From Ceratodon purpureus (lineage: Eukaryota; Streptophyta; Bryopsida; Pseudoditrichales; Ditrichaceae): a stretch of 64,000 bases of DNA. This document shows, in pieces, positions 1 to 64,000 of this stretch. The stretch is from contig CM026426.1 of the NCBI GenBank assembly GCA_014871385.1, positions 44,688,484 through 44,752,483 of the forward strand, read 5' to 3'. Position numbers and translations under genes: made by a program. Numbering within the stretch: position 1 is the stretch's first letter; every line of letters begins with the position of its first letter. A model generated the notes under the pieces. That model did no database searches. It saw nothing but the letters and a program-made list of their open reading frames with translations, and had not been told where the DNA came from.

Positions 1-170
1 TCACGACGTCAGCCCTAATTTCCTTTCTCTATATAGATGTCGTTTATAATTGACTATGAAATAAAGTAGTTTCAAATAATAATACCACAGAATTAATTAT
101 CTTTTTTTATTTGATTTCTAAAAATAGAACCCTAAATTTAGTACTTCTCCTCGGTTATAGGGTGCACTTC
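1..170. repeat. Left half of a TIR-like terminal region, split by the outer retrotransposon
   Basis: This stretch, continued at 42704-42790 on the far side of the outer LTR element, resembles 46006-46262 at the left end of the MULE. Shared landmarks in order are a GACGTCA then CCTAATTT segment, TTATAGGG, CTTTT...AAAA, TTGGT, AATGTCAA and TCTCTGCTCT. It is therefore probably the terminus of a DNA transposon into which the retrotransposon jumped. No gene is seen here. Confidence 0.5.
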
Positions 171-630
171 TGTTAATCGGAGATTCCCCAATCTCCCTTT
201 TCCTTAGCTCCCCCTAGCTCCTTTTCAGATTTCATCCTTACCTTAGACAGTCATCCAGTCGACTGGATGAACTCTGTCACAATCGACTTGGATGAATTCT
301 GTGACCAGCCGACTGGTTGAACTCTGTCACCAGCCGACTGGATGACTTCCGCCAGTTCAGGAGGTTTAAGAGGCAAGGTTTAGGGTTTCCTGTAATCATT
401 CTACACTAGAGCAGGTAGAGTCAGAGAGGTCTGAGAGCTGTTAGGAACTGCTGTACTATGGTTTTGGGGCTGTTTTGACCCATTTTATGCAGTTTTGACC
501 TCTTTTTGCACTTGTATTGTACATTTCTAGGAACCCATGAGTGTTTGGAGCACTTAGTTTAGTTGGGTTTTGTTGGATTTTGATGGGATTGTGAAGGCTA
601 GGGTTTAGTTGGTAAATCCTCCCTTTAACA
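171..630 (+). repeat. 5' LTR of the outer element (460 bp)
   Basis: It is bounded by TG and CA and matches 42296-42703 almost throughout. It holds a tandem repeat of about 25 bp built on GACTGGATGAACTCTGTCAC at roughly 252-350. There are about four units here and two in the 3' copy, which accounts for nearly all of the 52-bp length difference. Confidence 0.92.
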
Positions 631-1772
631 TTGGCGACCATGCTTTAGTTTGTACCATGTGATCTACTGCTTGTTGTAGGCTATTCCACACGCTTTAGAG
701 GTCCTGAAGTACTGAAATCGGGTCTGCAGAGGTGCAGCAGTTACTGTCGAGAGTCTAGAACAAGCAGGAGATTTGTATTGAGATGCTGTCACTGAAATTC
801 CGAGGTGCTGAACAGATACTGGTTGGTTAGGTGTAGTCATTGTAGTGGTAGATTGGGTCGGCAGGTGCTGCCCAGCCACTGGCAAGGGTCCATGAACCAA
901 TCGAGAGGTGATCTGTTGCAGTAGAGGGGGACAGTGAAGCAAAGAAGATTCAAGTATTTCACGGGTGGAAACACTTGTGCACCGACAGATGCAGTCTAGC
1001 ACGTGTCCAGGGAGCAGTAGCAGCGGATCGGTTCTATTCCAGGCTGGTGGGCGCAGGTGCTGTGAAGATTGAAGGACCAGGTGTTCAGGCAGTCGACCCG
1101 TTTGAACAGAGGGCCGTTCACCACTCGAAAAAGGGGATAGAGCGGCTGTACGTCGGATCTGAAGTCCAACTGTACAAGGGGTGAAAGGTAAGTAACCCGT
1201 AATTCTAGCATTTTGAAATTCAAAATCTCAGATCCAAAAATTTAGGATCTTGAAGTTTGAAATTTGAATTGTGGACCTCGATTTGAGACCTCGATCGGCT
1301 GTGCGAATTTCGATTTGGGACCTCAGTCGACTGTCAGACTTGGTTTCGGGATGTCAGCTGAGACTTCGCATCTGTACTTGGAGGGGGCAAAACGAGTCAA
1401 ATCTGACTGAAAACAGCTGCTAAGAATATTTGGCAGAAGGGGAATTTCTGTCCAAATTAATCACTGCTACAACCATTGGACTGAACTCCTACAGATCAGT
1501 GCAGTAAAAAAAGGGGATAGAAGTAGCTAAAACTGTAATGCAGTGAATTGCTGTGATCTATTTCTACTTTCTGGGAAAAATGCTTGTTGTTACTTACCCA
1601 CGTATACAGCCGACTTGCAGTTAGTGCTAAATTGGCAGGTATAAGGAAAGGGTAGCTGACTGACTCGAGCCGGGAGGAAGCCAAGCAGAGCTGACCAGAC
1701 CGATAGCAGAGCAGCAGCTGCAGACATTAGGAAGGAAAAACAGTCGACTGGAGCAGTCCAGCAGTCACATCC
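631..1772 (+). other. Leader of the outer element, no ORF of note
   Basis: This lies between the 5' LTR and the first gag ATG. Right after the LTR, TGGCGACC (632-639) may be a short primer-binding site; the first 7 bases fit the complement of a tRNA-Arg 3' end, but the match is too short to be firm. Two exact copies of the element's polypurine tract, AAAAAGGGGATA, occur at 1128-1139 and 1508-1519. Confidence 0.55.
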
Positions 1773-1912
1773 ATGGAGGACGGTGACCAGACTGACTTGA
1801 GAGAGAGACAAGCCATCGAGCACTACAGACGCTACATGCAACGGGAGGAGCGGACAACAGAGCCGACTCTAGCAGAAGGACAGGGCCGACTTAGTTCGCA
1901 GGGCAGTGCGGC
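1773..1912 (+). CDS. N-terminal piece of outer gag-frame ORF, cut by the hAT
   Basis: The ATG at 1773 opens an acidic/basic, charged N-terminus. The hAT enters after codon positions 1905-1912 (AGTGCGGC). The same 8 bases recur at 18320-18327 and the frame resumes in phase at 18328, so the reading frame here is one continuous gag-side frame apart from the insertion. No known domain is visible in this piece. Confidence 0.75.
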
Positions 1913-2035
1913 CAGGGTTGTTCAAATAGACGTCCGACCCGGCTCCGGACATCAAGACGTCCGACCCGGACGTCCCCCGTCCCGGACGTCCCCCGTCCCG
2001 GACGTGGCGTCCCCGACGCTCAAGACTTACATCGT
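1913..2035. repeat. Left TIR and subterminal repeat zone of the hAT
   Basis: After the 9-bp TIR come several copies of GACGTCC or its close variants, such as GACGTCCGACCCGG and GTCCCGGACGTCCCC, at about 1929-2000. The right end (18262-18319) carries the same motif family next to its TIR. Subterminal short repeats of this kind are the usual hAT transposase binding sites; that role here is inferred. Confidence 0.8.
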
Positions 2036-2059
2036 GGTAATAATTTTGCGACTCCGGAG

Positions 2060-2501
2060 GGGTAAAAACATTCCCCAGCCGTCCGATCGGCCGATCCCGC
2101 CACCACGCCCCATCTCGGCTGTCCATTCGCGGGGACGGCCGCGGGGACGGCTGCGGAGACGGCCGCGGGGTCGTTGGGGACGGCCGTACGTCGATCCGAC
2201 GGTCAAGATGCGGCCGTGCTGGCACATCGCGGGCCGTCAGATGTAGGCGGCCCACCTGGGCCGTCGGATCCCACGGCCGTCGCCGTGGCCGACCGCGTGG
2301 AGACGCGGCCGACCGCGGAGACGGCCGCGTCGGTCGGACGGCCACGCGGCGCCGACGCCCGACGCGGCCGTCCGATCGGACAGCCGCGCCTTCGGGCGGA
2401 GTCGCGCCCGATCGGACGGCCGCGGGGGCGTAGATCGGACGGCCGTGGGGACGGCCGTGTGGACGGCCGCGAGGTCGGCTTCCCCTATATGAGGGGAAGC
2501 C
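2060..2501 (+). promoter_or_regulatory. GGCCGTC array and palindromic TATA upstream of the kinase
   Basis: A very GC-rich block dense in GGCCGTC/GACGGCC runs to about 2480. Immediately after it, 10-bp perfect inverted arms (2477-2486 GGCTTCCCCT and 2492-2501 AGGGGAAGCC) enclose a TATAT core. It lies about 280 nt before the kinase ATG. The following leader contains a run of 18 G (2618-2635) flanked by GGGGTCC and TTTCGAATTT, a pattern repeated before the RING gene. The promoter role is inferred from position and TATA-like sequence. Confidence 0.55.
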
Positions 2502-2768
2502 GCCTCTTCATTTTTTACCTTTTTTCTCCCTTTTTGAGTGAGGCTGATTGCTACTGGTGGGGGATTTGATCCTTCTCCGTTGGTCGTTCTCACCGGGAGG
2601 AAAGGGGTCCTTCATTTGGGGGGGGGGGGGGGGGGAGAATTTTCGAATTTTTAAACGGTTTTTTTCAAAACCCTTTGGATTTGTATTGCTCTTATTAATC
2701 ATTGTGGGAATTGAGGGTTTCTTTGGAGTTGCAGTTACGATTTCTTGGAGCCTTGAAGGCTTTCCACG

Positions 2769-4245
2769 ATGCCGAAGAACAAGAAGCAGAAGAATGTGGG
2801 GGAATGGGCGAACAAATTTGATGACATGCCGAGCTTACGTTGCAGGGATTATATTGTGGCATTCATCGTGGAATTTTACCAGGAGAATACCCTTATTTCA
2901 TTGAATAGTCGTTACGTTCGGTATGAGGAAGATGGGCCCAAGAAATTCAAGTCAGAGATGGAGACAAAGATTAGGGATCGTTTGACGGATCCGTGCTGGC
3001 ATTCGGATACACAGAAGCCCGGTTACGATCATTTCGTGTCACAGCGTGCACACGATGCGTTATGGAATGCTCGTGAGGTTATTGCTAAGTATGCAAAGGC
3101 GCAAAGGGGGGGAGTCCAGGCCTTCAAGGATACTATTGCAAAGGCAGATTGCTTCACGAGACTAATGGCGCCCCTAAGCTCAAGAAAGCATCGACGGGCG
3201 TCTATTACTTGGTGGAATTCTCCGATTGGGATGGAGACGGCGGCTGACTTACGTAAACGGCATTTGACTATCTTGGCAGACTTTGCAATTTTCTATTACT
3301 TGGACAAGGAAGTCCAGAGAGGTGGTTATGCTACCATACGTAGGGTTCGTATCGAGGGAAACCCGGAAATCCCACCATTCTGGGAGTTTGCTGAGAAACG
3401 GCCGCTCAATTGGTCTATGAGGCCGGATTTGGCACGTGTGGACCACAACAATGAATCTCTTGCGATAAGGATTCCCCATCCTGGTGTCATCCGCTTCATG
3501 GCCATTCATCAGCTGGAACATGTGGGATTCATGTTCTGGTGGAACGGTGGGACCCTTCGAGCCATGCTACAGAGAGACAACGAGGCCCCGGGTGACCTCC
3601 CCCATCGACTATATCTTCAGAGAGAATGCAGAGGACAGTCCGATTCTAGGGAAGCGTCTCCAACTTTTCCGAAGTAAGCGTACAGAGCTTGCTTGGGCAT
3701 TGTGTAACATCATAGATGCTGTGCACAAATACGGTTACCTCCACAATGACTTGTCACCGGACAACATCCTACTTCACTTTCCGGAAGATGAGTCCAAGAT
3801 CTACATCGGGGTTTGTGATTGGGGCTTGATGACGAAGACACTAGAGAACAGAAGGTCGCCTTGGGTTTTTGAGAGTGTCCATCAGAAGGAGGAGACTATG
3901 AGGAGGCGATACTGGGTGGATCCTCGCGTGGTATACGTACACAAGGAAAACCAAGATATTCAAATCATTTCAGATTTGACGGTTGCATCGGAGGATTTCG
4001 CAGCTGCGAAGATTGCGGCGAAGATCAACAGGGGCAACATGTGCACGGCATACCACGAAGCGGAGCCAGTAGAAACACGCCATTTCCAGAATATCGGAGA
4101 ACTCGCAATGGTTTTCGAAGGTTACCTTGAGAGAGTTTGCCAAAACAACAGAGGAACGATTGGTGGACTCGGACATCTTATTAACCGTTTCAGAGATACA
4201 CACAATTGGCCCACTCCCATCGAGCACTACCGCGTGGGTTACTGA
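2769..4245 (+). CDS. Divergent protein kinase, cargo of the hAT (one frameshift)
   Basis: Two overlapping frames (2769-3677 and 3484-4245) form one protein of about 490 residues if a 1-nt shift near 3590-3615, beside a C5 run, is allowed. The N-terminal ~150 residues are unrecognised. The N-lobe shows a glycine-rich stretch (VQRGGYATIRRVRI) and a hinge-like WWNGGTLRAML. The second frame has the catalytic loop HNDLSPDNILL near residue 325, with the HxD and N residues, and DWG in place of DFG near residue 350, so catalysis is plausible. I cannot assign a kinase family. It faces the convergent low-complexity gene. The frameshift could be real decay or an assembly indel in the C run. Confidence 0.7.
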
Positions 4246-5187
4246 TATGGAGATACATATCTACCTTTCCGTATTCCTATAAAAGCATAATGTTTTTTTT
4301 GTTACCGGACGGCGGGCATAGCTCTCAGTAGTGAATAGTTATATTTAGACTCTATATTATGATGAGATGATGGAATCTCAATTTTTGTACACCGGTCAAT
4401 ATTTTGTTTATAAAGTTTACTTGCATTTGGTTCAAATATGGTCTCTGTACTGAGATTGGTCTATTTCTACCCCTTGTATTATGAGGAAAACGGATTGGCT
4501 CCACACATCTAGCTAAAAGTCGATACTCTCAATTCTAATTATGAAAATGATGCGATATGTGAATTGTAACCGTTATGCTTTGTAAATTTTACTCTTAGAA
4601 ATATTGGCAAGCGTATACTGAAGTTCTTTTCGTGAAGACGAAAGCGTAAGGGCCGCAAAACATGATTGCTCATAATCCCCGGTACAAACAAATACCTTAG
4701 ATATAAATATGCATCCCTCAAAAAATATCATTCACGATATTCTTATTAATCTAGCCAAAAAAATAATTGAAAATTATTTTGCATACTTGTCTTGAGATTC
4801 ATTATATTCTAGTGCTCGTAAGTCGTAACCCATGTCAATAGGAAGTTGTCATTTTTAAAATAGTGATATTGATAGTAATGTGCACTTAGAATACGGCTAC
4901 AAGAATATTAAAAAGGTAAATTCCTTTCAAATGTGAAGACAACTACAATATAAAAGACAACACAACTACACTCTAAAACACTAATTATATCTATTCTACT
5001 TGCAAAATGTGGCACGTGCCAATTTTCTTGAGTCCGTACATTTTAAACCTCCATCTACAAAACTGCAAACTACGTACATACTATGCTTGCATCTTTTACT
5101 TTCCGTTGTAAATTTGTAATATGCGATGTCCATGTTAAAGACTTGGTACGCTGCGTTGCTGTAGAAAGTACTACCATGCACCCCATT
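4246..5187. other. AT-rich spacer between convergent cargo genes
   Basis: Nothing convincing is seen. It probably holds the 3' ends of the kinase and of the opposing gene. The ORFs here are short and look random. Confidence 0.5.
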
Positions 5188-6801
5188 CTAATAGTCTCCC
5201 CTCCACCCTAATCCATTGTAGTCATATGGATGATAATAGTTCCCATCATTGGGAAGTTCGCTTGGACCTCCCCGATGGTACGTTTCTTGTGGCCCGTGCC
5301 TTGCAGAATTTGTGGAGGCTCTCAAAAGTCTCTCTCTCTCCTCCATCAATCTTCGATTATCCCGTCTAAGGTGAAACGCATGATTCTCCATGTGTAGTAC
5401 GTAATTTTGCCTTGTTCGCTCCAACTCTAGTTCTTCCTCAAAATAGCTATCTCTTACAACTCGACCGGGAGGGTATCCAAAAGGAGGAGGTGGTACTCTG
5501 TCTTCGGGATGAAGTACGTTGGGGTTGTCCCCGCTATTGTGATCAGTACCGTCGGTGTGATAACCTAGAGGTGGAGGAAATATTCCAGGCGGAGTCCGCG
5601 AAGATGATCTGTAATCATCTTCTGCAAATAGGGCAGATGGGGTACCATGACCACCATATCCGCGGTATGGAGGGGGAGTTGCGTAATCATCACGTCCCAG
5701 TCTCTGCGTATCTTCTTTGCGATCTGGGGAATAACCGTGAGGTACCTCTCTCGGAGGTGTTCGATGGCGCGGACTAGCACTCCTTGGAAGACTCGGTATT
5801 TTCGACCAGCCGTCGTCATAGTTACTAAAGTATCTTGATCCCGTTGCATAATCTGGCCACGGTTGTCCCCCATAGGGTCCATACGCACCATCCGCAAAGT
5901 CAAAGGGTAAATCAGCTCCTTCCGGTTCCCCGTGGCCATAGCCTTGTTCGTGGGGTCCCATGTCCTGACGATCTAGCGAACAATGTCCCCCGTGGGCAGA
6001 GCTTTGTCCATACTCCTCATGGTTGGTACGCGATGACTCTCTGCCACGATGCCCTCTGCGATTCCTGGGATTTTCGTTTGAGCGACGCCCTCGATAGTTG
6101 TCTTCATCATCATAGCTTAAACGACGTCTCTCCTGTTCCTCATCATTATATTCGATGGCTAGAGTTTGTATTCCTGCATCTTGTGCCGGTGGACTCCGAC
6201 GGTTTGAAATATGTAATGGGGGACAAGCGCTATGGCCACTCCAGTCTGTTACAAGATCCATGCTGTCTCTGTTCATTCTATCTGTCCTCAGGCCCGAGAC
6301 TGTGGTCCAGTCAACCCTCTTGTGTAAGACTATCTCCGCCCACACCATTGCCATATTCAAATACAACATGATATGAGGTCGGGAGTTCTGGATTCGTGCT
6401 GCTCGAAAAACCTCGTTGTATCGAATTTTTAAATGATTACTTTCACAATTGTCGATCCTGATCTCTCCCCGTGTTGCCTATTTCTCCGCAGCCTCGGTAC
6501 GTAGATGTACTGGGATCAACTTCATGAGGTGCTTCATCTTGACATATTCCTTGCAAGTTACCATCCGCCATGGTGATGGTTCCCCCTCCCATCCAATCTC
6601 TACTACACAATCAGGGTCATTCGTAGCGTTTGGATCCAAGGGGTGTTTCCTTTTAGGAGTGGAGGGTCCTCCGCGGTCGTTACAAGGCATGGCGAAAGTC
6701 CGGTAAGCGAGTACCTCTGAATACCGTGTATCGAAGCAACCTTGTAACAATGGCTGTAACTTCTCCCCACCGTATAAAAGTTGATTTAATCTCGTATACA
6801 T
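5188..6801 (-). pseudogene. Low-complexity/coiled-coil cargo protein, interrupted by an in-frame TAG
   Basis: Frames 6801-6478 and 6369-5188 are in the same phase, separated only by a TAG at 6478-6480 and open on both sides. The N-terminal domain aligns with residues ~30-130 of the RING-H2 cargo protein: GWE, then TCKEYVKMKH..KL against FKECKKYVKMYH..KL, a later H...R..EVF block against H...R.YEVW, and MVWAEIVLHKRVDW against MVYAELILKRKISW. The homology spans the stop, so the TAG interrupts one protein. The rest is R/G/P/Y-rich with dense charged repeats, ending in a short coiled coil (about 50 residues from the C-terminus) and a Tyr/Gly-rich tail. A further open stretch in the same frame upstream (7050-6802) is hydrophobic and ends in TAG just before the ATG. 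Function unknown. Confidence 0.65.
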
Positions 6802-7025
6802 CTAGTGCATAAGGACTAAAACAAAACCCAGAACTCCAACCAAAAAACCGTACGTATGAAGCACTATATTGTTGGTTTCATAATAACCAACATACGGTGC
6901 TGACAACCCTAAACACAATCCCACGATAACCCGTGGGGAAGTAGAAAAAGCTTGGAGGAACGCAACTGAGCTGAAGTAAATCCACCACATATAGCACGAG
7001 CACCCAAGTGGAGAAAAAGGAAGGA

Positions 7026-7440
7026 GGGCCAGCCTTTTATGCTGGCCCAAACCCCTAGACAGCCAGTTAGGTCAAACGACGGCCCCCCTACGGCAGTTGG
7101 ATCTTGGGGAATGGAGAATCCAATGGCCGTAACTGGTCCGTCGCGGGACTAGCCGCGGCCGTCTAGGATCGTGCCCGCGACCGGTCGTGCGGCCGCGACC
7201 GCTCCCCAAAGGGTGCGTCGGTGGACCGCCGCCCCGCGGTCGGGACGGCCGACTACATGGACGGCCGTGCTGCACCCCGCGGTCGGAGGCTGCAGCGGCG
7301 TGGTCGGCCACGGCCGACCCCGTGTGGACGGATGTCGTCCGGAGCCGTAGGATCTTCTCGTCGGAGAAGATCCGACGGCCGTGGGCGACGGCCGTCCACG
7401 CGGGGTCGGCCGTGGCCGTCCCCGGGGACGGCCAAGGGGG
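7026..7440 (-). promoter_or_regulatory. GGCCGTC array with palindromic TATA upstream of the low-complexity gene
   Basis: On the minus strand a GGCCGTC-rich block (7440 to ~7080) is followed by an ATAAAAG box (7034-7040) enclosed by perfect 8-bp arms, GGGCCAGC at 7026-7033 and GCTGGCCC at 7041-7048. The ATG at 6801 is about 235 nt further on. On the plus-strand side, 7440-7640 is pyrimidine-rich and resembles the leader after the other arrays, so the block may once have fired both ways. Role inferred. Confidence 0.5.
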
Positions 7441-7444
7441 GGGG

Positions 7445-10185
7445 GAGGGTCGAAGGAACTCCCCTCCCCTTGTGTTTTCTCTCCTCTCCTCCCCCCTCTC
7501 CTCCCCTACTCTCCCCCCTCCTTCTTGTCCCAAACAATCCCACTTGGGATTGTTTGGACAGCATATCTCCTAGAAATGGAAAATTCAGACATATCCCGGA
7601 TATTGTGGGGAATGTCCTGAAGATCCTGTGATCGGGGAGGTGGGGTCGACGTTTGAAATTGGGATCCAATGAACTATGTGATATTTTGGTTCTTTGGGGG
7701 TGGATAACCCCCTAGGATCTACAAATAATGTGAACACGTTTATGAAGAAGAATATATATCCTATTGAATGGAAAGAACCGTAAACATTGTGGGTATACTA
7801 AAACAGTTTTTACCAATTGTCATTCAAAGAAACAAAGTTACTCATGTTTTAGCATACGGTAATGAGTTAACATTTTATACTAACGAATCAAAAGAGTAAA
7901 TGTCAACAACGAGATGATAAGAGGAACATCGCGGAGAGAATGCAGTAGAAGTAATTCAACGCATAAATTGATGTACACACTTGGTTTTTCATGCGGTGCA
8001 CCTTACGTTTAAATGGTTAAGAGATTTGCATTTATATTTCACCGGTTTACGGTTTCATAAATCTCTTAGAAATATAGATCCAATTTCTTCTCGAATAGTG
8101 GTATACAATGAAAATATCTATATAGATTCTTTGACTCTAATTTTTAATGGAATGATTTACCCCAGTTTTATTTCTTTAATTTTACATACTCTCGTTCTTT
8201 AGTATTATGGTAGAATCAAAAATAAAAACATAAATAGTAGTTTAGATTATGAGAGAAATTGGAGATAATAATAAATTAAAAATAACCAAAACAAACATTC
8301 AATTCTCTTGGGATTATGCAATTCATGGGAGGAATAAAACTCAAATCATTGTTTTCATAACAAATGGTCCAATTCTAATTTCTCATGCCTGGTTTAGAGT
8401 TATATGAAATATAAAAACTCTCCTTGCACTTTAATGTCTTTTATTTTACACACTTCCATACCGTAGTACTGTGTTATCATTAAAAAAAAAAAAAATCACT
8501 AGCTCACATTATGAGATGAGGAAGGGATAATAGTTAAAAACAAAACAAAAACAGAAAACATTCAATCGTCATTGAATAATGCCAAGCTGTGAACGACTAA
8601 AATTGAAATCATTGTTTTTATAAACAATTCTAGTTTCCCACGCCCAGAATTGAGTTGTACCTTGTAACTTATATGAAATAAAATAAATAAATTAGGTAAC
8701 ACATTTTCATTATATACTATAGGAATATATGTTTATTCATATACACTTTAACGTAAATATAAATATGGAATTGGATTCCAACTTGTACAATGTATAGTAT
8801 ATACGTACAAAAGTAATCACTTACTAATGACACAATGAGAAAATTAAACAAACACGATAATTCATAGAGACACATAGACTATAGTGTACCAAGGAAAAAT
8901 TAAAAAGTCACGACGTGAAATACTTGGAGCTACAAGTACGGAAATAAAATTATTACACAAAAACGTATATTGACGGGACATAATTCTAGAAATATATATA
9001 TTATTGGAATACTAAAAATACTGATGAAAGATGTTTGGTGGGGTGGTATTGTTTCTAAATAGTAAGTAATTAAATTAATGAACAACACAAAGAATAAGAA
9101 GGTTGAGGACGGATATGAATATTAAAACTATAACGACGACGGGTGTAATATTAAGAAATAACGTATCGATACACTTAGGGAAAGCTGTGAAGTAGAAGTA
9201 TATTCATAAGTAAACAAATGAGTGAACCATCGAAATAATAGACGAAAAAAGAATAGTTTGAGAGGGAAAGTATCGAAATTATAATTATTATAAGAAATAG
9301 AAGTCGGCCATGATGTAGTGATATATGGAGAGTTCAAAACGTATATATGAAAGAGGGGTACAGTAGTCAATAAAAACTAAAGCAGTAGGGTACATCTAGT
9401 AGAATATAATTCAAAACTAAAGCAGTAGGGTAGAATTAGTAAAATGGTGGAATAGTGGTCGAATTAGTAAATTATACTTTAACATGGGTCATGGAGGAAA
9501 TAAATCGAAATACGAACGTTCGAAACGATATGAAAGGAAGAAATTCACGAAATGACATTTATGGAGCTTTGAGGGTTGGAGTTGTAGATTAGACAAATTA
9601 GACATTAAAAAAAGGGCATAAACTAGGGGGGAATAAACATAGAGGAAAATAAAGAAGAAGTAAATGAAAACCATATTCGAAAGTGGAAATTGTATAGAGG
9701 GAGGAACGTTAAAAGTACATAAAGAGATGGTAACTCGAATTAAATTGAGAATATGAAGCCGTTTAATGAAAGTATAATAGAAGTACTTATGTATTTAAAA
9801 AAACAAAAATTCAAAGCGGAGAATAAGAAGACGGAGAACTATTAAGATTACAATTTCTGAAACAAGTTTAGATGAGTTCGATTTCTGCAAGGAACTTCTG
9901 GAGTGCGATGGTAGACAACATGAAATGCGTACGATAGAAACAACAGAAATAATGATTCGAATAAATGACACATACATTAACTTCGGTGGAGCGTACGGAA
10001 TAATGACTCGTTGAAGAATTTAGATGCTTTGCATACCATGATGTATTTTAATTCATGTTTACATTAACTGCTGTTCTCATTTTAATTGGTGAAAGAAATT
10101 AACGGGTTTAGTGTAATATGTGGTCGGAAGATGTAGCATTATATGTGTTTATCATTTGTATTTAAAAAAAAGGGGGGGGAGGGAA
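7445..10185. other. AT-rich centre of the hAT, no gene recognised
   Basis: From about 7640 to 10140 the composition drops to strongly AT-rich, with simple A/T runs and only short ORFs (80 codons or fewer) of no recognisable content. It separates the two outward-facing array/promoter modules. It may be a decayed gene or a spacer; the sequence does not decide. Confidence 0.5.
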
Positions 10186-10189
10186 ATTT

Positions 10190-10842
10190 CCCGCGGCCAC
10201 GACGGCCTCGTCCCCACGGTCGGGGGCCGTCTCCACGGCCGTGGGCCGTCTCCGTGAGGGGCCGTCCGCGGGGACGGCCCTTCGACCGCGGCCGTGATTG
10301 AACGGCCGTCGCCTTGGAGACGGCCCCGATCAGACGGCCGCGGGCTGTCGCCGACGGGGCCGTCCCCGCGGCCGTCTCCAAGGCCGTCTACGTGGCCGTC
10401 CCCGCGGCCTTCCCAGCGCGGTCGTCCGCCATTGGACGGCGACGGCCGCGGGGACGGCCGCGATTGGAGGGCCGCAAGCCGCCCCCTCGGGGGCCGTCTC
10501 CAAGGCCGTCCCCTCGGCGACGGCCTTCATCGGACGGCCGTCGCCGAGGAGACGGCCCGATCGGACGGCCGCGGAGGCACGGGCCTCCGCGGCCGTCACC
10601 GTGGCCCCCGACCCGACGGCCCCCAACGGCCGTCGTCAGGTTCGGGACGACGGCCCTAGGCTTGGGGGGACGGCCGTAGGGTTGGAGGCCGTCGCCATAT
10701 ATGGCGACGGCCGTCCCCCACGTCCTCACTTCACTCTCCTCAATAGTCCCTCTCCTATTGCTACAGTTTCCCAATTCACTTGGGAGCTTGTTGGTATGTG
10801 GAGGTGAGGAGATGGGGGTCCCTTTTTATTGTGGGGGGGGGG
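10190..10842 (+). promoter_or_regulatory. GGCCGTC array with palindromic TATA upstream of the RING gene
   Basis: This is about 500 bp of dense GGCCGTC/GACGGCC. It ends in a perfect 26-bp palindrome at 10687-10712 whose centre is CATATATG. A leader follows with GGGGTCC, a run of 10 G (10833-10842) and TTTTTGAATTT, in the same order as ahead of the kinase. The ATG at 10947 is about 250 nt from the TATA core. The long ORFs reported in all frames here are by-products of GC-rich repeats. Confidence 0.55.
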
Positions 10843-10946
10843 AGTTTTTGAATTTTCTGTATTCGTTATTTTGTAAACCGTCATTTATCAACTCCTTGTT
10901 TTCTTTAAAACAAAACCATTACATTTTTGTTTAAAAGGAGGTTACT

Positions 10947-13900
10947 ATGGCGGATCCGGAACATGATGAGATTGGAGGAACCGGGAAGAGGAACAGGCCG
11001 AAGGGAACGTGCCACAACTTTTCTTGGGAGATCCTAGACAACAAAAACATTGTAGCAGAAGAAGGCTGGGAATCTGTAGGGGAGATTTTCTGGACTTTCA
11101 AGGAGTGCAAGAAGTATGTGAAGATGTATCACATTGACAAGTTGTGGCCCCAAGAAGAACACAAGATGAACACATGGACTTTTACTTGCAAGCCCTGGTC
11201 ATGCATGGATGACCATTTCTTGCATCGGGCATATGAAGTCTGGACTACTATGTTTGGGCAACGGAAGCCCAGCAAAGGCCATTTCAATTATACCATTTGC
11301 AGTATGGTATATGCGGAGCTAATATTGAAGCGGAAGATTAGCTGGTGTACGTACCCCACTACGAAAGACAGGCCGTTGCAAATTGGATGGATGGTAAAAG
11401 ACATTCCGGATTTATATCTGATCGATCCTTTGCAAGCAAAGAAGGTTGTAGCGGAGTTCCGAAAGCGGCAGTGGCCACATCTAAAGAGCTTTCCGAAGAA
11501 TGAAGTAAAAAAAGTACAGAATGAAACTCCGCATCGTCCAGAGGAAAAGAAGCCCGTTGCCATTGCCAATGTGATCGCTACGATGTTCCCCGTTGCCACA
11601 GAAACTAATGTCCCTACTATTCCTAGAGCAGACCTGGGAATCACGGTGAAATCTTCCAACGATACAAAGGGCAAGGCAGCCGTAGATGAGGTGGAAGTGG
11701 AGGTGGACAATGACTGTTCAACACATCTTACGGCTGCGGAAGCCGGATGCTCCAACCCTCATTCAGTGGATGATGGTCCAAGTTCCTTGGCAATAGTTCA
11801 AGTGCGTACCGAAGAGGATAGCACAAAGGATGCAGTTCATTCCATTTCGGAGATTATGGAGCTGGTGAAGTCGATGCCAAACAACGAATCATTGAAGGAG
11901 TTACTAGATTTTAGCATCAAATTGACGGAGGTGTCCTCTGATGAACAGCGTGGGGGCTTAGAGAATACCACGGAGGGAGACGCTCCAGGAAAAGCCACGG
12001 AGGAAGTGCAACAAATTCTTAATGTGTTGAAGATTGCACACACCCTGAAGGAAGGGGCTTCCGTATTAGGCGCTATGGCACCAGATCTCATAAATATGGC
12101 TCATGCATTTGGAAGTATCATTCCGGGCATGATACAGGGTGCCCTTGGCTTTGAGACTTTGGCATCTTCCATTAAGCCTCTTCTGGAAGACCGTGTGAAA
12201 TTAGGCGAAGAGAACGTGGCCCTGAGTAAGGATTTAATGGAGGCAACGCAACTAATCAAGAGTTTGACAAAAAGGTTGGACAAAGTGAAGATGAATTTTT
12301 ATGAACAATTGGAAGAGTGCAAAATCTACCACCCGGTAGATAAGGAGAAAAACAAAACAAAAGAAGTGAAGCCTACGGTGAAGAAGGAAGTGGTGAAGGT
12401 GGAAGGAAAGGATCGTATCATTGAAGTACTGAGCGATGGTGAGGATTCCGATGACCTTGGCCTTTCTAAATTTTCAAATAAAAGTGGAGATGGGGCCACA
12501 CAAGGGATGGCGTCTCAGAAGTCTAAAATGACATCTGGTCCAGTTCCATTGGACATTGGCTCTAGCCAAGCATCACCAAGACATGAGGATAGAGGAAAAG
12601 GGCCAATGGATGATTCAAAAGAATTAGACATTCTTTTACGGGATTTGGAGGTGGCTAGAAGGGAAAGAGATGAGGCCTGTACGGAAGTGGAAAGGCTGAA
12701 GACCACCATACAGATGGTAGATGATACACCATCTTCTATAAGGGCATTATCATGGCTTGGTTGGGTCCACAAACTACGAGATAAGGAGACAATAGTCTCT
12801 AGAGCACAACAGGATATGAAGAAATGTGCAATTACTTCCATGGATGTCGAAGAAGCTATCCAATCATCTTTACAGAAGTATAACGAGGCAGCAGCCAAGG
12901 GCGGCGAGGATGCTACAAAAATCACGATATGGCGCGATGTAGGAGAAATGATGGAGCGCACATTACATAGTTCCAAAAATAAAGAAGGGGTCATTGACTG
13001 GGCGCTAGAGGTCGAGGAGGGGTGGATGCCGTACGATGTACTATCATCTCATTTGGATGAATCGAAACGTGTGGTTATCCATACCCGCAAACCGTCGGAG
13101 GAATATTCGAAGGAAACGTGTCCCATCTGTCAACAATATTTTGGGCCGGAAGGGGCCTTTGAGATGGGAAATTGTAATCACAAGTTCCACATAACCTGCA
13201 TCGCGAAGGCTGCTTTAAACAACAAACAGTGTGTTATGTGTCGCTCCCCAATTAGTTCACGTTTTTACGAGATGCTGGGACTACAACACGTGATGCCGCC
13301 TGGGCATGAGTTTGATCGGTGGAATTTACCACTAGACCAACTACCTAAGAAAGAGCTGAATTATTATGAATGGGGCAAATCTGTGGCTTGGAACCCGGAG
13401 ACAATGACTCACCAACTATCTACGGCTAACGATGCCGGAATGGACGATCTTTCATGGATGACACACGACTATGAGGTGGAGATGAGGGCACGTGAAATTC
13501 CGGATGCCAAGGACCGAGAATTTTTTTGTAGGAACTTCGGTGGACATTGGAGTATACATGGCAATCGCTTCTTCCGGTTTCCAAAACCGGAAGTTGTGGT
13601 AGATGCCGACGGTAAGAGAAGAGGAGTAGAACGGGACTATGGCCAACTTGATGAGTACAAGATGTATGACAGAACCCCAGTTGGGAGGGCACTTGTATTG
13701 GCCAAACTAGAAGAAGCCATTCAGCATCGTCGCACTTTTACAGAGGAATCCTTCAAATATTCGGACCTAGACTACTGGGTGATCATTAAGAAGTCTGACG
13801 ATGCTCTTCAGAAAATAGTTTGCGACTGGAGAAGGGCACTTCGTGCGGAGGATAATTCCTCTCGTTGGTCACGCAATAGGATTGAGAAGATTGTGCAAGA

Positions 13901-14117
13901 AACAGTAGCCAAGATTGAGAAGGCAAAGGAGTTGTGGAACGGGAAGAATTCCAAGAAGCGCAATCGAGACAACCCTTATGAAGATGATCCCGAATGGGGG
14001 GAAGATAATCGTCGTTTTTTGGATCGCGTGGAAGAAGAATATCGATCGGGGGGTACGATTACACATCCAAGCCAGCGACGCCAAACTCGGAGGTCAAATG
14101 CAAACAATGGACGTTGA
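10947..14117 (+). CDS. RING-H2 protein of 1056 residues, intact cargo of the hAT
   Basis: This is a single uninterrupted frame. Residues ~30-130 form the domain shared with the opposing low-complexity gene (GWE...CKKYVKM...MVYAELILKRKISW). Predicted coiled coils lie near residues 413-460 and 555-590. A RING-H2 finger lies near residues 724-767: CPIC, then CNHKFHITC, then CVMC, giving C-x2-C, C-x-H-x2-H-x2-C and C-x2-C. The C-terminal ~250 residues are charged, with a basic patch (KKRNRD) that may be nuclear. RING-H2 domains normally act as E3 ubiquitin ligases with an E2 partner; substrates are unknown. It is the only large gene of the hAT without a lesion. It may regulate transposase or host factors, but that is speculation. 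Confidence 0.8.
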   Translation: MADPEHDEIGGTGKRNRPKGTCHNFSWEILDNKNIVAEEGWESVGEIFWTFKECKKYVKMYHIDKLWPQEEHKMNTWTFTCKPWSCMDDHFLHRAYEVWTTMFGQRKPSKGHFNYTICSMVYAELILKRKISWCTYPTTKDRPLQIGWMVKDIPDLYLIDPLQAKKVVAEFRKRQWPHLKSFPKNEVKKVQNETPHRPEEKKPVAIANVIATMFPVATETNVPTIPRADLGITVKSSNDTKGKAAVDEVEVEVDNDCSTHLTAAEAGCSNPHSVDDGPSSLAIVQVRTEEDSTKDAVHSISEIMELVKSMPNNESLKELLDFSIKLTEVSSDEQRGGLENTTEGDAPGKATEEVQQILNVLKIAHTLKEGASVLGAMAPDLINMAHAFGSIIPGMIQGALGFETLASSIKPLLEDRVKLGEENVALSKDLMEATQLIKSLTKRLDKVKMNFYEQLEECKIYHPVDKEKNKTKEVKPTVKKEVVKVEGKDRIIEVLSDGEDSDDLGLSKFSNKSGDGATQGMASQKSKMTSGPVPLDIGSSQASPRHEDRGKGPMDDSKELDILLRDLEVARRERDEACTEVERLKTTIQMVDDTPSSIRALSWLGWVHKLRDKETIVSRAQQDMKKCAITSMDVEEAIQSSLQKYNEAAAKGGEDATKITIWRDVGEMMERTLHSSKNKEGVIDWALEVEEGWMPYDVLSSHLDESKRVVIHTRKPSEEYSKETCPICQQYFGPEGAFEMGNCNHKFHITCIAKAALNNKQCVMCRSPISSRFYEMLGLQHVMPPGHEFDRWNLPLDQLPKKELNYYEWGKSVAWNPETMTHQLSTANDAGMDDLSWMTHDYEVEMRAREIPDAKDREFFCRNFGGHWSIHGNRFFRFPKPEVVVDADGKRRGVERDYGQLDEYKMYDRTPVGRALVLAKLEEAIQHRRTFTEESFKYSDLDYWVIIKKSDDALQKIVCDWRRALRAEDNSSRWSRNRIEKIVQETVAKIEKAKELWNGKNSKKRNRDNPYEDDPEWGEDNRRFLDRVEEEYRSGGTITHPSQRRQTRRSNANNGR

Positions 14118-14577
14118 GTACAGTATTTACGTTGGACATGGTACCCGCATTACTACGGTTAATGTGACAATACACTGGGTGATAGTCGTATTTAGAGCAG
14201 TATATATATATATTGGTTGGGGAGCCGGGTGTATGGACTTTACTCTACCTCTATATGTACTTGCAAAAATTACCTCTGGTTTTAATACAATTTCATTTAT
14301 GTTTTCTCGGAGTTGCAATTGTGTTGAAAGAATTGTTAGTACTTAGATGCATCGAACTTCATATGTAGATTTTGTACATTCATTACAAGAAAGAAATTGC
14401 GAGAAGTACAATCAAAGTAAAAATAAGTACACAACGTGGAGGACAATATTGAAGAGGCAAGCACCACCGCTTAAATGAGATATAATATGATAATGGTTTC
14501 TAGAAATGGACATTCATAAAAGAGTGGCATTCTAGGGTGGTGCACTGGAAATGCCGCCTTCTAACTATCGTGCCCAA
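14118..14577. other. 3' spacer between the convergent RING and transposase genes
   Basis: This is AT-rich with no ORF of interest. It presumably holds both 3' ends. Nothing else is seen. Confidence 0.5.
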
Positions 14578-17500
14578 TCAGGCCACATAATCGCTGTCGT
14601 CCTTCACTTCGGCCCCATTAGGACCGGAAGAATCGTATTCGTCATCGCCATCGCTCTTGCGTACCTTCTTCATCCTCGCCTTAGTCTTCTTCTTTGACTC
14701 GAATGGGTCCAGGAATTTCTTTGGGCTATTCGGGTCATCCAAAGGAGTTTTTGGCTTCCCAGGATTGAAAGCCAACACCTTCTGAGTCTTGTCTACAGCC
14801 TTTCGCTTGGACGTGGCTCTAGCAAGGGGTTTCTCAGGAAATATGTCCGGTTTTCCCAAAGCCAACTTCGGCCCAAAGAGATGCCCAATTGGAAGTCCGT
14901 CATCAGTAGAGAGGATGCCCGGGTCCGCTTGTCGGGTTCGGACCAATCTCTTCCTACATTTCTCCGCTACTTCAGCAGCCTTAGCATCTGCCTTCATTTT
15001 TTTAGACAACTCAACCAACCTCGTGGACGATTCGAACCCACCAACTTGGACCCTAGTCTTTGCAGTTCCAAACAATGTCCGAGATGCACTCGATACGGGT
15101 ACGGGCACATCCTCCTTTGTAGTGGGTGGAACCATATCGTCCTTCAGGCGGTTGAAGTTTGGAGAAACAACCTTAGAAGTATCAAGGGTGAGGTCTTCCT
15201 CTTTCTTTGGTACGACCAAATTCACGGTAGTATGAGAGGATCCTCCCCGCAGAATCTTATCACTGTTTAATAAACCGTCTCCATTCAAAAAAGAGGCAAG
15301 ATGAATCGTATCCTCCTCGTTGGTACCTTCTTCTTCGACATCATCATACTCGAAAGCACGCTCCATCGGCGCAGGAGAACAACGGGATTTTTCTTTTGGA
15401 GACACCTCGAGGTCGTCGACTGGGGCCTCAATGGCGGGGTCAATTGATAGATCGTCGAAGGGTAGATCAACATCAGACTCACTAGAGTAGTCAACGTCCT
15501 CGGTTTCCACGGCCTTCGGATCCTCCTTCCCCTCCAACTCCCCGTAGAACCTGCCTAAGGCACTCAACTTGGACTGGGAAATTATCTTGGAATTTGTATA
15601 CACAAACACGAGGTCATTAGCCCTTTCCGGAAGTAAACGGTTCTGCTTCCTGTCGTGGACAAAGGAGTAGCTACTCCAATTCCGCTCGCATGAAGAAGAA
15701 GACAGGGGCTGAGCTAAAATCCTTTTTGCAATTGGGGAAATGAATTTACCAGCGGATCCGTATATATCCCACCAACCTGAAGGCGGCAGTTGTGACTTAG
15801 AGGAGTCACGTACATCACAAAACGGAGGATAAGCTTCACGAAATGCAAAGAACTCTTCTATGACCACTTCCTTCAGTGTCGGAGGAGCCATCGACAACAA
15901 GACCTCCTTCGCCGATGCCATCGCATCTGTATCATTGTGAAGGTCCTCATCGTCAATAAGATAAGGGTTTAGAAGCGCAGCAGCACACTGTAAGGGTGAT
16001 TTAATCATGGCTTTACGCTCATAAAATGAGTCCTCGCAGAAATCAGCATTGTCAGAGTCTAATTTGAAGGGCTCATGGCGTAAAGAGAGAACATGCTTCT
16101 CAAGGTTGCGGAAATTGATGTAGGCTTTACCCAATGCCGATTCCTTTGCATCAAACTCTCGTAGGGCATATACAACGGGACTCGTCATCCACTTGAAGTT
16201 TGCACATTTCTCCCAGAAAACGTCATCCAAGACAACTCTCTTAACATCGCGTGAGATCTTCGCTTTGTCACAGGCAGATAAGGTCTTCTTCGTTTCGTAG
16301 TTTCTCCAGTCAGGATCCACAACGCTCTGCTCCAATGCTCCTCGAACCTTCAATAGACCCGTAATCATAATGTAGTGCGATGCAAACCTAGTCTGACCAG
16401 GCATCAGCAAGCTAAGTTTTGCCTCGTGCTTTCGAAATACCGAGAGTGGCATTTGCCTTATCTTTATGAACTTAACCAAGTTCTTAGCCCGATCTAGGAG
16501 CTCCTTGACCCACTTCATCTTACTCCAGTCCTCCAACAAAAGGTCCATCGGATGGGCAGCACATCCTTGGACAAATATGGATGGATAGAGTGCTTGGACC
16601 AACTTTCCGGCATTAAGCATCACCGGAGCATTATCGTAGCATACTTGAATGATGTTCTGTTCTCCAACTTGTTGGATAAACTTCTCAATGACGGTCGCTA
16701 CGAAAACGGCATCCTTCTCTTTCCCACTCGTGTCAACGGCTCCCAAGAATAACTCACCAGCAGGAGATACCACCATTGCGTTTATTAAAGGGCGACTGCT
16801 TACAGAAGTCCACCCATCCAGGGCCAACGTTCCCCCGTACTTCCTAACACTTGAAAAAATCCTATCATTCAAGGAAGTCTCCAAATCAGTCGTTGCTTGG
16901 GCTAGTAAATTTGTTCGGAGATGGTGGAAAGATGGAGGTGTGTATGATCTCTTCATGTTGGACGTCTTCAACACCGCGCCACGTTAAACGAGATACTGTT
17001 CTCGTAAAAACATGTGGCCCATGCTTTGTCGCATTCCCGCCTCTGAGTCTCTTCAAAGCCCTCTTGAAGGGTAGATTGCCTCTTTGCCTTCAAAGAAGGA
17101 AACGGCCTTCTACCTTCCCCCGGAAGAGTGGAAATGAAAGGTACACCCTCACCAAATAAAACGGGTTCATTCTTCGGAGTTGATACCCGGGATCCAGCAC
17201 ATGAGTCCACATCCATGGGAGTGTTCACTCTCGGGGATATATTGCCATGAGTCACGAGGGAAGTACTCTGCTTTAACATGAATATTCTGGAATCATTGGG
17301 GAATTTGCCACCGCAATTCTTGAACAAGGACAGTATAGCGGGTGACAAATTAGTGCAACGACCTACTCCACAAGTCCGTAGCCCTAGAACTTTGTCATAG
17401 CCCAAATGACTGAGCATCCGCTCGATCCTCTTTGCGAAAGTGTTCTTGCATAGCATACATTGAACCATCTCAGTCTTCTTCTTCTCCGCATCGATCATAT

Positions 17501-17660
17501 GGACTTCGGTATACCATGGGGAGTAACTTTTAGACGCCATTGGTGCACTTGATGGATCGCCCGGAAAAACTTCAAAAAATCGGGGTACCACGTCCTCAAG
17601 AGAACTAGAGCCTCCGAGAAGCTCCAATTCAACACACTTCTGAACGCCACCGTTCACCAT
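14578..17660 (-). CDS. hAT transposase (BED, DUF659, hAT dimerisation), one frameshift
   Basis: The first ATG is at 17660; the frame runs to a TGA at 16968-16970. The second frame is open from 16974 to 14578. Both belong to one protein of about 1030 residues: the first ends in FYENSISFNVARC and the second begins with YTPPSFHHLR, consecutive segments in plant hAT transposases. Visible parts are a BED-type zinc finger (VQCMLC ... HLGYDK ... GVGRC), the catalytic core with LDGWTSV and YDNAPV aspartates, CAAHPMDLLLEDW, and the C-terminal CERNWSSYSFVHDRKQNRL dimerisation block. A long acidic then Lys-rich tail (about 300 residues) is unusual. A TTTATA box (minus TATAAA) lies at 17746-17751, 86 nt before the ATG. 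The 1-nt shift near 16975 probably inactivates this copy. Confidence 0.9.
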
Positions 17661-17739
17661 GCAACAGATACACACGTATATTAGTGCAACTAGAAGCACA
17701 TGGAGTACAATTCAGAAGTGTAATGGCAACTTTCAGGAG

Positions 17740-18145
17740 GGGTCCTTTATACTCATCCCATGATATGCCAAGGGGAAAGCCCTAAAAATCAAGGGAGGAC
17801 GGCCGTCGAGGCCGTAAGTCAAGAGAGGCGCCGTCCGATCATGGATTGTCATGGCCGTCGAAGCGGCCGTCGCCGGGGACGGCCCCTCCACCGCGGCGAC
17901 GGCAAAGGGCCGTCGCCGGGGACGGCCCCCCCCACCGCGGCGACGGCAAGGGGCCGTCGCTGGGGACGGCCCCCCCCTCCGCGGCGACGGCAAGGGGCCG
18001 TCGCCGGGGACGGCCCCCCCCCCACCGCGGCGACGGCAAGGGGCCGTCGCCGGGGACGGCCCCCCCCTCCGCGGCGACGGCAAGGGGCCGTCGCTGGGGA
18101 TGGCCCCTTCCCGACGCGGCCGACGGCCCCCCCCGCTCCGCGGCG
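17740..18145 (-). promoter_or_regulatory. GGCCGTC array with TATA box upstream of the transposase
   Basis: Six or so tandem units of about 43-45 bp (17864-18100), each containing GCCGTCGCCGGGGACGGCC-like sequence and GCGGCGACGGC, form the array. A minus-strand TATAAA at 17751-17746 follows. Unlike the three cargo promoters, this TATA box is not enclosed in a clear palindrome. Confidence 0.55.
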
Positions 18146-18239
18146 ACGGCCGCACCCTCCCCTGCAACCCCACCCCCGCGTAGAAGGTGTGGTTTCACCC
18201 TGAGGTGATACCTATGCGGGTGATTTTTTTTTTCTAAGT

Positions 18240-18319
18240 CACAAGACATCCTCTGGCGCTGGCGGACGTCCGCAGACGTCCCCACGTCCCGAGCGTCCCG
18301 GACAACCGTGACAACCCTG
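18240..18319. repeat. Right subterminal repeats and TIR of the hAT
   Basis: GGACGTCC, GACGTCC and ACGTCCC motifs (18266-18300) precede ACAACCCTG at 18311-18319. A second ACAACC at 18302 gives an imperfect internal repeat of the TIR core. Confidence 0.8.
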
Positions 18320-18327
18320 AGTGCGGC

Positions 18328-20758
18328 TAAAGAGGTCGGGGAGCTTATCAACATGGACGTGGAAAACGACCTGTCATCATCCGATGGGAGGACGAAGGAG
18401 AGCAGATATGGAGGAGAGACACAATTCGAAAAAGGGGATAGGCTGAGTCGACAGCCAGATCCGACTAGCGTTCCCTGGAGGTACCAGGATATGAAGCGAA
18501 CGGCGTCATTCAGGAGGGACTTCTCTACTGCTGTAGACGACTACAACACCTTCCGTGAAGAGCGACGACAGACGCAGGATGTTTTTGCAGAGCCGACCCA
18601 GTGGCCCAGTAAAGTCACTCGCAGAGTCGACTTGGAAACCGAGCTGACTCAACTGCGCAGCCGACCTGTATCTCCAGTGCGCCTGCCAAAAACTCCAGAG
18701 ACACTGCCAGCTGCATTCCAGAACCTGAAGCAGAAGCTGGAGGAAACGAAGAGTCGATCAGCCCAAGAACAGGGTCTTGCACACCCGAGAGAAGGTGGCC
18801 TGGGTAAGAACGTGCATTTCCTGGATGAGTTCCGGCTGCAGTCAGAATGAGAGCAGGAAGAGGAGGACCGGAAGGCAATTGAAGCATTATGAAGTGACCT
18901 GTTAGCCAAGCGGGAACAGGCCCGACAGCACCACCCGACACACTCTCACAGCCGACCCGACTCGGGCAAATACCTCCAGCAACTGGAAGCCTTGCAGCAT
19001 ACTGCCCCTTTGGGTGTAGCGTCGTTACACCACTGGCATACAGAGCCACAATGGCCGCCAGAGCAGCATCGTACTTCACTGGAGGTGGAGTTCAACCGAC
19101 GGGTACAGGAGGCAGCTCAACAGTTAGCAGCTCAGCAACTGGCAGCACAACAGTCGGCAGCACAACAGCTTGCTGCCCAGCAAAAGGAACAAGAACGGCT
19201 AGAACGAGAGAAGCAGGAACTAGCACAGCTGCAGGACTTGTGGGAAGAGCAGCAAAGGTGGCAAGAGCACGCGTAGACTGGGGGGAATGCTGCACGACCC
19301 CCGTATTTATTCAGTTCAGCAGCAGAGGTGACGGTGGATAAGACTGTACCAGGACCCCTTCCGGCCGTGACTTCCTCGACCGCCCATCCACTTCCAGGAT
19401 ACGTGGATCACCTTACCGGCGACGTGTACCAATCTGCGCAGCCGACCCAGTCAGCCGGGTATCCTGGAAGACTGGCAGAACCGACTTTTGCGGATCCTAA
19501 CCATGCAGCTACCCACGTGGGGCGGTCTACAGTTGTCCCACCGTTTGCCGCCCCGGTTGGCTACAGTACTACCGCCATTCCCGGAGGATCACACACTGCC
19601 CCAGCTGGTTCTCACTTTCCAGTACATTATCTAGCGCCATCGGTAGCACTCCCTCGTGCATTACCCCCGGTTCGCACAACCGACTTCACCTCAGCACCAC
19701 CCCGACCGCCGGTCAGTGCGCAAAAGAAGCAGTTATCGTACAGGGCCTACAAGGAGGGAAACGACCCTGACGCTCATCTCAGGTATTTCGACGAATGTGC
19801 CTGGTTTAATGGTGAGACTGATGAGACAGTAATCATTACTCTGTTTGGGACGACCCTGGTCGACAAAGCCCAGCGCTGGTTTGATGACTGGCTGGATCAT
19901 TATCCTTACTGCACTTGGGAGGAGGCGAAGGAAGCGTTCAAGCTACATTATCGGGAGCAGGATTCTGATGAGCAGGTTTATATGACGCTGCGAACATTCA
20001 AGCAGGGTGAAGGGGAGAAGGTTCAGGATTATTACGAACGGTTAATGAAGTTGGTCAAATGTCTGCAGACTGATGTGGGCAAAGGGTTCAAACTCACCTA
20101 CTTCAGAGCAGGGTTACTTGACTATCTGAAGGTGACAACCTGTGGGTCTACAGCTAACACCCTGACTGAGTTAAAGAAGTTAGCCCGACGCTGTGAGACC
20201 AACTGCACCGACGCCTCGGGTAAGAAGCTGTATTTTCAAGCTAAGAAGACGGAGTTGACTACCAGTCGAGGAGCCGCTACCTCAGCCCAGACAGAAGGAG
20301 TCGAGACTGTAAACCGCCGGTTTTGCACTTGTTGTAAGAAATTTGGGCATGAAGACATTAACTGTTTTGTCAACCCGGCTAACCTCAACAATAGGTTACC
20401 CAGGTCTGAAGGGAAGCCTACCGTCGGAGTCCATGAAGTGTCGACTACACAGCCGACCAGTGGCTCTGGGAGGCCTGTCACCAGCCGACCAGGAGGGTAT
20501 CAAAATGGAGGATCGGGCACGATCGATGGCTGTTTCCTTTGCCTAGGAACTGATCATCAGATGCGTAATTGTCATTTACGTTTGAAGTTTCAGCAGTTAT
20601 TAGCCGCTGAAAAACAGAGAACTAACGTTGTCGGTGTCAATAGTGTGGAATTGCAGGAGATCGATGACCAGGAGGTGGCCACGATATTGACCAGAGCAGC
20701 TCGAGAACGAGCTGGACTGCCCCTGGAGGACAAGGAGGTGAAGGAGCCGGAGCCCTGA
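18328..20758 (+). pseudogene. Outer element gag, with in-frame stops
   Basis: This continues in phase from 1912. Stops TGA (18848-18850), TGA (18890-18892) and TAG (19274-19276) interrupt an otherwise open frame. The middle is a Gln/Ala-rich coiled coil with repeated LAAQQ (about 19120-19190). From 19328 comes a Retrotrans_gag domain (landmarks YKEGNDPDAHLRYFDE, LFGTTLVDKAQRWFDDWL, FKQGEGEKVQDYYERL). Two CCHC zinc knuckles of the form C-x2-C-x4-H-x4-C follow near 20320 and 20530. Gag packages RNA in the virus-like particle. The stops are compatible with C-to-T decay. Confidence 0.85.
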
Positions 20759-22698
20759 CAGCCAAAAACACAAGCTGATTGGGAAAAGGAAGAGCGACTT
20801 AGGAAGGAATTCATCGCTTTCACAGAGGAGATTAACAGAGAAAACAAGCTAGCATGACACGCTGAAGAGGCACTGCAGAATGCCAATGCAGCCGACTTGG
20901 GGACCAATGCTCCTGACGGGCCAATTCTAGACGGGGACTGGGTCGGATTTCCCGACCCCAACTGTCTACAGGAGCTACCCAAGAAGCCCTTGGAGGTAGC
21001 CTCTGACGAGCCGATCAGTTCACAGCCTCAGGCATTGGCCAAAACAGTCAGGTCAGTCGATAGATCTTGCACACACCAATCACAGTGTCTCTAGGGGAAC
21101 TACTGGAGGTGGCCCCCAACCTCACCGAATATGTTAGGGTCAAGGTTTTTCCTCAACTTCAGGGTCCGCCCAAGACACCTGCCGATTCGACTCAGCCCCT
21201 TGTGCTCTTCAAGATGCCACAGCCGACTGCACGCCCGACGTCGACTTCAGTACCAAAGCTGCGCTCAACCGACTCACAGGTACATCCCAACCTTGTTGTT
21301 GGAGCAGTGGATATTGATCGGGGTCTTCCGGTTATTTTTGTGCAGGTCCGGCAGTCAACGCTGGAGAACGTGCTGCTGGATGGAGGCTCTGGCGTCAATC
21401 TGATTACAAAGGAAGAAAGGATCCGACTCGGACTCAAGGATCCATCTCCAGCGCCTTATCGATTGCGTATGGCTGACCAGGCAGTGGTGGAACCAGTCGG
21501 CCTGATCCGGAATGTCCGTATCCACATCCACGGCATTCCGTACAACATCAGTCTGACTGTTATTCGCAACAAGGAGGTCAACAAAGCTTACAGCATGTTG
21601 CTGGGTCGACCCTGGCTCATTGATGCAAAGGTCACCCACGACTGGGCGAACAAGCTGGTGAATATTCGAGGCAATGGTATTGTCAAGACTATCTCTATCA
21701 ATCAGAGGACAAGTCCCCTGCCCAAACTGCCAGAGGTGCTTGTGTGCTATAACTTAGCTGAGGGCCTCACTGATGAAGAGGAGGACCGTTTTCTACAGAC
21801 CGAGGAGGACATATTCGCAGTCGGGACTATTTCCCTGCCTGAAAATTTAAGAGTGCCCTTACCTGGCCAGGCCGACTTACAACGAGCCGACCACCGCCAA
21901 GCCGACTTTGCCGTAGCCGACTTACGACCCGACTTGGACACAGCCGACTTAGCGCCCCCGACTCTTCCTGATCCCGACACTGCTACTTACCCTGACCACT
22001 TTTACACCTTTTCAGAAGGAGAGATGCCGGTCGATGAGACACCAGTACGGGAGAAGTTGGGAGAGATGAAGGTGGCAGGATGGAACTTGACTGAAGAGGA
22101 GCAGCTGAGGAAGATTAACGTCGGTACTAAGGCGGAACCGAAGATTCTGAAGATCAGTACACAACTGGAACCAGCATTAGCTCAGGCAGCAGAAGACTTA
22201 CTGCGAGAGTTCACCGACGTGTTTGCATGGACATACAAGGACCTGAAGGGGATCCCTCCGTCAGTAGCGCAGCATCGGATTGTGCTAGAGAAAGATGTTC
22301 TGCCGATCCATCAGGCCAGATACAGGATGAATCCTTACTATGCCAGCATCGTCAAACAGGACATTGATAAACTCCTGGCAGCAGGGTTCATCGTTCCAGT
22401 TGAAGAGGCGACTTGGCTCTCACCCATTGTTGTTGTACCTAAAAAGAATGGTCAATTACGCATTTGCATTGACTATAGAAAACTAAATGCTGCCACTAAA
22501 AAGGACCCTTACCCTCTGCCCTTTACTGAGGAAGTGTTGGATGTTGTGGCAAGTTACGAGCTGTACACTTTCCTAGACGGTCGGTTGGGTTACTACCAAA
22601 TTAGCATCGCCCCGGAGGACCGACACAAGACAGCTTTCATCACTGAATGGGGGGCTTTTGTTAGGCTGGTTATGCCATTTGGGCTGACAAATGCACCC
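20759..22698 (+). pseudogene. Outer element pol, first part (protease and N-terminal RT)
   Basis: From 20759 to about 21060 the gag frame continues with stops, then pol runs in another frame from 21067. It includes a retropepsin-like VLLDGGSGVNLI site (near 21370), the RT entry DLKGIPPSVAQHRI, PIVVVPKKNGQLR, DYRKLNAATKKDPYPLP and MPFGLTNAP. It stops being outer sequence at 22698, where the inner LTR begins, and continues at 36067. The short tail read beyond 22698 belongs to the inner LTR. Confidence 0.88.
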
Positions 22699-23063
22699 TG
22701 TGGGATCCGAGAAACTCAGAATAAACCGGAAGAGCCCCAGCCGGCGTAAGTATTCCATTTATTTTTCATTTTTTTGGTTAATTAGGTAAAAACTGGCCAG
22801 ACACTAGCAGCATTAGCAGTTAACGCAAATCGGATACTCCAGAAACGTTAAAACAGTTAACGTAGGAAGTGTTCCCGGAACCTGGGTTCCGGAAACTCGG
22901 AAGATAAGATACGGAACGAGTGGACGATCCGAGTACTGACCGTTACTGTAACCGCGTCAAGGATCCGAAGCGACGCGGAAGTCATCATGACTCGGATAGG
23001 CGTTTACCCCGGTACGTTGGCGGCTGCAATTACGGGCCGCCACAGCGTTTATTATGCCTGGGG

Positions 23064-23070
23064 TATATAA
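23064..23070 (+). promoter_or_regulatory. TATA box of the inner LTR
   Basis: TATATAA lies in a GC-rich context (GGGGTATATAAGCGAGG). The same box is at 32774-32780 in the 3' LTR and, reversed, near 57061-57069 in the solo LTR. Transcription starting about 30 nt downstream would place the LTR ORF first on the mRNA, ahead of gag. Confidence 0.7.
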
Positions 23071-23222
23071 GCGAGGGTGTTAGGGTTTGGAGTTCCTTTT
23101 TGCGAACTGGGAGTAGAGAGTGAAAGAGCGGTGAGGTGTCTTTGACTTTTCCGATTCACCGGCAGTTGGATTGCCGGGTTTCTTGCTGTCGGATCGTAGA
23201 GGGAGAGAAGTGAGGAGTAGAG

Positions 23223-25418
23223 ATGGCACGCGTGCAGTGTTGCGTCCTTAGCCCCGGAACTCCAGTGAAGGAATCGGATATGGAGGAACTGATCACCGAC
23301 CTCACTCGGATGAGGTGTGAGGGATTGTTGGCACGGCCGTGGTTACTGAAGAGTGAGGTGATGGTGAGGGAGGTCCTGGAAGGTCCGGACAACCGGTGGG
23401 ATAATACGATCCGAGGCAAGCCCACGCTGTGGAATGCGGAACAGTGGGCGGAAGCTTACGGTTTCGAGCAGAAGGGACTCCTTTGGGCGACCCGGACGGA
23501 TCAGTACGTGCAGGATAGGTTCCACGGGAAGATCCATAGGAACAATGGATACGAGATAGACGCCTGCAAGGATAGGAGGCAGAGGCAGGTCTTAGCTTTC
23601 CTCGTTCCGATCCTGTATCCGCAGAAACCGGCACAAGTTACCATTACGGTCGGGAATACCATCCTCGGAGCGTATACAGGAGAACGTCCGGTGAATTGGG
23701 CTGCACTCATGGCGGAAGTGGTGCAGAAGATGGTTCCGACGATCGGAAAGAAGCCGACCCCACTCTCCCCTTACCTCTTTCACCTTTACCATGCGTATGA
23801 CTTGCTGACCGATAAGGAGGACGAGACGTATACGCACGCGAAGAACTGCCTCAACTTCTCGGAGATTCCGCCCGGAATGGAACCCGATCCGCGAGGTGAG
23901 CCCTCTGATACAACGGACTCGGAAGATGAGGACGATACGAGGGAAGTTCCGAACCCTGGCGCTGCTAGGGCTCAGTCCAGGTCGAGATCGGAGCAGGCTC
24001 CGTCACGACACGCGGAGCCGTCTACGGTCCGGGGAGATCCGGAACGGAGAGAGGTCAGTTCCGATCGGGGATTTCCGGTGGACCTGTTTCGGGGGATTCG
24101 GGAGGAGACTCACCGGGCTCAAGCTTCTTATGATCGGATCGAAACCCTGTTCCGGAGGGTCTGTACAGCTCTGGGAGGGTGCTTACCGGAAGAGGTGATC
24201 CGAGAAGTGGAGTTGTTGAAGGATGCCCCAACTCTCCGGAGTGAGAAGAAGCGGCTGGAGCTTCAGTTGCAGGAGCTGACGAAGGAGCTGGCGGCAAAGA
24301 GTGACGAGATCCGTAAGTTCCACGCCGAGCAGGAGGAGACTTTGGGGGAGCTTCGGAAGTTGGTGGGAAGTTCGGGAGCGGTAATCAACAAGGCCCGGCT
24401 GTTTGATGAGAACGTAGTGCAGCCGGCCGATTTCGAGGACAAGCAGAAGATCATCAAGATCCTCTCCAAATGCGAGCACTCGATGAACATGATCCTGAAG
24501 AAGGTCCGGCAGCTGCTCAATCCGAGCACCGGAAGTCCCAGTCTCGTAGTCGCTGGCTGGGGTCTTCCGCTCCCCGGATCGCCCTCTCGTGCCGTGGTAG
24601 GAGAATCTCGCGGAGTTGGGTTCCGAACCCCGATAGGGAGTAACCTCCAAGCAGCAGAACAGATGACGGTCGAAGAGGCCGCCATGACAAATCGGACGAT
24701 TGCGGAGGCGATCCGGGAAGTCCAAGCACAGGCGGCGTCACCCGGAACCAGTACGGTCCAGCAGAGCTGCGCGATCCCCAGAGGACAGGTGGAGGTGACC
24801 GGAACGACAGTCACCGAGAGGCGGATCGAGGAGAGGACGGTTTCGGAACAGGTGACTCGGACCGTGCCACCGGATGTTCTTCCACGACTCGGAGAGGAAG
24901 TGATCATTGCGAATTACCGAGGGGAGGTAGCGGGACCGGAATGGGGACGACCTATTTCACCACCCGGACGGACCCGAGTAACTCAGGAGGGGGGATTGAC
25001 CCCTTCACCCACAGCCAAGACCGGAACGGTGACGCCTACTCCCACCGGAACGCCAGCAGCGGGTTCCCCTCCGAACACTGTCGGTGAGTTCCGGAGGTTG
25101 CGGAAAAGGAAGGAGCCGATTACGATTTCCGAGTCCGACTCAGAGACGCATGGGAGCTCTCCGGTCAGGACCACCGGAACTGAAACTCAGACTCCGACGT
25201 CCGGAACCCCTCCCGCACATATGATCCCGAAATCGCCCAATTCTCCCAAGCCCCGGATCGTTACCCGGTTGTCCTTAGAGGCTCAGGAGAGAGAGTCAAA
25301 GGCGGAACGGAGTGCTAGGCGCAAGGCGGCACGAGCAGCAGAGGCGGGCGGATCAGAGCCACGGGTGACCAGGTCGAAGGATCGCGAGCAGGAGAGCCAC
25401 AAGAAGACAAAGAAGTGA
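23223..25418 (+). CDS. LTR-encoded accessory protein, 731 residues (5' LTR copy)
   Basis: The ATG at 23223 is 153 nt after the TATA box. The N-terminal ~215 residues are globular, with landmarks RWDNTIRGKPTLW, YGFEQKGLLW, QVLAFLVPILYP and RPVNWAALMAEVVQKMVP. A Ser/Glu/Arg-rich linker follows, then a coiled coil (about residues 330-395) and a Pro/Thr/Ser-rich tail ending in a basic stretch. No enzyme motif is visible. The N-terminal domain resembles the ORF between pol and the 3' LTR of the outer element and loosely recalls the W/G-rich 'putative plant transposon protein' domains found beside gypsy elements. Function unknown; possibly structural or regulatory. Two residues differ from the 3' LTR copy. 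Confidence 0.8.
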   Translation: MARVQCCVLSPGTPVKESDMEELITDLTRMRCEGLLARPWLLKSEVMVREVLEGPDNRWDNTIRGKPTLWNAEQWAEAYGFEQKGLLWATRTDQYVQDRFHGKIHRNNGYEIDACKDRRQRQVLAFLVPILYPQKPAQVTITVGNTILGAYTGERPVNWAALMAEVVQKMVPTIGKKPTPLSPYLFHLYHAYDLLTDKEDETYTHAKNCLNFSEIPPGMEPDPRGEPSDTTDSEDEDDTREVPNPGAARAQSRSRSEQAPSRHAEPSTVRGDPERREVSSDRGFPVDLFRGIREETHRAQASYDRIETLFRRVCTALGGCLPEEVIREVELLKDAPTLRSEKKRLELQLQELTKELAAKSDEIRKFHAEQEETLGELRKLVGSSGAVINKARLFDENVVQPADFEDKQKIIKILSKCEHSMNMILKKVRQLLNPSTGSPSLVVAGWGLPLPGSPSRAVVGESRGVGFRTPIGSNLQAAEQMTVEEAAMTNRTIAEAIREVQAQAASPGTSTVQQSCAIPRGQVEVTGTTVTERRIEERTVSEQVTRTVPPDVLPRLGEEVIIANYRGEVAGPEWGRPISPPGRTRVTQEGGLTPSPTAKTGTVTPTPTGTPAAGSPPNTVGEFRRLRKRKEPITISESDSETHGSSPVRTTGTETQTPTSGTPPAHMIPKSPNSPKPRIVTRLSLEAQERESKAERSARRKAARAAEAGGSEPRVTRSKDREQESHKKTKK

Positions 25419-26361
25419 TAGATTCCTCTCTCTGCCACTTGTCGTAACTTTCCGGATTTATAGGAGTAGATTCCGGATCGGGAGATCCGTTCTAGTCATA
25501 AAGTAGAATTCTAGGTAGATAGTTAGGGATTAGGGTTTTGATTGAACTGCCGGCGCCGCCGCTTTGTAAAAGCCCCTGCTTACTTAAACCGGGCAGGCGA
25601 TGCGGTCCGGGTCTTCGTTTTGCATGTTTTCCCCCTATATTCCTTATCAGTAAAGTATTTGTGTTTTGTAAGTACTGTGCGTGATTTCCCGCTAAGTGTG
25701 AATGATCCGGGAAGGATATGGGAGTTCCGCTGTAGCTCGGATAGGAAGGTGATGGGAGTTGCGACGAGACCCGAACCGGAAAGGAAATGGGATTGAGCGG
25801 AAAGATTTAGCGGATTGTCGTAGGAGTGAAGCCTCACTGTTCCGTCCCCAAATCAACCTCATACGGAATAGCCGTCGCTAGGGTCGAAGCGGATCAAGAA
25901 CTACTTGGTCGGGCTCCCTGAACTTCTGAAGAGGTTCCGTGCACAGTGAGAGGGGGAGTCGGAACGTGGTACGGGTCGCCTAGGGATAATCGGATCCTGG
26001 TTCTCCCAGATCCGGATTGGTTTGTCGTTGTAGTCCCACGGATCGGAGAGGATCGTTTGTGTGACCTGCTGGCCAGAGTACTCTAGGACAGTTGTGAGAC
26101 GGTAACTGATCCGAGACGTTGGGGTTTGTGGACGAAACACCTAATGAGAGAAGAATAGAGAAGGAGATAGTTCGGGAGTTACGGTCCGAATACACTATCC
26201 GAGCAGTGGCAAGGCTCGGAACGATTAGAAGTAACTACTTGGTGAAACACTATTGAATCCCTGGACGATACTCGGAACCTAGTGACAGTACGGAAGTTTA
26301 CGCTCAATTAGAGCACTATCCGGATGATAGTTGCGTTTCCGTGTTCCGACACGTAAAAATC

Positions 26362-26379
26362 TGGCGCCGCTGCCGGGGA
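26362..26379 (+). other. Primer-binding site, tRNA-Asp type
   Basis: TGGCGCCGCTGCCGGGGA begins 10 nt after the LTR end. It matches the complement of the 3' end of plant tRNA-Asp (TGGCGCCGTTGCCGGG) with one mismatch in the first 16 bases. This site starts minus-strand DNA synthesis. Confidence 0.85.
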
Positions 26380-26549
26380 TTCGATAAGCTGTGAACCAGG
26401 TGGATACTCGGAAGATAAGTGAGCGCAGATTTGAAGAAAAGTGGAGTCAGACCGTGAAGGCTTCATTTAGGTGGATATGCGGTAGGCGGAAGTCTTACGT
26501 ACAGATCTTGCCTTCCGAGGAATCGGAAGAAGAATTCCCAATCTCTTCC

Positions 26550-28220
26550 ATGGTTGGGGCGCAACCGGAAGAGTTAGGGGGAAGAAGATCCACTCGGTTG
26601 CTACAGAAGAGGGGAAGAGTTTTGGTACACGATCTACCGGGAACGAATCTACTTCCCCGGATCCAGACTGCTGTAGAACGAGAAGGAGACGTAATCGTGG
26701 TATCGTTGGCCGGAACCTCCACAGCCGGAGCAGGTACAGCTCCAGATCCGGAAGAAGAAGAAGTTGTAGCTGACGAAGTCGAAGCCGACGCAGGAGGAGA
26801 AGTGGAGACCGAGGAAGAGGAAGAAGACGAGGAAGACAATCCAATGGCACCCTCTACCCGACTGAAGTACAACAGATTCAAAGGGGACGGAAGTCAAGAC
26901 GTGGACGAATGGCTCTGTGAGTTCGAATCCATCGCTCTGGCCAATCAGGAAGATCCGGATGCGAAGAGGAGGATATTCCAGGGTCTTCTGAAGGGAGAAG
27001 CTCTCCAGTGGTACCAAGACGTTCCGGAACGTACACGTAACGACTGGACCAGTTTCGTGACCTTGTTCCGACGTACGTTCCGTGAGGCCGGAGGAGAAGC
27101 TCGCGCACTCGGAAAGCTGAGTCGGATGACGATGAGATCTTCCGAATCAGTACGGAAGTACAGTCAGAGGGTAAAGGCGCTCATACAGAAACTCACTACA
27201 GCCATAGCTCCGAGCGTACAAGTGGAATGGTTTGTCGCCGGATTCCCAGAGGAGATGGGGTTTCAGATCCGACAAACCCGTCCCGCCACACTCCAGGAAG
27301 CCGTGGAAGCGGCTCAGAACTATGAGAACTCGGCCCAATCTCTACGGAAGTCTCTGAAGCATACCGAGAAGCGGGGCAAGAAGATCCGGAAGGAGAGAGA
27401 GCGCCGTCGGAGGCACGAGTCCTCCTCGGAAGATTCCGACTCTACCAGTAAGAGCGATTCCACTTCATCCAGTTCCGATCAGTCGGAAGAGGACTCCAGG
27501 GGAGCCTCGAAACGCCGAGGGGGTTCCAGTAGAGACTCCCGGCCTAGACGGAACCGAGAGTTGATCAAGGTGAAGGTGGAGGATGACGATTCTCGGAAGG
27601 TCATGAAGGAGATGAAGGAGATCCGAGAATCGATTGCCGAACTCAACGTCCACCTTTCCGAGAATCGGAAACCTCGTAAGATGATTCCAACCAGCAGAGC
27701 TAATGTGTGGTGTGCTAACTGCGGAAAGCAAGGACATTATCCTCCGGAGTGTACTGAACCCCGCCAGAAACGAATTCACTACGTCCATCCGGAAGAAGAG
27801 GTATACTTTGCCTATCCGGAAGAGGAGGAGTTTCAGATGGAGGAGTACCAACCTGTGTATCAGGTTCAGACCACTTACGGGCGAGGGAAAGCTCCGATCC
27901 AGATAGCTCGTCCTCCCGCCGGATACCGCATTCCACAGAACGTTCCGGGTAGGCCGATGTACCAGAAGCCGACCCACGGGTACTGCTTTAACTGTGGGAG
28001 CCCGGATCATTACGCGCCTAATTGTCCGTTTGAGCGACAGGGGCAGGGAGCACCGCGGATCCTTCCGTGCCAAAATTGCGGAGAGTACGGACATACGGCT
28101 CCTCAGTGTGCCAAACCGGCACAACCCCGCCCGACTTTCAAACAGGTGGAGGTCCCTCCGAGAGAGATGACTGGGCTAAACTACGGTCACTCGGGTGGGA
28201 TAGAGAATCCGGACAAATGA
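26550..28220 (+). CDS. Inner element Gag, 556 residues
   Basis: The first ATG in the frame is 26550, although the frame is open from 26391. An acidic N-terminus leads to a Retrotrans_gag domain (landmarks LKYNRFKGDGSQDVDEWLCE, GLLKGEALQWYQDV, WTSFVTLFRRTF). An RS/ES-rich basic segment follows, then three CCHC zinc knuckles: CANCGKQGHYPPEC, CFNCGSPDHYAPNC and CQNCGEYGHTAPQC. The frame ends at TGA 28218-28220 and continues in phase as pol. Gag forms the particle and binds RNA. Confidence 0.92.
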   Translation: MVGAQPEELGGRRSTRLLQKRGRVLVHDLPGTNLLPRIQTAVEREGDVIVVSLAGTSTAGAGTAPDPEEEEVVADEVEADAGGEVETEEEEEDEEDNPMAPSTRLKYNRFKGDGSQDVDEWLCEFESIALANQEDPDAKRRIFQGLLKGEALQWYQDVPERTRNDWTSFVTLFRRTFREAGGEARALGKLSRMTMRSSESVRKYSQRVKALIQKLTTAIAPSVQVEWFVAGFPEEMGFQIRQTRPATLQEAVEAAQNYENSAQSLRKSLKHTEKRGKKIRKERERRRRHESSSEDSDSTSKSDSTSSSSDQSEEDSRGASKRRGGSSRDSRPRRNRELIKVKVEDDDSRKVMKEMKEIRESIAELNVHLSENRKPRKMIPTSRANVWCANCGKQGHYPPECTEPRQKRIHYVHPEEEVYFAYPEEEEFQMEEYQPVYQVQTTYGRGKAPIQIARPPAGYRIPQNVPGRPMYQKPTHGYCFNCGSPDHYAPNCPFERQGQGAPRILPCQNCGEYGHTAPQCAKPAQPRPTFKQVEVPPREMTGLNYGHSGGIENPDK

Positions 28221-28287
28221 CGGTTCGCGACGGAACTACAGGAGGGCGCGGAAGTACCAGTACACAGAATATCAACCCGTAGTTCCG
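28218..28287 (+). promoter_or_regulatory. Candidate stop-codon readthrough signal between gag and pol
   Basis: TGA is followed at once by CGG, the downstream triplet of type II readthrough sites in furo- and pecluviruses. Ten nucleotides after the stop, CGGAACTAC (28231-28239) is perfectly complementary to GTAGTTCCG (28279-28287), giving a 9-bp stem with a 39-nt loop. Gag and pol are in the same frame and both sides are open. This would give a Gag-Pol fusion at low frequency. The function is inferred. Confidence 0.65.
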
Positions 28288-31200
28288 CTAGAGAACGTGC
28301 CCAGGAACCGGAGCTTCCGAAATCCCGGAAGACCAGGAGGAGGGTAAGATCCAGAAGAGTGGATTCGGATTCGGGATCTGAACCCTCTACGGTAACCAGA
28401 GCTTTACCAGAAGAAAATGACCGTCCAAGAGCGGAAAATGGGGTGGAAGGAGGGAACCTTCCGGAAGATATCAGCGAGGAAGTTTGGAAAGAACTCACGG
28501 ATCCCCCTGTCCGGAAGATCACCAAGCCTTCGGTCCGGTTTGATGACGTTCCGGTGATTATTCCTGCCGATCCCAGAGTGGACGAGTATGACATTCTTGG
28601 GGACATCAAATCCCTCAAGGCAAATGTCACGATTGGACAGTTGCTCCATGACAATGTGAATTACCAGAAGGTAATCCGAGAGGCATGGACGAAGCGGAGG
28701 CGCCGAGGGGTGAAACTTCCGTCTGTAGCTACTAACTTCTTACAGGTTGAGGATCACGGAGCCCCGGAACTGACGGTGCTAATAGAAGGATGTGCTATCC
28801 CGAAAGTTCCGGTAGATGGAGGATCCGGTGTGAACCTGATGTTGGAGGATACGGCCTTTGAACTCGGATACACCTCGTTCGAATCCACCGATCAGGTGTT
28901 ACGAATGGCGGATCAATCTAGAGTTAAACCTGTGGGAAGGTTGTCCCAAGTTCCGACCACGATCGGAGAGGTAACCTACCTCTTGAATTACGTGATAATC
29001 CGAGTTAGTACGGGCCGTCCCTTTCCGATGTTGTTGGGAAGACCCTGGCTATACATGGCGCGAGTCCTCGTTGATTGGGGAGCCAAGGAGTTCGTGCTCG
29101 GAAAAACCAATCAACGGATTTCGTGGAAGATGGATGGATATCTAGGGGAAACCAGTGGCTCGGATGGGTATACGTCTGATTGGTCCGACCCGGAAGAGGA
29201 GGATGACGAAGTATTTAGTTATTTCGTGAATCAGTTCTCGGAAGTTACCGAGGAGGACTTCCGATTTCATAATCCGATCAGTGAGCAACCCCCACCATCA
29301 CCGGAGAACGTGAAATTCCCGGTACTAGAGGATTGCTCTCTCGGAGAAGGAAGTGTCCCACTCTCAGCTGAATGGTTCCGACAACAGGTCGAGGAGGGAA
29401 ACCTGCCCGCCATGGGTCTCGATCCGGACACCCCTGTCCGGGTGTGGAGCGCATGGACGGATCAGGGAGAGGAACAGGAATCGGAACGAGTCAAGAACGT
29501 TGTGAAACCATCCGACTATGATAAGGTGGAAGTAGCCCCCGGAAAGACATTTCTGCTAGGGCGAAGCATGAGCAAGGAGCAGAGAAAGGAGTATGTGGAT
29601 TTACTAAAGGAATATTTAGACGTATTCGCTTGGTCACCATCCGACCTCAAGGGAATACCTCCGGAACTCGGCCAACATCATATAGATTTGGTTGACGGAT
29701 CAGTCCCGGTCAGACAACGCCAGTACAGGCTCAATCCGAAGTATTCTCTGATGGTGAAGGAAGAAATCGATAGCCTCCTGGAGGCCGGATTCATTTATCC
29801 AGTAAATAATTCCGAGTGGGTATCGCCCATAGTCGTCGTTCCGAAGAAAGTTGGCTCGGATGGGAAAGTCAAGATCCGAGTTTGTCAAGATTTTCGGAAA
29901 CTGAATGCGGCCACAAAGAAGGATTACTTTCCGTTACCTTTTACGGACATTATCCTCGATCACGTGGCAGGGCAGGAGTGCTACAGCTTTCTTGATGGAT
30001 TTTCCGGTTACAACCAGGTGTCGATCCGGGAAGAAGATCAGCTGAAGACGACCTTCACCACGGAATGGGGGACGTTCGCCTTCAACAGAATGCCCTTCGG
30101 ACTGTGTAACGCTCCCGGAACATTCCAAAGGCTGATGGTGGATATTTTCCGAGATTTCTTGAGGCATTTTCTAGAAGTCTTCATCGATGACTTCGCGGTG
30201 TTCAGTAAGTGGAAGGAACATCTCGAGTACCTCCGAAGGACCTTCCAGAGGTGCAGGGAAACCGGACTGAAATTACACCCCGGAAAATGTTTTATGGGGA
30301 TGATTTCCGGAATTCTTCTCGGGCACATCGTAAGTCGGAACGGGTTGGAAGTCGATTCGGATAAGGTACGAGCTATCCTTATTCTAGTGTCTCCCACCAA
30401 CGTCCGAGAGGTCCGGGGATTCCTAGGATGCGTCGGATACTACAGGAGGTTTATTATTGCGTATGCCAAATTGGCAGCCCCATTAACAGAACTGTTGAAG
30501 AAGGAAGAAGAGTTTTTGTGGACGGAACGGAGGCAGCAGGCGTTCGAGGAACTGAAGAAAGCCCTGACCACCGCTCCGATCCTATCAGCACCGGATTGGT
30601 CGAGGGAATTCCATGTGACAATCGACGCTTCCGGGTGGTGCCTAGGGGCGATTCTGTGGCAGCAAGGGGAGGATCGGAAGGAGCATCCGATCTATTATGC
30701 TAGCAGGCAGATGAGCCTTGCGGAACGGAAATATACTACCACTGAACGGGAAGCCTTGGCGGTAGTATACGCCTGCAAGAAGTTCCGACACTACCTTCTC
30801 GGATACAAGATCGTGTTCCATACGGATCATGACTCCCTGAAGTATTTGGTGAACAAACCGGATCTCTCAGGGCGTATTGCACGATGGATCTTGCTGCTCC
30901 AGGAATTCAACTACGAGGTAGTAGTGAAACCGGGTAAGGCCAATGCCAACGCTGACTACCTGTCCAGGATGCGAGGCCCGGAAGCAGTCTCGGATATCAC
31001 CGCCACGTTTCCGGATGAATTTCCGGAAGAGGCGGAGGTATTTCACATTTCCGGAACGGAGGAATCCGATTATTCGGAGATTATCCAGTATTTAACACAA
31101 CGGAGGTACCCGGAGGGATTTACGCGGGAGGAGAAGATGGTATTTCAGAATACAGTAGCTCCTTTCACACTGATCCGAGGGGTACTTTTCCGGATGGGAC

Positions 31201-32372
31201 CGGATGATGTATTACGGAGGTGCCTCGAGGAGTCCGAACGAAGGCAGGTCATGAGGGCCTTACACGCCGGACCCTCGGGCGGCCATTTCGCCTCGGAGAC
31301 AACCATCAAGCGGATCCGATCAGCCGGATATTGGTGGCCTTACCTCTCCCGGGACGTGAAGGAATTTGTAGGGCAGTGTGACCAATGTCAAAGAACTGGG
31401 GCACCCTCGTTCCGGAACCACTGGCCCCTCACTCCCATTATTCCCTTGGCTCCGTTTGAAAAATGGAGGATAGACTTTATCGGACCGATCAATCCGGTCA
31501 CAGCCCGGAAGAGGAGATACATTATCCTGGCTACGGATTATGCGACCAGATGGGTAGAGGCAAGAGCAACGGTGAAGAATGACGCCGCAGCCGCAGCCAC
31601 ATTCCTCTTTGAAGAAATAATGATGAGATTTGGACATCCGTTAGAACTGGTGAGTGACCGGGGAAAACATTTCCTGAACGATGTCATCATCAATATCACG
31701 GAACGGTATCTCATCAAGCACCGGAAGACGACCCCTTATAATCCGAAAGCGAATGGGCTGACGGAACGAGCTAATGGCATCGTCGGAAAGATTCTGAACA
31801 AGATGGTCTCGGCTCATAAGACGGATTGGGATCGGAAGCTCCCTTCAGCTGTACACGCCTACAATACCAGTGAGAAGAAAACCATGGGTAAGAGTCCGTT
31901 CTTCCTAGTCTTTGGACAATCCGCAGTTCACGGAGTGGAGCTGGAGGTAGAAACCTTACGGGTTATGGCTGCCCGTCACGGGACGAGAGTCGAGGATCCG
32001 GGGTACCGGATCGTGGCGTTACAGGATTTGGAAGAAGTCAGGAGAGGCGCTCTACAGCAAGCTGTAGATGTCCAGGCAAAACATAAGGAGACCTACGACA
32101 AGAAAATTCCTAAGGACAATAAAGTGGTAGAAGGAGGCTTGGTGCTCTTATATGATAATCGGCACCAAAAGTTTCCGGGAAAGTTACACACGAGATGGAT
32201 GGGACCTTACCGGGTTACGCGGATCTTTGAAAACGGATCATTACAACTGGCGGACCTCCAGGGAAATAGCTTCGAAACCCGGGTGAACAGATCCCGAGTG
32301 AAGAATTACAACCCTGAGGAGTTCACAGACACCGAAGGAAGCGAAAGCCCGGAAGGGGAGGAAGAAGAATAG
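28221..32372 (+). CDS. Inner element Pol (protease, RT, RNase H, integrase)
   Basis: The frame is continuous with gag past the TGA; the first internal ATG is at 28359. In order: retropepsin-like VPVDGGSGVNLM (near 28810); RT with VSPIVVVPKK, CQDFRKLNAATKKDYFPLP, MPFGLCNAPGTFQRLM and the YxDD-type VFIDDFAVF (near 30185); RNase H starting FHVTIDASGWCLGAIL with YTTTEREALAVVY and HTDHDSLKYL; and integrase with an HHCC finger (31262-31390) and a D-D-E core (RIDFIGP, LVSDRGKHF, LTERANG). The C-terminus has a WMGPYRVTRIFENGSLQL fold and no clear chromodomain. No lesion is seen, so it is probably catalytically competent. Confidence 0.95.
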   Translation, partial: RFATELQEGAEVPVHRISTRSSARERAQEPELPKSRKTRRRVRSRRVDSDSGSEPSTVTRALPEENDRPRAENGVEGGNLPEDISEEVWKELTDPPVRKITKPSVRFDDVPVIIPADPRVDEYDILGDIKSLKANVTIGQLLHDNVNYQKVIREAWTKRRRRGVKLPSVATNFLQVEDHGAPELTVLIEGCAIPKVPVDGGSGVNLMLEDTAFELGYTSFESTDQVLRMADQSRVKPVGRLSQVPTTIGEVTYLLNYVIIRVSTGRPFPMLLGRPWLYMARVLVDWGAKEFVLGKTNQRISWKMDGYLGETSGSDGYTSDWSDPEEEDDEVFSYFVNQFSEVTEEDFRFHNPISEQPPPSPENVKFPVLEDCSLGEGSVPLSAEWFRQQVEEGNLPAMGLDPDTPVRVWSAWTDQGEEQESERVKNVVKPSDYDKVEVAPGKTFLLGRSMSKEQRKEYVDLLKEYLDVFAWSPSDLKGIPPELGQHHIDLVDGSVPVRQRQYRLNPKYSLMVKEEIDSLLEAGFIYPVNNSEWVSPIVVVPKKVGSDGKVKIRVCQDFRKLNAATKKDYFPLPFTDIILDHVAGQECYSFLDGFSGYNQVSIREEDQLKTTFTTEWGTFAFNRMPFGLCNAPGTFQRLMVDIFRDFLRHFLEVFIDDFAVFSKWKEHLEYLRRTFQRCRETGLKLHPGKCFMGMISGILLGHIVSRNGLEVDSDKVRAILILVSPTNVREVRGFLGCVGYYRRFIIAYAKLAAPLTELLKKEEEFLWTERRQQAFEELKKALTTAPILSAPDWSREFHVTIDASGWCLGAILWQQGEDRKEHPIYYASRQMSLAERKYTTTEREALAVVYACKKFRHYLLGYKIVFHTDHDSLKYLVNKPDLSGRIARWILLLQEFNYEVVVKPGKANANADYLSRMRGPEAVSDITATFPDEFPEEAEVFHISGTEESDYSEIIQYLTQRRYPEGFTREEKMVFQNTVAPFTLIRGVLFRMGPDDVLRRCLEESERRQVMRALHAGPSGGHFASETTIKRIRSAGYWWPYLSRDVKEFVGQCDQCQRTGAPSFRNHWPLTPIIPLAPFEKWRIDFIGPINPVTARKRRYIILATDYATRWVEARATVKNDAAAAATFLFEEIMMRFGHPLELVSDRGKHFLNDVIINITERYLIKHRKTTPYNPKANGLTERANGIVGKILNKMVSAHKTDWDRKLPSAVHAYNTSEKKTMGKSPFFLVFGQSAVHGVELEVETLRVMAARHGTRVEDPGYRIVALQDLEEVRRGALQQAVDVQAKHKETYDKKIPKDNKVVEGGLVLLYDNRHQKFPGKLHTRWMGPYRVTRIFENGSLQLADLQGNSFETRVNRSRVKNYNPEEFTDTEGSESPEGEEEE

Positions 32373-32396
32373 TGTTCGCGGGGACTCTCACATTTG

Positions 32397-32408
32397 AAAA
32401 TGGGGTAA
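32397..32408 (+). other. Polypurine tract of the inner element
   Basis: AAAATGGGGTAA abuts the 3' LTR start at 32409. It primes plus-strand synthesis. Confidence 0.75.
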
Positions 32409-35400
32409 TGTGGGATCCGAGAAACTCAGAATAAACCGGAAGAGCCCCAGCCGGCGTAAGTATTCCATTTATTTTTCATTTTTTTGGTTAATTAGGTAAA
32501 AACTGGCCAGACACTAGCAGCATTAGCAGTTAACGCAAATCGGATACTCCAGAAACGTTAAAACAGTTAACGTAGGAAGTGTTCCCGGAACCTGGGTTCC
32601 GGAAACTCGGAAGATAAGATACGGAACGAGTGGACGATCCGAGTACTGACCGTTACTGTAACCGCGTCAAGGATCCGAAGCGACGCGGAAGTCATCATGA
32701 CTCGGATAGGCGTTTACCCCGGTACGTTGGCGGCTGCAATTACGGGCCGCCACAGCGTTTATTATGCCTGGGGTATATAAGCGAGGGTGTTAGGGTTTGG
32801 AGTTCCTTTTTGCGAACTGGGAGTAGAGAGTGAAAGAGCGGTGAGGTGTCTTTGACTTTTCCGATTCACCGGCAGTTGGATTGCCGGGTTTCTTGCTGTC
32901 GGATCGTAGAGGGAGAGAAGTGAGGAGTAGAGATGGCACGCGTGCAGTGTTGCGTCCTTAGCCCCGGAACTCCAGTGAAGGAATCGGATATGGAGGAACT
33001 GATCACCGACCTCACTCGGATGAGGTGTGAGGGATTGTTGGCACGGCCGTGGTTACTGAAGAGTGAGGTGATGGTGAGGGAGGTCCTGGAAGGTCCGGAC
33101 AACCGGTGGGATAATACGATCCGAGGCAAGCCCACGCTGTGGAATGCGGAACAGTGGGCGGAAGCTTACGGTTTCGAGCAGAAGGGACTCCTTTGGGCGA
33201 CCCGGACGGATCAGTACGTGCAGGATAGGTTCCACGGGAAGATCCATAGGAACAATGGATACGAGATAGACGCCTGCAAGGATAGGAGGCAGAGGCAGGT
33301 CTTAGCTTTCCTCGTTCCGATCCTGTATCCGCAGAAACCGGCACAAGTTACCATTACGGTCGGGAATACCATCCTCGGAGCGTATACAGGAGAACGTCCG
33401 GTGAATTGGGCTGCACTCATGGCGGAAGTGGTGCAGAAGATGGTTCCGACGATCGGAAAGAAGCCGACCCCACTCTCCCCTTACCTCTTTCACCTTTACC
33501 ATGCGTATGACTTGCTGACCGATAAGGAGGACGAGACATATACGCACGCGAAGAACTGCCTCAACTTCTCGGAGATTCCGCCCGGAATGGAACCCGATCC
33601 GCGAGGTGAGCCCTCTGATACAACGGACTCGGAAGATGAGGACGATACGAGGGAAGTTCCGAACCCTGGCGCTGCTAGGGCTCAGTCCAGGTCGAGATCG
33701 GAGCAGGCTCCGTCACGACACGCGGAGCCGTCTACGGTCCGGGGAGATCCGGAACGGAGAGAGGTCAGTTCCGATCGGGGATTTCCGGTGGACCTGTTTC
33801 GGGGGATTCGGGAGGAGACTCACCGGGCTCAAGCTTCTTATGATCGGATCGAAACCCTGTTCCGGAGGGTCTGTACAGCTCTGGGAGGGTGCTTACCGGA
33901 AGAGGTGATCCGAGAAGTGGAGTTGTTGAAGGATGCCCCAACTCTCCGGAGTGAGAAGAAGCGGCTGGAGCTTCAGTTGCAGGAGCTGACGAGGGAGCTG
34001 GCGGCAAAGAGTGACGAGATCCGTAAGTTCCACGCCGAGCAGGAGGAGACTTTGGGGGAGCTTCGGAAGTTGGTGGGAAGTTCGGGAGCGGTAATCAACA
34101 AGGCCCGGCTGTTTGATGAGAACGTAGTGCAGCCGGCCGATTTCGAGGACAAGCAGAAGATCATCAAGATCCTCTCCAAATGCGAGCACTCGATGAACAT
34201 GATCCTGAAGAAGGTCCGGCAGCTGCTCAATCCGAGCACCGGAAGTCCCAGTCTCGTAGTCGCTGGCTGGGGTCTTCCGCTCCCCGGATCGCCCTCTCGT
34301 GCCGTGGTAGGAGAATCTCGCGGAGTTGGGTTCCGAACCCCGATAGGGAGTAACCTCCAAGCAGCAGAACAGATGACGGTCGAAGAGGCCGCCATGACAA
34401 ATCGGACGATTGCGGAGGCGATCCGGGAAGTCCAAGCACAGGCGGCGTCACCCGGAACCAGTACGGTCCAGCAGAGCTGCGCGATCCCCAGACGACAGGT
34501 GGAGGTGACCGGAACGACAGTCACCGAGAGGCGGATCGAGGAGAGGACGGTTTCGGAACAGGTGACTCGGACCGTGCCACCGGATGTTCTTCCACGACTC
34601 GGAGAGGAAGTGATCATTGCGAATTACCGAGGGGAGGTAGCGGGACCGGAATGGGGACGACCTATTTCACCACCCGGACGGACCCGAGTAACTCAGGAGG
34701 GGGGATTGACCCCTTCACCCACAGCCAAGACCGGAACGGTGACGCCTACTCCCACCGGAACGCCAGCAGCGGGTTCCCCTCCGAACACTGTCGGTGAGTT
34801 CCGGAGGTTGCGGAAAAGGAAGGAGCCGATTACGATTTCCGAGTCCGACTCAGAGACGCATGGGAGCTCTCCGGTCAGGACCACCGGAACTGAAACTCAG
34901 ACTCCGACGTCCGGAACCCCTCCCGCACATATGATCCCGAAATCGCCCAATTCTCCCAAGCCCCGGATCGTTACCCGGTTGTCCTTAGAGGCTCAGGAGA
35001 GAGAGTCAAAGGCGGAACGGAGTGCTAGGCGCAAGGCGGCACGAGCAGCAGAGGCGGGCGGATCAGAGCCACGGGTGACCAGGTCGAAGGATCGCGAGCA
35101 GGAGAGCCACAAGAAGACAAAGAAGTGATAGATTCCTCTCTCTGCCACTTGTCGTAACTTTCCGGATTTATAGGAGTAGATTCCGGATCGGGAGATCCGT
35201 TCTAGTCGTAAAGTAGAATTCTAGGTAGATAGTTAGGGATTAGGGTTTTGATTGAACTGCCGGCGCCGCCGCTTTGTAAAAGCCCCTGCTTACTTAAACC
35301 GGGCAGGCGATGCGGTCCGGGTCTTCGTTTTGCATGTTTTCCCCCTATATTCCTTATCAGTAAAGTATTTGTGTTTTGTAAGTACTGTGCGTGATTTCCC

Positions 35401-36061
35401 GCTAAGTGTGAATGATCCGGGAAGGATATGGGAGTTCCGCTGTAGCTCGGATAGGAAGGTGATGGGAGTTGCGACGAGACCCGAACCGGAAAGGAAATGG
35501 GATTGAGCGGAAAGATTTAGCGGATTGTCGTAGGAGTGAAGCCTCACTGTTCCGTCCCCAAATCAACCTCATACGGAATAGCCGTCGCTAGGGTCGAAGC
35601 GGATCAAGAACTACTTGGTCGGGCTCCCTGAACTTCTGAAGAGGTTCCGTGCACAGTGAGAGGGGGAGTCGGAACGTGGTACGGGTCGCCTAGGGATAAT
35701 CGGATCCTGGTTCTCCCAGATCCGGATTGGTTTGTCGTTGTAGTCCCACGGATCGGAGAGGATCGTTTGTGTGACCTGCTGGCCAGAGTACTCTAGGACA
35801 GTTGTGAGACGGTAACTGATCCGAGACGTTGGGGTTTGTGGACGAAACACCTAATGAGAGAAGAATAGAGAAGGAGATAGTTCGGGAGTTACGGTCCGAA
35901 TACACTATCCGAGCAGTGGCAAGGCTCGGAACGATTAGAAGTAACTACTTGGTGAAACACTATTGAATCCCTGGACGATACTCGGAACCTAGTGACAGTA
36001 CGGAAGTTTACGCTCAATTAGAGCACTATCCGGATGATAGTTGCGTTTCCGTGTTCCGACA
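32409..36061 (+). repeat. 3' LTR of the inner element (3653 bp)
   Basis: It is identical in length and nearly identical in sequence to 22699-26351. The differences I found correspond to bases near 33538, 33992, 34493 and 35208. It is followed by the CACCC target duplication, then the outer RT resumes. Confidence 0.95.
32933..35128 (+). CDS. LTR-encoded accessory protein (3' LTR copy)
   Basis: This is the same 731-residue protein as at 23223. The two amino-acid differences are Lys to Arg in the coiled coil and Gly to Arg in the Thr-rich tail. It has its own TATA box at 32774-32780, so it could be transcribed toward the flank independently of the full-length RNA. Confidence 0.8.
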   Translation: MARVQCCVLSPGTPVKESDMEELITDLTRMRCEGLLARPWLLKSEVMVREVLEGPDNRWDNTIRGKPTLWNAEQWAEAYGFEQKGLLWATRTDQYVQDRFHGKIHRNNGYEIDACKDRRQRQVLAFLVPILYPQKPAQVTITVGNTILGAYTGERPVNWAALMAEVVQKMVPTIGKKPTPLSPYLFHLYHAYDLLTDKEDETYTHAKNCLNFSEIPPGMEPDPRGEPSDTTDSEDEDDTREVPNPGAARAQSRSRSEQAPSRHAEPSTVRGDPERREVSSDRGFPVDLFRGIREETHRAQASYDRIETLFRRVCTALGGCLPEEVIREVELLKDAPTLRSEKKRLELQLQELTRELAAKSDEIRKFHAEQEETLGELRKLVGSSGAVINKARLFDENVVQPADFEDKQKIIKILSKCEHSMNMILKKVRQLLNPSTGSPSLVVAGWGLPLPGSPSRAVVGESRGVGFRTPIGSNLQAAEQMTVEEAAMTNRTIAEAIREVQAQAASPGTSTVQQSCAIPRRQVEVTGTTVTERRIEERTVSEQVTRTVPPDVLPRLGEEVIIANYRGEVAGPEWGRPISPPGRTRVTQEGGLTPSPTAKTGTVTPTPTGTPAAGSPPNTVGEFRRLRKRKEPITISESDSETHGSSPVRTTGTETQTPTSGTPPAHMIPKSPNSPKPRIVTRLSLEAQERESKAERSARRKAARAAEAGGSEPRVTRSKDREQESHKKTKK

Positions 36062-36066
36062 CACCC

Positions 36067-38225
36067 CCGACTTACGAGCGAGCTGTGAACAAGGCATTCA
36101 AGGAGTACCTGGGGATTTTCATGAAGCTGTTCCTTGACGACTTCACAGTTTACAGTGACATCCCTGACCACTTGCAAAAACTGCGACTCTGTTTTGAGAA
36201 GTGTCGGGAGTATGGCATCAGCTTAAACCCTGAGAAGTGCGCATTTCTGGTGGCCTCAGGTATCCTTCTCGGCCATGTCGTTTCCAAGGCAGGGAAGATG
36301 CCCGACCCAAAGAAGATTCAGGTCGTCCAGGAGATGCCACGCCCCCGACGCACAACCGACATCCAGATTTTCCATGGATTTGCTCAGTTCAACCGCATCT
36401 ACATCAAGTCCTATGCCCACATCATGGAGCCTTTCACCCGACTGATGCGAAGAACTGAGGATTTCGACTGGACTGACCGCTGTAAAGGTGCATGGGTGGA
36501 GATCAAAGACCGGTACACCAATGCACCAATACTGATTGCACCTAGGTGGGATTTGGAATTCCATATTCACACTGACGCATCCGACATCGCTGTTGGAGCT
36601 ATGCTGGCTCAAAACCAGACAAGGAAGTGCGACGAGCCAATCTCCTATGCATCCCGACTGCTCAATTCTGCTGAGAGAAATTATACTACGACAGATAAGG
36701 AAGCATTAGCTATGGTGTATGCCTTGACTAAATATCGTCATTATCTGTTGGGTAACAAGCTGGTTTTTTATGTAGATCATATGGCCTTGGTTCATTTGGT
36801 TAACAAGCCTCAAGTGTCGGGGCGTATTGCATGTTGGTTGTTGCGTTTTGAGGAATACGATTTCACTGTGGTGTAGAAGCCGGGCAGGACGCATGGCGCA
36901 GCCGACTTACTCAGCCGACTTCCCAATGGAGAGCCCCCCACACGAGTGCCAGATCAGCTTCCCGACGCAGAGCTATTTTATGTCAAACTGGAATGCCTGC
37001 AAGATCTCATCGACTATCTGCGAACTGGCGAGCCGACTGCGACTATGCCCAACGATGAGAAGCGGAGGTTGCTGCTGCGCGCCCTTCTGTATACCTTGGT
37101 TGAGGGAGTGTTGTACAAGAAGGGCCAGGACCTGGTCCTAAGAAGGGTTTTGGATCCTGTACAAGCGGAGATAGTGATGAAGGAGATGCATGACGGCTGT
37201 GCAGGTGGCCATTTTTCCCAGGATATTACATCCAGGAAGATTCTTGATGCTGGATAATGGTGGCCGACCCTACACAAGGATGTCTCAGAGTACTGCAGAG
37301 CCTGCGATAAGTGCCAGCGGGTCGGGGGGTTAGCCAACACAGGGCTGGCCCAGTTGGTCACCAGCCTTCTTGCGGAGCCATTGATGAAGTGGGGCCTCGA
37401 CTTTGTAGGCCCGATTAAGTCGGCAACAGCTCGGACAGGGAACAGGTACATTTTAGTCGCCACCGACTATGCGACGAAGTGGGTGGAGGCTAAGGCTCTG
37501 CGCACAAATACGGCGGCTGTGACCGCCAAGTTCCTATACGAACAGATCTTGACCCGTTATGGTTGTCCTCTGACCCTCGTCAGTGATCAAGGGACACATT
37601 TCCTCAACGAGGCGATTGACTATTTAGTGCAGCATTTCCTTCTGCAGCATCGGACATCCACCACATACTACCCCCAGAGTAATCGGCAGGCTGAGTTGAC
37701 CAACAAAGTTCTAGGTCGAGTGTTGACAAAACTGGTCAGTGACAATCGAACCGACTGGGATGAGCATCTGGCTACCGCGCTTCTGTCATATCGGACAGCA
37801 TTCAAGGTCACCACCGGGTATACTCCTTTTCAGTTGGTTTATGGCCTGCACCCTCTCATGCCCACGGAGTATACTGTTCCTACCCGTGGGACAGACGGTG
37901 ACATCGACTATACTACAACTAGGGTCTTACAGGCCCGCACAGCCGACTTGGAGCAGTTAGACAGTCATCGACTGGTGGCACAGGAACAGTCGGGACGTCA
38001 ATAGTGGAGCCGGTCACTGTGGAGTCATTAGCATTATAGACAGAAGGATTTTCAAGTGGGGACCATGTCCTCTGGTACCCAAAAGGTGAGAAGGAACATG
38101 CAGGGAAATTCAAGTGTCGCTGGTTAGGGCCATATCGGGTGCAGTACCGACTTCCCAACAACACAGCATTATTGGTCACGTAAGCCCACTTTGAGCCAAA
38201 CCCAATTAAACTCAAGCCGTACCGG
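36067..38225 (+). pseudogene. Outer element pol, second part (RT, RNase H, integrase), broken
   Basis: This resumes directly after the inner element. RT YxDD-type LFLDDFTVYSD is followed by HPGF-like GISLNPEKCAF, then RNase H (FHIHTDASDIAVGAML, YTTTDKEALAMVYAL, YVDHMALVHLVNKP). A TAG at 36874-36876 ends the frame. The integrase zinc finger lies at about 37180-37320 and is crossed by a TAA at 37255-37257. The core has [16 protein letters not shown] and a glutamate in QAELTNK. A further stop and frameshift occur around 38004-38070 before the C-terminal segment (HAGKFKCRWLGPYRVQYRL). Confidence 0.9.
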
Positions 38226-39581
38226 TTTTACTCTGAAGACCAGTTAGTCACTATCGGGCCTAAGCAGCTGCCACCTGGCTTAGCTACGTTCCCAGCCGTT
38301 AACGCACAGGATGCTGACACCGAGCACCCGGATCGTATACCCTCCCACGAGCCTACTTCTCCTCACTTTGTTTCCGTCGATCCCAGTTTTTTGCCAGTTT
38401 CAGCAGCTTGCTCCCGGTTAACAGCTCCCGCACCAACAATTATCTAGTCTCACGCCTCTGCCAGCACTGATATTATGGACAGCCCAGCCGGCCCATCCAA
38501 CATTCTCTCCATTCACTGTTTGGCAGTCAAGGTTCTCCCGCTGCCTACAGCACGCCGAATCCTACCCAAGGAGGGTTCTGGGCGACTGCCTCATCAAGTC
38601 CCTTCACCGACTCTGGAGAGGCAGCCCCCTTCTGAGCCTCGTCCAGCGCCCTCTCATCAGTCAACATTTATTGAGTTAGGGTTAGGTCATGTGGGGAGCC
38701 CATCGGGTCATCTTTCCCCCGCAGCTCTGCCGTGCTCCCTTTTGCGCCCTCCGCAACCCCAATTTTCTCTGCCTGCGAGCGCTTCGGACTGCCCACCGAT
38801 CCTTCTCCGCCGACCTAACAGTAGTCGAGATAGAGCGACCTGCATCACCACCACCTCGCGCAGTGCCTGCTCAGATTCTCCGGGTGGTCTTCGGGGCGCA
38901 ACACCGCATGGGAACTCGGCCTCTGCTCGGTCCGAGACAGGCCCTTCTCCGGCAGCCCTAGCGCCGTCGTTACCAAGACCTCCAACGCTCGAGTTCCCTA
39001 GCTCACGCCACCAAAAGCGACTGCTCCCGCAGCCCTCAGGTCCAATTTCTCCTTGGTTCTCTACTCTTCCAGCGTCTCCTTTTCATGGTCTTTCAACCGG
39101 TTGTCGTCTTCCCGGTACCGCCGCTTCTCAGGTTGCTACACCCTCAACTTCTAGGGTTTTTCCAAGGTTTGCTGTTTCTGTAAAGACTGTGCTGGGCTTA
39201 CCCGCGTCTGGTGCTCCTCAGCACCACAGGGGAGTTGTTTTCGGTTGCGCCCCCACGTCGTGCTCACTGATTTGCCGCCACTCCGAGTCTCCAAAGTTGT
39301 ACGTGCCTGCACGACCGACTGCGCAGTTCCCGCCCTCGGTTGGAAAACCTTGGTGCGCCATCAACCTCCACACAGCCAACAGCGCCTTCACCGCGTCACC
39401 TTCAAGTACCTCCTCCGATTCTCTCGACTTTCCGGTCCACTGCTCGCAGTTTTTCGACTGTGCCACGTCTGTTCCGCCACAGGTCACGCAGTTGTCTTGT
39501 CGTGCTTACTTCACACGCCCTTGCCGACGGGCTACCCGGCGGACGTTGGAGCGTTATTTTTCTCGCGATGGGCTACCTTGA
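38226..39581 (+). pseudogene. Pro/Ser-rich region after outer pol, possible ORF 38475-39581
   Basis: An open frame of 368 codons from 38475, rich in Pro, Ser, Arg and Leu, has no domain and few secondary-structure cues. It lies in the env position between pol and the third ORF. It may be coding remnant or chance openness in CT-rich sequence; overlapping frames are equally open. The preceding 250 bp hold the end of pol. Confidence 0.3.
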
Positions 39582-39644
39582 GCCGGCAGCGCTGAGTCGA
39601 TGTAGCTTGGAGGCCTCAGTTCTCAGCCAGTCAACACACCGGCT

Positions 39645-42121
39645 ATGGCGGGAGTTGCAGCCCCTTCACCGGAGCCGACGTTGGCACCTGCCCTGCCACC
39701 TGCCCCTCCACCACAGCCGACTGAGGCTATGGAGGCAGTTACAGTCCCTCCACCCGAGCCGACGTCGCCACCTGGCCCGCCCACTGCATCCAACCAGCCG
39801 ACTGCGGCTCTGGCGGCCGTTACACCCCCGACGACAGCCATCGACCCGACACCCCCCGACCAGAGGCGAGGCGTCAAGCGGAAGTTCAGAGCACTGGATG
39901 CGCGGGTTCCGGAGACTGTACGCATCCGACGGAACCTCCATCGTTGACTAGATATTACATTTGAGCCACATATCCAATGGGCAGCATGGAGAGCGTTAGC
40001 CGATGACGACTAGGCAGTCGACACGAGTTTGCAGGTATTTTACAATTTCCATTGGCCCGACCCTCGGCCTGAGTTAGTCTTGGATTTTGTGGAAGGCTTT
40101 GAGTATATTCCGCAGCCCCGAGGCACCAGACGCGCTCCCGGTTAGCAGACTATTTGGTCGATGGTCCGTGGCAACCAGTCGAGATTACAGCTTATGTGAT
40201 CCGCACTGCCTTGGGGTTCGAAGAAGGCACGAGCTTACTTGGTCAGAAGGTGATCTTTGGATTCCATGAGCGCTACTCACAGCTAGGGCTGACGGAGTCC
40301 GATCATGCACATGATGGCAACCGAGTGACACCATTACTGGAAGCCTACCAGGTACGTGTGCGGGCGTTAAGTGACGCCATCGGGTTCAAGCGGAGGTTTC
40401 TTTTTGTCAGTAACGATCTAGTCGAGCACATCTTGGCAACAGAGAAGGCCGGCCGTCGACAGCGCACCTTCGACTGGTCCTATTTTGTCCTTGCGAATCT
40501 GTGCCGTCATTTGATCTATCTCCACTCTCAGCCGGGGGAGCCACGTCGACTTCGTGGCGGTGCTGTCATCGATGCCATCCTATCATACTGGTTTCCAGAT
40601 CGGGAGGAGGTCACCGATCCGCCAGCAGTTGAATCTACCTACGACACGATGGACGGTAGCCACGAGGACATCCCCGTTAGTCCACCGCCCATACACCCTA
40701 CAGCTGCACAGCTTCGGGATCGGACCAGTGGCGATGGTCACCGCCCGACACTAAGTACCTCGGCCGACCTAGCGGACACCAACCCGACTTCCCGGTCACA
40801 GGAGAATTCCTCTGATGTCGGCCGCCCCACCCGCCAACTCCTCCGACACGGGCAGCACATTCGCCAGCCCGCTTTCCCGAGCTCATCTCAGACCCAGCGG
40901 ACTCCGCCCCGACGATCTGCTGCCCATGACATTCCAGCATCGCCAAGTTGCAGGTACCCGCTCCGCTCCCGCAATATTCTACGCCGATATCATGAGGTAT
41001 CCTCCGAGCCCGATCTTCCGGGTGCTCCCCTGACTGCGCCCGCTACGCCACCCAACTCTATCATCCAGCAGGGCAGCTCCACCGGTACTCCACCCGACCC
41101 ACTCTCTCTGCTACCAGAATCCTCCTCACGGCATACAGCAGATCGGGCTGTTGCATCAGTACAGCCAACAGCCGCTGTCTCCGCCGCCGAGACCCAAGCC
41201 TCAGCTCCAGTGGACTGCTCTTTGCCCCCTTAGCTCATGCCTTCACTACCACCCATGGACCTCATGGTTTACTGTGAACAGGTTCGACTCGTGGCTCCAA
41301 GGGGGGCTCTAGCGCAGCCTTCCACTGGCGGCAACATTGACGCTGCGATCCCTTCTGCTGGTGCTGGCCACTCGTCTGATACAGCTACCGCACCACGCCG
41401 ACTTGCGGACCCGACTCAACCTCTTCAACATTACCACGATCAACCTCCGAGTTCGCCTTCTGCACCTCCACTCGGCTATGCTCCAACCCCAGACTTTCAG
41501 GTTGTTCTTCACAACCTTCAGGCCATCGCCATCGCCTTGGTCCAGACCCGTACCGCCGCTCAGCAGCTTGAGCACAACCGGCAACAGGTGGCCACGGCAG
41601 TCGCAGACCGTGACCTCCAGGTCCATCAGCTTCACGAGTTGGTTGCCGCCCGAGATTCCGCTCTGCACACTCTTACAGCAACTCATACCAGGTTGCTTAG
41701 CGATCACACCAACCTTCAGCAACAGGTACAGGCCTTACATGCCAACCTGGCTGCCCGCGTCCCGGTCTCACCACCAGCTGCACCATCGATTCGTAGGTTG
41801 GAGTTAGAGTCTACCCTCAGCACCCGTCTCCAAAAGGCTGACATTCTCTTACTTGAGAATCAGCAGTTGAAGACGGGGCTAGCGTTGCACACTCACCCGC
41901 CCCGGGAACTCAGCCGTGGTCTGAGGGATTATGCTGCTACCAAGCAGCGGGATTTGGAGACTGTGATGACAGCCTACCGAGCCGACTTGGATCGTCAGCA
42001 CCGTTGGTTGTCCAAGTTTGAGGCGCGCGACCCGACTTTCGAGCCCTGGCTCGACACTGACGACCCAACTTCTGCACTCCCGATCGAGGCGCCGCCGACT
42101 GCACACCAGCCGACTGACTGA
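39645..42121 (+). pseudogene. Outer element third ORF, relative of the inner LTR-encoded protein
   Basis: A Pro/Ala/Thr-rich start (39645) leads into a globular domain interrupted by TGA (39945-39947), a TAG near 40010 and a frameshift near 40140. It continues at 40154-41233, with a TAG at 41231-41233, and in phase at 41237-42121. Landmarks match the inner LTR protein in order: LVLDFVEGF against VMVREVLEG, an RG pair, W..VE..AYVIRTALGFEEG against W..EQWAEAYGFEQKG, FGFHERY against VQDRFHG, and RTFDWSYFVLANLC against RPVNWAALMAEVV. A Pro-rich linker and a coiled coil (about 41500-42030) follow, the same architecture as the LTR protein. Function unknown. Confidence 0.6.
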
Positions 42122-42282
42122 CTGCCCGACTCCTTCGACTGCGACTTTATTTTTTTAGTTGTCTTTGGGGATTAGCATTTTTTGAGATTTTGATTACCTT
42201 AGAAATTTTATTTTCACTAGGCTGGTTCTCATTCCTCCTCGGTTTTCCTCCGTCACCCAAAATCTGGGGACAGAACTACCGG

Positions 42283-42294
42283 AAAAAGGGGATA
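42283..42294 (+). other. Polypurine tract of the outer element
   Basis: AAAAAGGGGATA lies one base before the 3' LTR. The identical 12-mer also occurs at 1128, 1508 and 18429 within the element. Confidence 0.8.
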
Positions 42295-42295
42295 A

Positions 42296-42703
42296 TGTTA
42301 ACCGGAGATTCCCCAATCTCCCTTTCCCTTAGCTCGCCCTAGCGTCTTTTCAGTTTTCATCCTTACCTTAGACAGTCATCCATTCGACTGGATGAACTCT
42401 GTCACAGTCGACTGGATGACTTCCGCCAGTTCAGGAGGTTTAAGAGGCAAGGTTAGGGTTTCCTGTAATCATTCTACACTAGAGCAGGTAGAGTCAGAGA
42501 GGTCTGAGAGCTGTTAGGAACTGCTGTACTATGGTTTTGGGGCTATTTTGACCCATTTTATGCAGTTTTGACCTCTTTTTGCACTTGAATTGTACATTTC
42601 CAGCAACCTATGAGTGTTTGGAGCACTTAGTTTAGTTGGGTTTTGTTGGGTTTTGATGGGATTGTGAAGGCTAGGGTTTAGTTGGTAAATCCTCCCTTTA
42701 CCA
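42296..42703 (+). repeat. 3' LTR of the outer element (408 bp)
   Basis: It matches 171-630 except for scattered changes and loss or gain of two 25-bp tandem units. It is followed by ATTTC, against ACTTC before the 5' LTR. Confidence 0.92.
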
Positions 42704-42790
42704 ATTTCTTTTCCCAAAAACTTGGTATAATGTCAAATCTCTGCTCTACCATCTCCGCTCGCCGCTCGGCGCACGCATGCTAACTTTTTC
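42704..42790. repeat. Right half of the TIR-like terminal region
   Basis: AATGTCAAATCTCTGCTCT, then CGCTCGCCGCTCG-type repeats and CATGCTAACTTT, parallel 46192-46268 at the MULE left end. Together with 1-170 it forms the terminus of the element that hosts the methyltransferase-like gene. Confidence 0.5.
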
Positions 42791-44661
42791 GTGTTGGTAT
42801 CTTAATTGGTCTAGTGGTTTCACTATTGATTCGGAGGCGGACATCAAGACTTTACACGATGGATGTGAGGTGGTGATCGAAGACTCGGTCGATGGTGCAG
42901 AAGATCACGAAGGACAGCGGGATCAATCATCTGCTACTCCACCAAAGAGATGGAGAGGAAAGGGACTGAAATCTCTGCGTTCTCAGTCAGAGGCATCACA
43001 GCAAACCCGTGCGGAGTCTTCCGCGCCAGGTCAGAAGGCACCAGAGCCCTCTCCAAGTAATGTCGTTACGAAGCCTTCTCCAACTTCTTTGCCGGCTCCT
43101 TCCTCGATCAGTGCTTTCGAGATCACCAGAAGTCTCCTTGAGCAGAGGAAGGCCAAGCAGTTTCTGTAGACTACTTCTTCCGCAAGAACTTTGCATTCCA
43201 CACAAGTTTATGTCATGAACTCCTCTGTGGATTCAATATTGCTTCGACACAAGGAGCTCTATGACATAGGTGGCGATCATGAATGGAACAAGGCTCTAGA
43301 CATCGTGAGATTGATCCGTTGCTTAGTCCTTTCCCTTCAATACGTACAATACTGTAAATCTTATAGTGTCTAACTCGATTTTCTTGTTTCCTCAAGTTTG
43401 GAGCAAGCCGCCAAAACCGAGTTTCGCCACGATGCAAAGAGCAGAATTACTTGGGATTTGACTTGATCATTGCCGACATCCCTGAGAATCTTCCTGTCCC
43501 TTCGGTGTCTGATTCCCCCTACGTCATTCCACCTTGGAACACTCGTGATAAGGAGTATGTGCAGAACATCTTCGAATTTGCAAGACATTACTTGCAGTAT
43601 GATGGTGCTCTTAGCACAATCCACAACAATGACCAAGACGTGGCTGCGCATATTTTTGAAGAGGCTAGGGTTAATGTATTTGTGCAGCACCGAGACTCGT
43701 GGGGCTTCAATGCACTAGGCTTGGCTCACCCTACGATCCCCGACTCCTTGGTATGTACATAATAATCATTCCTTGTCTTCGCTTTCTGCTAAACTTTCTT
43801 ATTATTTACACTCACATATTGTGGTGTCCCGCAGTCTCTTTGGTGCTGGGTGTGCGTCTTCATTCGTGGTGGTCAACCCCCATCCAAGTTCACTTTCCAA
43901 ACGAAGAATTCCGATGTCTTACATGGCGACCTCCACATTACCGAGAGTGATGCCATTCTCAACTTCACCGATGTGGATTCGCAGGAAATGAATGGGGAGG
44001 TTCCATAGAGAGGGCCAAGGGAGAAAGCCCATGAGATGATGCAGAGCATTATTGGAGAGTTGTCGAAGCCCGGCAACATGGTCTTCGACTTGAAGGCAGG
44101 AACGGGTAATCATTAATTAATTGTTTCCGCATTTCCATTCCTCTGATTTTCACTATAGGGACTCACTTCTTTGTTGTGCTACGTGTTTCAGGTGCCTCCA
44201 TCAAGGCTTGCCAGCATATTGGTCGTCATATTATAGCTTGTGAGGAGGACTAAGCCATATTCAACGCCCTTCTCAAACCGTATATGGCTACACCATCCGC
44301 CATGGGCCCTCCTAAACATCCTAGACCGGCAGCAATTGAAGAAGCACCTCCAAAGAGAGCAAGACAAGATAAGTACTGTAAGTCCTACTTTACATTTTCT
44401 AACTTCTGAGCTAGTTTTGTTTGCTTCTTTACTGATTCCATCTTCACCCACTCATTCTTACCACTATCAATTTTCTCTTGTAGAGTAGTTGCGGCAACAC
44501 CGCCACGTAGGCCAAGACCTGTGTTCATTCCATTGTGGTGTCTTCGTTCCAGTCCGATTCAGTCTTACATACTTCCGGACTATGCAGAGGACTTAGCACA
44601 AGCATTTCAATCTGGTGCCGTTAGATATGTTCCTAGTCGGCCAACTACTTTTGATCCATGA
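42777..44661 (+). pseudogene. Beta-class amino-methyltransferase-like gene with introns, decayed
   Basis: Exonic blocks join through well-formed GT-AG introns at 43751-43834 (GTATGT...GCAG), 44106-44191 and 44378-44485 (GTAAGT), plus a probable short one at 43344-43396. The order is a charged, Ser/Pro-rich N-terminus, FDLIIADIPEN (motif IV position, DPPY not conserved), an IPPW, FARHYLQYDGAL, then about 100 residues later VFDLKAGTG (SAM-binding motif I) with ASIKACQHIGRHIIACEED. Motif IV before motif I is the order of beta-class N4-cytosine/N6-adenine DNA methyltransferases. In-frame stops at 43167-43169, 44006-44008 and 44251-44253 mark decay. The DPPY loss suggests an altered or lost activity even before that. 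Confidence 0.55.
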
Positions 44662-46005
44662 GCCCTTGTATTCGTCAATGTAGAGGCTGTAGAAGGAGAT
44701 TCAGAGTCATTGAGTTCAAATAGTGGAAGTAGCGATTGTAGCATGTCGTGAGTTTGAAGCTCGACTTCGGTCCATCATTGTTTTCACCTGATTTGATTTG
44801 ATTTCATTGGAGTTGATTACATAATCTTTTGTCTCCTCTATTGAAACCCCTTAAAGTATTTCTGATTCTCATTTCCAATTTATATTCGTGTATGTAAAGG
44901 ACTACAGCTGCAAGACCTTTTGGCTCTCAATTCTCATGTGTTTAAAGGGAAAACCACTTCACTTCTGAAGTTTTTTTATTTTCTATTATTTTACTCAGAA
45001 CACTAGAAAATACTAACATGAACAATGAATTGTTACAACTGAAATGCTCAAAATATATAGAATACTCAAATTACTTTCTTTATCAATCTACAACATTTTA
45101 CATTACCATAGCCATGTTATCTATTCTTGGGAGAGATCCAAATACCATCTCTTGAAGATATTTTCTCTCCTTCCGGCACATCCAAGACCTAATTCCCATT
45201 GGCCCATAGCAATGACCTCAATTGATCTAACACAAGGCAACCAAGTTCTCCAAGGGACGCTCTCTCTAATCTCTTGTTGTTTATTGGATTTGCAAGTGAC
45301 CAAGAACTCCTAAAAACTTTCTAGTTGATGTTGAATCGATTTGCTTCATATTTGTCCTTTATAGTCCAATGGCAACCTTTGGACGAAAAGTAATCCCACC
45401 TCGCTAGCCGTAGGCATGCGTATTCAGGACTGCTATCAATCTCACGCTTCCACAGCTTCGACACAGCACGAGCGTTCTCGACGTCTTCAAACGTGATTAC
45501 TGTCGGAGGAGTCCAAGCCTGCGTTGTACTACTACCTATATTATCCCAGAGGTCAGGCCCATCCGCCATCCGCTTAAGCAAATCCTATAAAATTGTTTCA
45601 CAAGCAACGACTTCAAAGGAATCGCCCATACCTTCAAACAAGTACAAGGTTAAGTTCTACATAAAACATTGAGCTAATACAACATCAAGGACGACTGCTA
45701 AGGTTAATATAGATCGTTGCTTGACACTTAAGCTAGCCGTGTTCTTATCTAAAAACCGAAAAATCTACGATGAAGACAAGCACTTTGACCTAGAATACAT
45801 TTTGGTTTCCACAGCTCCATTATTGTACACAAACTTTTAAATATTCCACGAAGTTTTCAGACGTTTAATTTTTTGCTTTAGTGAAATTTGTTCTTCCTAC
45901 AATTATCTATATTATCTATTCAATATTTACTGTTGTGATCTAAAAACAGGATGCTGGAATACTCATATCTAGATCCAATAAGGGACCAAATCTAAAGGAT
46001 TGTAT
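44662..46005. other. AT-rich stretch with one F-box-like fragment
   Basis: Apart from the fragment at 45130-45581 I see nothing supported here. Confidence 0.4.
45130..45581 (-). pseudogene. Possible F-box gene fragment
   Basis: On the minus strand, a segment containing ARAVSKLWKREIDSSPEY resembles the C-terminal half of an F-box (the RAVCKRWR..I.SP pattern). After a TAG a phase-compatible segment (SLANPINNKR) recalls the repeat region of plant F-box proteins. There is no intact N-terminus. The resemblance is by eye and weak. Confidence 0.3.
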
Positions 46006-48420
46006 GCATGACGTCATCATGACATCAGTCCTAATTTTTACCTCATAAAACAAACGTAAGAAATTCTTACCAGAGATAACCCTGAAATCCATGGAATTAT
46101 ACTCCTTTACAAAAAAAAGTAACAAAATATTGCCTTTTTTTAGTATTTTTCCACACTTATAGGGCCTACTTTACTTTTGAAAATTTGGTTAAATGTCAAT
46201 TCTCTGCTCTCCATTCACTGCTCTCTGCTCTCCGCTCTCCGCTCTCCGCTTACATGTTAACTTTCCCCGGCAACTGCACTGTGCCCAGTCAGAGTTTGGG
46301 CTGGTCACAATCCAAATGGTGGGGAAGTTCGTCTAAGATGCCACATACGCCACATCCTGTTGCAGATCAAAGAGGACATGTTCGTCCGGAATCTCCTTGG
46401 CCCTAATTACTGCACTTGCCACAATCCCTTTGGCCTTGCCATTTTTTATGAAACCGTAAAGTTTGCACTGCACTGCATACCAGTAATGAATCAGAACATC
46501 CTTCAGCCGGTGATATACCAGCCAGTCCAACCTCCGTCCGTGAAACTTCTGTCTTGATGTCTGGAGAATCACCTTCAAATTGGCATGGTAGCTCTCGATG
46601 GCTACGTTAGTGACTTGATTAGCATGAAGCATATTTCGAAAACCCTTCACCCATATCTCCAGCTTTGGAATCCAGTGCTCCTCGAAATATGCAAAGAATG
46701 CCTTAGCCTCTGGGTCCTTTGCCTTCAAGAACTTGAAACACTCATGTGCAGCCTTCACAGCAAGATCACCGTGAAGAATCCCATTGCCATACATTAAATC
46801 TGCACATGCAGCAAGGATCTCTGTTCGTGAGTAGTTTGCTATGATCTTTTGAGTGGCATTCTCCTACCATGCCTTCCATGTGTGCCAAAGATACAACAGA
46901 ATGGCAACGTCCTCTTTCTTCTTCCTTGGAACAGTCTCTGTCTCTGGCAAGACCGTCCTGCAAGCACTGATTATGGTATCAGTCCTGATTCTCACTGGGG
47001 ACAGGAAGAAGGAAAGTGTCCTGAATTGCAAATCAAAATGTTGTAAAGATTTTGGCAAGAACAAACCTGATGGCATTCAGTTCAGCATTATCGTTATCTT
47101 CCAGGAAGGCGTCAGGCCTCCAGTCAGGCCGCACAGCCAAGCAACGATCCCGTAACTTGGTTAGCCACGACACAATATCCACTTCCCGGGATCTGCCTTG
47201 GATGGTGAACTTCACAGGGATACCCTGTTCCCACTCATCGAATACCATCACCGTATACAACGAGTACTGCACATCACGACAGGAGAGATGGACGATCAGT
47301 TTAATGAGGAAAACAGTGTGACTGAACAGGACAGATTATGTGGTGAAAATTTTCAAGACACAGAATGTGATGAGTAAAAGCAGCAATTAGTTCAAAAATA
47401 TGATTAGGACAGCAAGCAGTAGATTGGTTACCTTGGGGGCATTTGTCGAAAATGTGGCATCCATTGACAACACCCTACCATGTCCGTGCGTGACCATCAT
47501 CTCCAGCTGCCAGTCAGTCTAGAGTGCAAGACAGAATGGGTCATCCTCCAGCGGAGGGGGTTCGTTCAGCTCCAAATTACCATACTCCCTGTAGTAGTAC
47601 CAACTGTCCGAGTTTTCGTTTCTCTAGAGTCTAACACTCATTGCATCACTAGGGTGCTTCTCCCACAATTCTTTAGCCAACTTGTTCGCAATGTTGTAGA
47701 CATCCGATGGCATAATGAAAGTGTCCCTCGTGGCTGGAAGACTATTTTGTGCTCACTTCATCACTTCGGCTTTGTGGTCTGCCATCACCTGTGCTGGAGA
47801 CTTTCCTGACCTGAGGCTATCAGCAATCCACTACTTTGTGGCTGCTGACAAGTGTCCGGACAGACCAGCCCTTTGTCCTCCAAACTTAGAGCCGTGATAG
47901 GGTTTCTCATCCTAGTTTGTATGAGTCATATAGTGAAACTGGATTGAGCACAGAGTCTCATCTGACTATAACTGTTTTGCAACGAAGTTCCACTGGCAGC
48001 CCCTTTTCATGGACATGCCAGCCTGAATCCTGCTAACCCTTGACCTCTGGCCAGGCTTGGTTGCAGCCAGAATTAGGGCTTGAGCTTTGAGCAGTCTTTG
48101 TTGTGCCTCCTGTACCCTTTTGAGCTCCTCTGCTTCCTCCTCATCCGCTTCTACATTCAGGTCAGGCACTGCCTCTGTCCTGAACCTTTTATTAGCTCTC
48201 CCCTTCTTCTCAGCAGCTTTAGCAGCCTTGTTTGCCTTCTCAGCCTTCTCAGCCTCTTTCGGAGCCTTCTCCACGGAGGACGCTAAAGTGCGAGCGGTGA
48301 GCGGTGAGCGATGAGCGGAGAGCGGTAACTTTTCGGATATTTTGATGAAAATGTGAATTAGAGCGGTAAGATTATGGTATTTTATGGAGTAACATTTTTT
48401 TGCTTTTTTAAAATTCTAAA
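46006..48420 (-). mobile_element. Degenerate MULE transposon
   Basis: It encodes a Mutator-like transposase on the minus strand. Both ends carry oppositely oriented tandem CGCTCTC-type repeats: left 46198-46253 (GCTCTCCGCTCTCCGCTC), right 48292-48335 (GAGCGGTGAGCGGTGAGCG...GAGAGCGG). The outer edges are approximate, and I could not find a confident 9-bp target duplication. The left end is shared with the region around 1-170/42704-42790. Confidence 0.65.
46333..48274 (-). pseudogene. MULE transposase, decayed
   Basis: The minus-strand order begins with a Lys/Ala/Glu-rich N-terminus (48274-47966) ending in a C.W.F...QL motif, then an interrupted DNA-binding region (47900-47480). The catalytic domain (47272-47033) follows, with YSLYTVMVFDEW and FLEDNDNAELNAIR. 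A probable GT-AG intron (about 47065 to 47006) leads into ILLYLWHTWKAW, and a C-terminal block contains NQVTNVAIESYHANLK. Stops include a TAG just after KAW near 46865. The set of motifs is typical of MULE transposases, which cut and paste DNA. Confidence 0.75.
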
Positions 48421-49099
48421 TATAGTTCAGAATGTGACCTATGGCCGTGGACAATTTTAGTGAAATGACTGGAGGACGTAGATTTATGTTCGTGGAAATC
48501 TTGGTGTTAGGGTCAGTGGACAGTACGGGCCAACACTCGTGGAATGCTGTCATAAGAACTTTTCGGTCGGTGCTTATTTTGCAAACATTGATCCGAAGTA
48601 CAAAATCTATCACTCTTTTATGACAGTTGGAAATTTGTGTCTTTCTAAACATGCCAAAGTGACCTTTCATATGTCAAGAACCTTTCAACCGGTCACCTCC
48701 TCAAATGCCTCTGACAATTCAAAACATCGAACTTCATTTATTGATCACTTCTTGCCTAGATTCAACCGAGTGAATGACTGCTTGAATTTGAGTTGAATAC
48801 ATCGTGATCCTTTTTTGAACACAATATTTGTCTGCCAGTAATTACTCTATTACGATTTCCAGGCAGAATCAAAAAATAACATTGTTGCACATAGTAATAG
48901 TTCTTGCCCATTCGTAGATATGCAAAACCAGGTCTCTAAGAATCAACTTTGTTCTTTGATTTTTTTAATGTTCTTAGATTTTCATTGCGTACATGCTTCG
49001 CGACCAAATACACATAGTCCCCTTTAGATTCAAAACGCATCTCCTCATCCGGTTATAGTGAATTGTGCCGAAAAGAAAGCCACCAATGGACTAGTTAGA

Positions 49100-49795
49100 A
49101 TGGAATACAGTTTCTCTAAAAATCTTAGTCCGAATTTGGTAGCACTTCTTGGTTCTCCGCTTCAACAATGTATGAGTTTGGAAATGTTCAGAAACAATCT
49201 GTTTTGCAAATTCACATACGAAACCAAGAGTTGGAATTGCGTGGAATCCTATATTGTTGAACCTGAGAGCGTTTATGAAAATCCAAAAGTGCTGAGCAAG
49301 CGAAACAAGTTGGCAGGATACTCGGACAATGATTGTCCAATCTGTGATGAATGGCCGCATACTAAGGAACCTCAATGTTGTTGGAGAATTCAGGCCGATG
49401 GAGTATACGTCTCTCAATTCAGTCCTCCTCGAGGTTGTAAGCACTTTCTGAAGAAGGGCCAGTTCGGGATAAATCCATACACTTGGGGATTGATTGATAG
49501 AGTTGGCGACTACTATGTTTCAATACTTAATGACCTCAACCACGAATTGATGCTGGTTTACGGGCTAGTAAATGGTGCTACGACAGTCAGAACACTGCCA
49601 TCCTGTCTTCAGAGAGAATCTGAGAATGAACGTACCACAAGAGTTATCTTAAGAAGAGCTACACATCGACATTTTATTACAAAATGGATATGCAACTTCA
49701 TTCTAATAGCAACAAGGCAATCCCGCAATGATGTATTTCTATGGATACCACCTGATGACCTCGATCAGCCCATGTTGTGTATTGATTGCGCTTGA
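49100..49795 (+). CDS. Unrecognised Cys-rich ORF
   Basis: The first ATG at 49100 gives 231 residues; the frame is open from 49058. It contains CPICDEW and CCW in a Cys/His-containing middle section that could bind zinc, followed by a Leu/Ile/Trp-rich segment (about residues 120-160) and a C-terminal CIDCA. I know no family. Between the MULE and transposase remnants it may be a piece of another element. The upstream 48421-49099 holds a short open stretch (48539-48796) of no clear meaning. Confidence 0.35.
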   Translation: MEYSFSKNLSPNLVALLGSPLQQCMSLEMFRNNLFCKFTYETKSWNCVESYIVEPESVYENPKVLSKRNKLAGYSDNDCPICDEWPHTKEPQCCWRIQADGVYVSQFSPPRGCKHFLKKGQFGINPYTWGLIDRVGDYYVSILNDLNHELMLVYGLVNGATTVRTLPSCLQRESENERTTRVILRRATHRHFITKWICNFILIATRQSRNDVFLWIPPDDLDQPMLCIDCA

Positions 49796-50289
49796 AAGCA
49801 AATGACAGTGGTATTTTCCTGGATACCAGAAGCTGTCACTAGAACAGCCCTAAGTGGGTAAAACAATTTGATTGGATTGGACGTCGTAAGGCAGTAGTGG
49901 ATGTCGAGGACCGTCACTCAACAGCCGATAGGGATGATGAAAATCCAAGCCAACGTCAAAAACTGGAACACAATGAATTATGTCTACAGTGCGCATTAGA
50001 GAAGTGATTGGAACATAGATATGCAACATAACATACACACATACGCACGTACAACAATCAACGACAGAAAGAGCAGTTTTGAGGAGGATATAAATTACTG
50101 TAGAAACCTTGATTTCAAAACGGTGTACACTCTCAATGGTCATGCATAAATCTAGTGGTGGAGTTAATACGATCAAAAGCTTCCACCTTACTCATTATGT
50201 TCTGACAAAGCTGGGCCATTGTTATACCGCCCTTTGAAACAGAGTTCGCTGTGTTCTAGGAGTCTGAAAAGGGATTGGGAATGCCCGAA

Positions 50290-50415
50290 CACTTACATGG
50301 CCCACTCCTAAACCCTGGAAAACGTTTGCTCAGTCCCAAACACACTTACGTGACCCCCTCCTAAACCATGAAAAAGGTTTGCTCAATCCCGAGCACACTT
50401 ACGTGACTCCATTCT
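50290..50415. repeat. Tandem repeat of about 53 bp, about 2.5 copies
   Basis: The unit runs CACTTACGTGACCCCCTCC... TAAACC...AAACGTTTGCTCA.TCCC. The third copy is truncated after TCTAAACG. The flanks 49796-50289 and 50416-50650 hold nothing recognised. Confidence 0.7.
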
Positions 50416-50650
50416 AAACGTTTTTATCATAGCCTCATTGGGGATTACATAGTAGTACATATTTATCATATTGCTTAGTAGTACATAGTTCTTTACAGAG
50501 CCTATGTATATTCAGATCAAGACTCACACAATTTTGAGGAAATCGAATCCAGCGCTACTGCATATTTTTGGTAGTGGCCCTTTTAGTCTCACTACTTCAC
50601 CATTAAAATAAATACAGGCTACACATGTGCGAACACCAACTTAGATATCA

Positions 50651-53190
50651 CTAGGTCTCCAAGAATTTTAGAAGGCCACTCTCCAGGACTCGCTTCACTT
50701 CGTAGAAGCTAAAACTAGCTGCATGAATGAAAGTATCCGACTCTGATTCAAGACCGCAGACTACACTGAATAGATAATACAAATGCTTACAATTAGCCCA
50801 TTGACCCCGCTTCCCAAGTGCCGTCATTGCCATCTATTTGAAATTCGGGCAAGTGCAGGCAGGGTGTTGCAATATGGTCAGGTAATATTGCTGTACCTTT
50901 GGAGGCTTCCTAGAATCCAATGTGACGATGCATCCTAGGGCTGGGGCAGGCAGCATGGACAACTTGCTCACCTTCGCGTGCAACGATAAGGTGGAGGCAC
51001 AATTATTGCTGTGCTTGGTCGACGGAGCCTTCTTGTTCCGTCAAATGAGCTTTCCTGATCGCCGAGTAGGGAACTCGTTCGGATATGCCGGCGTAGGGTA
51101 GGCCGAGAAGTCCACTGCCGCTGCCCGGTCTTGAAAGAGTCTTCTCGGTGACATCTCCTTCTACTGCGGGAGTCTGAAGCTGACATTTTCTAGAGAGAGG
51201 ATCTCTTTCTTTGTCAACTTTGTCCCAAGCTTCACGGGCCACGCCTCAGATACCTTTGGCACCGATAGGACCCACTTCTGTTTGCTACCCTTGACGCACC
51301 TGTCAATGTCGTCATTGCAGAAAAAGAACAAATGAGTCTCTATTCTGTCTTTCCTGTAGTTCTTCATGGGGCCTGTGTATGTCGGCGCTGCAATGCTCTT
51401 CGCGTGCTGCACGATCCGTGCCACGCATTTCTTCTTAGTCACAACATGTTGGACGAAGCAGGCCTTGGCGGATGTCATAGGAGTCGTGCAATGTGCCACT
51501 CGGAAGGGTTGCAGGCGGTCTCCTTGACTAAAGTGATGTGATGGTAGTCGACTCGAGGTGGAGACTGGTGAGGTTGAAGGTCGGCTTGGTCCTCTTCGCT
51601 GCTTGTAGGAGAGTCCGCTATTACCACCATTGGAGGATAGTCGCTCTCCTGGCGTGCAGCTCTAGTCTAGACACGAGGTCTTGACATGGTGATCGTGTTT
51701 GGCCTATGAGACTCCCGTTCATCTCCAAAGGCAACATCAAGTTTACGTTTCAGAGAGACACAGACCTCCTGCCCTTCAAGATGCGGGTCGCTGGTGCACC
51801 ATTCGTCCGCTCCTGGCATGTTCATAATCGCTTTGTGAAGGACTTTCGTGTTTCTTGTCCTCGCAGCAGATCTTTGTGCACGTCGGAGCTTGAGCTCCTC
51901 TTTTGACGGACCTTTCCCGGGACGCTCCCCCTTCAAGAACTGGAAGTATGCAACGCATTGCATAAAGGACCTTACAAAGTCGTCCACAGCTGCGACATAC
52001 AAGTTCGCTACCACGATCTCCGGACTGCTGCTTCCACCGGTTGTGGATTGATTCAGCAAGGTTGTAGGACGGCATCTCTGCGAGCTCATCTGTGCTCTGA
52101 TTCTGCACACATTGGAGGTTAAGTTAGATAATTGAGTGTCCAATAACTGACTGTAGGGCACCAAACTTCAGATGCGACAGAGACTAAAAGGATAGGGTTT
52201 ACTTACCAATTCCATGAAACCTCCCCATTGGCGGTACCGGTAGTGCCAGAATGAAAGCCACGTTTCCAGATCTGAGAGGACTTATTCTGTTGCAGCGCTC
52301 GATGACATCCGCAATGCTCGGATTGCCAAGAACTTTGTTTCAGATTCCGCAATTGTCGTGACGTTCTTGCTTGCTGGCAGAGTTTGATGTGCTGCGCTCC
52401 TAGGTCCGGTCAAATGTGAGCCTTTGTATGTTGCTCTAGAGACTGCCTCCAAAGGAATAGGCATGTCCTCTCCCTATCAATCATCATCTTGGAGGCGTTA
52501 CCGCTTCCATAGATAATCCAAACTGCATTGAAGTTCGCTTGGGCACCATCCGCCATAAAGCCCTTAAAGTTGACTCTCTCGACCCCGTGAGTCTGCATGA
52601 TAGCATTCAGATTCTTCCAGAGGACGGACTGGGCAGCCGTGTCCTCCGACTGCATGTCGCACGCTGCGATTGTCATTATCCGACAATAAGTGAGGTCATA
52701 GACGTGGCAGGCCATTGATACCCAGTCCCTGACTCGCCTGACATGATCAAACATGATCCACGCGTTCTCCAGGTCACCGCATACGCTTAACTAAATCGAC
52801 TCCACTACCTGGCCCTACCTCAAACATCTTGAAGACATACACCTTCGCAGCATCATCGCCTTGCTCCGGAAACAAGTTTTTTTGGATAAACTTTTAGTTG
52901 CTGAAGCCTCGCAGCATTCTGATGTTGTCCATGGTTCCAAAGCGCCTAACAGCCTTGAACGACGTAATGCAATTTCTGATGTTTCGGGAAGAAAGTTGCT
53001 TACAGGGGTGGAAGATTGGTTCAAGCTCCTCCAATTCCTGAATCTTCTGCGGTTCACCTTCCTTGGCCAAAAGTAATGGGTCCAGCAGCTCCTTCGCAGT
53101 TTTGAGGACGATGGCGGAATTGGTGGCGGATGGAGTACGCTCCACCTGTTCCTTGAACACCATATTCGTTATATCGAGACTTTTCAAAGT
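50651..53190 (-). pseudogene. Remnant of a DDE transposase with SWIM zinc finger
   Basis: The minus-strand fragments, in order, are 53187-52894 (Lys/Glu-rich), 52754-52410 (catalytic-like ITMIAACDMQSED region as TIAACDMQSED..., FKGFMADGAQANFNAVW, IYGSG, DRERTCLFLW), 52108-51667 (NLAESIHNRWKQQSGDRG, continuing in another frame as AAVDDFVRSF), 51499-51003, and 50890-50651. The last has ACTCPNFQ then, after a shift, GQWANCKHLYYLF, a SWIM-type CxCx(n)CxH. SWIM fingers are common at the end of MULE/FAR1-type transposases. There are many frameshifts and stops. Exact superfamily uncertain. Confidence 0.5.
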
Positions 53191-53754
53191 CTCAATTTAA
53201 TGCTTGACTATAGCTTTTTCATTGATTTCTTGATTGATTCTATATTTGTCAAAAACTTTTTGACTATATATGGGAAGATTATCCTCGAGTCGAGGATAAT
53301 CTATAATTAGAAAGTCAAAAAAAAGTTCAAATTGTCTAAAAACAATTGCTGAAATTGTAGGCAATAAGTCTCAAAGTTCTGGAATTGTCTCAAAATAACG
53401 AATATGGTCATCTTGATCAAGTTCTCCGTATGTTCGACGAAGTCACGGTTCTCGCCAGACTTCACTGGATGGTCGTGAATTCCCAAGTGAACGCATGCTC
53501 TCGTCATGTGAGGTCCCACACTGACGTAGTATATCCTTGAAGGGCAAAGCGCAACGCAGGTCCGTGGTGTATTGCAAGACTAACAGACTACATTAGAACT
53601 CTGCGGCGGGTTAGATCCAACTTCAAACAGTCTCTTAGATATCCCATCCCATTCACTCGTTCACTACCAAAGTCTTGTTTCCACGTGTCAGATACTCACT
53701 TTTGACATTGTCACAACAGAGATGGCCAAGGCACGACGAAGAACGGAAGACCAA
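53191..53754. other. Spacer before the solo LTR
   Basis: No ORF of interest is seen. There is a small inverted repeat around 53275-53310 (ATTATCCTCGA / TCGAGGATAAT). Confidence 0.4.
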
Positions 53755-56700
53755 TGTCGGAACACGGAAACGCAACTAACATCCGGATAGCACTCCAATT
53801 GAGCAAAAACTTCCGTATTGTCACTACGTTCCGAGTATCGTCCAGGGACTCAATAGTGTTTCACCAAGTAGTTACTCCTAATAGTTCCGTGCCTTGCCAC
53901 TACTCGGATAGTGTCTCCCGAACGTAACTCCTTGACTATCTCTCTCTCTCTTTCTCTTTCTCGTCAGGTGTTTTGTCCACAAACCCAACGTCTCCGAACA
54001 GCTACCGTCTCACAACTGTCCCAGAGTACTCTGGCCAGCAGGTCACACAGACGACCACTTCCGATCCGTGAGACTACAACGACAAACCAATCCGGATCTG
54101 GGAGAACCAGGATCCGATTATCCCTAGGCGACCCCTGCCACGTTCCAAATCCCCCTCTCATAGTGTACGGAACCTCTTCAAAAGTTCAGGGAGCCCGATC
54201 AAGTACCCCTCGATCCGCTTCGACCTTAGCGACGGCTATTCCGCGTGAGGTTGGATTGGGGACGGAACAGTGAGGCTTCACTCCTACGACAATCCACTAA
54301 ATCTTCCCGCTCAATCCCATTACAATTCCGGTTCGGGTCTCGTCACAACTCCCATCACCTTCCTATCCGAGCTACAGCGGAACTCTCATATCCTTCCCGG
54401 ATCATTCACACTTAACTAGAAACCACGCACAGTACTTGCAAAACACAAATACTTTACTGATAAGGAATATAGGGAGAAAACATGCAAAACTAAGACCCAG
54501 ACTACATCGCCTTCCCCGTTTAAGTAAGCAGGGGCTTTCACAAAAGCGGTGGCGCCGGCAGTTCGATCAAAAACCCTCATCCCTAATTATCTACCTAGAA
54601 TCCTACTTTACGAATAATCCGGATCTCCCGATCCGAAACCTACTCCTATAAATCCGGAAAGTGACGGCCAGTTGCAGCGAGAGGAATCTACCCCATCTTC
54701 ATCTTCTTGTGGCTCTCCTGCTCTCGGTCCTTCTCCTTCGACCTGGCCATCCGTGGCTCGGATCCTTTTGTCCTCGCTGCCCGTTCCGCCTGACGCCTAG
54801 CACTCCATTCCGCCTTTGACTCCTTCGCCTTGGCCTCCAAGGAAAGCCGGGTAACGACTCGGTTCTTGGGAGATTTGGGAGACTTCGGCAACATATGCGA
54901 GGAAGGGGTTCCGGACGTAGGGGTCTGAGTCCCAGTTCCGGCTGTCCCAACCGGGGAGCTCGCATAGGATTCCGAGTCGGACCCGGAAATCGTAATGGGT
55001 CCCTTCTCCGCTGGATCCTTTCTCTTCCTCAAAACTCTCCAAGCACCGGAACTGTCAGCAGGGGAGTCCACCACTGGCGTTCCGGTGGGTGTAGGAGTCA
55101 CCGTTCCGGTCTGGGCTGTGGATGAAGCGGTAAGTGCCCCCTCCTGAGTCATTCGGATCCGTCTGGTTGGTGAAATGGCCCTTTCCCATTCCGCTCGTGC
55201 TACCTCCTCTTGGTAAGTTGGAATGATTACCGACGATCCGAGTGTTGGGAGAACAACCGGCTGCGCGGGCATGGTTACCTCTTCCGTAACCGTCCGCTCC
55301 TCGAATCGCCTAACGGTGACTGTAGTCCCTGTCACTTCCGCCTGACCGGTGGGGATCGCGCAGCCTTGCTGAGCCGTGCTGGCTCCGGGTGACGCCACCT
55401 GTCCTTCGTGTTCCCGAATCATCTCCGCGATCGTCAGGACCGGTTTGAAGATATCCGAGTCGACCGTCATCTGCTCCTCAAGCTGGAGGTTGCGCTCCAT
55501 TGGGGTCCTGAATGCTACACCGCGGGATTCCCCTACAATGGTCCGAGAGGAAGATCCGGGAAACGGATAGTTCCGACAAATTGCTCCGACGCTGGGACTT
55601 CCGACTCACGGATTGAGCAGTTGCCAAACCTTCTTCAGAATCTGGTTCATTAAGTGCTCGCATTTGGAGAGGATCGTGATGATCTTCTACTTGTTCTCCA
55701 AATCTGCAGGTTGCAATACATTCTCGTCGAACAACCGGGCCTTGTTGACTATAGCACCCGGATTCCCTACCAACTTCCGAAGCTCATCCAAGGTCTCCTC
55801 CTGTTCGGCATGGAACTTCCGGATCTCCTCGCTCTTCGTCGCCAGTTCCCTCGTAAGCTCCTGCAACTGAAGCTCCAACTGCTTCTTCTCACTCCGAAGC
55901 TTCGGGGCGTCCTTCAAAAGCTCCACTTCTCGGATCACCTCTTCCGGTAAATAGCCCCCGAGCCACGTGCAGACTCTCCTGAACAGCGTCTCGATCCAGT
56001 CGTAAGAGGCCTGCGCCTGATGAGTTTCCTCCCAAATTCCCCGGAACGGTTCAATCGGAAATATTCGATCGGAGCTGACCTCCTTCCGTTCTGCATCTCC
56101 CCAGGCCGTAAAAGGCTCCGCGTGCTGCAACGTAGCGCGTTCCGATTGTGACTTGGAGTGGGCCTTCCTAGCGCCGGGATTCGGATTGATCGCCGTATCA
56201 TCATCCCCTTCTGTAGACGCTGTATCCGAGGTTTCGCCGTGCGGTACGACATCCATCCCTAACGGAATCTCCTGAAAATTGAGGAAGTTCTTAGCTGTCG
56301 TATAATTCTCCTCCTCCTAATTTATCAGCAAACTATACGCGTGATAGAGGTGGTAGAGAAAAGGGGTGATTGGAGTCGGCTTCTTTCCGATCGAGGGCAC
56401 CAACTTCTGCACAGTTTCCGCCATGAGCGCGGCCCAATTCACCAGACCCTCTCCCGTGTACGCTCCGAGGATGGTGTTTCCGACAGTGATGGTGACCTGT
56501 TCCGGTTTCAAAGGATACAGGATCGGAACGAGGAAGGCTAGGACCTGTCTCTGTCTCCTATCCTTACAGGCGTCTATCGGGTACCCGTTGTTCTTATGGA
56601 TCTCCCCGTGGAACCTATCCTGTACGTACTTATCCGTCCGGGTTTCCCAAAGGAGCCCGTTCTGCTTAAAACAGTAAGTTTCCGCCCACTGTTCCGCGCA

Positions 56701-57435
56701 CCATAGCGTGGGCTTGCCTCGGATCGTGTTGTCCCACCTATTGTCCAGCCCGTCCAGGATCTCCGCCACCATCGCCTCATCTTTCAGCAACCATGGCCGT
56801 GACAGCAACCCCTCGCACCTCATCCAGGTGAGGTCGTCAATCAACTCGTTCATCGCTGACTCTCTCTCCGGAGTGGTGGGGCTAAGAACTCTACACTGAA
56901 CGTGCGCCATTTCTACGCCTCACTTCTCTCCCTTTACGGTCCGACAACAAGAAACCCGGCAATCCAACTGCCAGTGAATCGGAAAAGACAAAACACCTCA
57001 CCGCTCTTTCACTCTCTACTTCCAGTCCGCAAAAAAGGAACTCTAAACCCTAACATTCCCGCTTATATATCCAGGGTATCATAAACGCTGCGGCGGCCCG
57101 TAATTGCAGCCGCCACCGTACCGAGCTCGGCACTTATCCGAGTCATGATGACTTCCGCGTCGTCTCGGATCCTAGACGCAGTTACAGTCACGGTCAGTTC
57201 TCGGATCTTTGACCCGTTCCGAGTTTTCTCTTCCGAGTTCCGGGACCAAGGTTCCGAGTATACTTTCCTGCGTTAATTGTTTTAAGGTTCCTGGGGTATC
57301 CGGTTTGTGCTAACTCTTAATGCGGCTAGTGCCTAGCTAGTTTTTACCTAATTAACCAAAAAAAATGAAAATTAAATGAAATTTTAACTCTGGATTAGGC
57401 TCTTCCGATTTATTCTGAGTTTCTCGGATCCCACA
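53755..57435 (-). mobile_element. Solo LTR of the inner element's family, reverse orientation
   Basis: It starts (minus strand) TGTGGGATCCGAG at 57435 and ends CGACA at 53755; length 3681 bp. The flanks 53750-53754 and 57436-57440 are both ACCAA, a perfect 5-bp duplication. No internal element sequence remains, so it arose by recombination between two LTRs. It is more diverged from the inner LTRs than they are from each other. Confidence 0.93.
54688..56910 (-). pseudogene. LTR-encoded accessory protein, decayed copy in the solo LTR
   Basis: The minus-strand frame 56910-56317 holds the first ~197 residues, then breaks. The frames 56256-55687 and 55500-54688 carry the linker/coiled coil and tail. 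Counting by eye, about four fifths of the first 195 residues match the inner LTR copy, with the core landmarks (RWDNTIRGKPTLW, QVLAFLVPILYP, VNWAALMAE) unchanged. The three frames are separated by stops or shifts. Confidence 0.85.
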
Positions 57436-57587
57436 ACCAAGTTCAGGTCGTTCTGAATATTCAAAGTCACTGTGCGAGTCCAAGGGTGTCTATCGTATTT
57501 CCTATCCATTCCCCGAAACTGCTTTGCAGCGGAGTGATGGCCGTGAGCACCTAGGGGTGGGAACTCGAAAATGACATCGCAGTTGTA

Positions 57588-58235
57588 CTAAGGTGGAAGG
57601 TACTGAACTTCCTGCATTCTAATTGCATTAAAATTTATGCGGGACTGAACACTCTTTGACCTCTTACGAGCGCTAAGCTTCATGAGGCATTGAACGACAC
57701 TTTCTGAAGGGGAGACTGCAACACTAGAAGGAATTGAGGACTCCACAGAGACAACCACCTCCTCACGATTATCATCTGCAATCAACAGTGTCTTCTCCTT
57801 GCTTTCATGGATCACGGAAATCTTTTCTGCGTTTTCACTATCGGAGTCATCACTCAGCTCATAGATGGTCTGAAGATGTGGCTCTGTCTTCACCTTCCTC
57901 AACAACGGTTTAGACTCAAGGCACACTGTTGTGGACGATTGGGGGGTAAGCAATTCAGTAGAGGCAGCTAGTAGAGACTCGGTGACTCCGTAAACTCTAT
58001 ACTTTCCAGGTTTTAGCATCCAGAACGTTACAATTTCATTCTGAGTTGACAACTGACCCACGGCATGCGAGAGAGCACCGGTGATATCGTCAAAGAACTC
58101 CTCTTCTACATGCAATGATTCCTCACAAAACCGAAATCGAAGACTCAGAGTGGTGGAACTGATCATAGCGCGGCCATCTACACCCAGAGGAAAGGTCATC
58201 GGAACGGAATGCAAATCCGCACAAAGATATGCCAT
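57588..58235 (-). CDS. Unrecognised ORF, acidic and Ser-rich
   Basis: The first ATG on the minus strand is 58235, giving about 215 residues. The N-terminal half may be globular (FDDITGALSHAVGQL, FWMLKPGKYRVYGV). The C-terminal half is acidic/Ser-rich (ELSDDSDSENAEK) and ends with a basic ARKRSK patch. No family is recognised. It may be a host or transposon exon. Confidence 0.4.
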   Translation of the reverse strand: MAYLCADLHSVPMTFPLGVDGRAMISSTTLSLRFRFCEESLHVEEEFFDDITGALSHAVGQLSTQNEIVTFWMLKPGKYRVYGVTESLLAASTELLTPQSSTTVCLESKPLLRKVKTEPHLQTIYELSDDSDSENAEKISVIHESKEKTLLIADDNREEVVVSVESSIPSSVAVSPSESVVQCLMKLSARKRSKSVQSRINFNAIRMQEVQYLPP

Positions 58236-58635
58236 CGTGTTCAGATTAAGGGGCACGTGCAACAATGAGGTCTGTAAAGAGGAATTTTCCAGTGGTGAAG
58301 TATGACGCCAAATTCAATCATTGAGTGGTTATCTACAAGTGGTGGAATAGAAAAGAAACCAAACTTGCATGCTATAGCACTGTAATCTTAATGAGACGCT
58401 TTGTACGTACTTAGTTTGGCAACTGTAATTTATTACATTTGGATTAGTACACGTACCCGCCCTAATCAGCAGAATTAATCCAGAGGCTGGGATACGACAG
58501 TCATGACTGATTATGACAACAACTTCCTATAATATTATCCTCAAAAATCGAATGAAATAATTCAGTGTTACATTGGAACCACTCAATTCATAATGGTCTA
58601 GAAGTAACTAATAAAAGCAACCCCTGGGACCTATA

Positions 58636-59142
58636 TCACATTTGACGAGTGCGTTTCATAGATCTCTGAGCGGCAGCGGAATCATTATCACTATCTTCTT
58701 CTCGTCCTTCTATGCTATGAATTGCTCGGCATCCTCTACTCTGTAGCTTACGTCCTTTGGGCCGGGGGGTACTTCTTAAAAGAAGTCTGGAATATGTTCC
58801 AGGCTTGATGACCCCGACATTTGCGTACGCATGGGAAGCATTACTAGAAATGCCCTCGGACTCCTGAACTTCAACAGTGGCTGCTGGCAACGACCGGTCG
58901 CACTCCTTTGCGTCCAAAGTCATCACATCCGAGTGTATGATCGGTGCCTTGCACTGGGTGCAATCAGGCAACTTGGACTCCTCAATTGGTTCAAAAGGCC
59001 CGTCTAAATTAACTAAGGACATGCTCTCCTCTCTCTCCTGCTGTGTAACCGGAACTGAATGAGTACGGGATTGATGCGGGTCCATCACATCAGGAGTAAA
59101 AAAATCATGTGAAAAGTCCGATACTGAATGTGGCGTTCGCAT
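58636..59142 (-). CDS. Unrecognised ORF, 168 residues
   Basis: The minus-strand ATG is at 59142. It contains a CTQC pair in the middle and a basic C-terminus (RPKGRKL, SMKRTRQ). It lies upstream of and co-directional with the ORF at 57588-58235, so both may be exons of one gene; the ~400-bp gap between them is AT-rich. No function can be assigned. Confidence 0.4.
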   Translation of the reverse strand: MRTPHSVSDFSHDFFTPDVMDPHQSRTHSVPVTQQEREESMSLVNLDGPFEPIEESKLPDCTQCKAPIIHSDVMTLDAKECDRSLPAATVEVQESEGISSNASHAYANVGVIKPGTYSRLLLRSTPRPKGRKLQSRGCRAIHSIEGREEDSDNDSAAAQRSMKRTRQM

Positions 59143-59488
59143 ATCTTATATAGAGATTGACATAACTTGACATTGGATTGAGGCATTCTGTTTTGAATTT
59201 AAGCGGGTATAAATAAAGGGGTTTAAGTAAATGCAAGCGGCATATCAAAGACGGCAACTTTGAAGATATTCTTCTTAACATGCAGTAAACAGCTGACAGT
59301 ATGAAAGTTGAACTAACTTTGTCTGTACAACAGTAATTAAGTCTTGGTTACCGGATCTTAACCATGATATGCGCTGTAATGTTATCAAGCTGTCGAGTAC
59401 ATATGAACATTTGGTCAGTTCATAGATTGTTCAAGCATAGCAATGTCATGGATAAAAGAGCGGGTCTTATTTTAGCATACAAGCAGAG

Positions 59489-59755
59489 ATGATAACCAGA
59501 TCGGGTGCAAAAGCTAAGCTAGAATCTAGAAAAGAGCGACGTCTAGAGAGGTTACAGAAGTTAGCGCTTAGAGACGGCATAGCTACTCCATATAATTTGC
59601 GTTCAACCATGGGGAGGAAGGGAGGAAACTCTAGTAAGGTTGTTACTTGGGGAGAAGGGGGTGACGGTGATGCGTTTGATGAAGCCGAGGTCCAGCCAAA
59701 GGAACTTCAGTTTCTTGCCGACGGCGGTTGTTCAACTTTAATAGAGACTACGAAG
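59489..59755 (+). CDS. Probable first exon of an unrecognised gene
   Basis: The ATG at 59489 opens a basic, Arg/Lys/Leu-rich N-terminus (MITRSGAKAKLESRKERRLE). The frame reaches a textbook donor AAG|GTAAGT at 59753-59761. No downstream exon could be assigned with confidence. Confidence 0.4.
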
Positions 59756-60135
59756 GTAAGTTACGTTGATATGTAGTTCACATTCCAGTCACGTAGTTGA
59801 TTTCATATATTATTCACTGATTACTACTTCACGTTAAAAAGAGACTTGTTCCAGCTAGAACGAATTTTGACGTCCATATTCTAGTCACTTCATGCATTTT
59901 ATTCAGAGTAGACTCAAGAGTACTAAACGAGTACATAATAGTTTAATTACATCATCTAGGGCAAGGGGACCTTAGGCAGTCGGTACACAAGGCACATGAG
60001 CCCATCGAGGTTGTCTTCAGAAACCCTGGTTCACTAGGTAATGCTAGGCCTCGAGGCATCCACCTCCTTGCAAGATTTGCAAAGTGATAGCTCTGAAAAC
60101 GCAATCACCGAACCTGTTCTAAGCTAGTGGAATTG
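59756..60135. other. Non-coding spacer or intron
   Basis: Nothing is supported here beyond the splice donor at its start. Confidence 0.4.
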
Positions 60136-60235
60136 TTTTGGAGGAAGGGGATTCGCAGGAAGGGGATTGGCAGGAAGGGGCTTTGGCAGGAAGGGGCTTT
60201 GGAGGAAGGGGCTTTGCAGGAAGGGGCTTTGCAAG
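60136..60235. repeat. Minisatellite, 15-16 bp unit
   Basis: Six tandem units of AGGAAGGGGCTTTGC and close variants. Confidence 0.85.
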
Positions 60236-60719
60236 TTCGACAGAGGTGCGCTCGACCCCAGTTTCAGAAGTCGGATTCGCATTCCTTCTACCCTAAGCCG
60301 TCTCAAAGGATGGTGGAATTAGGCGCCTCAAGCGCTGGACGTGAAGAGATCGAACTTGATGGAGACTAGGTAATGTGACCAGAAGGGATTTATTTGCTGC
60401 TTTCTCTCCACGGGTCTCCTTGATCATGTATAGATAGAACCCATCATGCGTTGGTGACACTTGGTCCAGTGGATATTCTTTACAAGCGCAAGCCTAGAAA
60501 ATGAGATAGGGATTAGGTGTGGTCGGAGAGGAACATAGTGGTTATCATTACGTGATGTAGTAAATCGATGTCGTGGGCTGTACATGTGCTAGTGAGCTAC
60601 CATTTGTAGGGTTCTTGATCTGCATTATATGACTTTGTACTTCTGTCCAAGCATAGGCTGATTTGCGAACATTCTCCCCTACTCTACTTGGATACAAATC
60701 TGAATGCAAATTTTAATGA

Positions 60720-60905
60720 AAAGGCCCGAGCAGACTCGCAGCCCGCACTTGAAGGTGCTAGAGTTCGGTAGTGTAACCAGGTAAAAGGGGCCGAGCAGAG
60801 TCGCAGCACGCTCTTCAAGGTAACAGAATTTGGTAGTCTAATCAGGTGAAAGGGCCCGAGTAGACTCGCAGCAGGCTCTTCAAGAAATTAGCATTAGGAG
60901 AAAAA
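60720..60905. repeat. 65-bp tandem repeat, first cluster
   Basis: About 2.7 units beginning GGCCCGAGCAGACTCGCAGC and ending TCGGTAGTGTAACCAGGT..AAG. The same unit recurs at 61570-61885. The flanking 60370-60720 holds no gene I can support. Confidence 0.85.
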
Positions 60906-61569
60906 TGGGGTCAAAATAAGGCCGTGTAAGCCTGCCCTTTCTAGGTGAACTCCCTACTTTGGGCACCTCTGCCGCTGGCAGCGGATGCCAGAGTTGCTGC
61001 CCGCACAGAACTGCGTGGTGCACTCACAACAAAGGTCCTCGGAATATTAGGTGAGACATGAATGCCTCGGCTCGGGCTTTGGTCCCAAGTGGGCAGGTTG
61101 TGTCAGCACGACACTGTAGATGTGCCCTCCACACGCCTCGCTCGGAGGTCATTGGTTCGAGCCCCCGTGGCGATTGCTGGCACCACGGTGGCAGTGGACG
61201 TGCCACGTCAAAAAGTACGCGGGCAGCGCCTGTTTTTTTCTCTCACGTGCCGCTTACACGGCCTTTTTGTGACCTGATTTTTCTCCTAATGAATGAGGTA
61301 CTGTAACGTCACTTCTTGTTGGGTTTCCATGTGGCCCTATTATTTGTTTCTGTCAAGGTATACGTGTGTTTCGGTTCAACTGGATGAAGTCAAGTAAGTA
61401 TGGTCTTATGGTTGGGGCATATGGACCATCACATTTGGGCATGTAAAGATTCTAGGACTGTTCTAAATCACAGCATATACAAGGAAATCATAGCCATTTG
61501 AAATGTCATTATTGCCTCTTCGTAGGTCATCATAGCCATATCGTAGGTCATCATAGCGATTCCAAAGAT

Positions 61570-61885
61570 CATCAGACTTGCAGCACGCACTTGAAGGTGA
61601 TAGAATTCGCTAGTGTAACGAGGTGGAAGGGCCCGAGCAGACTCGCAGCAGGCACTTGATGGTATGAGATTTCGGTAGTGTAACCAGGTGGAAGGGCCCG
61701 CGCAGACTTGCAGCACGCACCTCTAGAAATTGGAAGTCGGTAGTGTAACTAGGTGGAAGGGCCCGAGCAGACTCGCAGCAGGCACTTGAATGTAGGAGAA
61801 TTCGGTAGTGTAGCCAGGTGGAAGGGCCCGAGCGGACTCGCAGCAGGTACTTGAAGGTAGTAGAATTCAATAGTGTAACAAAGGT
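61570..61885. repeat. 65-bp tandem repeat, second cluster
   Basis: About 4.7 units of the same family, each with CGCAGCAGGCACTTGAAGGT and TTCGGTAGTGTAACCAGGTG. The cluster is bordered on both sides by short repeats built on GGTCATCATAGC (61520-61575 and 61880-61920). The 660 bp between the clusters have no gene I can support. Confidence 0.85.
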
Positions 61886-62089
61886 CATCATAGCAATGTC
61901 GAAGATCATCATAGCCATCAGTTACAGAATGTCAAGCACTGACCATCTTTCTTATTGCAGAGATTTCTGTCGGGCTAACAATCTCCCAGTTGGATTCTAA
62001 CAATCATACTTTCCCGTTCACTTGCAGGTGGAGCAGCAATATTCGTTTAACACCACCTACACAGAGCTGACCATAGAAAAGTGGTAACT

Positions 62090-63549
62090 CATAGCCACGG
62101 CGAAGATCAGATGGCTTCAGTTCTTCAACTCCTCTGCGGCCACCCGTGAGGCCCGTAAGATCCCACCGAAGCCCGTCAACGAAGAGAGGCTGACATCCTG
62201 GCTCGCGAGGGCAACTTTCTGGGCAGAGGTACGTTGCTATTCATTTAGCACTTCAAATGTTTTGACTTGGATATATAATAACTAGATTCTAGCTGATTGC
62301 TGTGCAATGTTGCACATTTCAACTATCAGAGCAGGCGTCCGCAAGTTTTGACGAGATTGTGCGACAGGACCAAGTCAGTATTGACATGACAGTCTCCACT
62401 GAGCCGATGACTCTGGTAGCTTACGTGGAAGACTGCCGAATGAAGCTTTGGGACCACGTTTTCAATTCATACTTCTGAGGAACCGAAGGTTTCCAGAAAC
62501 AACTCAAATTTCGGGAGTTCAAGGGATCAGATCTCGTTGTCAGACGACTTCTTTTCAAGTGTACCCTTATGTTCCATTGGTTTGCACAATCGTGAGGTTC
62601 ATAAGTTCCACTGGTTAGTGCTTCGTTATTGAGAATCCTTAAAATTGCGTGGCCGCTATGGTAATCATTTGTGCCACTCAAATGGTTTCAAGTATGCTTA
62701 TTAGAATATGCTTTATACATAATGACCAGAAAGGCTCCATTTGCTATGCAAATTGTGACCATGCTAGGCTTTTAATCACCGTGCCATGCCCGCGATGTCT
62801 ATGCTTACCATGCTTTCGATTACCCTTCTATGTTGCCTCTGTTTATCATGCTACGCATAACATGCTGCAAAGGGATCGGGTTATGGTGCTCATGAAACTG
62901 GTGATGGAATTCTTGCAGATATTTCAAGTATGAGCTCTTGGCCAAGCAGGCAATCAGAAAAGAGAATCTCCCAATTTTTCTTACTGCATGGGTCGACACA
63001 TCGAATGAAGCATGCATGTTCTCAGCTTCACAGCAGCGGACATGGACAACTTCTCATCTTACTGCTGGAGCATGGTACTTGGACTGTGTGCCAAGTTTTA
63101 CTCCATCCTTCGAAATCGAGGTGCGGAAGTTGAGGGATGCCATCGGTGAGACTGGTATTGAAATGGTGGATTTTCAAGGGATAGAGGTTGAAACTGAGCG
63201 GGCCAAGGCTCTTAAGAGAAGGATCGAGGAGGACCGGAAGAAGGCCTAGAAAGTAAGAGAAGCCAAGGAGAGGGCAAAGCAAAAGGAGCTGGAGAAGGAG
63301 CTGAAAGCAAAGGAAAAATCGGGCAGAAAGGTCAAGAAGAAAATCAACACCCCAGGTCAGGATGATAAGAATAGTCCTTCTGGCAATTCCGGGCAGAAAG
63401 AGAAAAACAACTCAAGGGGTACAAAAAGAGGATCTTCCTATGATCAACTCAATCAACTCTTGGAATTCAACGATGCTGGGGAGTGTCTCCTGAACGACGA
63501 GCTAAATCCTCAACTCATCCCTCAAAGATGTCCTCGCAGGCAGTGGTAA
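62090..63549 (+). pseudogene. Unrecognised intron-containing gene, apparently broken
   Basis: Three exon-like blocks lie on the plus strand. The first is about 62100-62228, ending at a GTACGT donor (RWLQFFNSSAATREARK ... LARATFWAE). The second is about 62331-62478, after a CTATCAG acceptor and ending in a stop. The third is about 62921-63549, after a CTTGCAG acceptor (FKYELLAKQAIRKEN, EVRKLRDAIGETGIEMVDF). A TAG at 63247-63249 interrupts a Lys/Glu-rich coiled coil that continues in phase. No known domain. Confidence 0.4.
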
Positions 63550-64000
63550 TGAATTCACTCCCATGTACCTGGAGATCAAGCGTACCCTGCTTAAGGTAAT
63601 CCAGATCACATGCATTTCGAACTTGTTATAATTTTCGGATGAATTTGCTCATGCCATGATGCCATGGGCATCCCATGATGTGCCATGATGCCATGGTCAT
63701 GGCGGGTAAGGGCCTCTGCACCAGCTTGCTATTGAATTGCCCACCAGCTTGCTCTTGACCAGCCTGTTTAAATGATATTCCTTTGTCAAGTTTTGTGCTT
63801 TTTCTCCTGGTTTTCGTTCTTAATTTTATCCTTGTAACCTGGTGGCCCGGCTCGAGCAGAGTCTAGAGCAATGACACTACAGCCGATCTGAGTTGGCGTT
63901 TTGAAGTGTTGCGGGTATTTGCAGCTCAGTTTATTTAGAATCATGCTCGTAACAACCTCACGTGGTTTTCAATTTCAACCATACCACTAAGTTCTCTTGA
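63550..64000. other. Terminal stretch without recognised gene
   Basis: It contains a short ATGCCATG-rich tract at 63650-63705; nothing else is seen. Confidence 0.4.

What the first reader, a model, noticed from the sequence alone, without database searches (positions are those of the whole stretch)
1905..18327. A 16.4-kb hAT transposon carrying a kinase, a RING-H2 protein and a third large protein
The ends are directly visible: an exact 8-bp duplication and CAGGGTTGT inverted termini, with a matching hAT transposase inside. Ordinary autonomous hATs encode a transposase and little else. Here three additional long genes, arranged as two convergent pairs, lie between the ends. A kinase plus a RING ligase-like protein on a cut-and-paste element suggests a cargo or self-regulation system I do not know to be described.
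Basis: partly seen in the sequence, partly recalled or inferred. Interest (0 to 1): 0.88.

Follow-up and report, generated by a model that had tools for sequence, protein, structure and literature searches.

The report
Four-gene hAT transposon family in moss
In what appears to be the moss Ceratodon purpureus, a 16-kb jumping gene of the hAT type carries, besides its transposase, a protein kinase, a RING-type ubiquitin-ligase-like protein and a partner protein; further copies with the same four genes lie elsewhere in the genome, so the extra genes look like working parts of the element rather than accidental cargo.

Summary
Confirmed. Window 1913-18319 (16,407 bp) is one hAT element: TSD AGTGCGGC, 9-bp termini, hAT transposase, and genes in convergent pairs, kinase> <third, RING-H2> <transposase. 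Ten further copies, chosen because kinase and transposase were paired, all have both ends and ten different 8-bp duplications (9 exact); 3 of 10 have all four frames intact. One sits in a repeat whose gap-free empty site exists at 9 other loci. The window copy is older: kinase, third and transposase are broken. Amino-acid change is reduced against a neutral expectation in all four genes, not significantly for the kinase. Third protein and RING share an N-terminal domain. Each gene has a GC-rich GGCCGTC array upstream, in the window and 10 of 10 copies. So these genes look constitutive. Their function, perhaps acting on transposase or host silencing factors, is inferred. Precedents: fungal IS3EU with alpha-kinase and TET, hAT7 with TET. 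New variant of a known kind.

The parts
1905..1912 (.). left target-site duplication AGTGCGGC
18320..18327 (.). right target-site duplication AGTGCGGC
1913..1921 (+). left terminal inverted repeat CAGGGTTGT
   Evidence: same terminus in 10 of 10 fetched copies
18311..18319 (-). right terminal inverted repeat ACAACCCTG
   Evidence: same terminus in 10 of 10 fetched copies
1929..2005 (.). left subterminal cluster of GGACGTC/GACGTCC-like motifs, candidate transposase-binding sites (role inferred)
18264..18289 (.). right subterminal cluster of GGACGTC/GACGTCC-like motifs (role inferred)
2060..2480 (+). GC-rich GGCCGTC/GACGGCC repeat island upstream of the kinase (13 motifs)
   Evidence: an island here in 10 of 10 copies
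2769..4245 (+). protein kinase gene, 491 aa when intact; here a 1-nt insertion near 3603 shifts the frame
5188..6801 (-). third gene, 500 aa from the ATG used in intact copies; N-terminal part homologous to the RING protein's N-terminus; in-frame TAG at 6478-6480 here
7075..7500 (-). GC-rich GGCCGTC/GACGGCC repeat island upstream of the third gene (9 motifs)
7520..10180 (.). AT-rich core (31% GC) between the two inner islands; 8880-10030 is 65% purine on the + strand
10190..10725 (+). GC-rich GGCCGTC/GACGGCC repeat island upstream of the RING gene (29 motifs)
10947..14117 (+). RING-H2 protein, 1056 aa, intact in the window; zinc ligands at 13119-13241
14578..17540 (-). hAT transposase (DUF659 + hAT dimerisation), 994 aa from this ATG when intact; a 22-nt deletion near 16980 breaks it here
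17780..18170 (-). GC-rich GGCCGTC/GACGGCC repeat island upstream of the transposase (16 motifs)
1731..1912 (+). left part of the interrupted host ORF (continues at 18328)
18328..18850 (+). right part of the same interrupted ORF, upstream of a gag ORF at 19277-20758

Best explanation
This is one copy of a large hAT cut-and-paste family whose full-length members carry four genes: transposase, protein kinase, RING-H2 ubiquitin-ligase-like protein, and a third protein that shares the RING protein's N-terminal domain. SHOWN: common ends, 8-bp duplications, an empty site, conserved gene order, copies with all four frames intact, conserved catalytic and zinc residues, reduced amino-acid change, common upstream repeat arrays. 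INFERRED: the transposase binds the subterminal GGACGTC clusters and moves the element. The four GGCCGTC arrays let the four genes be controlled together and are probably bound by an element-encoded protein; the domain shared by RING and third protein is the first candidate. Kinase and RING protein act in trans on proteins, most likely by marking and ubiquitinating host silencing or repair factors, or the transposase itself, so that the element escapes silencing or times its movement.
For: 10 of 10 fetched copies, 16,281-16,783 bp, same termini, ten different 8-bp duplications, 9 exact and 1 with one mismatch. All four frames intact in 3 of 10; single genes with the window included: kinase 8 of 11, third 7 of 11, RING 9 of 11, transposase 8 of 11. 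Scored places without stops: kinase 53 of 87, third 53 of 98, RING 34 of 44, transposase 27 of 45. 62 of 87 kinases have a convergent third gene within 4 kb, 25 at 957 bp; 17 of 44 RING genes have all three partners in the scored lists. Empty site. N/S relative to the noncoding mutation spectrum: transposase 0.50 (p 0.003), RING 0.58 (p 0.003), third 0.48 (p 0.018), kinase 0.60 (p 0.09). Kinase Lys, Glu, catalytic Asp, Asn and metal-binding Asp invariant in 31 of 31 rows; RING C3H2C3 ligands invariant in 16 of 16. Third protein versus RING N-terminus: hhalign E 1.8e-16. Motif: 67 of 70 in the window lie in the four islands, none elsewhere in the element; four islands in 10 of 10 copies.
Against: No expression, methylation or activity data. 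The kinase's within-family constraint is not significant (p 0.09), and for kinase variants shared by two or more copies the ratio is 0.88 (13 variants). RING against a second subfamily gives dN/dS 0.70-0.76. Only 8 of 40 scored left ends have a scored kinase within 2.5 kb, and 5 of 9 left-right end pairs span only 4.3-4.9 kb: many places with these ends may lack the genes. 3 of 44 scored RING genes have no scored partner. The RING protein model is too poor to use (pLDDT 41.5). The shared N-terminal domain has no significant Pfam or PDB sequence match. CpG content, which I read as permissive, is 1.03-1.36 in the islands but also about 1 in the AT-rich core and 0.84 in the rest of the window. 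Outside this genome linkage rests on contig-length matches only: RING-transposase 2, kinase-transposase 1, RING-kinase 0.
Confidence: 0.6

Rival explanations
1. The accessory genes are captured host genes (transduplicated cargo) that merely hitch-hike.
For: Gene capture by hAT elements is known: a hAT carries histone H3-like sequences in Pseudocercospora (PMC6710886, abstract and passages). All intact frames are single-exon, as retrocopies would be. Many places with the ends may lack the genes.
Against: Full-length intact frames in several copies, reduced amino-acid change, the same upstream repeat at all four genes, paralogy between two of the genes, RING-transposase and kinase-transposase contig-length matches at 47-76% protein identity.
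Confidence: 0.08
2. Two elements joined: a kinase/third element and a RING/transposase element, nested or fused, now moving together as a composite.
For: The element is two convergent pairs, each flanked by islands, around an AT-rich core; third and RING proteins are paralogous in their N-terminal domain, as a partial duplication could give.
Against: One pair of termini and one duplication per copy in 10 of 10. The same arrangement is present in a diverged subfamily copy. As an account of remote origin it remains possible.
Confidence: 0.15
3. The kinase, RING and third proteins serve the host (domesticated function, for instance on the sex chromosome) and are spread by the element.
For: 53 of 87 scored kinase places lie on the 110.5-Mb contig, about 30% of the assembly.
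Against: 34 of 87 scored kinases already carry stops; intact ones are as common elsewhere (29) as on that contig (24). The lists are top hits, not a census.
Confidence: 0.07
4. The accessory genes matter for replication timing or repair after excision, not for escape from silencing: kinase and E3 tune the cell cycle or repair so that excision raises copy number.
For: Kinase/E3 pairs commonly control the cell cycle and DNA repair (general knowledge). RING sequence matches include RNF8, RNF4 and RING2 among other E3 ligases.
Against: No direct evidence; RING domains match one another broadly, and the best match is Arkadia.
Confidence: 0.3

Closest known systems
hAT superfamily (Ac, Tam3, Hermes, Tol2)
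   Same: 8-bp duplication, CAGGG-type short termini, transposase with hAT dimerisation domain; the profile matches Hermes chains in the PDB (E 2e-5)
   Different: 16.3-16.8 kb and four genes. PMC6710886 (passage) gives a typical length of about 5 kb and a range up to 7,144 bp, and itself reports hAT elements of about 9.5 kb with captured H3
TET+ IS3EU elements of rust fungi with an alpha-kinase gene (PMC12730594)
   Same: A DNA transposon that keeps a kinase gene and a further enzyme, with transposase and kinase in opposite orientations (passages)
   Different: Other superfamily (6-bp duplications, TIRs over 30 bp), fungi, an alpha-kinase; no RING or ubiquitin gene in the passages seen ('ubiquitin' 0 occurrences)
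TET+ hAT7 elements of Puccinia (PMC12730594)
   Same: hAT transposase plus an accessory enzyme gene
   Different: 7-bp duplications, dioxygenase instead of kinase and RING
VANDAL/VANC anti-silencing elements of Arabidopsis (PMC5735166)
   Same: An element-encoded protein acts on short motifs in fast-changing tandem arrays of the element (passages); here too the arrays vary in number between copies
   Different: VANDALs are not hAT (Mutator-like, recalled); no VANC homologue was sought here
Lanisha elements (Maumus, McDaniel and Carey, Repbase Reports 2020; seen only as a reference in PMC12730594)
   Same: Cut-and-paste DNA transposons described by authors who work on Ceratodon (recalled)
   Different: Transposase resembles EnSpm, not hAT

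Membership tests
hAT superfamily | 8-bp target-site duplication | tested here: met
   window plus 10 of 10 fetched copies, 1 of the 10 with one mismatch
hAT superfamily | short terminal inverted repeats of CAGGG type | tested here: met
   CAGGGTTGT/ACAACCCTG, 9 bp; that this type is usual for hAT is recalled
hAT superfamily | transposase with hAT C-terminal dimerisation domain | tested here: met
   PF05699 5e-9, PF04937 9e-36; Hermes in the PDB
hAT superfamily | DDE catalytic triad | tested here: met
   D56, D117, E433 of the window frame; D, D, E in 20, 19 and 19 of 21 aligned rows, one row having a gap at both D columns; that these residues are the triad is recalled, not tested
hAT superfamily | position inside hAT in a transposase tree | not tested
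   no tree was built
Autonomous element | copies with intact transposase | tested here: met
   27 of 45 scored places without stops; 8 of 11 copies; the window copy itself is broken. Activity not tested
Protein kinase family | kinase fold and catalytic residues | tested here: met
   model pLDDT 83.9; the 50 PDB matches listed are kinases, best E 5e-8; K210, E229, D327, N332, D350 in 31 of 31 rows
Protein kinase family | Pfam gathering score | tested here: not met
   window frame 25.5 bits against 31.7; first relative 20.1 bits; 30 of 31 relatives match at E 0.01 or better
Protein kinase family | phosphotransfer activity | not testable with these tools
   needs an assay
RING-H2 E3 ligases | C3H2C3 zinc ligands | tested here: met
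   all eight invariant in 16 of 16 rows; PF13639 above its cut-off; best PDB sequence match Arkadia RING 3e-6
RING-H2 E3 ligases | ubiquitin ligase activity | not testable with these tools
   needs an assay
IS3EU kinase-bearing elements | 6-bp duplication and TIR over 30 bp | tested here: not met
   8-bp duplication, 9-bp TIR
Transduplicated host-gene cargo | captured gene or fragment, decaying, without a role in the element | tested here: inconclusive
   full-length, intact and constrained in several copies, against it; but a host donor gene was not searched for
VANC-type anti-silencing system | element-encoded protein causes loss of DNA methylation | not testable with these tools
   only the motif arrays were examined

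The most novel reading that the evidence does not exclude
A DNA transposon that carries its own signalling-and-degradation module: a kinase and a RING ubiquitin ligase, co-regulated with the transposase through a common repeat array, with a domain shared by the ligase and a partner protein that brings it to element DNA or to a common target. Together they would remove host silencing or repair factors: counter-defence by phosphorylation and ubiquitination, encoded by a eukaryotic cut-and-paste element.
Probability: 0.3. Interest if true: 0.9.

Novelty: new variant of a known kind. Interest (0 to 1): 0.74.

Why it matters
It would extend transposon-encoded accessory systems to post-translational control (phosphorylation plus ubiquitination) in a hAT element of a land plant. 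There are full-length copies with all four frames intact (3 of 10 fetched) and a pair 99.8% identical at different sites, in a moss that is grown and genetically modified in laboratories (recalled), so what a large transposon gains from a kinase and an E3-like protein can be tested directly.

Tried and rejected
Viral contigs were scanned five times, the GTDB contigs once and the phage records once: no relative confirmed. The RING model was too poor for a fold search, so none was run on it. Rfam gave nothing in 1-20000 at its gathering scores. An early guess that the source was Chara was dropped when the kinase matched Ceratodon purpureus and contig C6 had exactly the length of that record's contig (110,524,308 bp). 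An intron reading of the three broken frames was rejected because intact single-exon frames exist. No second copy of the interrupted host ORF was found in the window.

Contig-length linkage was tested by jittering the lengths by up to 10%: two or more RING-transposase matches in 30 of 20,000 trials; a kinase-transposase match above 20 kb in 13 of 20,000, but at any length in 2,639 of 20,000. The 20-kb limit was set after seeing the match.

In the titles and abstract openings listed, none described a hAT with kinase and RING. The library is open-licence PMC only, Repbase was not available, and the Ceratodon genome paper that I tried by DOI is not held. Passages, not whole texts, were seen of PMC12730594, PMC6710886, PMC13317346 (nothing on hAT or kinase) and PMC5735166.
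Full report
OBSERVATION. The two ends are real. AGTGCGGC occurs in the 64-kb window only at 1905 and 18320, directly outside CAGGGTTGT and ACAACCCTG, so the element is 1913-18319, 16,407 bp. Joining the flanks with one copy of the duplication gives one open frame of 234 codons, upstream of an ORF that matches Retrotrans_gag.

GENES. Order: kinase> <third ... RING-H2> <transposase. Pfam finds DUF659 (9e-36) and the hAT dimerisation domain (5e-9) in the transposase and RING-H2 (2e-7) in the RING protein; the kinase half scores 1e-5, below Pfam's cut-off. With 31 rows of relatives the kinase model has pLDDT 83.9, and the 50 PDB matches listed are protein kinases. Lys, Glu, catalytic Asp, Asn and metal-binding Asp are invariant in 31 of 31 rows; HRD and DFG read HND (30 of 31 rows with His) and DWG (29 of 31 with Gly). 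All eight RING zinc ligands are invariant in 16 of 16, and the closest PDB sequence is the Arkadia RING. The third protein aligns on both sides of its stop with the RING protein's N-terminus; against a profile of nine RING N-termini the match is E 1.8e-16 over 127 columns. That domain has no significant Pfam or PDB sequence match.

THIS COPY IS BROKEN. Against one intact copy the kinase has one extra base and the transposase lacks 22 bases; the third gene has an in-frame TAG; RING is intact. The window copy is 96.3-96.6% identical to the ten others, which are 97.6-99.8% identical to each other.

SOURCE. The assembly has 362,488,568 bp in 151 contigs; the window is at 44.69 Mb of C6, which is 110,524,308 bp long, exactly the length of the contig that holds a kinase 96% identical to ours, Ceratodon purpureus KC19_VG055000. 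I read this as the V sex chromosome; the meaning of VG is inferred.

FAMILY. The own-genome search scores only the best candidates, so the counts are lower bounds and not a census: left end 40 places, right end 40, transposase 45, kinase 87, third 98, RING 44. Without stops: transposase 27 of 45, kinase 53 of 87, third 53 of 98, RING 34 of 44. 62 of 87 kinases have a convergent third gene within 4 kb, 25 of them at 957 bp; 28 kinase-transposase pairs lie 5-25 kb apart, 26 of them 9-11.5 kb apart. Of 44 RING genes 29, 35 and 24 have a transposase, third and kinase partner, 17 all three, 3 none; a missing partner may only be unscored. These ten were therefore chosen for having kinase and transposase, but not for their ends: all 10 have both termini and 8-bp duplications, all different, 9 exact and one with a mismatch, 16,281-16,783 bp. 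All four frames are intact in 3 of 10; in one of the three the transposase frame is intact from its inner ATG, with a TAG in the stretch upstream. A further copy of a diverged subfamily (C6:98,336,500-98,353,800, right end not covered) has the same order, at 87% protein identity for the kinase, 84-87% for the main RING blocks, 88-93% for the transposase and 75-86% for the third protein, partly decayed.

COPIES THAT DO NOT FIT. Only 8 of 40 left ends have a scored kinase within 2.5 kb. Of 9 left-right end pairs on one strand within 60 kb, two span 16.5 and 17.1 kb (one is the window), five 4.3-4.9 kb and two 35 and 48 kb. So many places with these ends may be derivatives without the genes.

EMPTY SITE. 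One copy with all four frames intact (C11) lies in a repeat; its joined flanks (94 + 300 bases) align across the junction 15 times in 11 fetched loci. Nine alignments, at nine loci, have a single TSD and no gap at the junction; the other six differ there by a substitution or a one-base gap. The TSD is mostly a T run, so the exact cut point is ambiguous, and the sites are paralogous, not allelic. The same repeat is the interior of short derivatives of this family.

CONSTRAINT. Variants among intact copies were compared with the mutation spectrum of the element's noncoding columns. Nonsynonymous/synonymous ratio relative to neutral: transposase 0.50 (p 0.003), RING 0.58 (p 0.003), third 0.48 (p 0.018), kinase 0.60 (p 0.09). 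The p values treat variants as independent and are uncorrected. Uncorrected pairwise pN/pS is 0.33-0.54; for variants shared by at least two copies it is 0.12 (transposase), 0.19 (third), 0.45 (RING) and 0.88 (kinase, 13 variants). Against the diverged copy dN/dS is 0.53-0.54 for the kinase and 0.70-0.76 for 680 residues of RING.

SHARED UPSTREAM REGIONS. GGCCGTC/GACGGCC occurs 70 times in the window: 13, 9, 29 and 16 times in four GC-rich islands, one upstream of each gene, not elsewhere in the element, 3 times outside. First-order Markov sequences of the same islands gave 0.4-0.7 on average, at most 5. All 10 copies have four such islands at these places, with varying motif number. CpG observed/expected is 1.03-1.36 in them, 0.55 in the left flank, 0.76-0.90 in the genes, 1.05 in the AT-rich core and 0.84 in the rest of the window, so the contrast is modest. 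GGACGTC/GACGTCC clusters lie within about 80 bp of both ends. Arabidopsis VANC proteins act on short motifs in such changeable tandem arrays (PMC5735166, passages). This is an analogy, not a test.

BEYOND THIS GENOME. Relatives: 15 RING, 53 transposase and 59 kinase clusters. With jittered lengths two RING-transposase matches are rare (30 of 20,000 trials); a kinase-transposase match at any length is not (2,639 of 20,000), above 20 kb it is (13 of 20,000; limit set afterwards). No RING-kinase pair matched. Of nine kinase clusters whose longest contig exceeds 14 kb one matched a transposase cluster (my count).

MECHANISM. Shown: a mobile family with four genes and intact members. Inferred: excision and integration by the transposase; joint control through the arrays; action of kinase and RING on proteins of host or element. 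The substrates are open; I put escape from silencing or control of the transposase first, cell-cycle or repair control second.

NOVELTY. Accessory enzymes on DNA transposons are known: IS3EU with TET and alpha-kinase, hAT7 with TET (PMC12730594, passages), and a hAT with captured histone H3 (PMC6710886, abstract and passages). The combination of hAT, kinase, RING and a partner sharing a RING-protein domain did not appear in the listings of the ten paper searches, which cover open-licence PMC only; Repbase could not be checked. Hence: new variant of a known kind.

Noticed in passing
L031-L035 (C6:53.87 Mb, C1:10.17 Mb, C5:18.88 Mb, C13:6.57 Mb, C9:3.24 Mb): Short derivatives (4.5-4.9 kb where both ends were found) with the family's ends. 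L031 keeps the ends and the AT-rich core without the genes; L032-L035 share a different interior of about 3.2 kb with inverted arms of about 0.6-1.1 kb. 4 of 5 have an exact 8-bp duplication; in L033 my pattern did not find the ends. Probably moved in trans.
   Followed up: partly
window 22699-36062: Two 3.65-kb direct repeats (99.9% identical) flank gag-pol-like ORFs and look like very long LTRs, each holding a 734-aa ORF; an inverted 82% copy lies at 53755-57435. It seems to sit inside the pol of the retrotransposon next to whose gag ORF the hAT landed (inference from the ORFs).
   Followed up: no
window 8880-10030: About 1.1 kb of the element's AT-rich core is 65% purine on the + strand; the longest frame listed there is 101 codons.
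   Followed up: no
G000 contig C6: 53 of 87 scored kinase places are on C6, about 30% of the assembly; those without stops are 24 on C6 and 29 elsewhere. Top-hit lists, not a census.
   Followed up: partly
protein P0091: A kinase of this family is named as from a Bacilli MAG; probably plant DNA binned into a bacterial genome (inference).
   Followed up: no
L013-L014 (C11:13,972,425-13,989,731): A full-length copy with all four frames intact has inserted into the interior repeat of short derivatives of its own family.
   Followed up: yes
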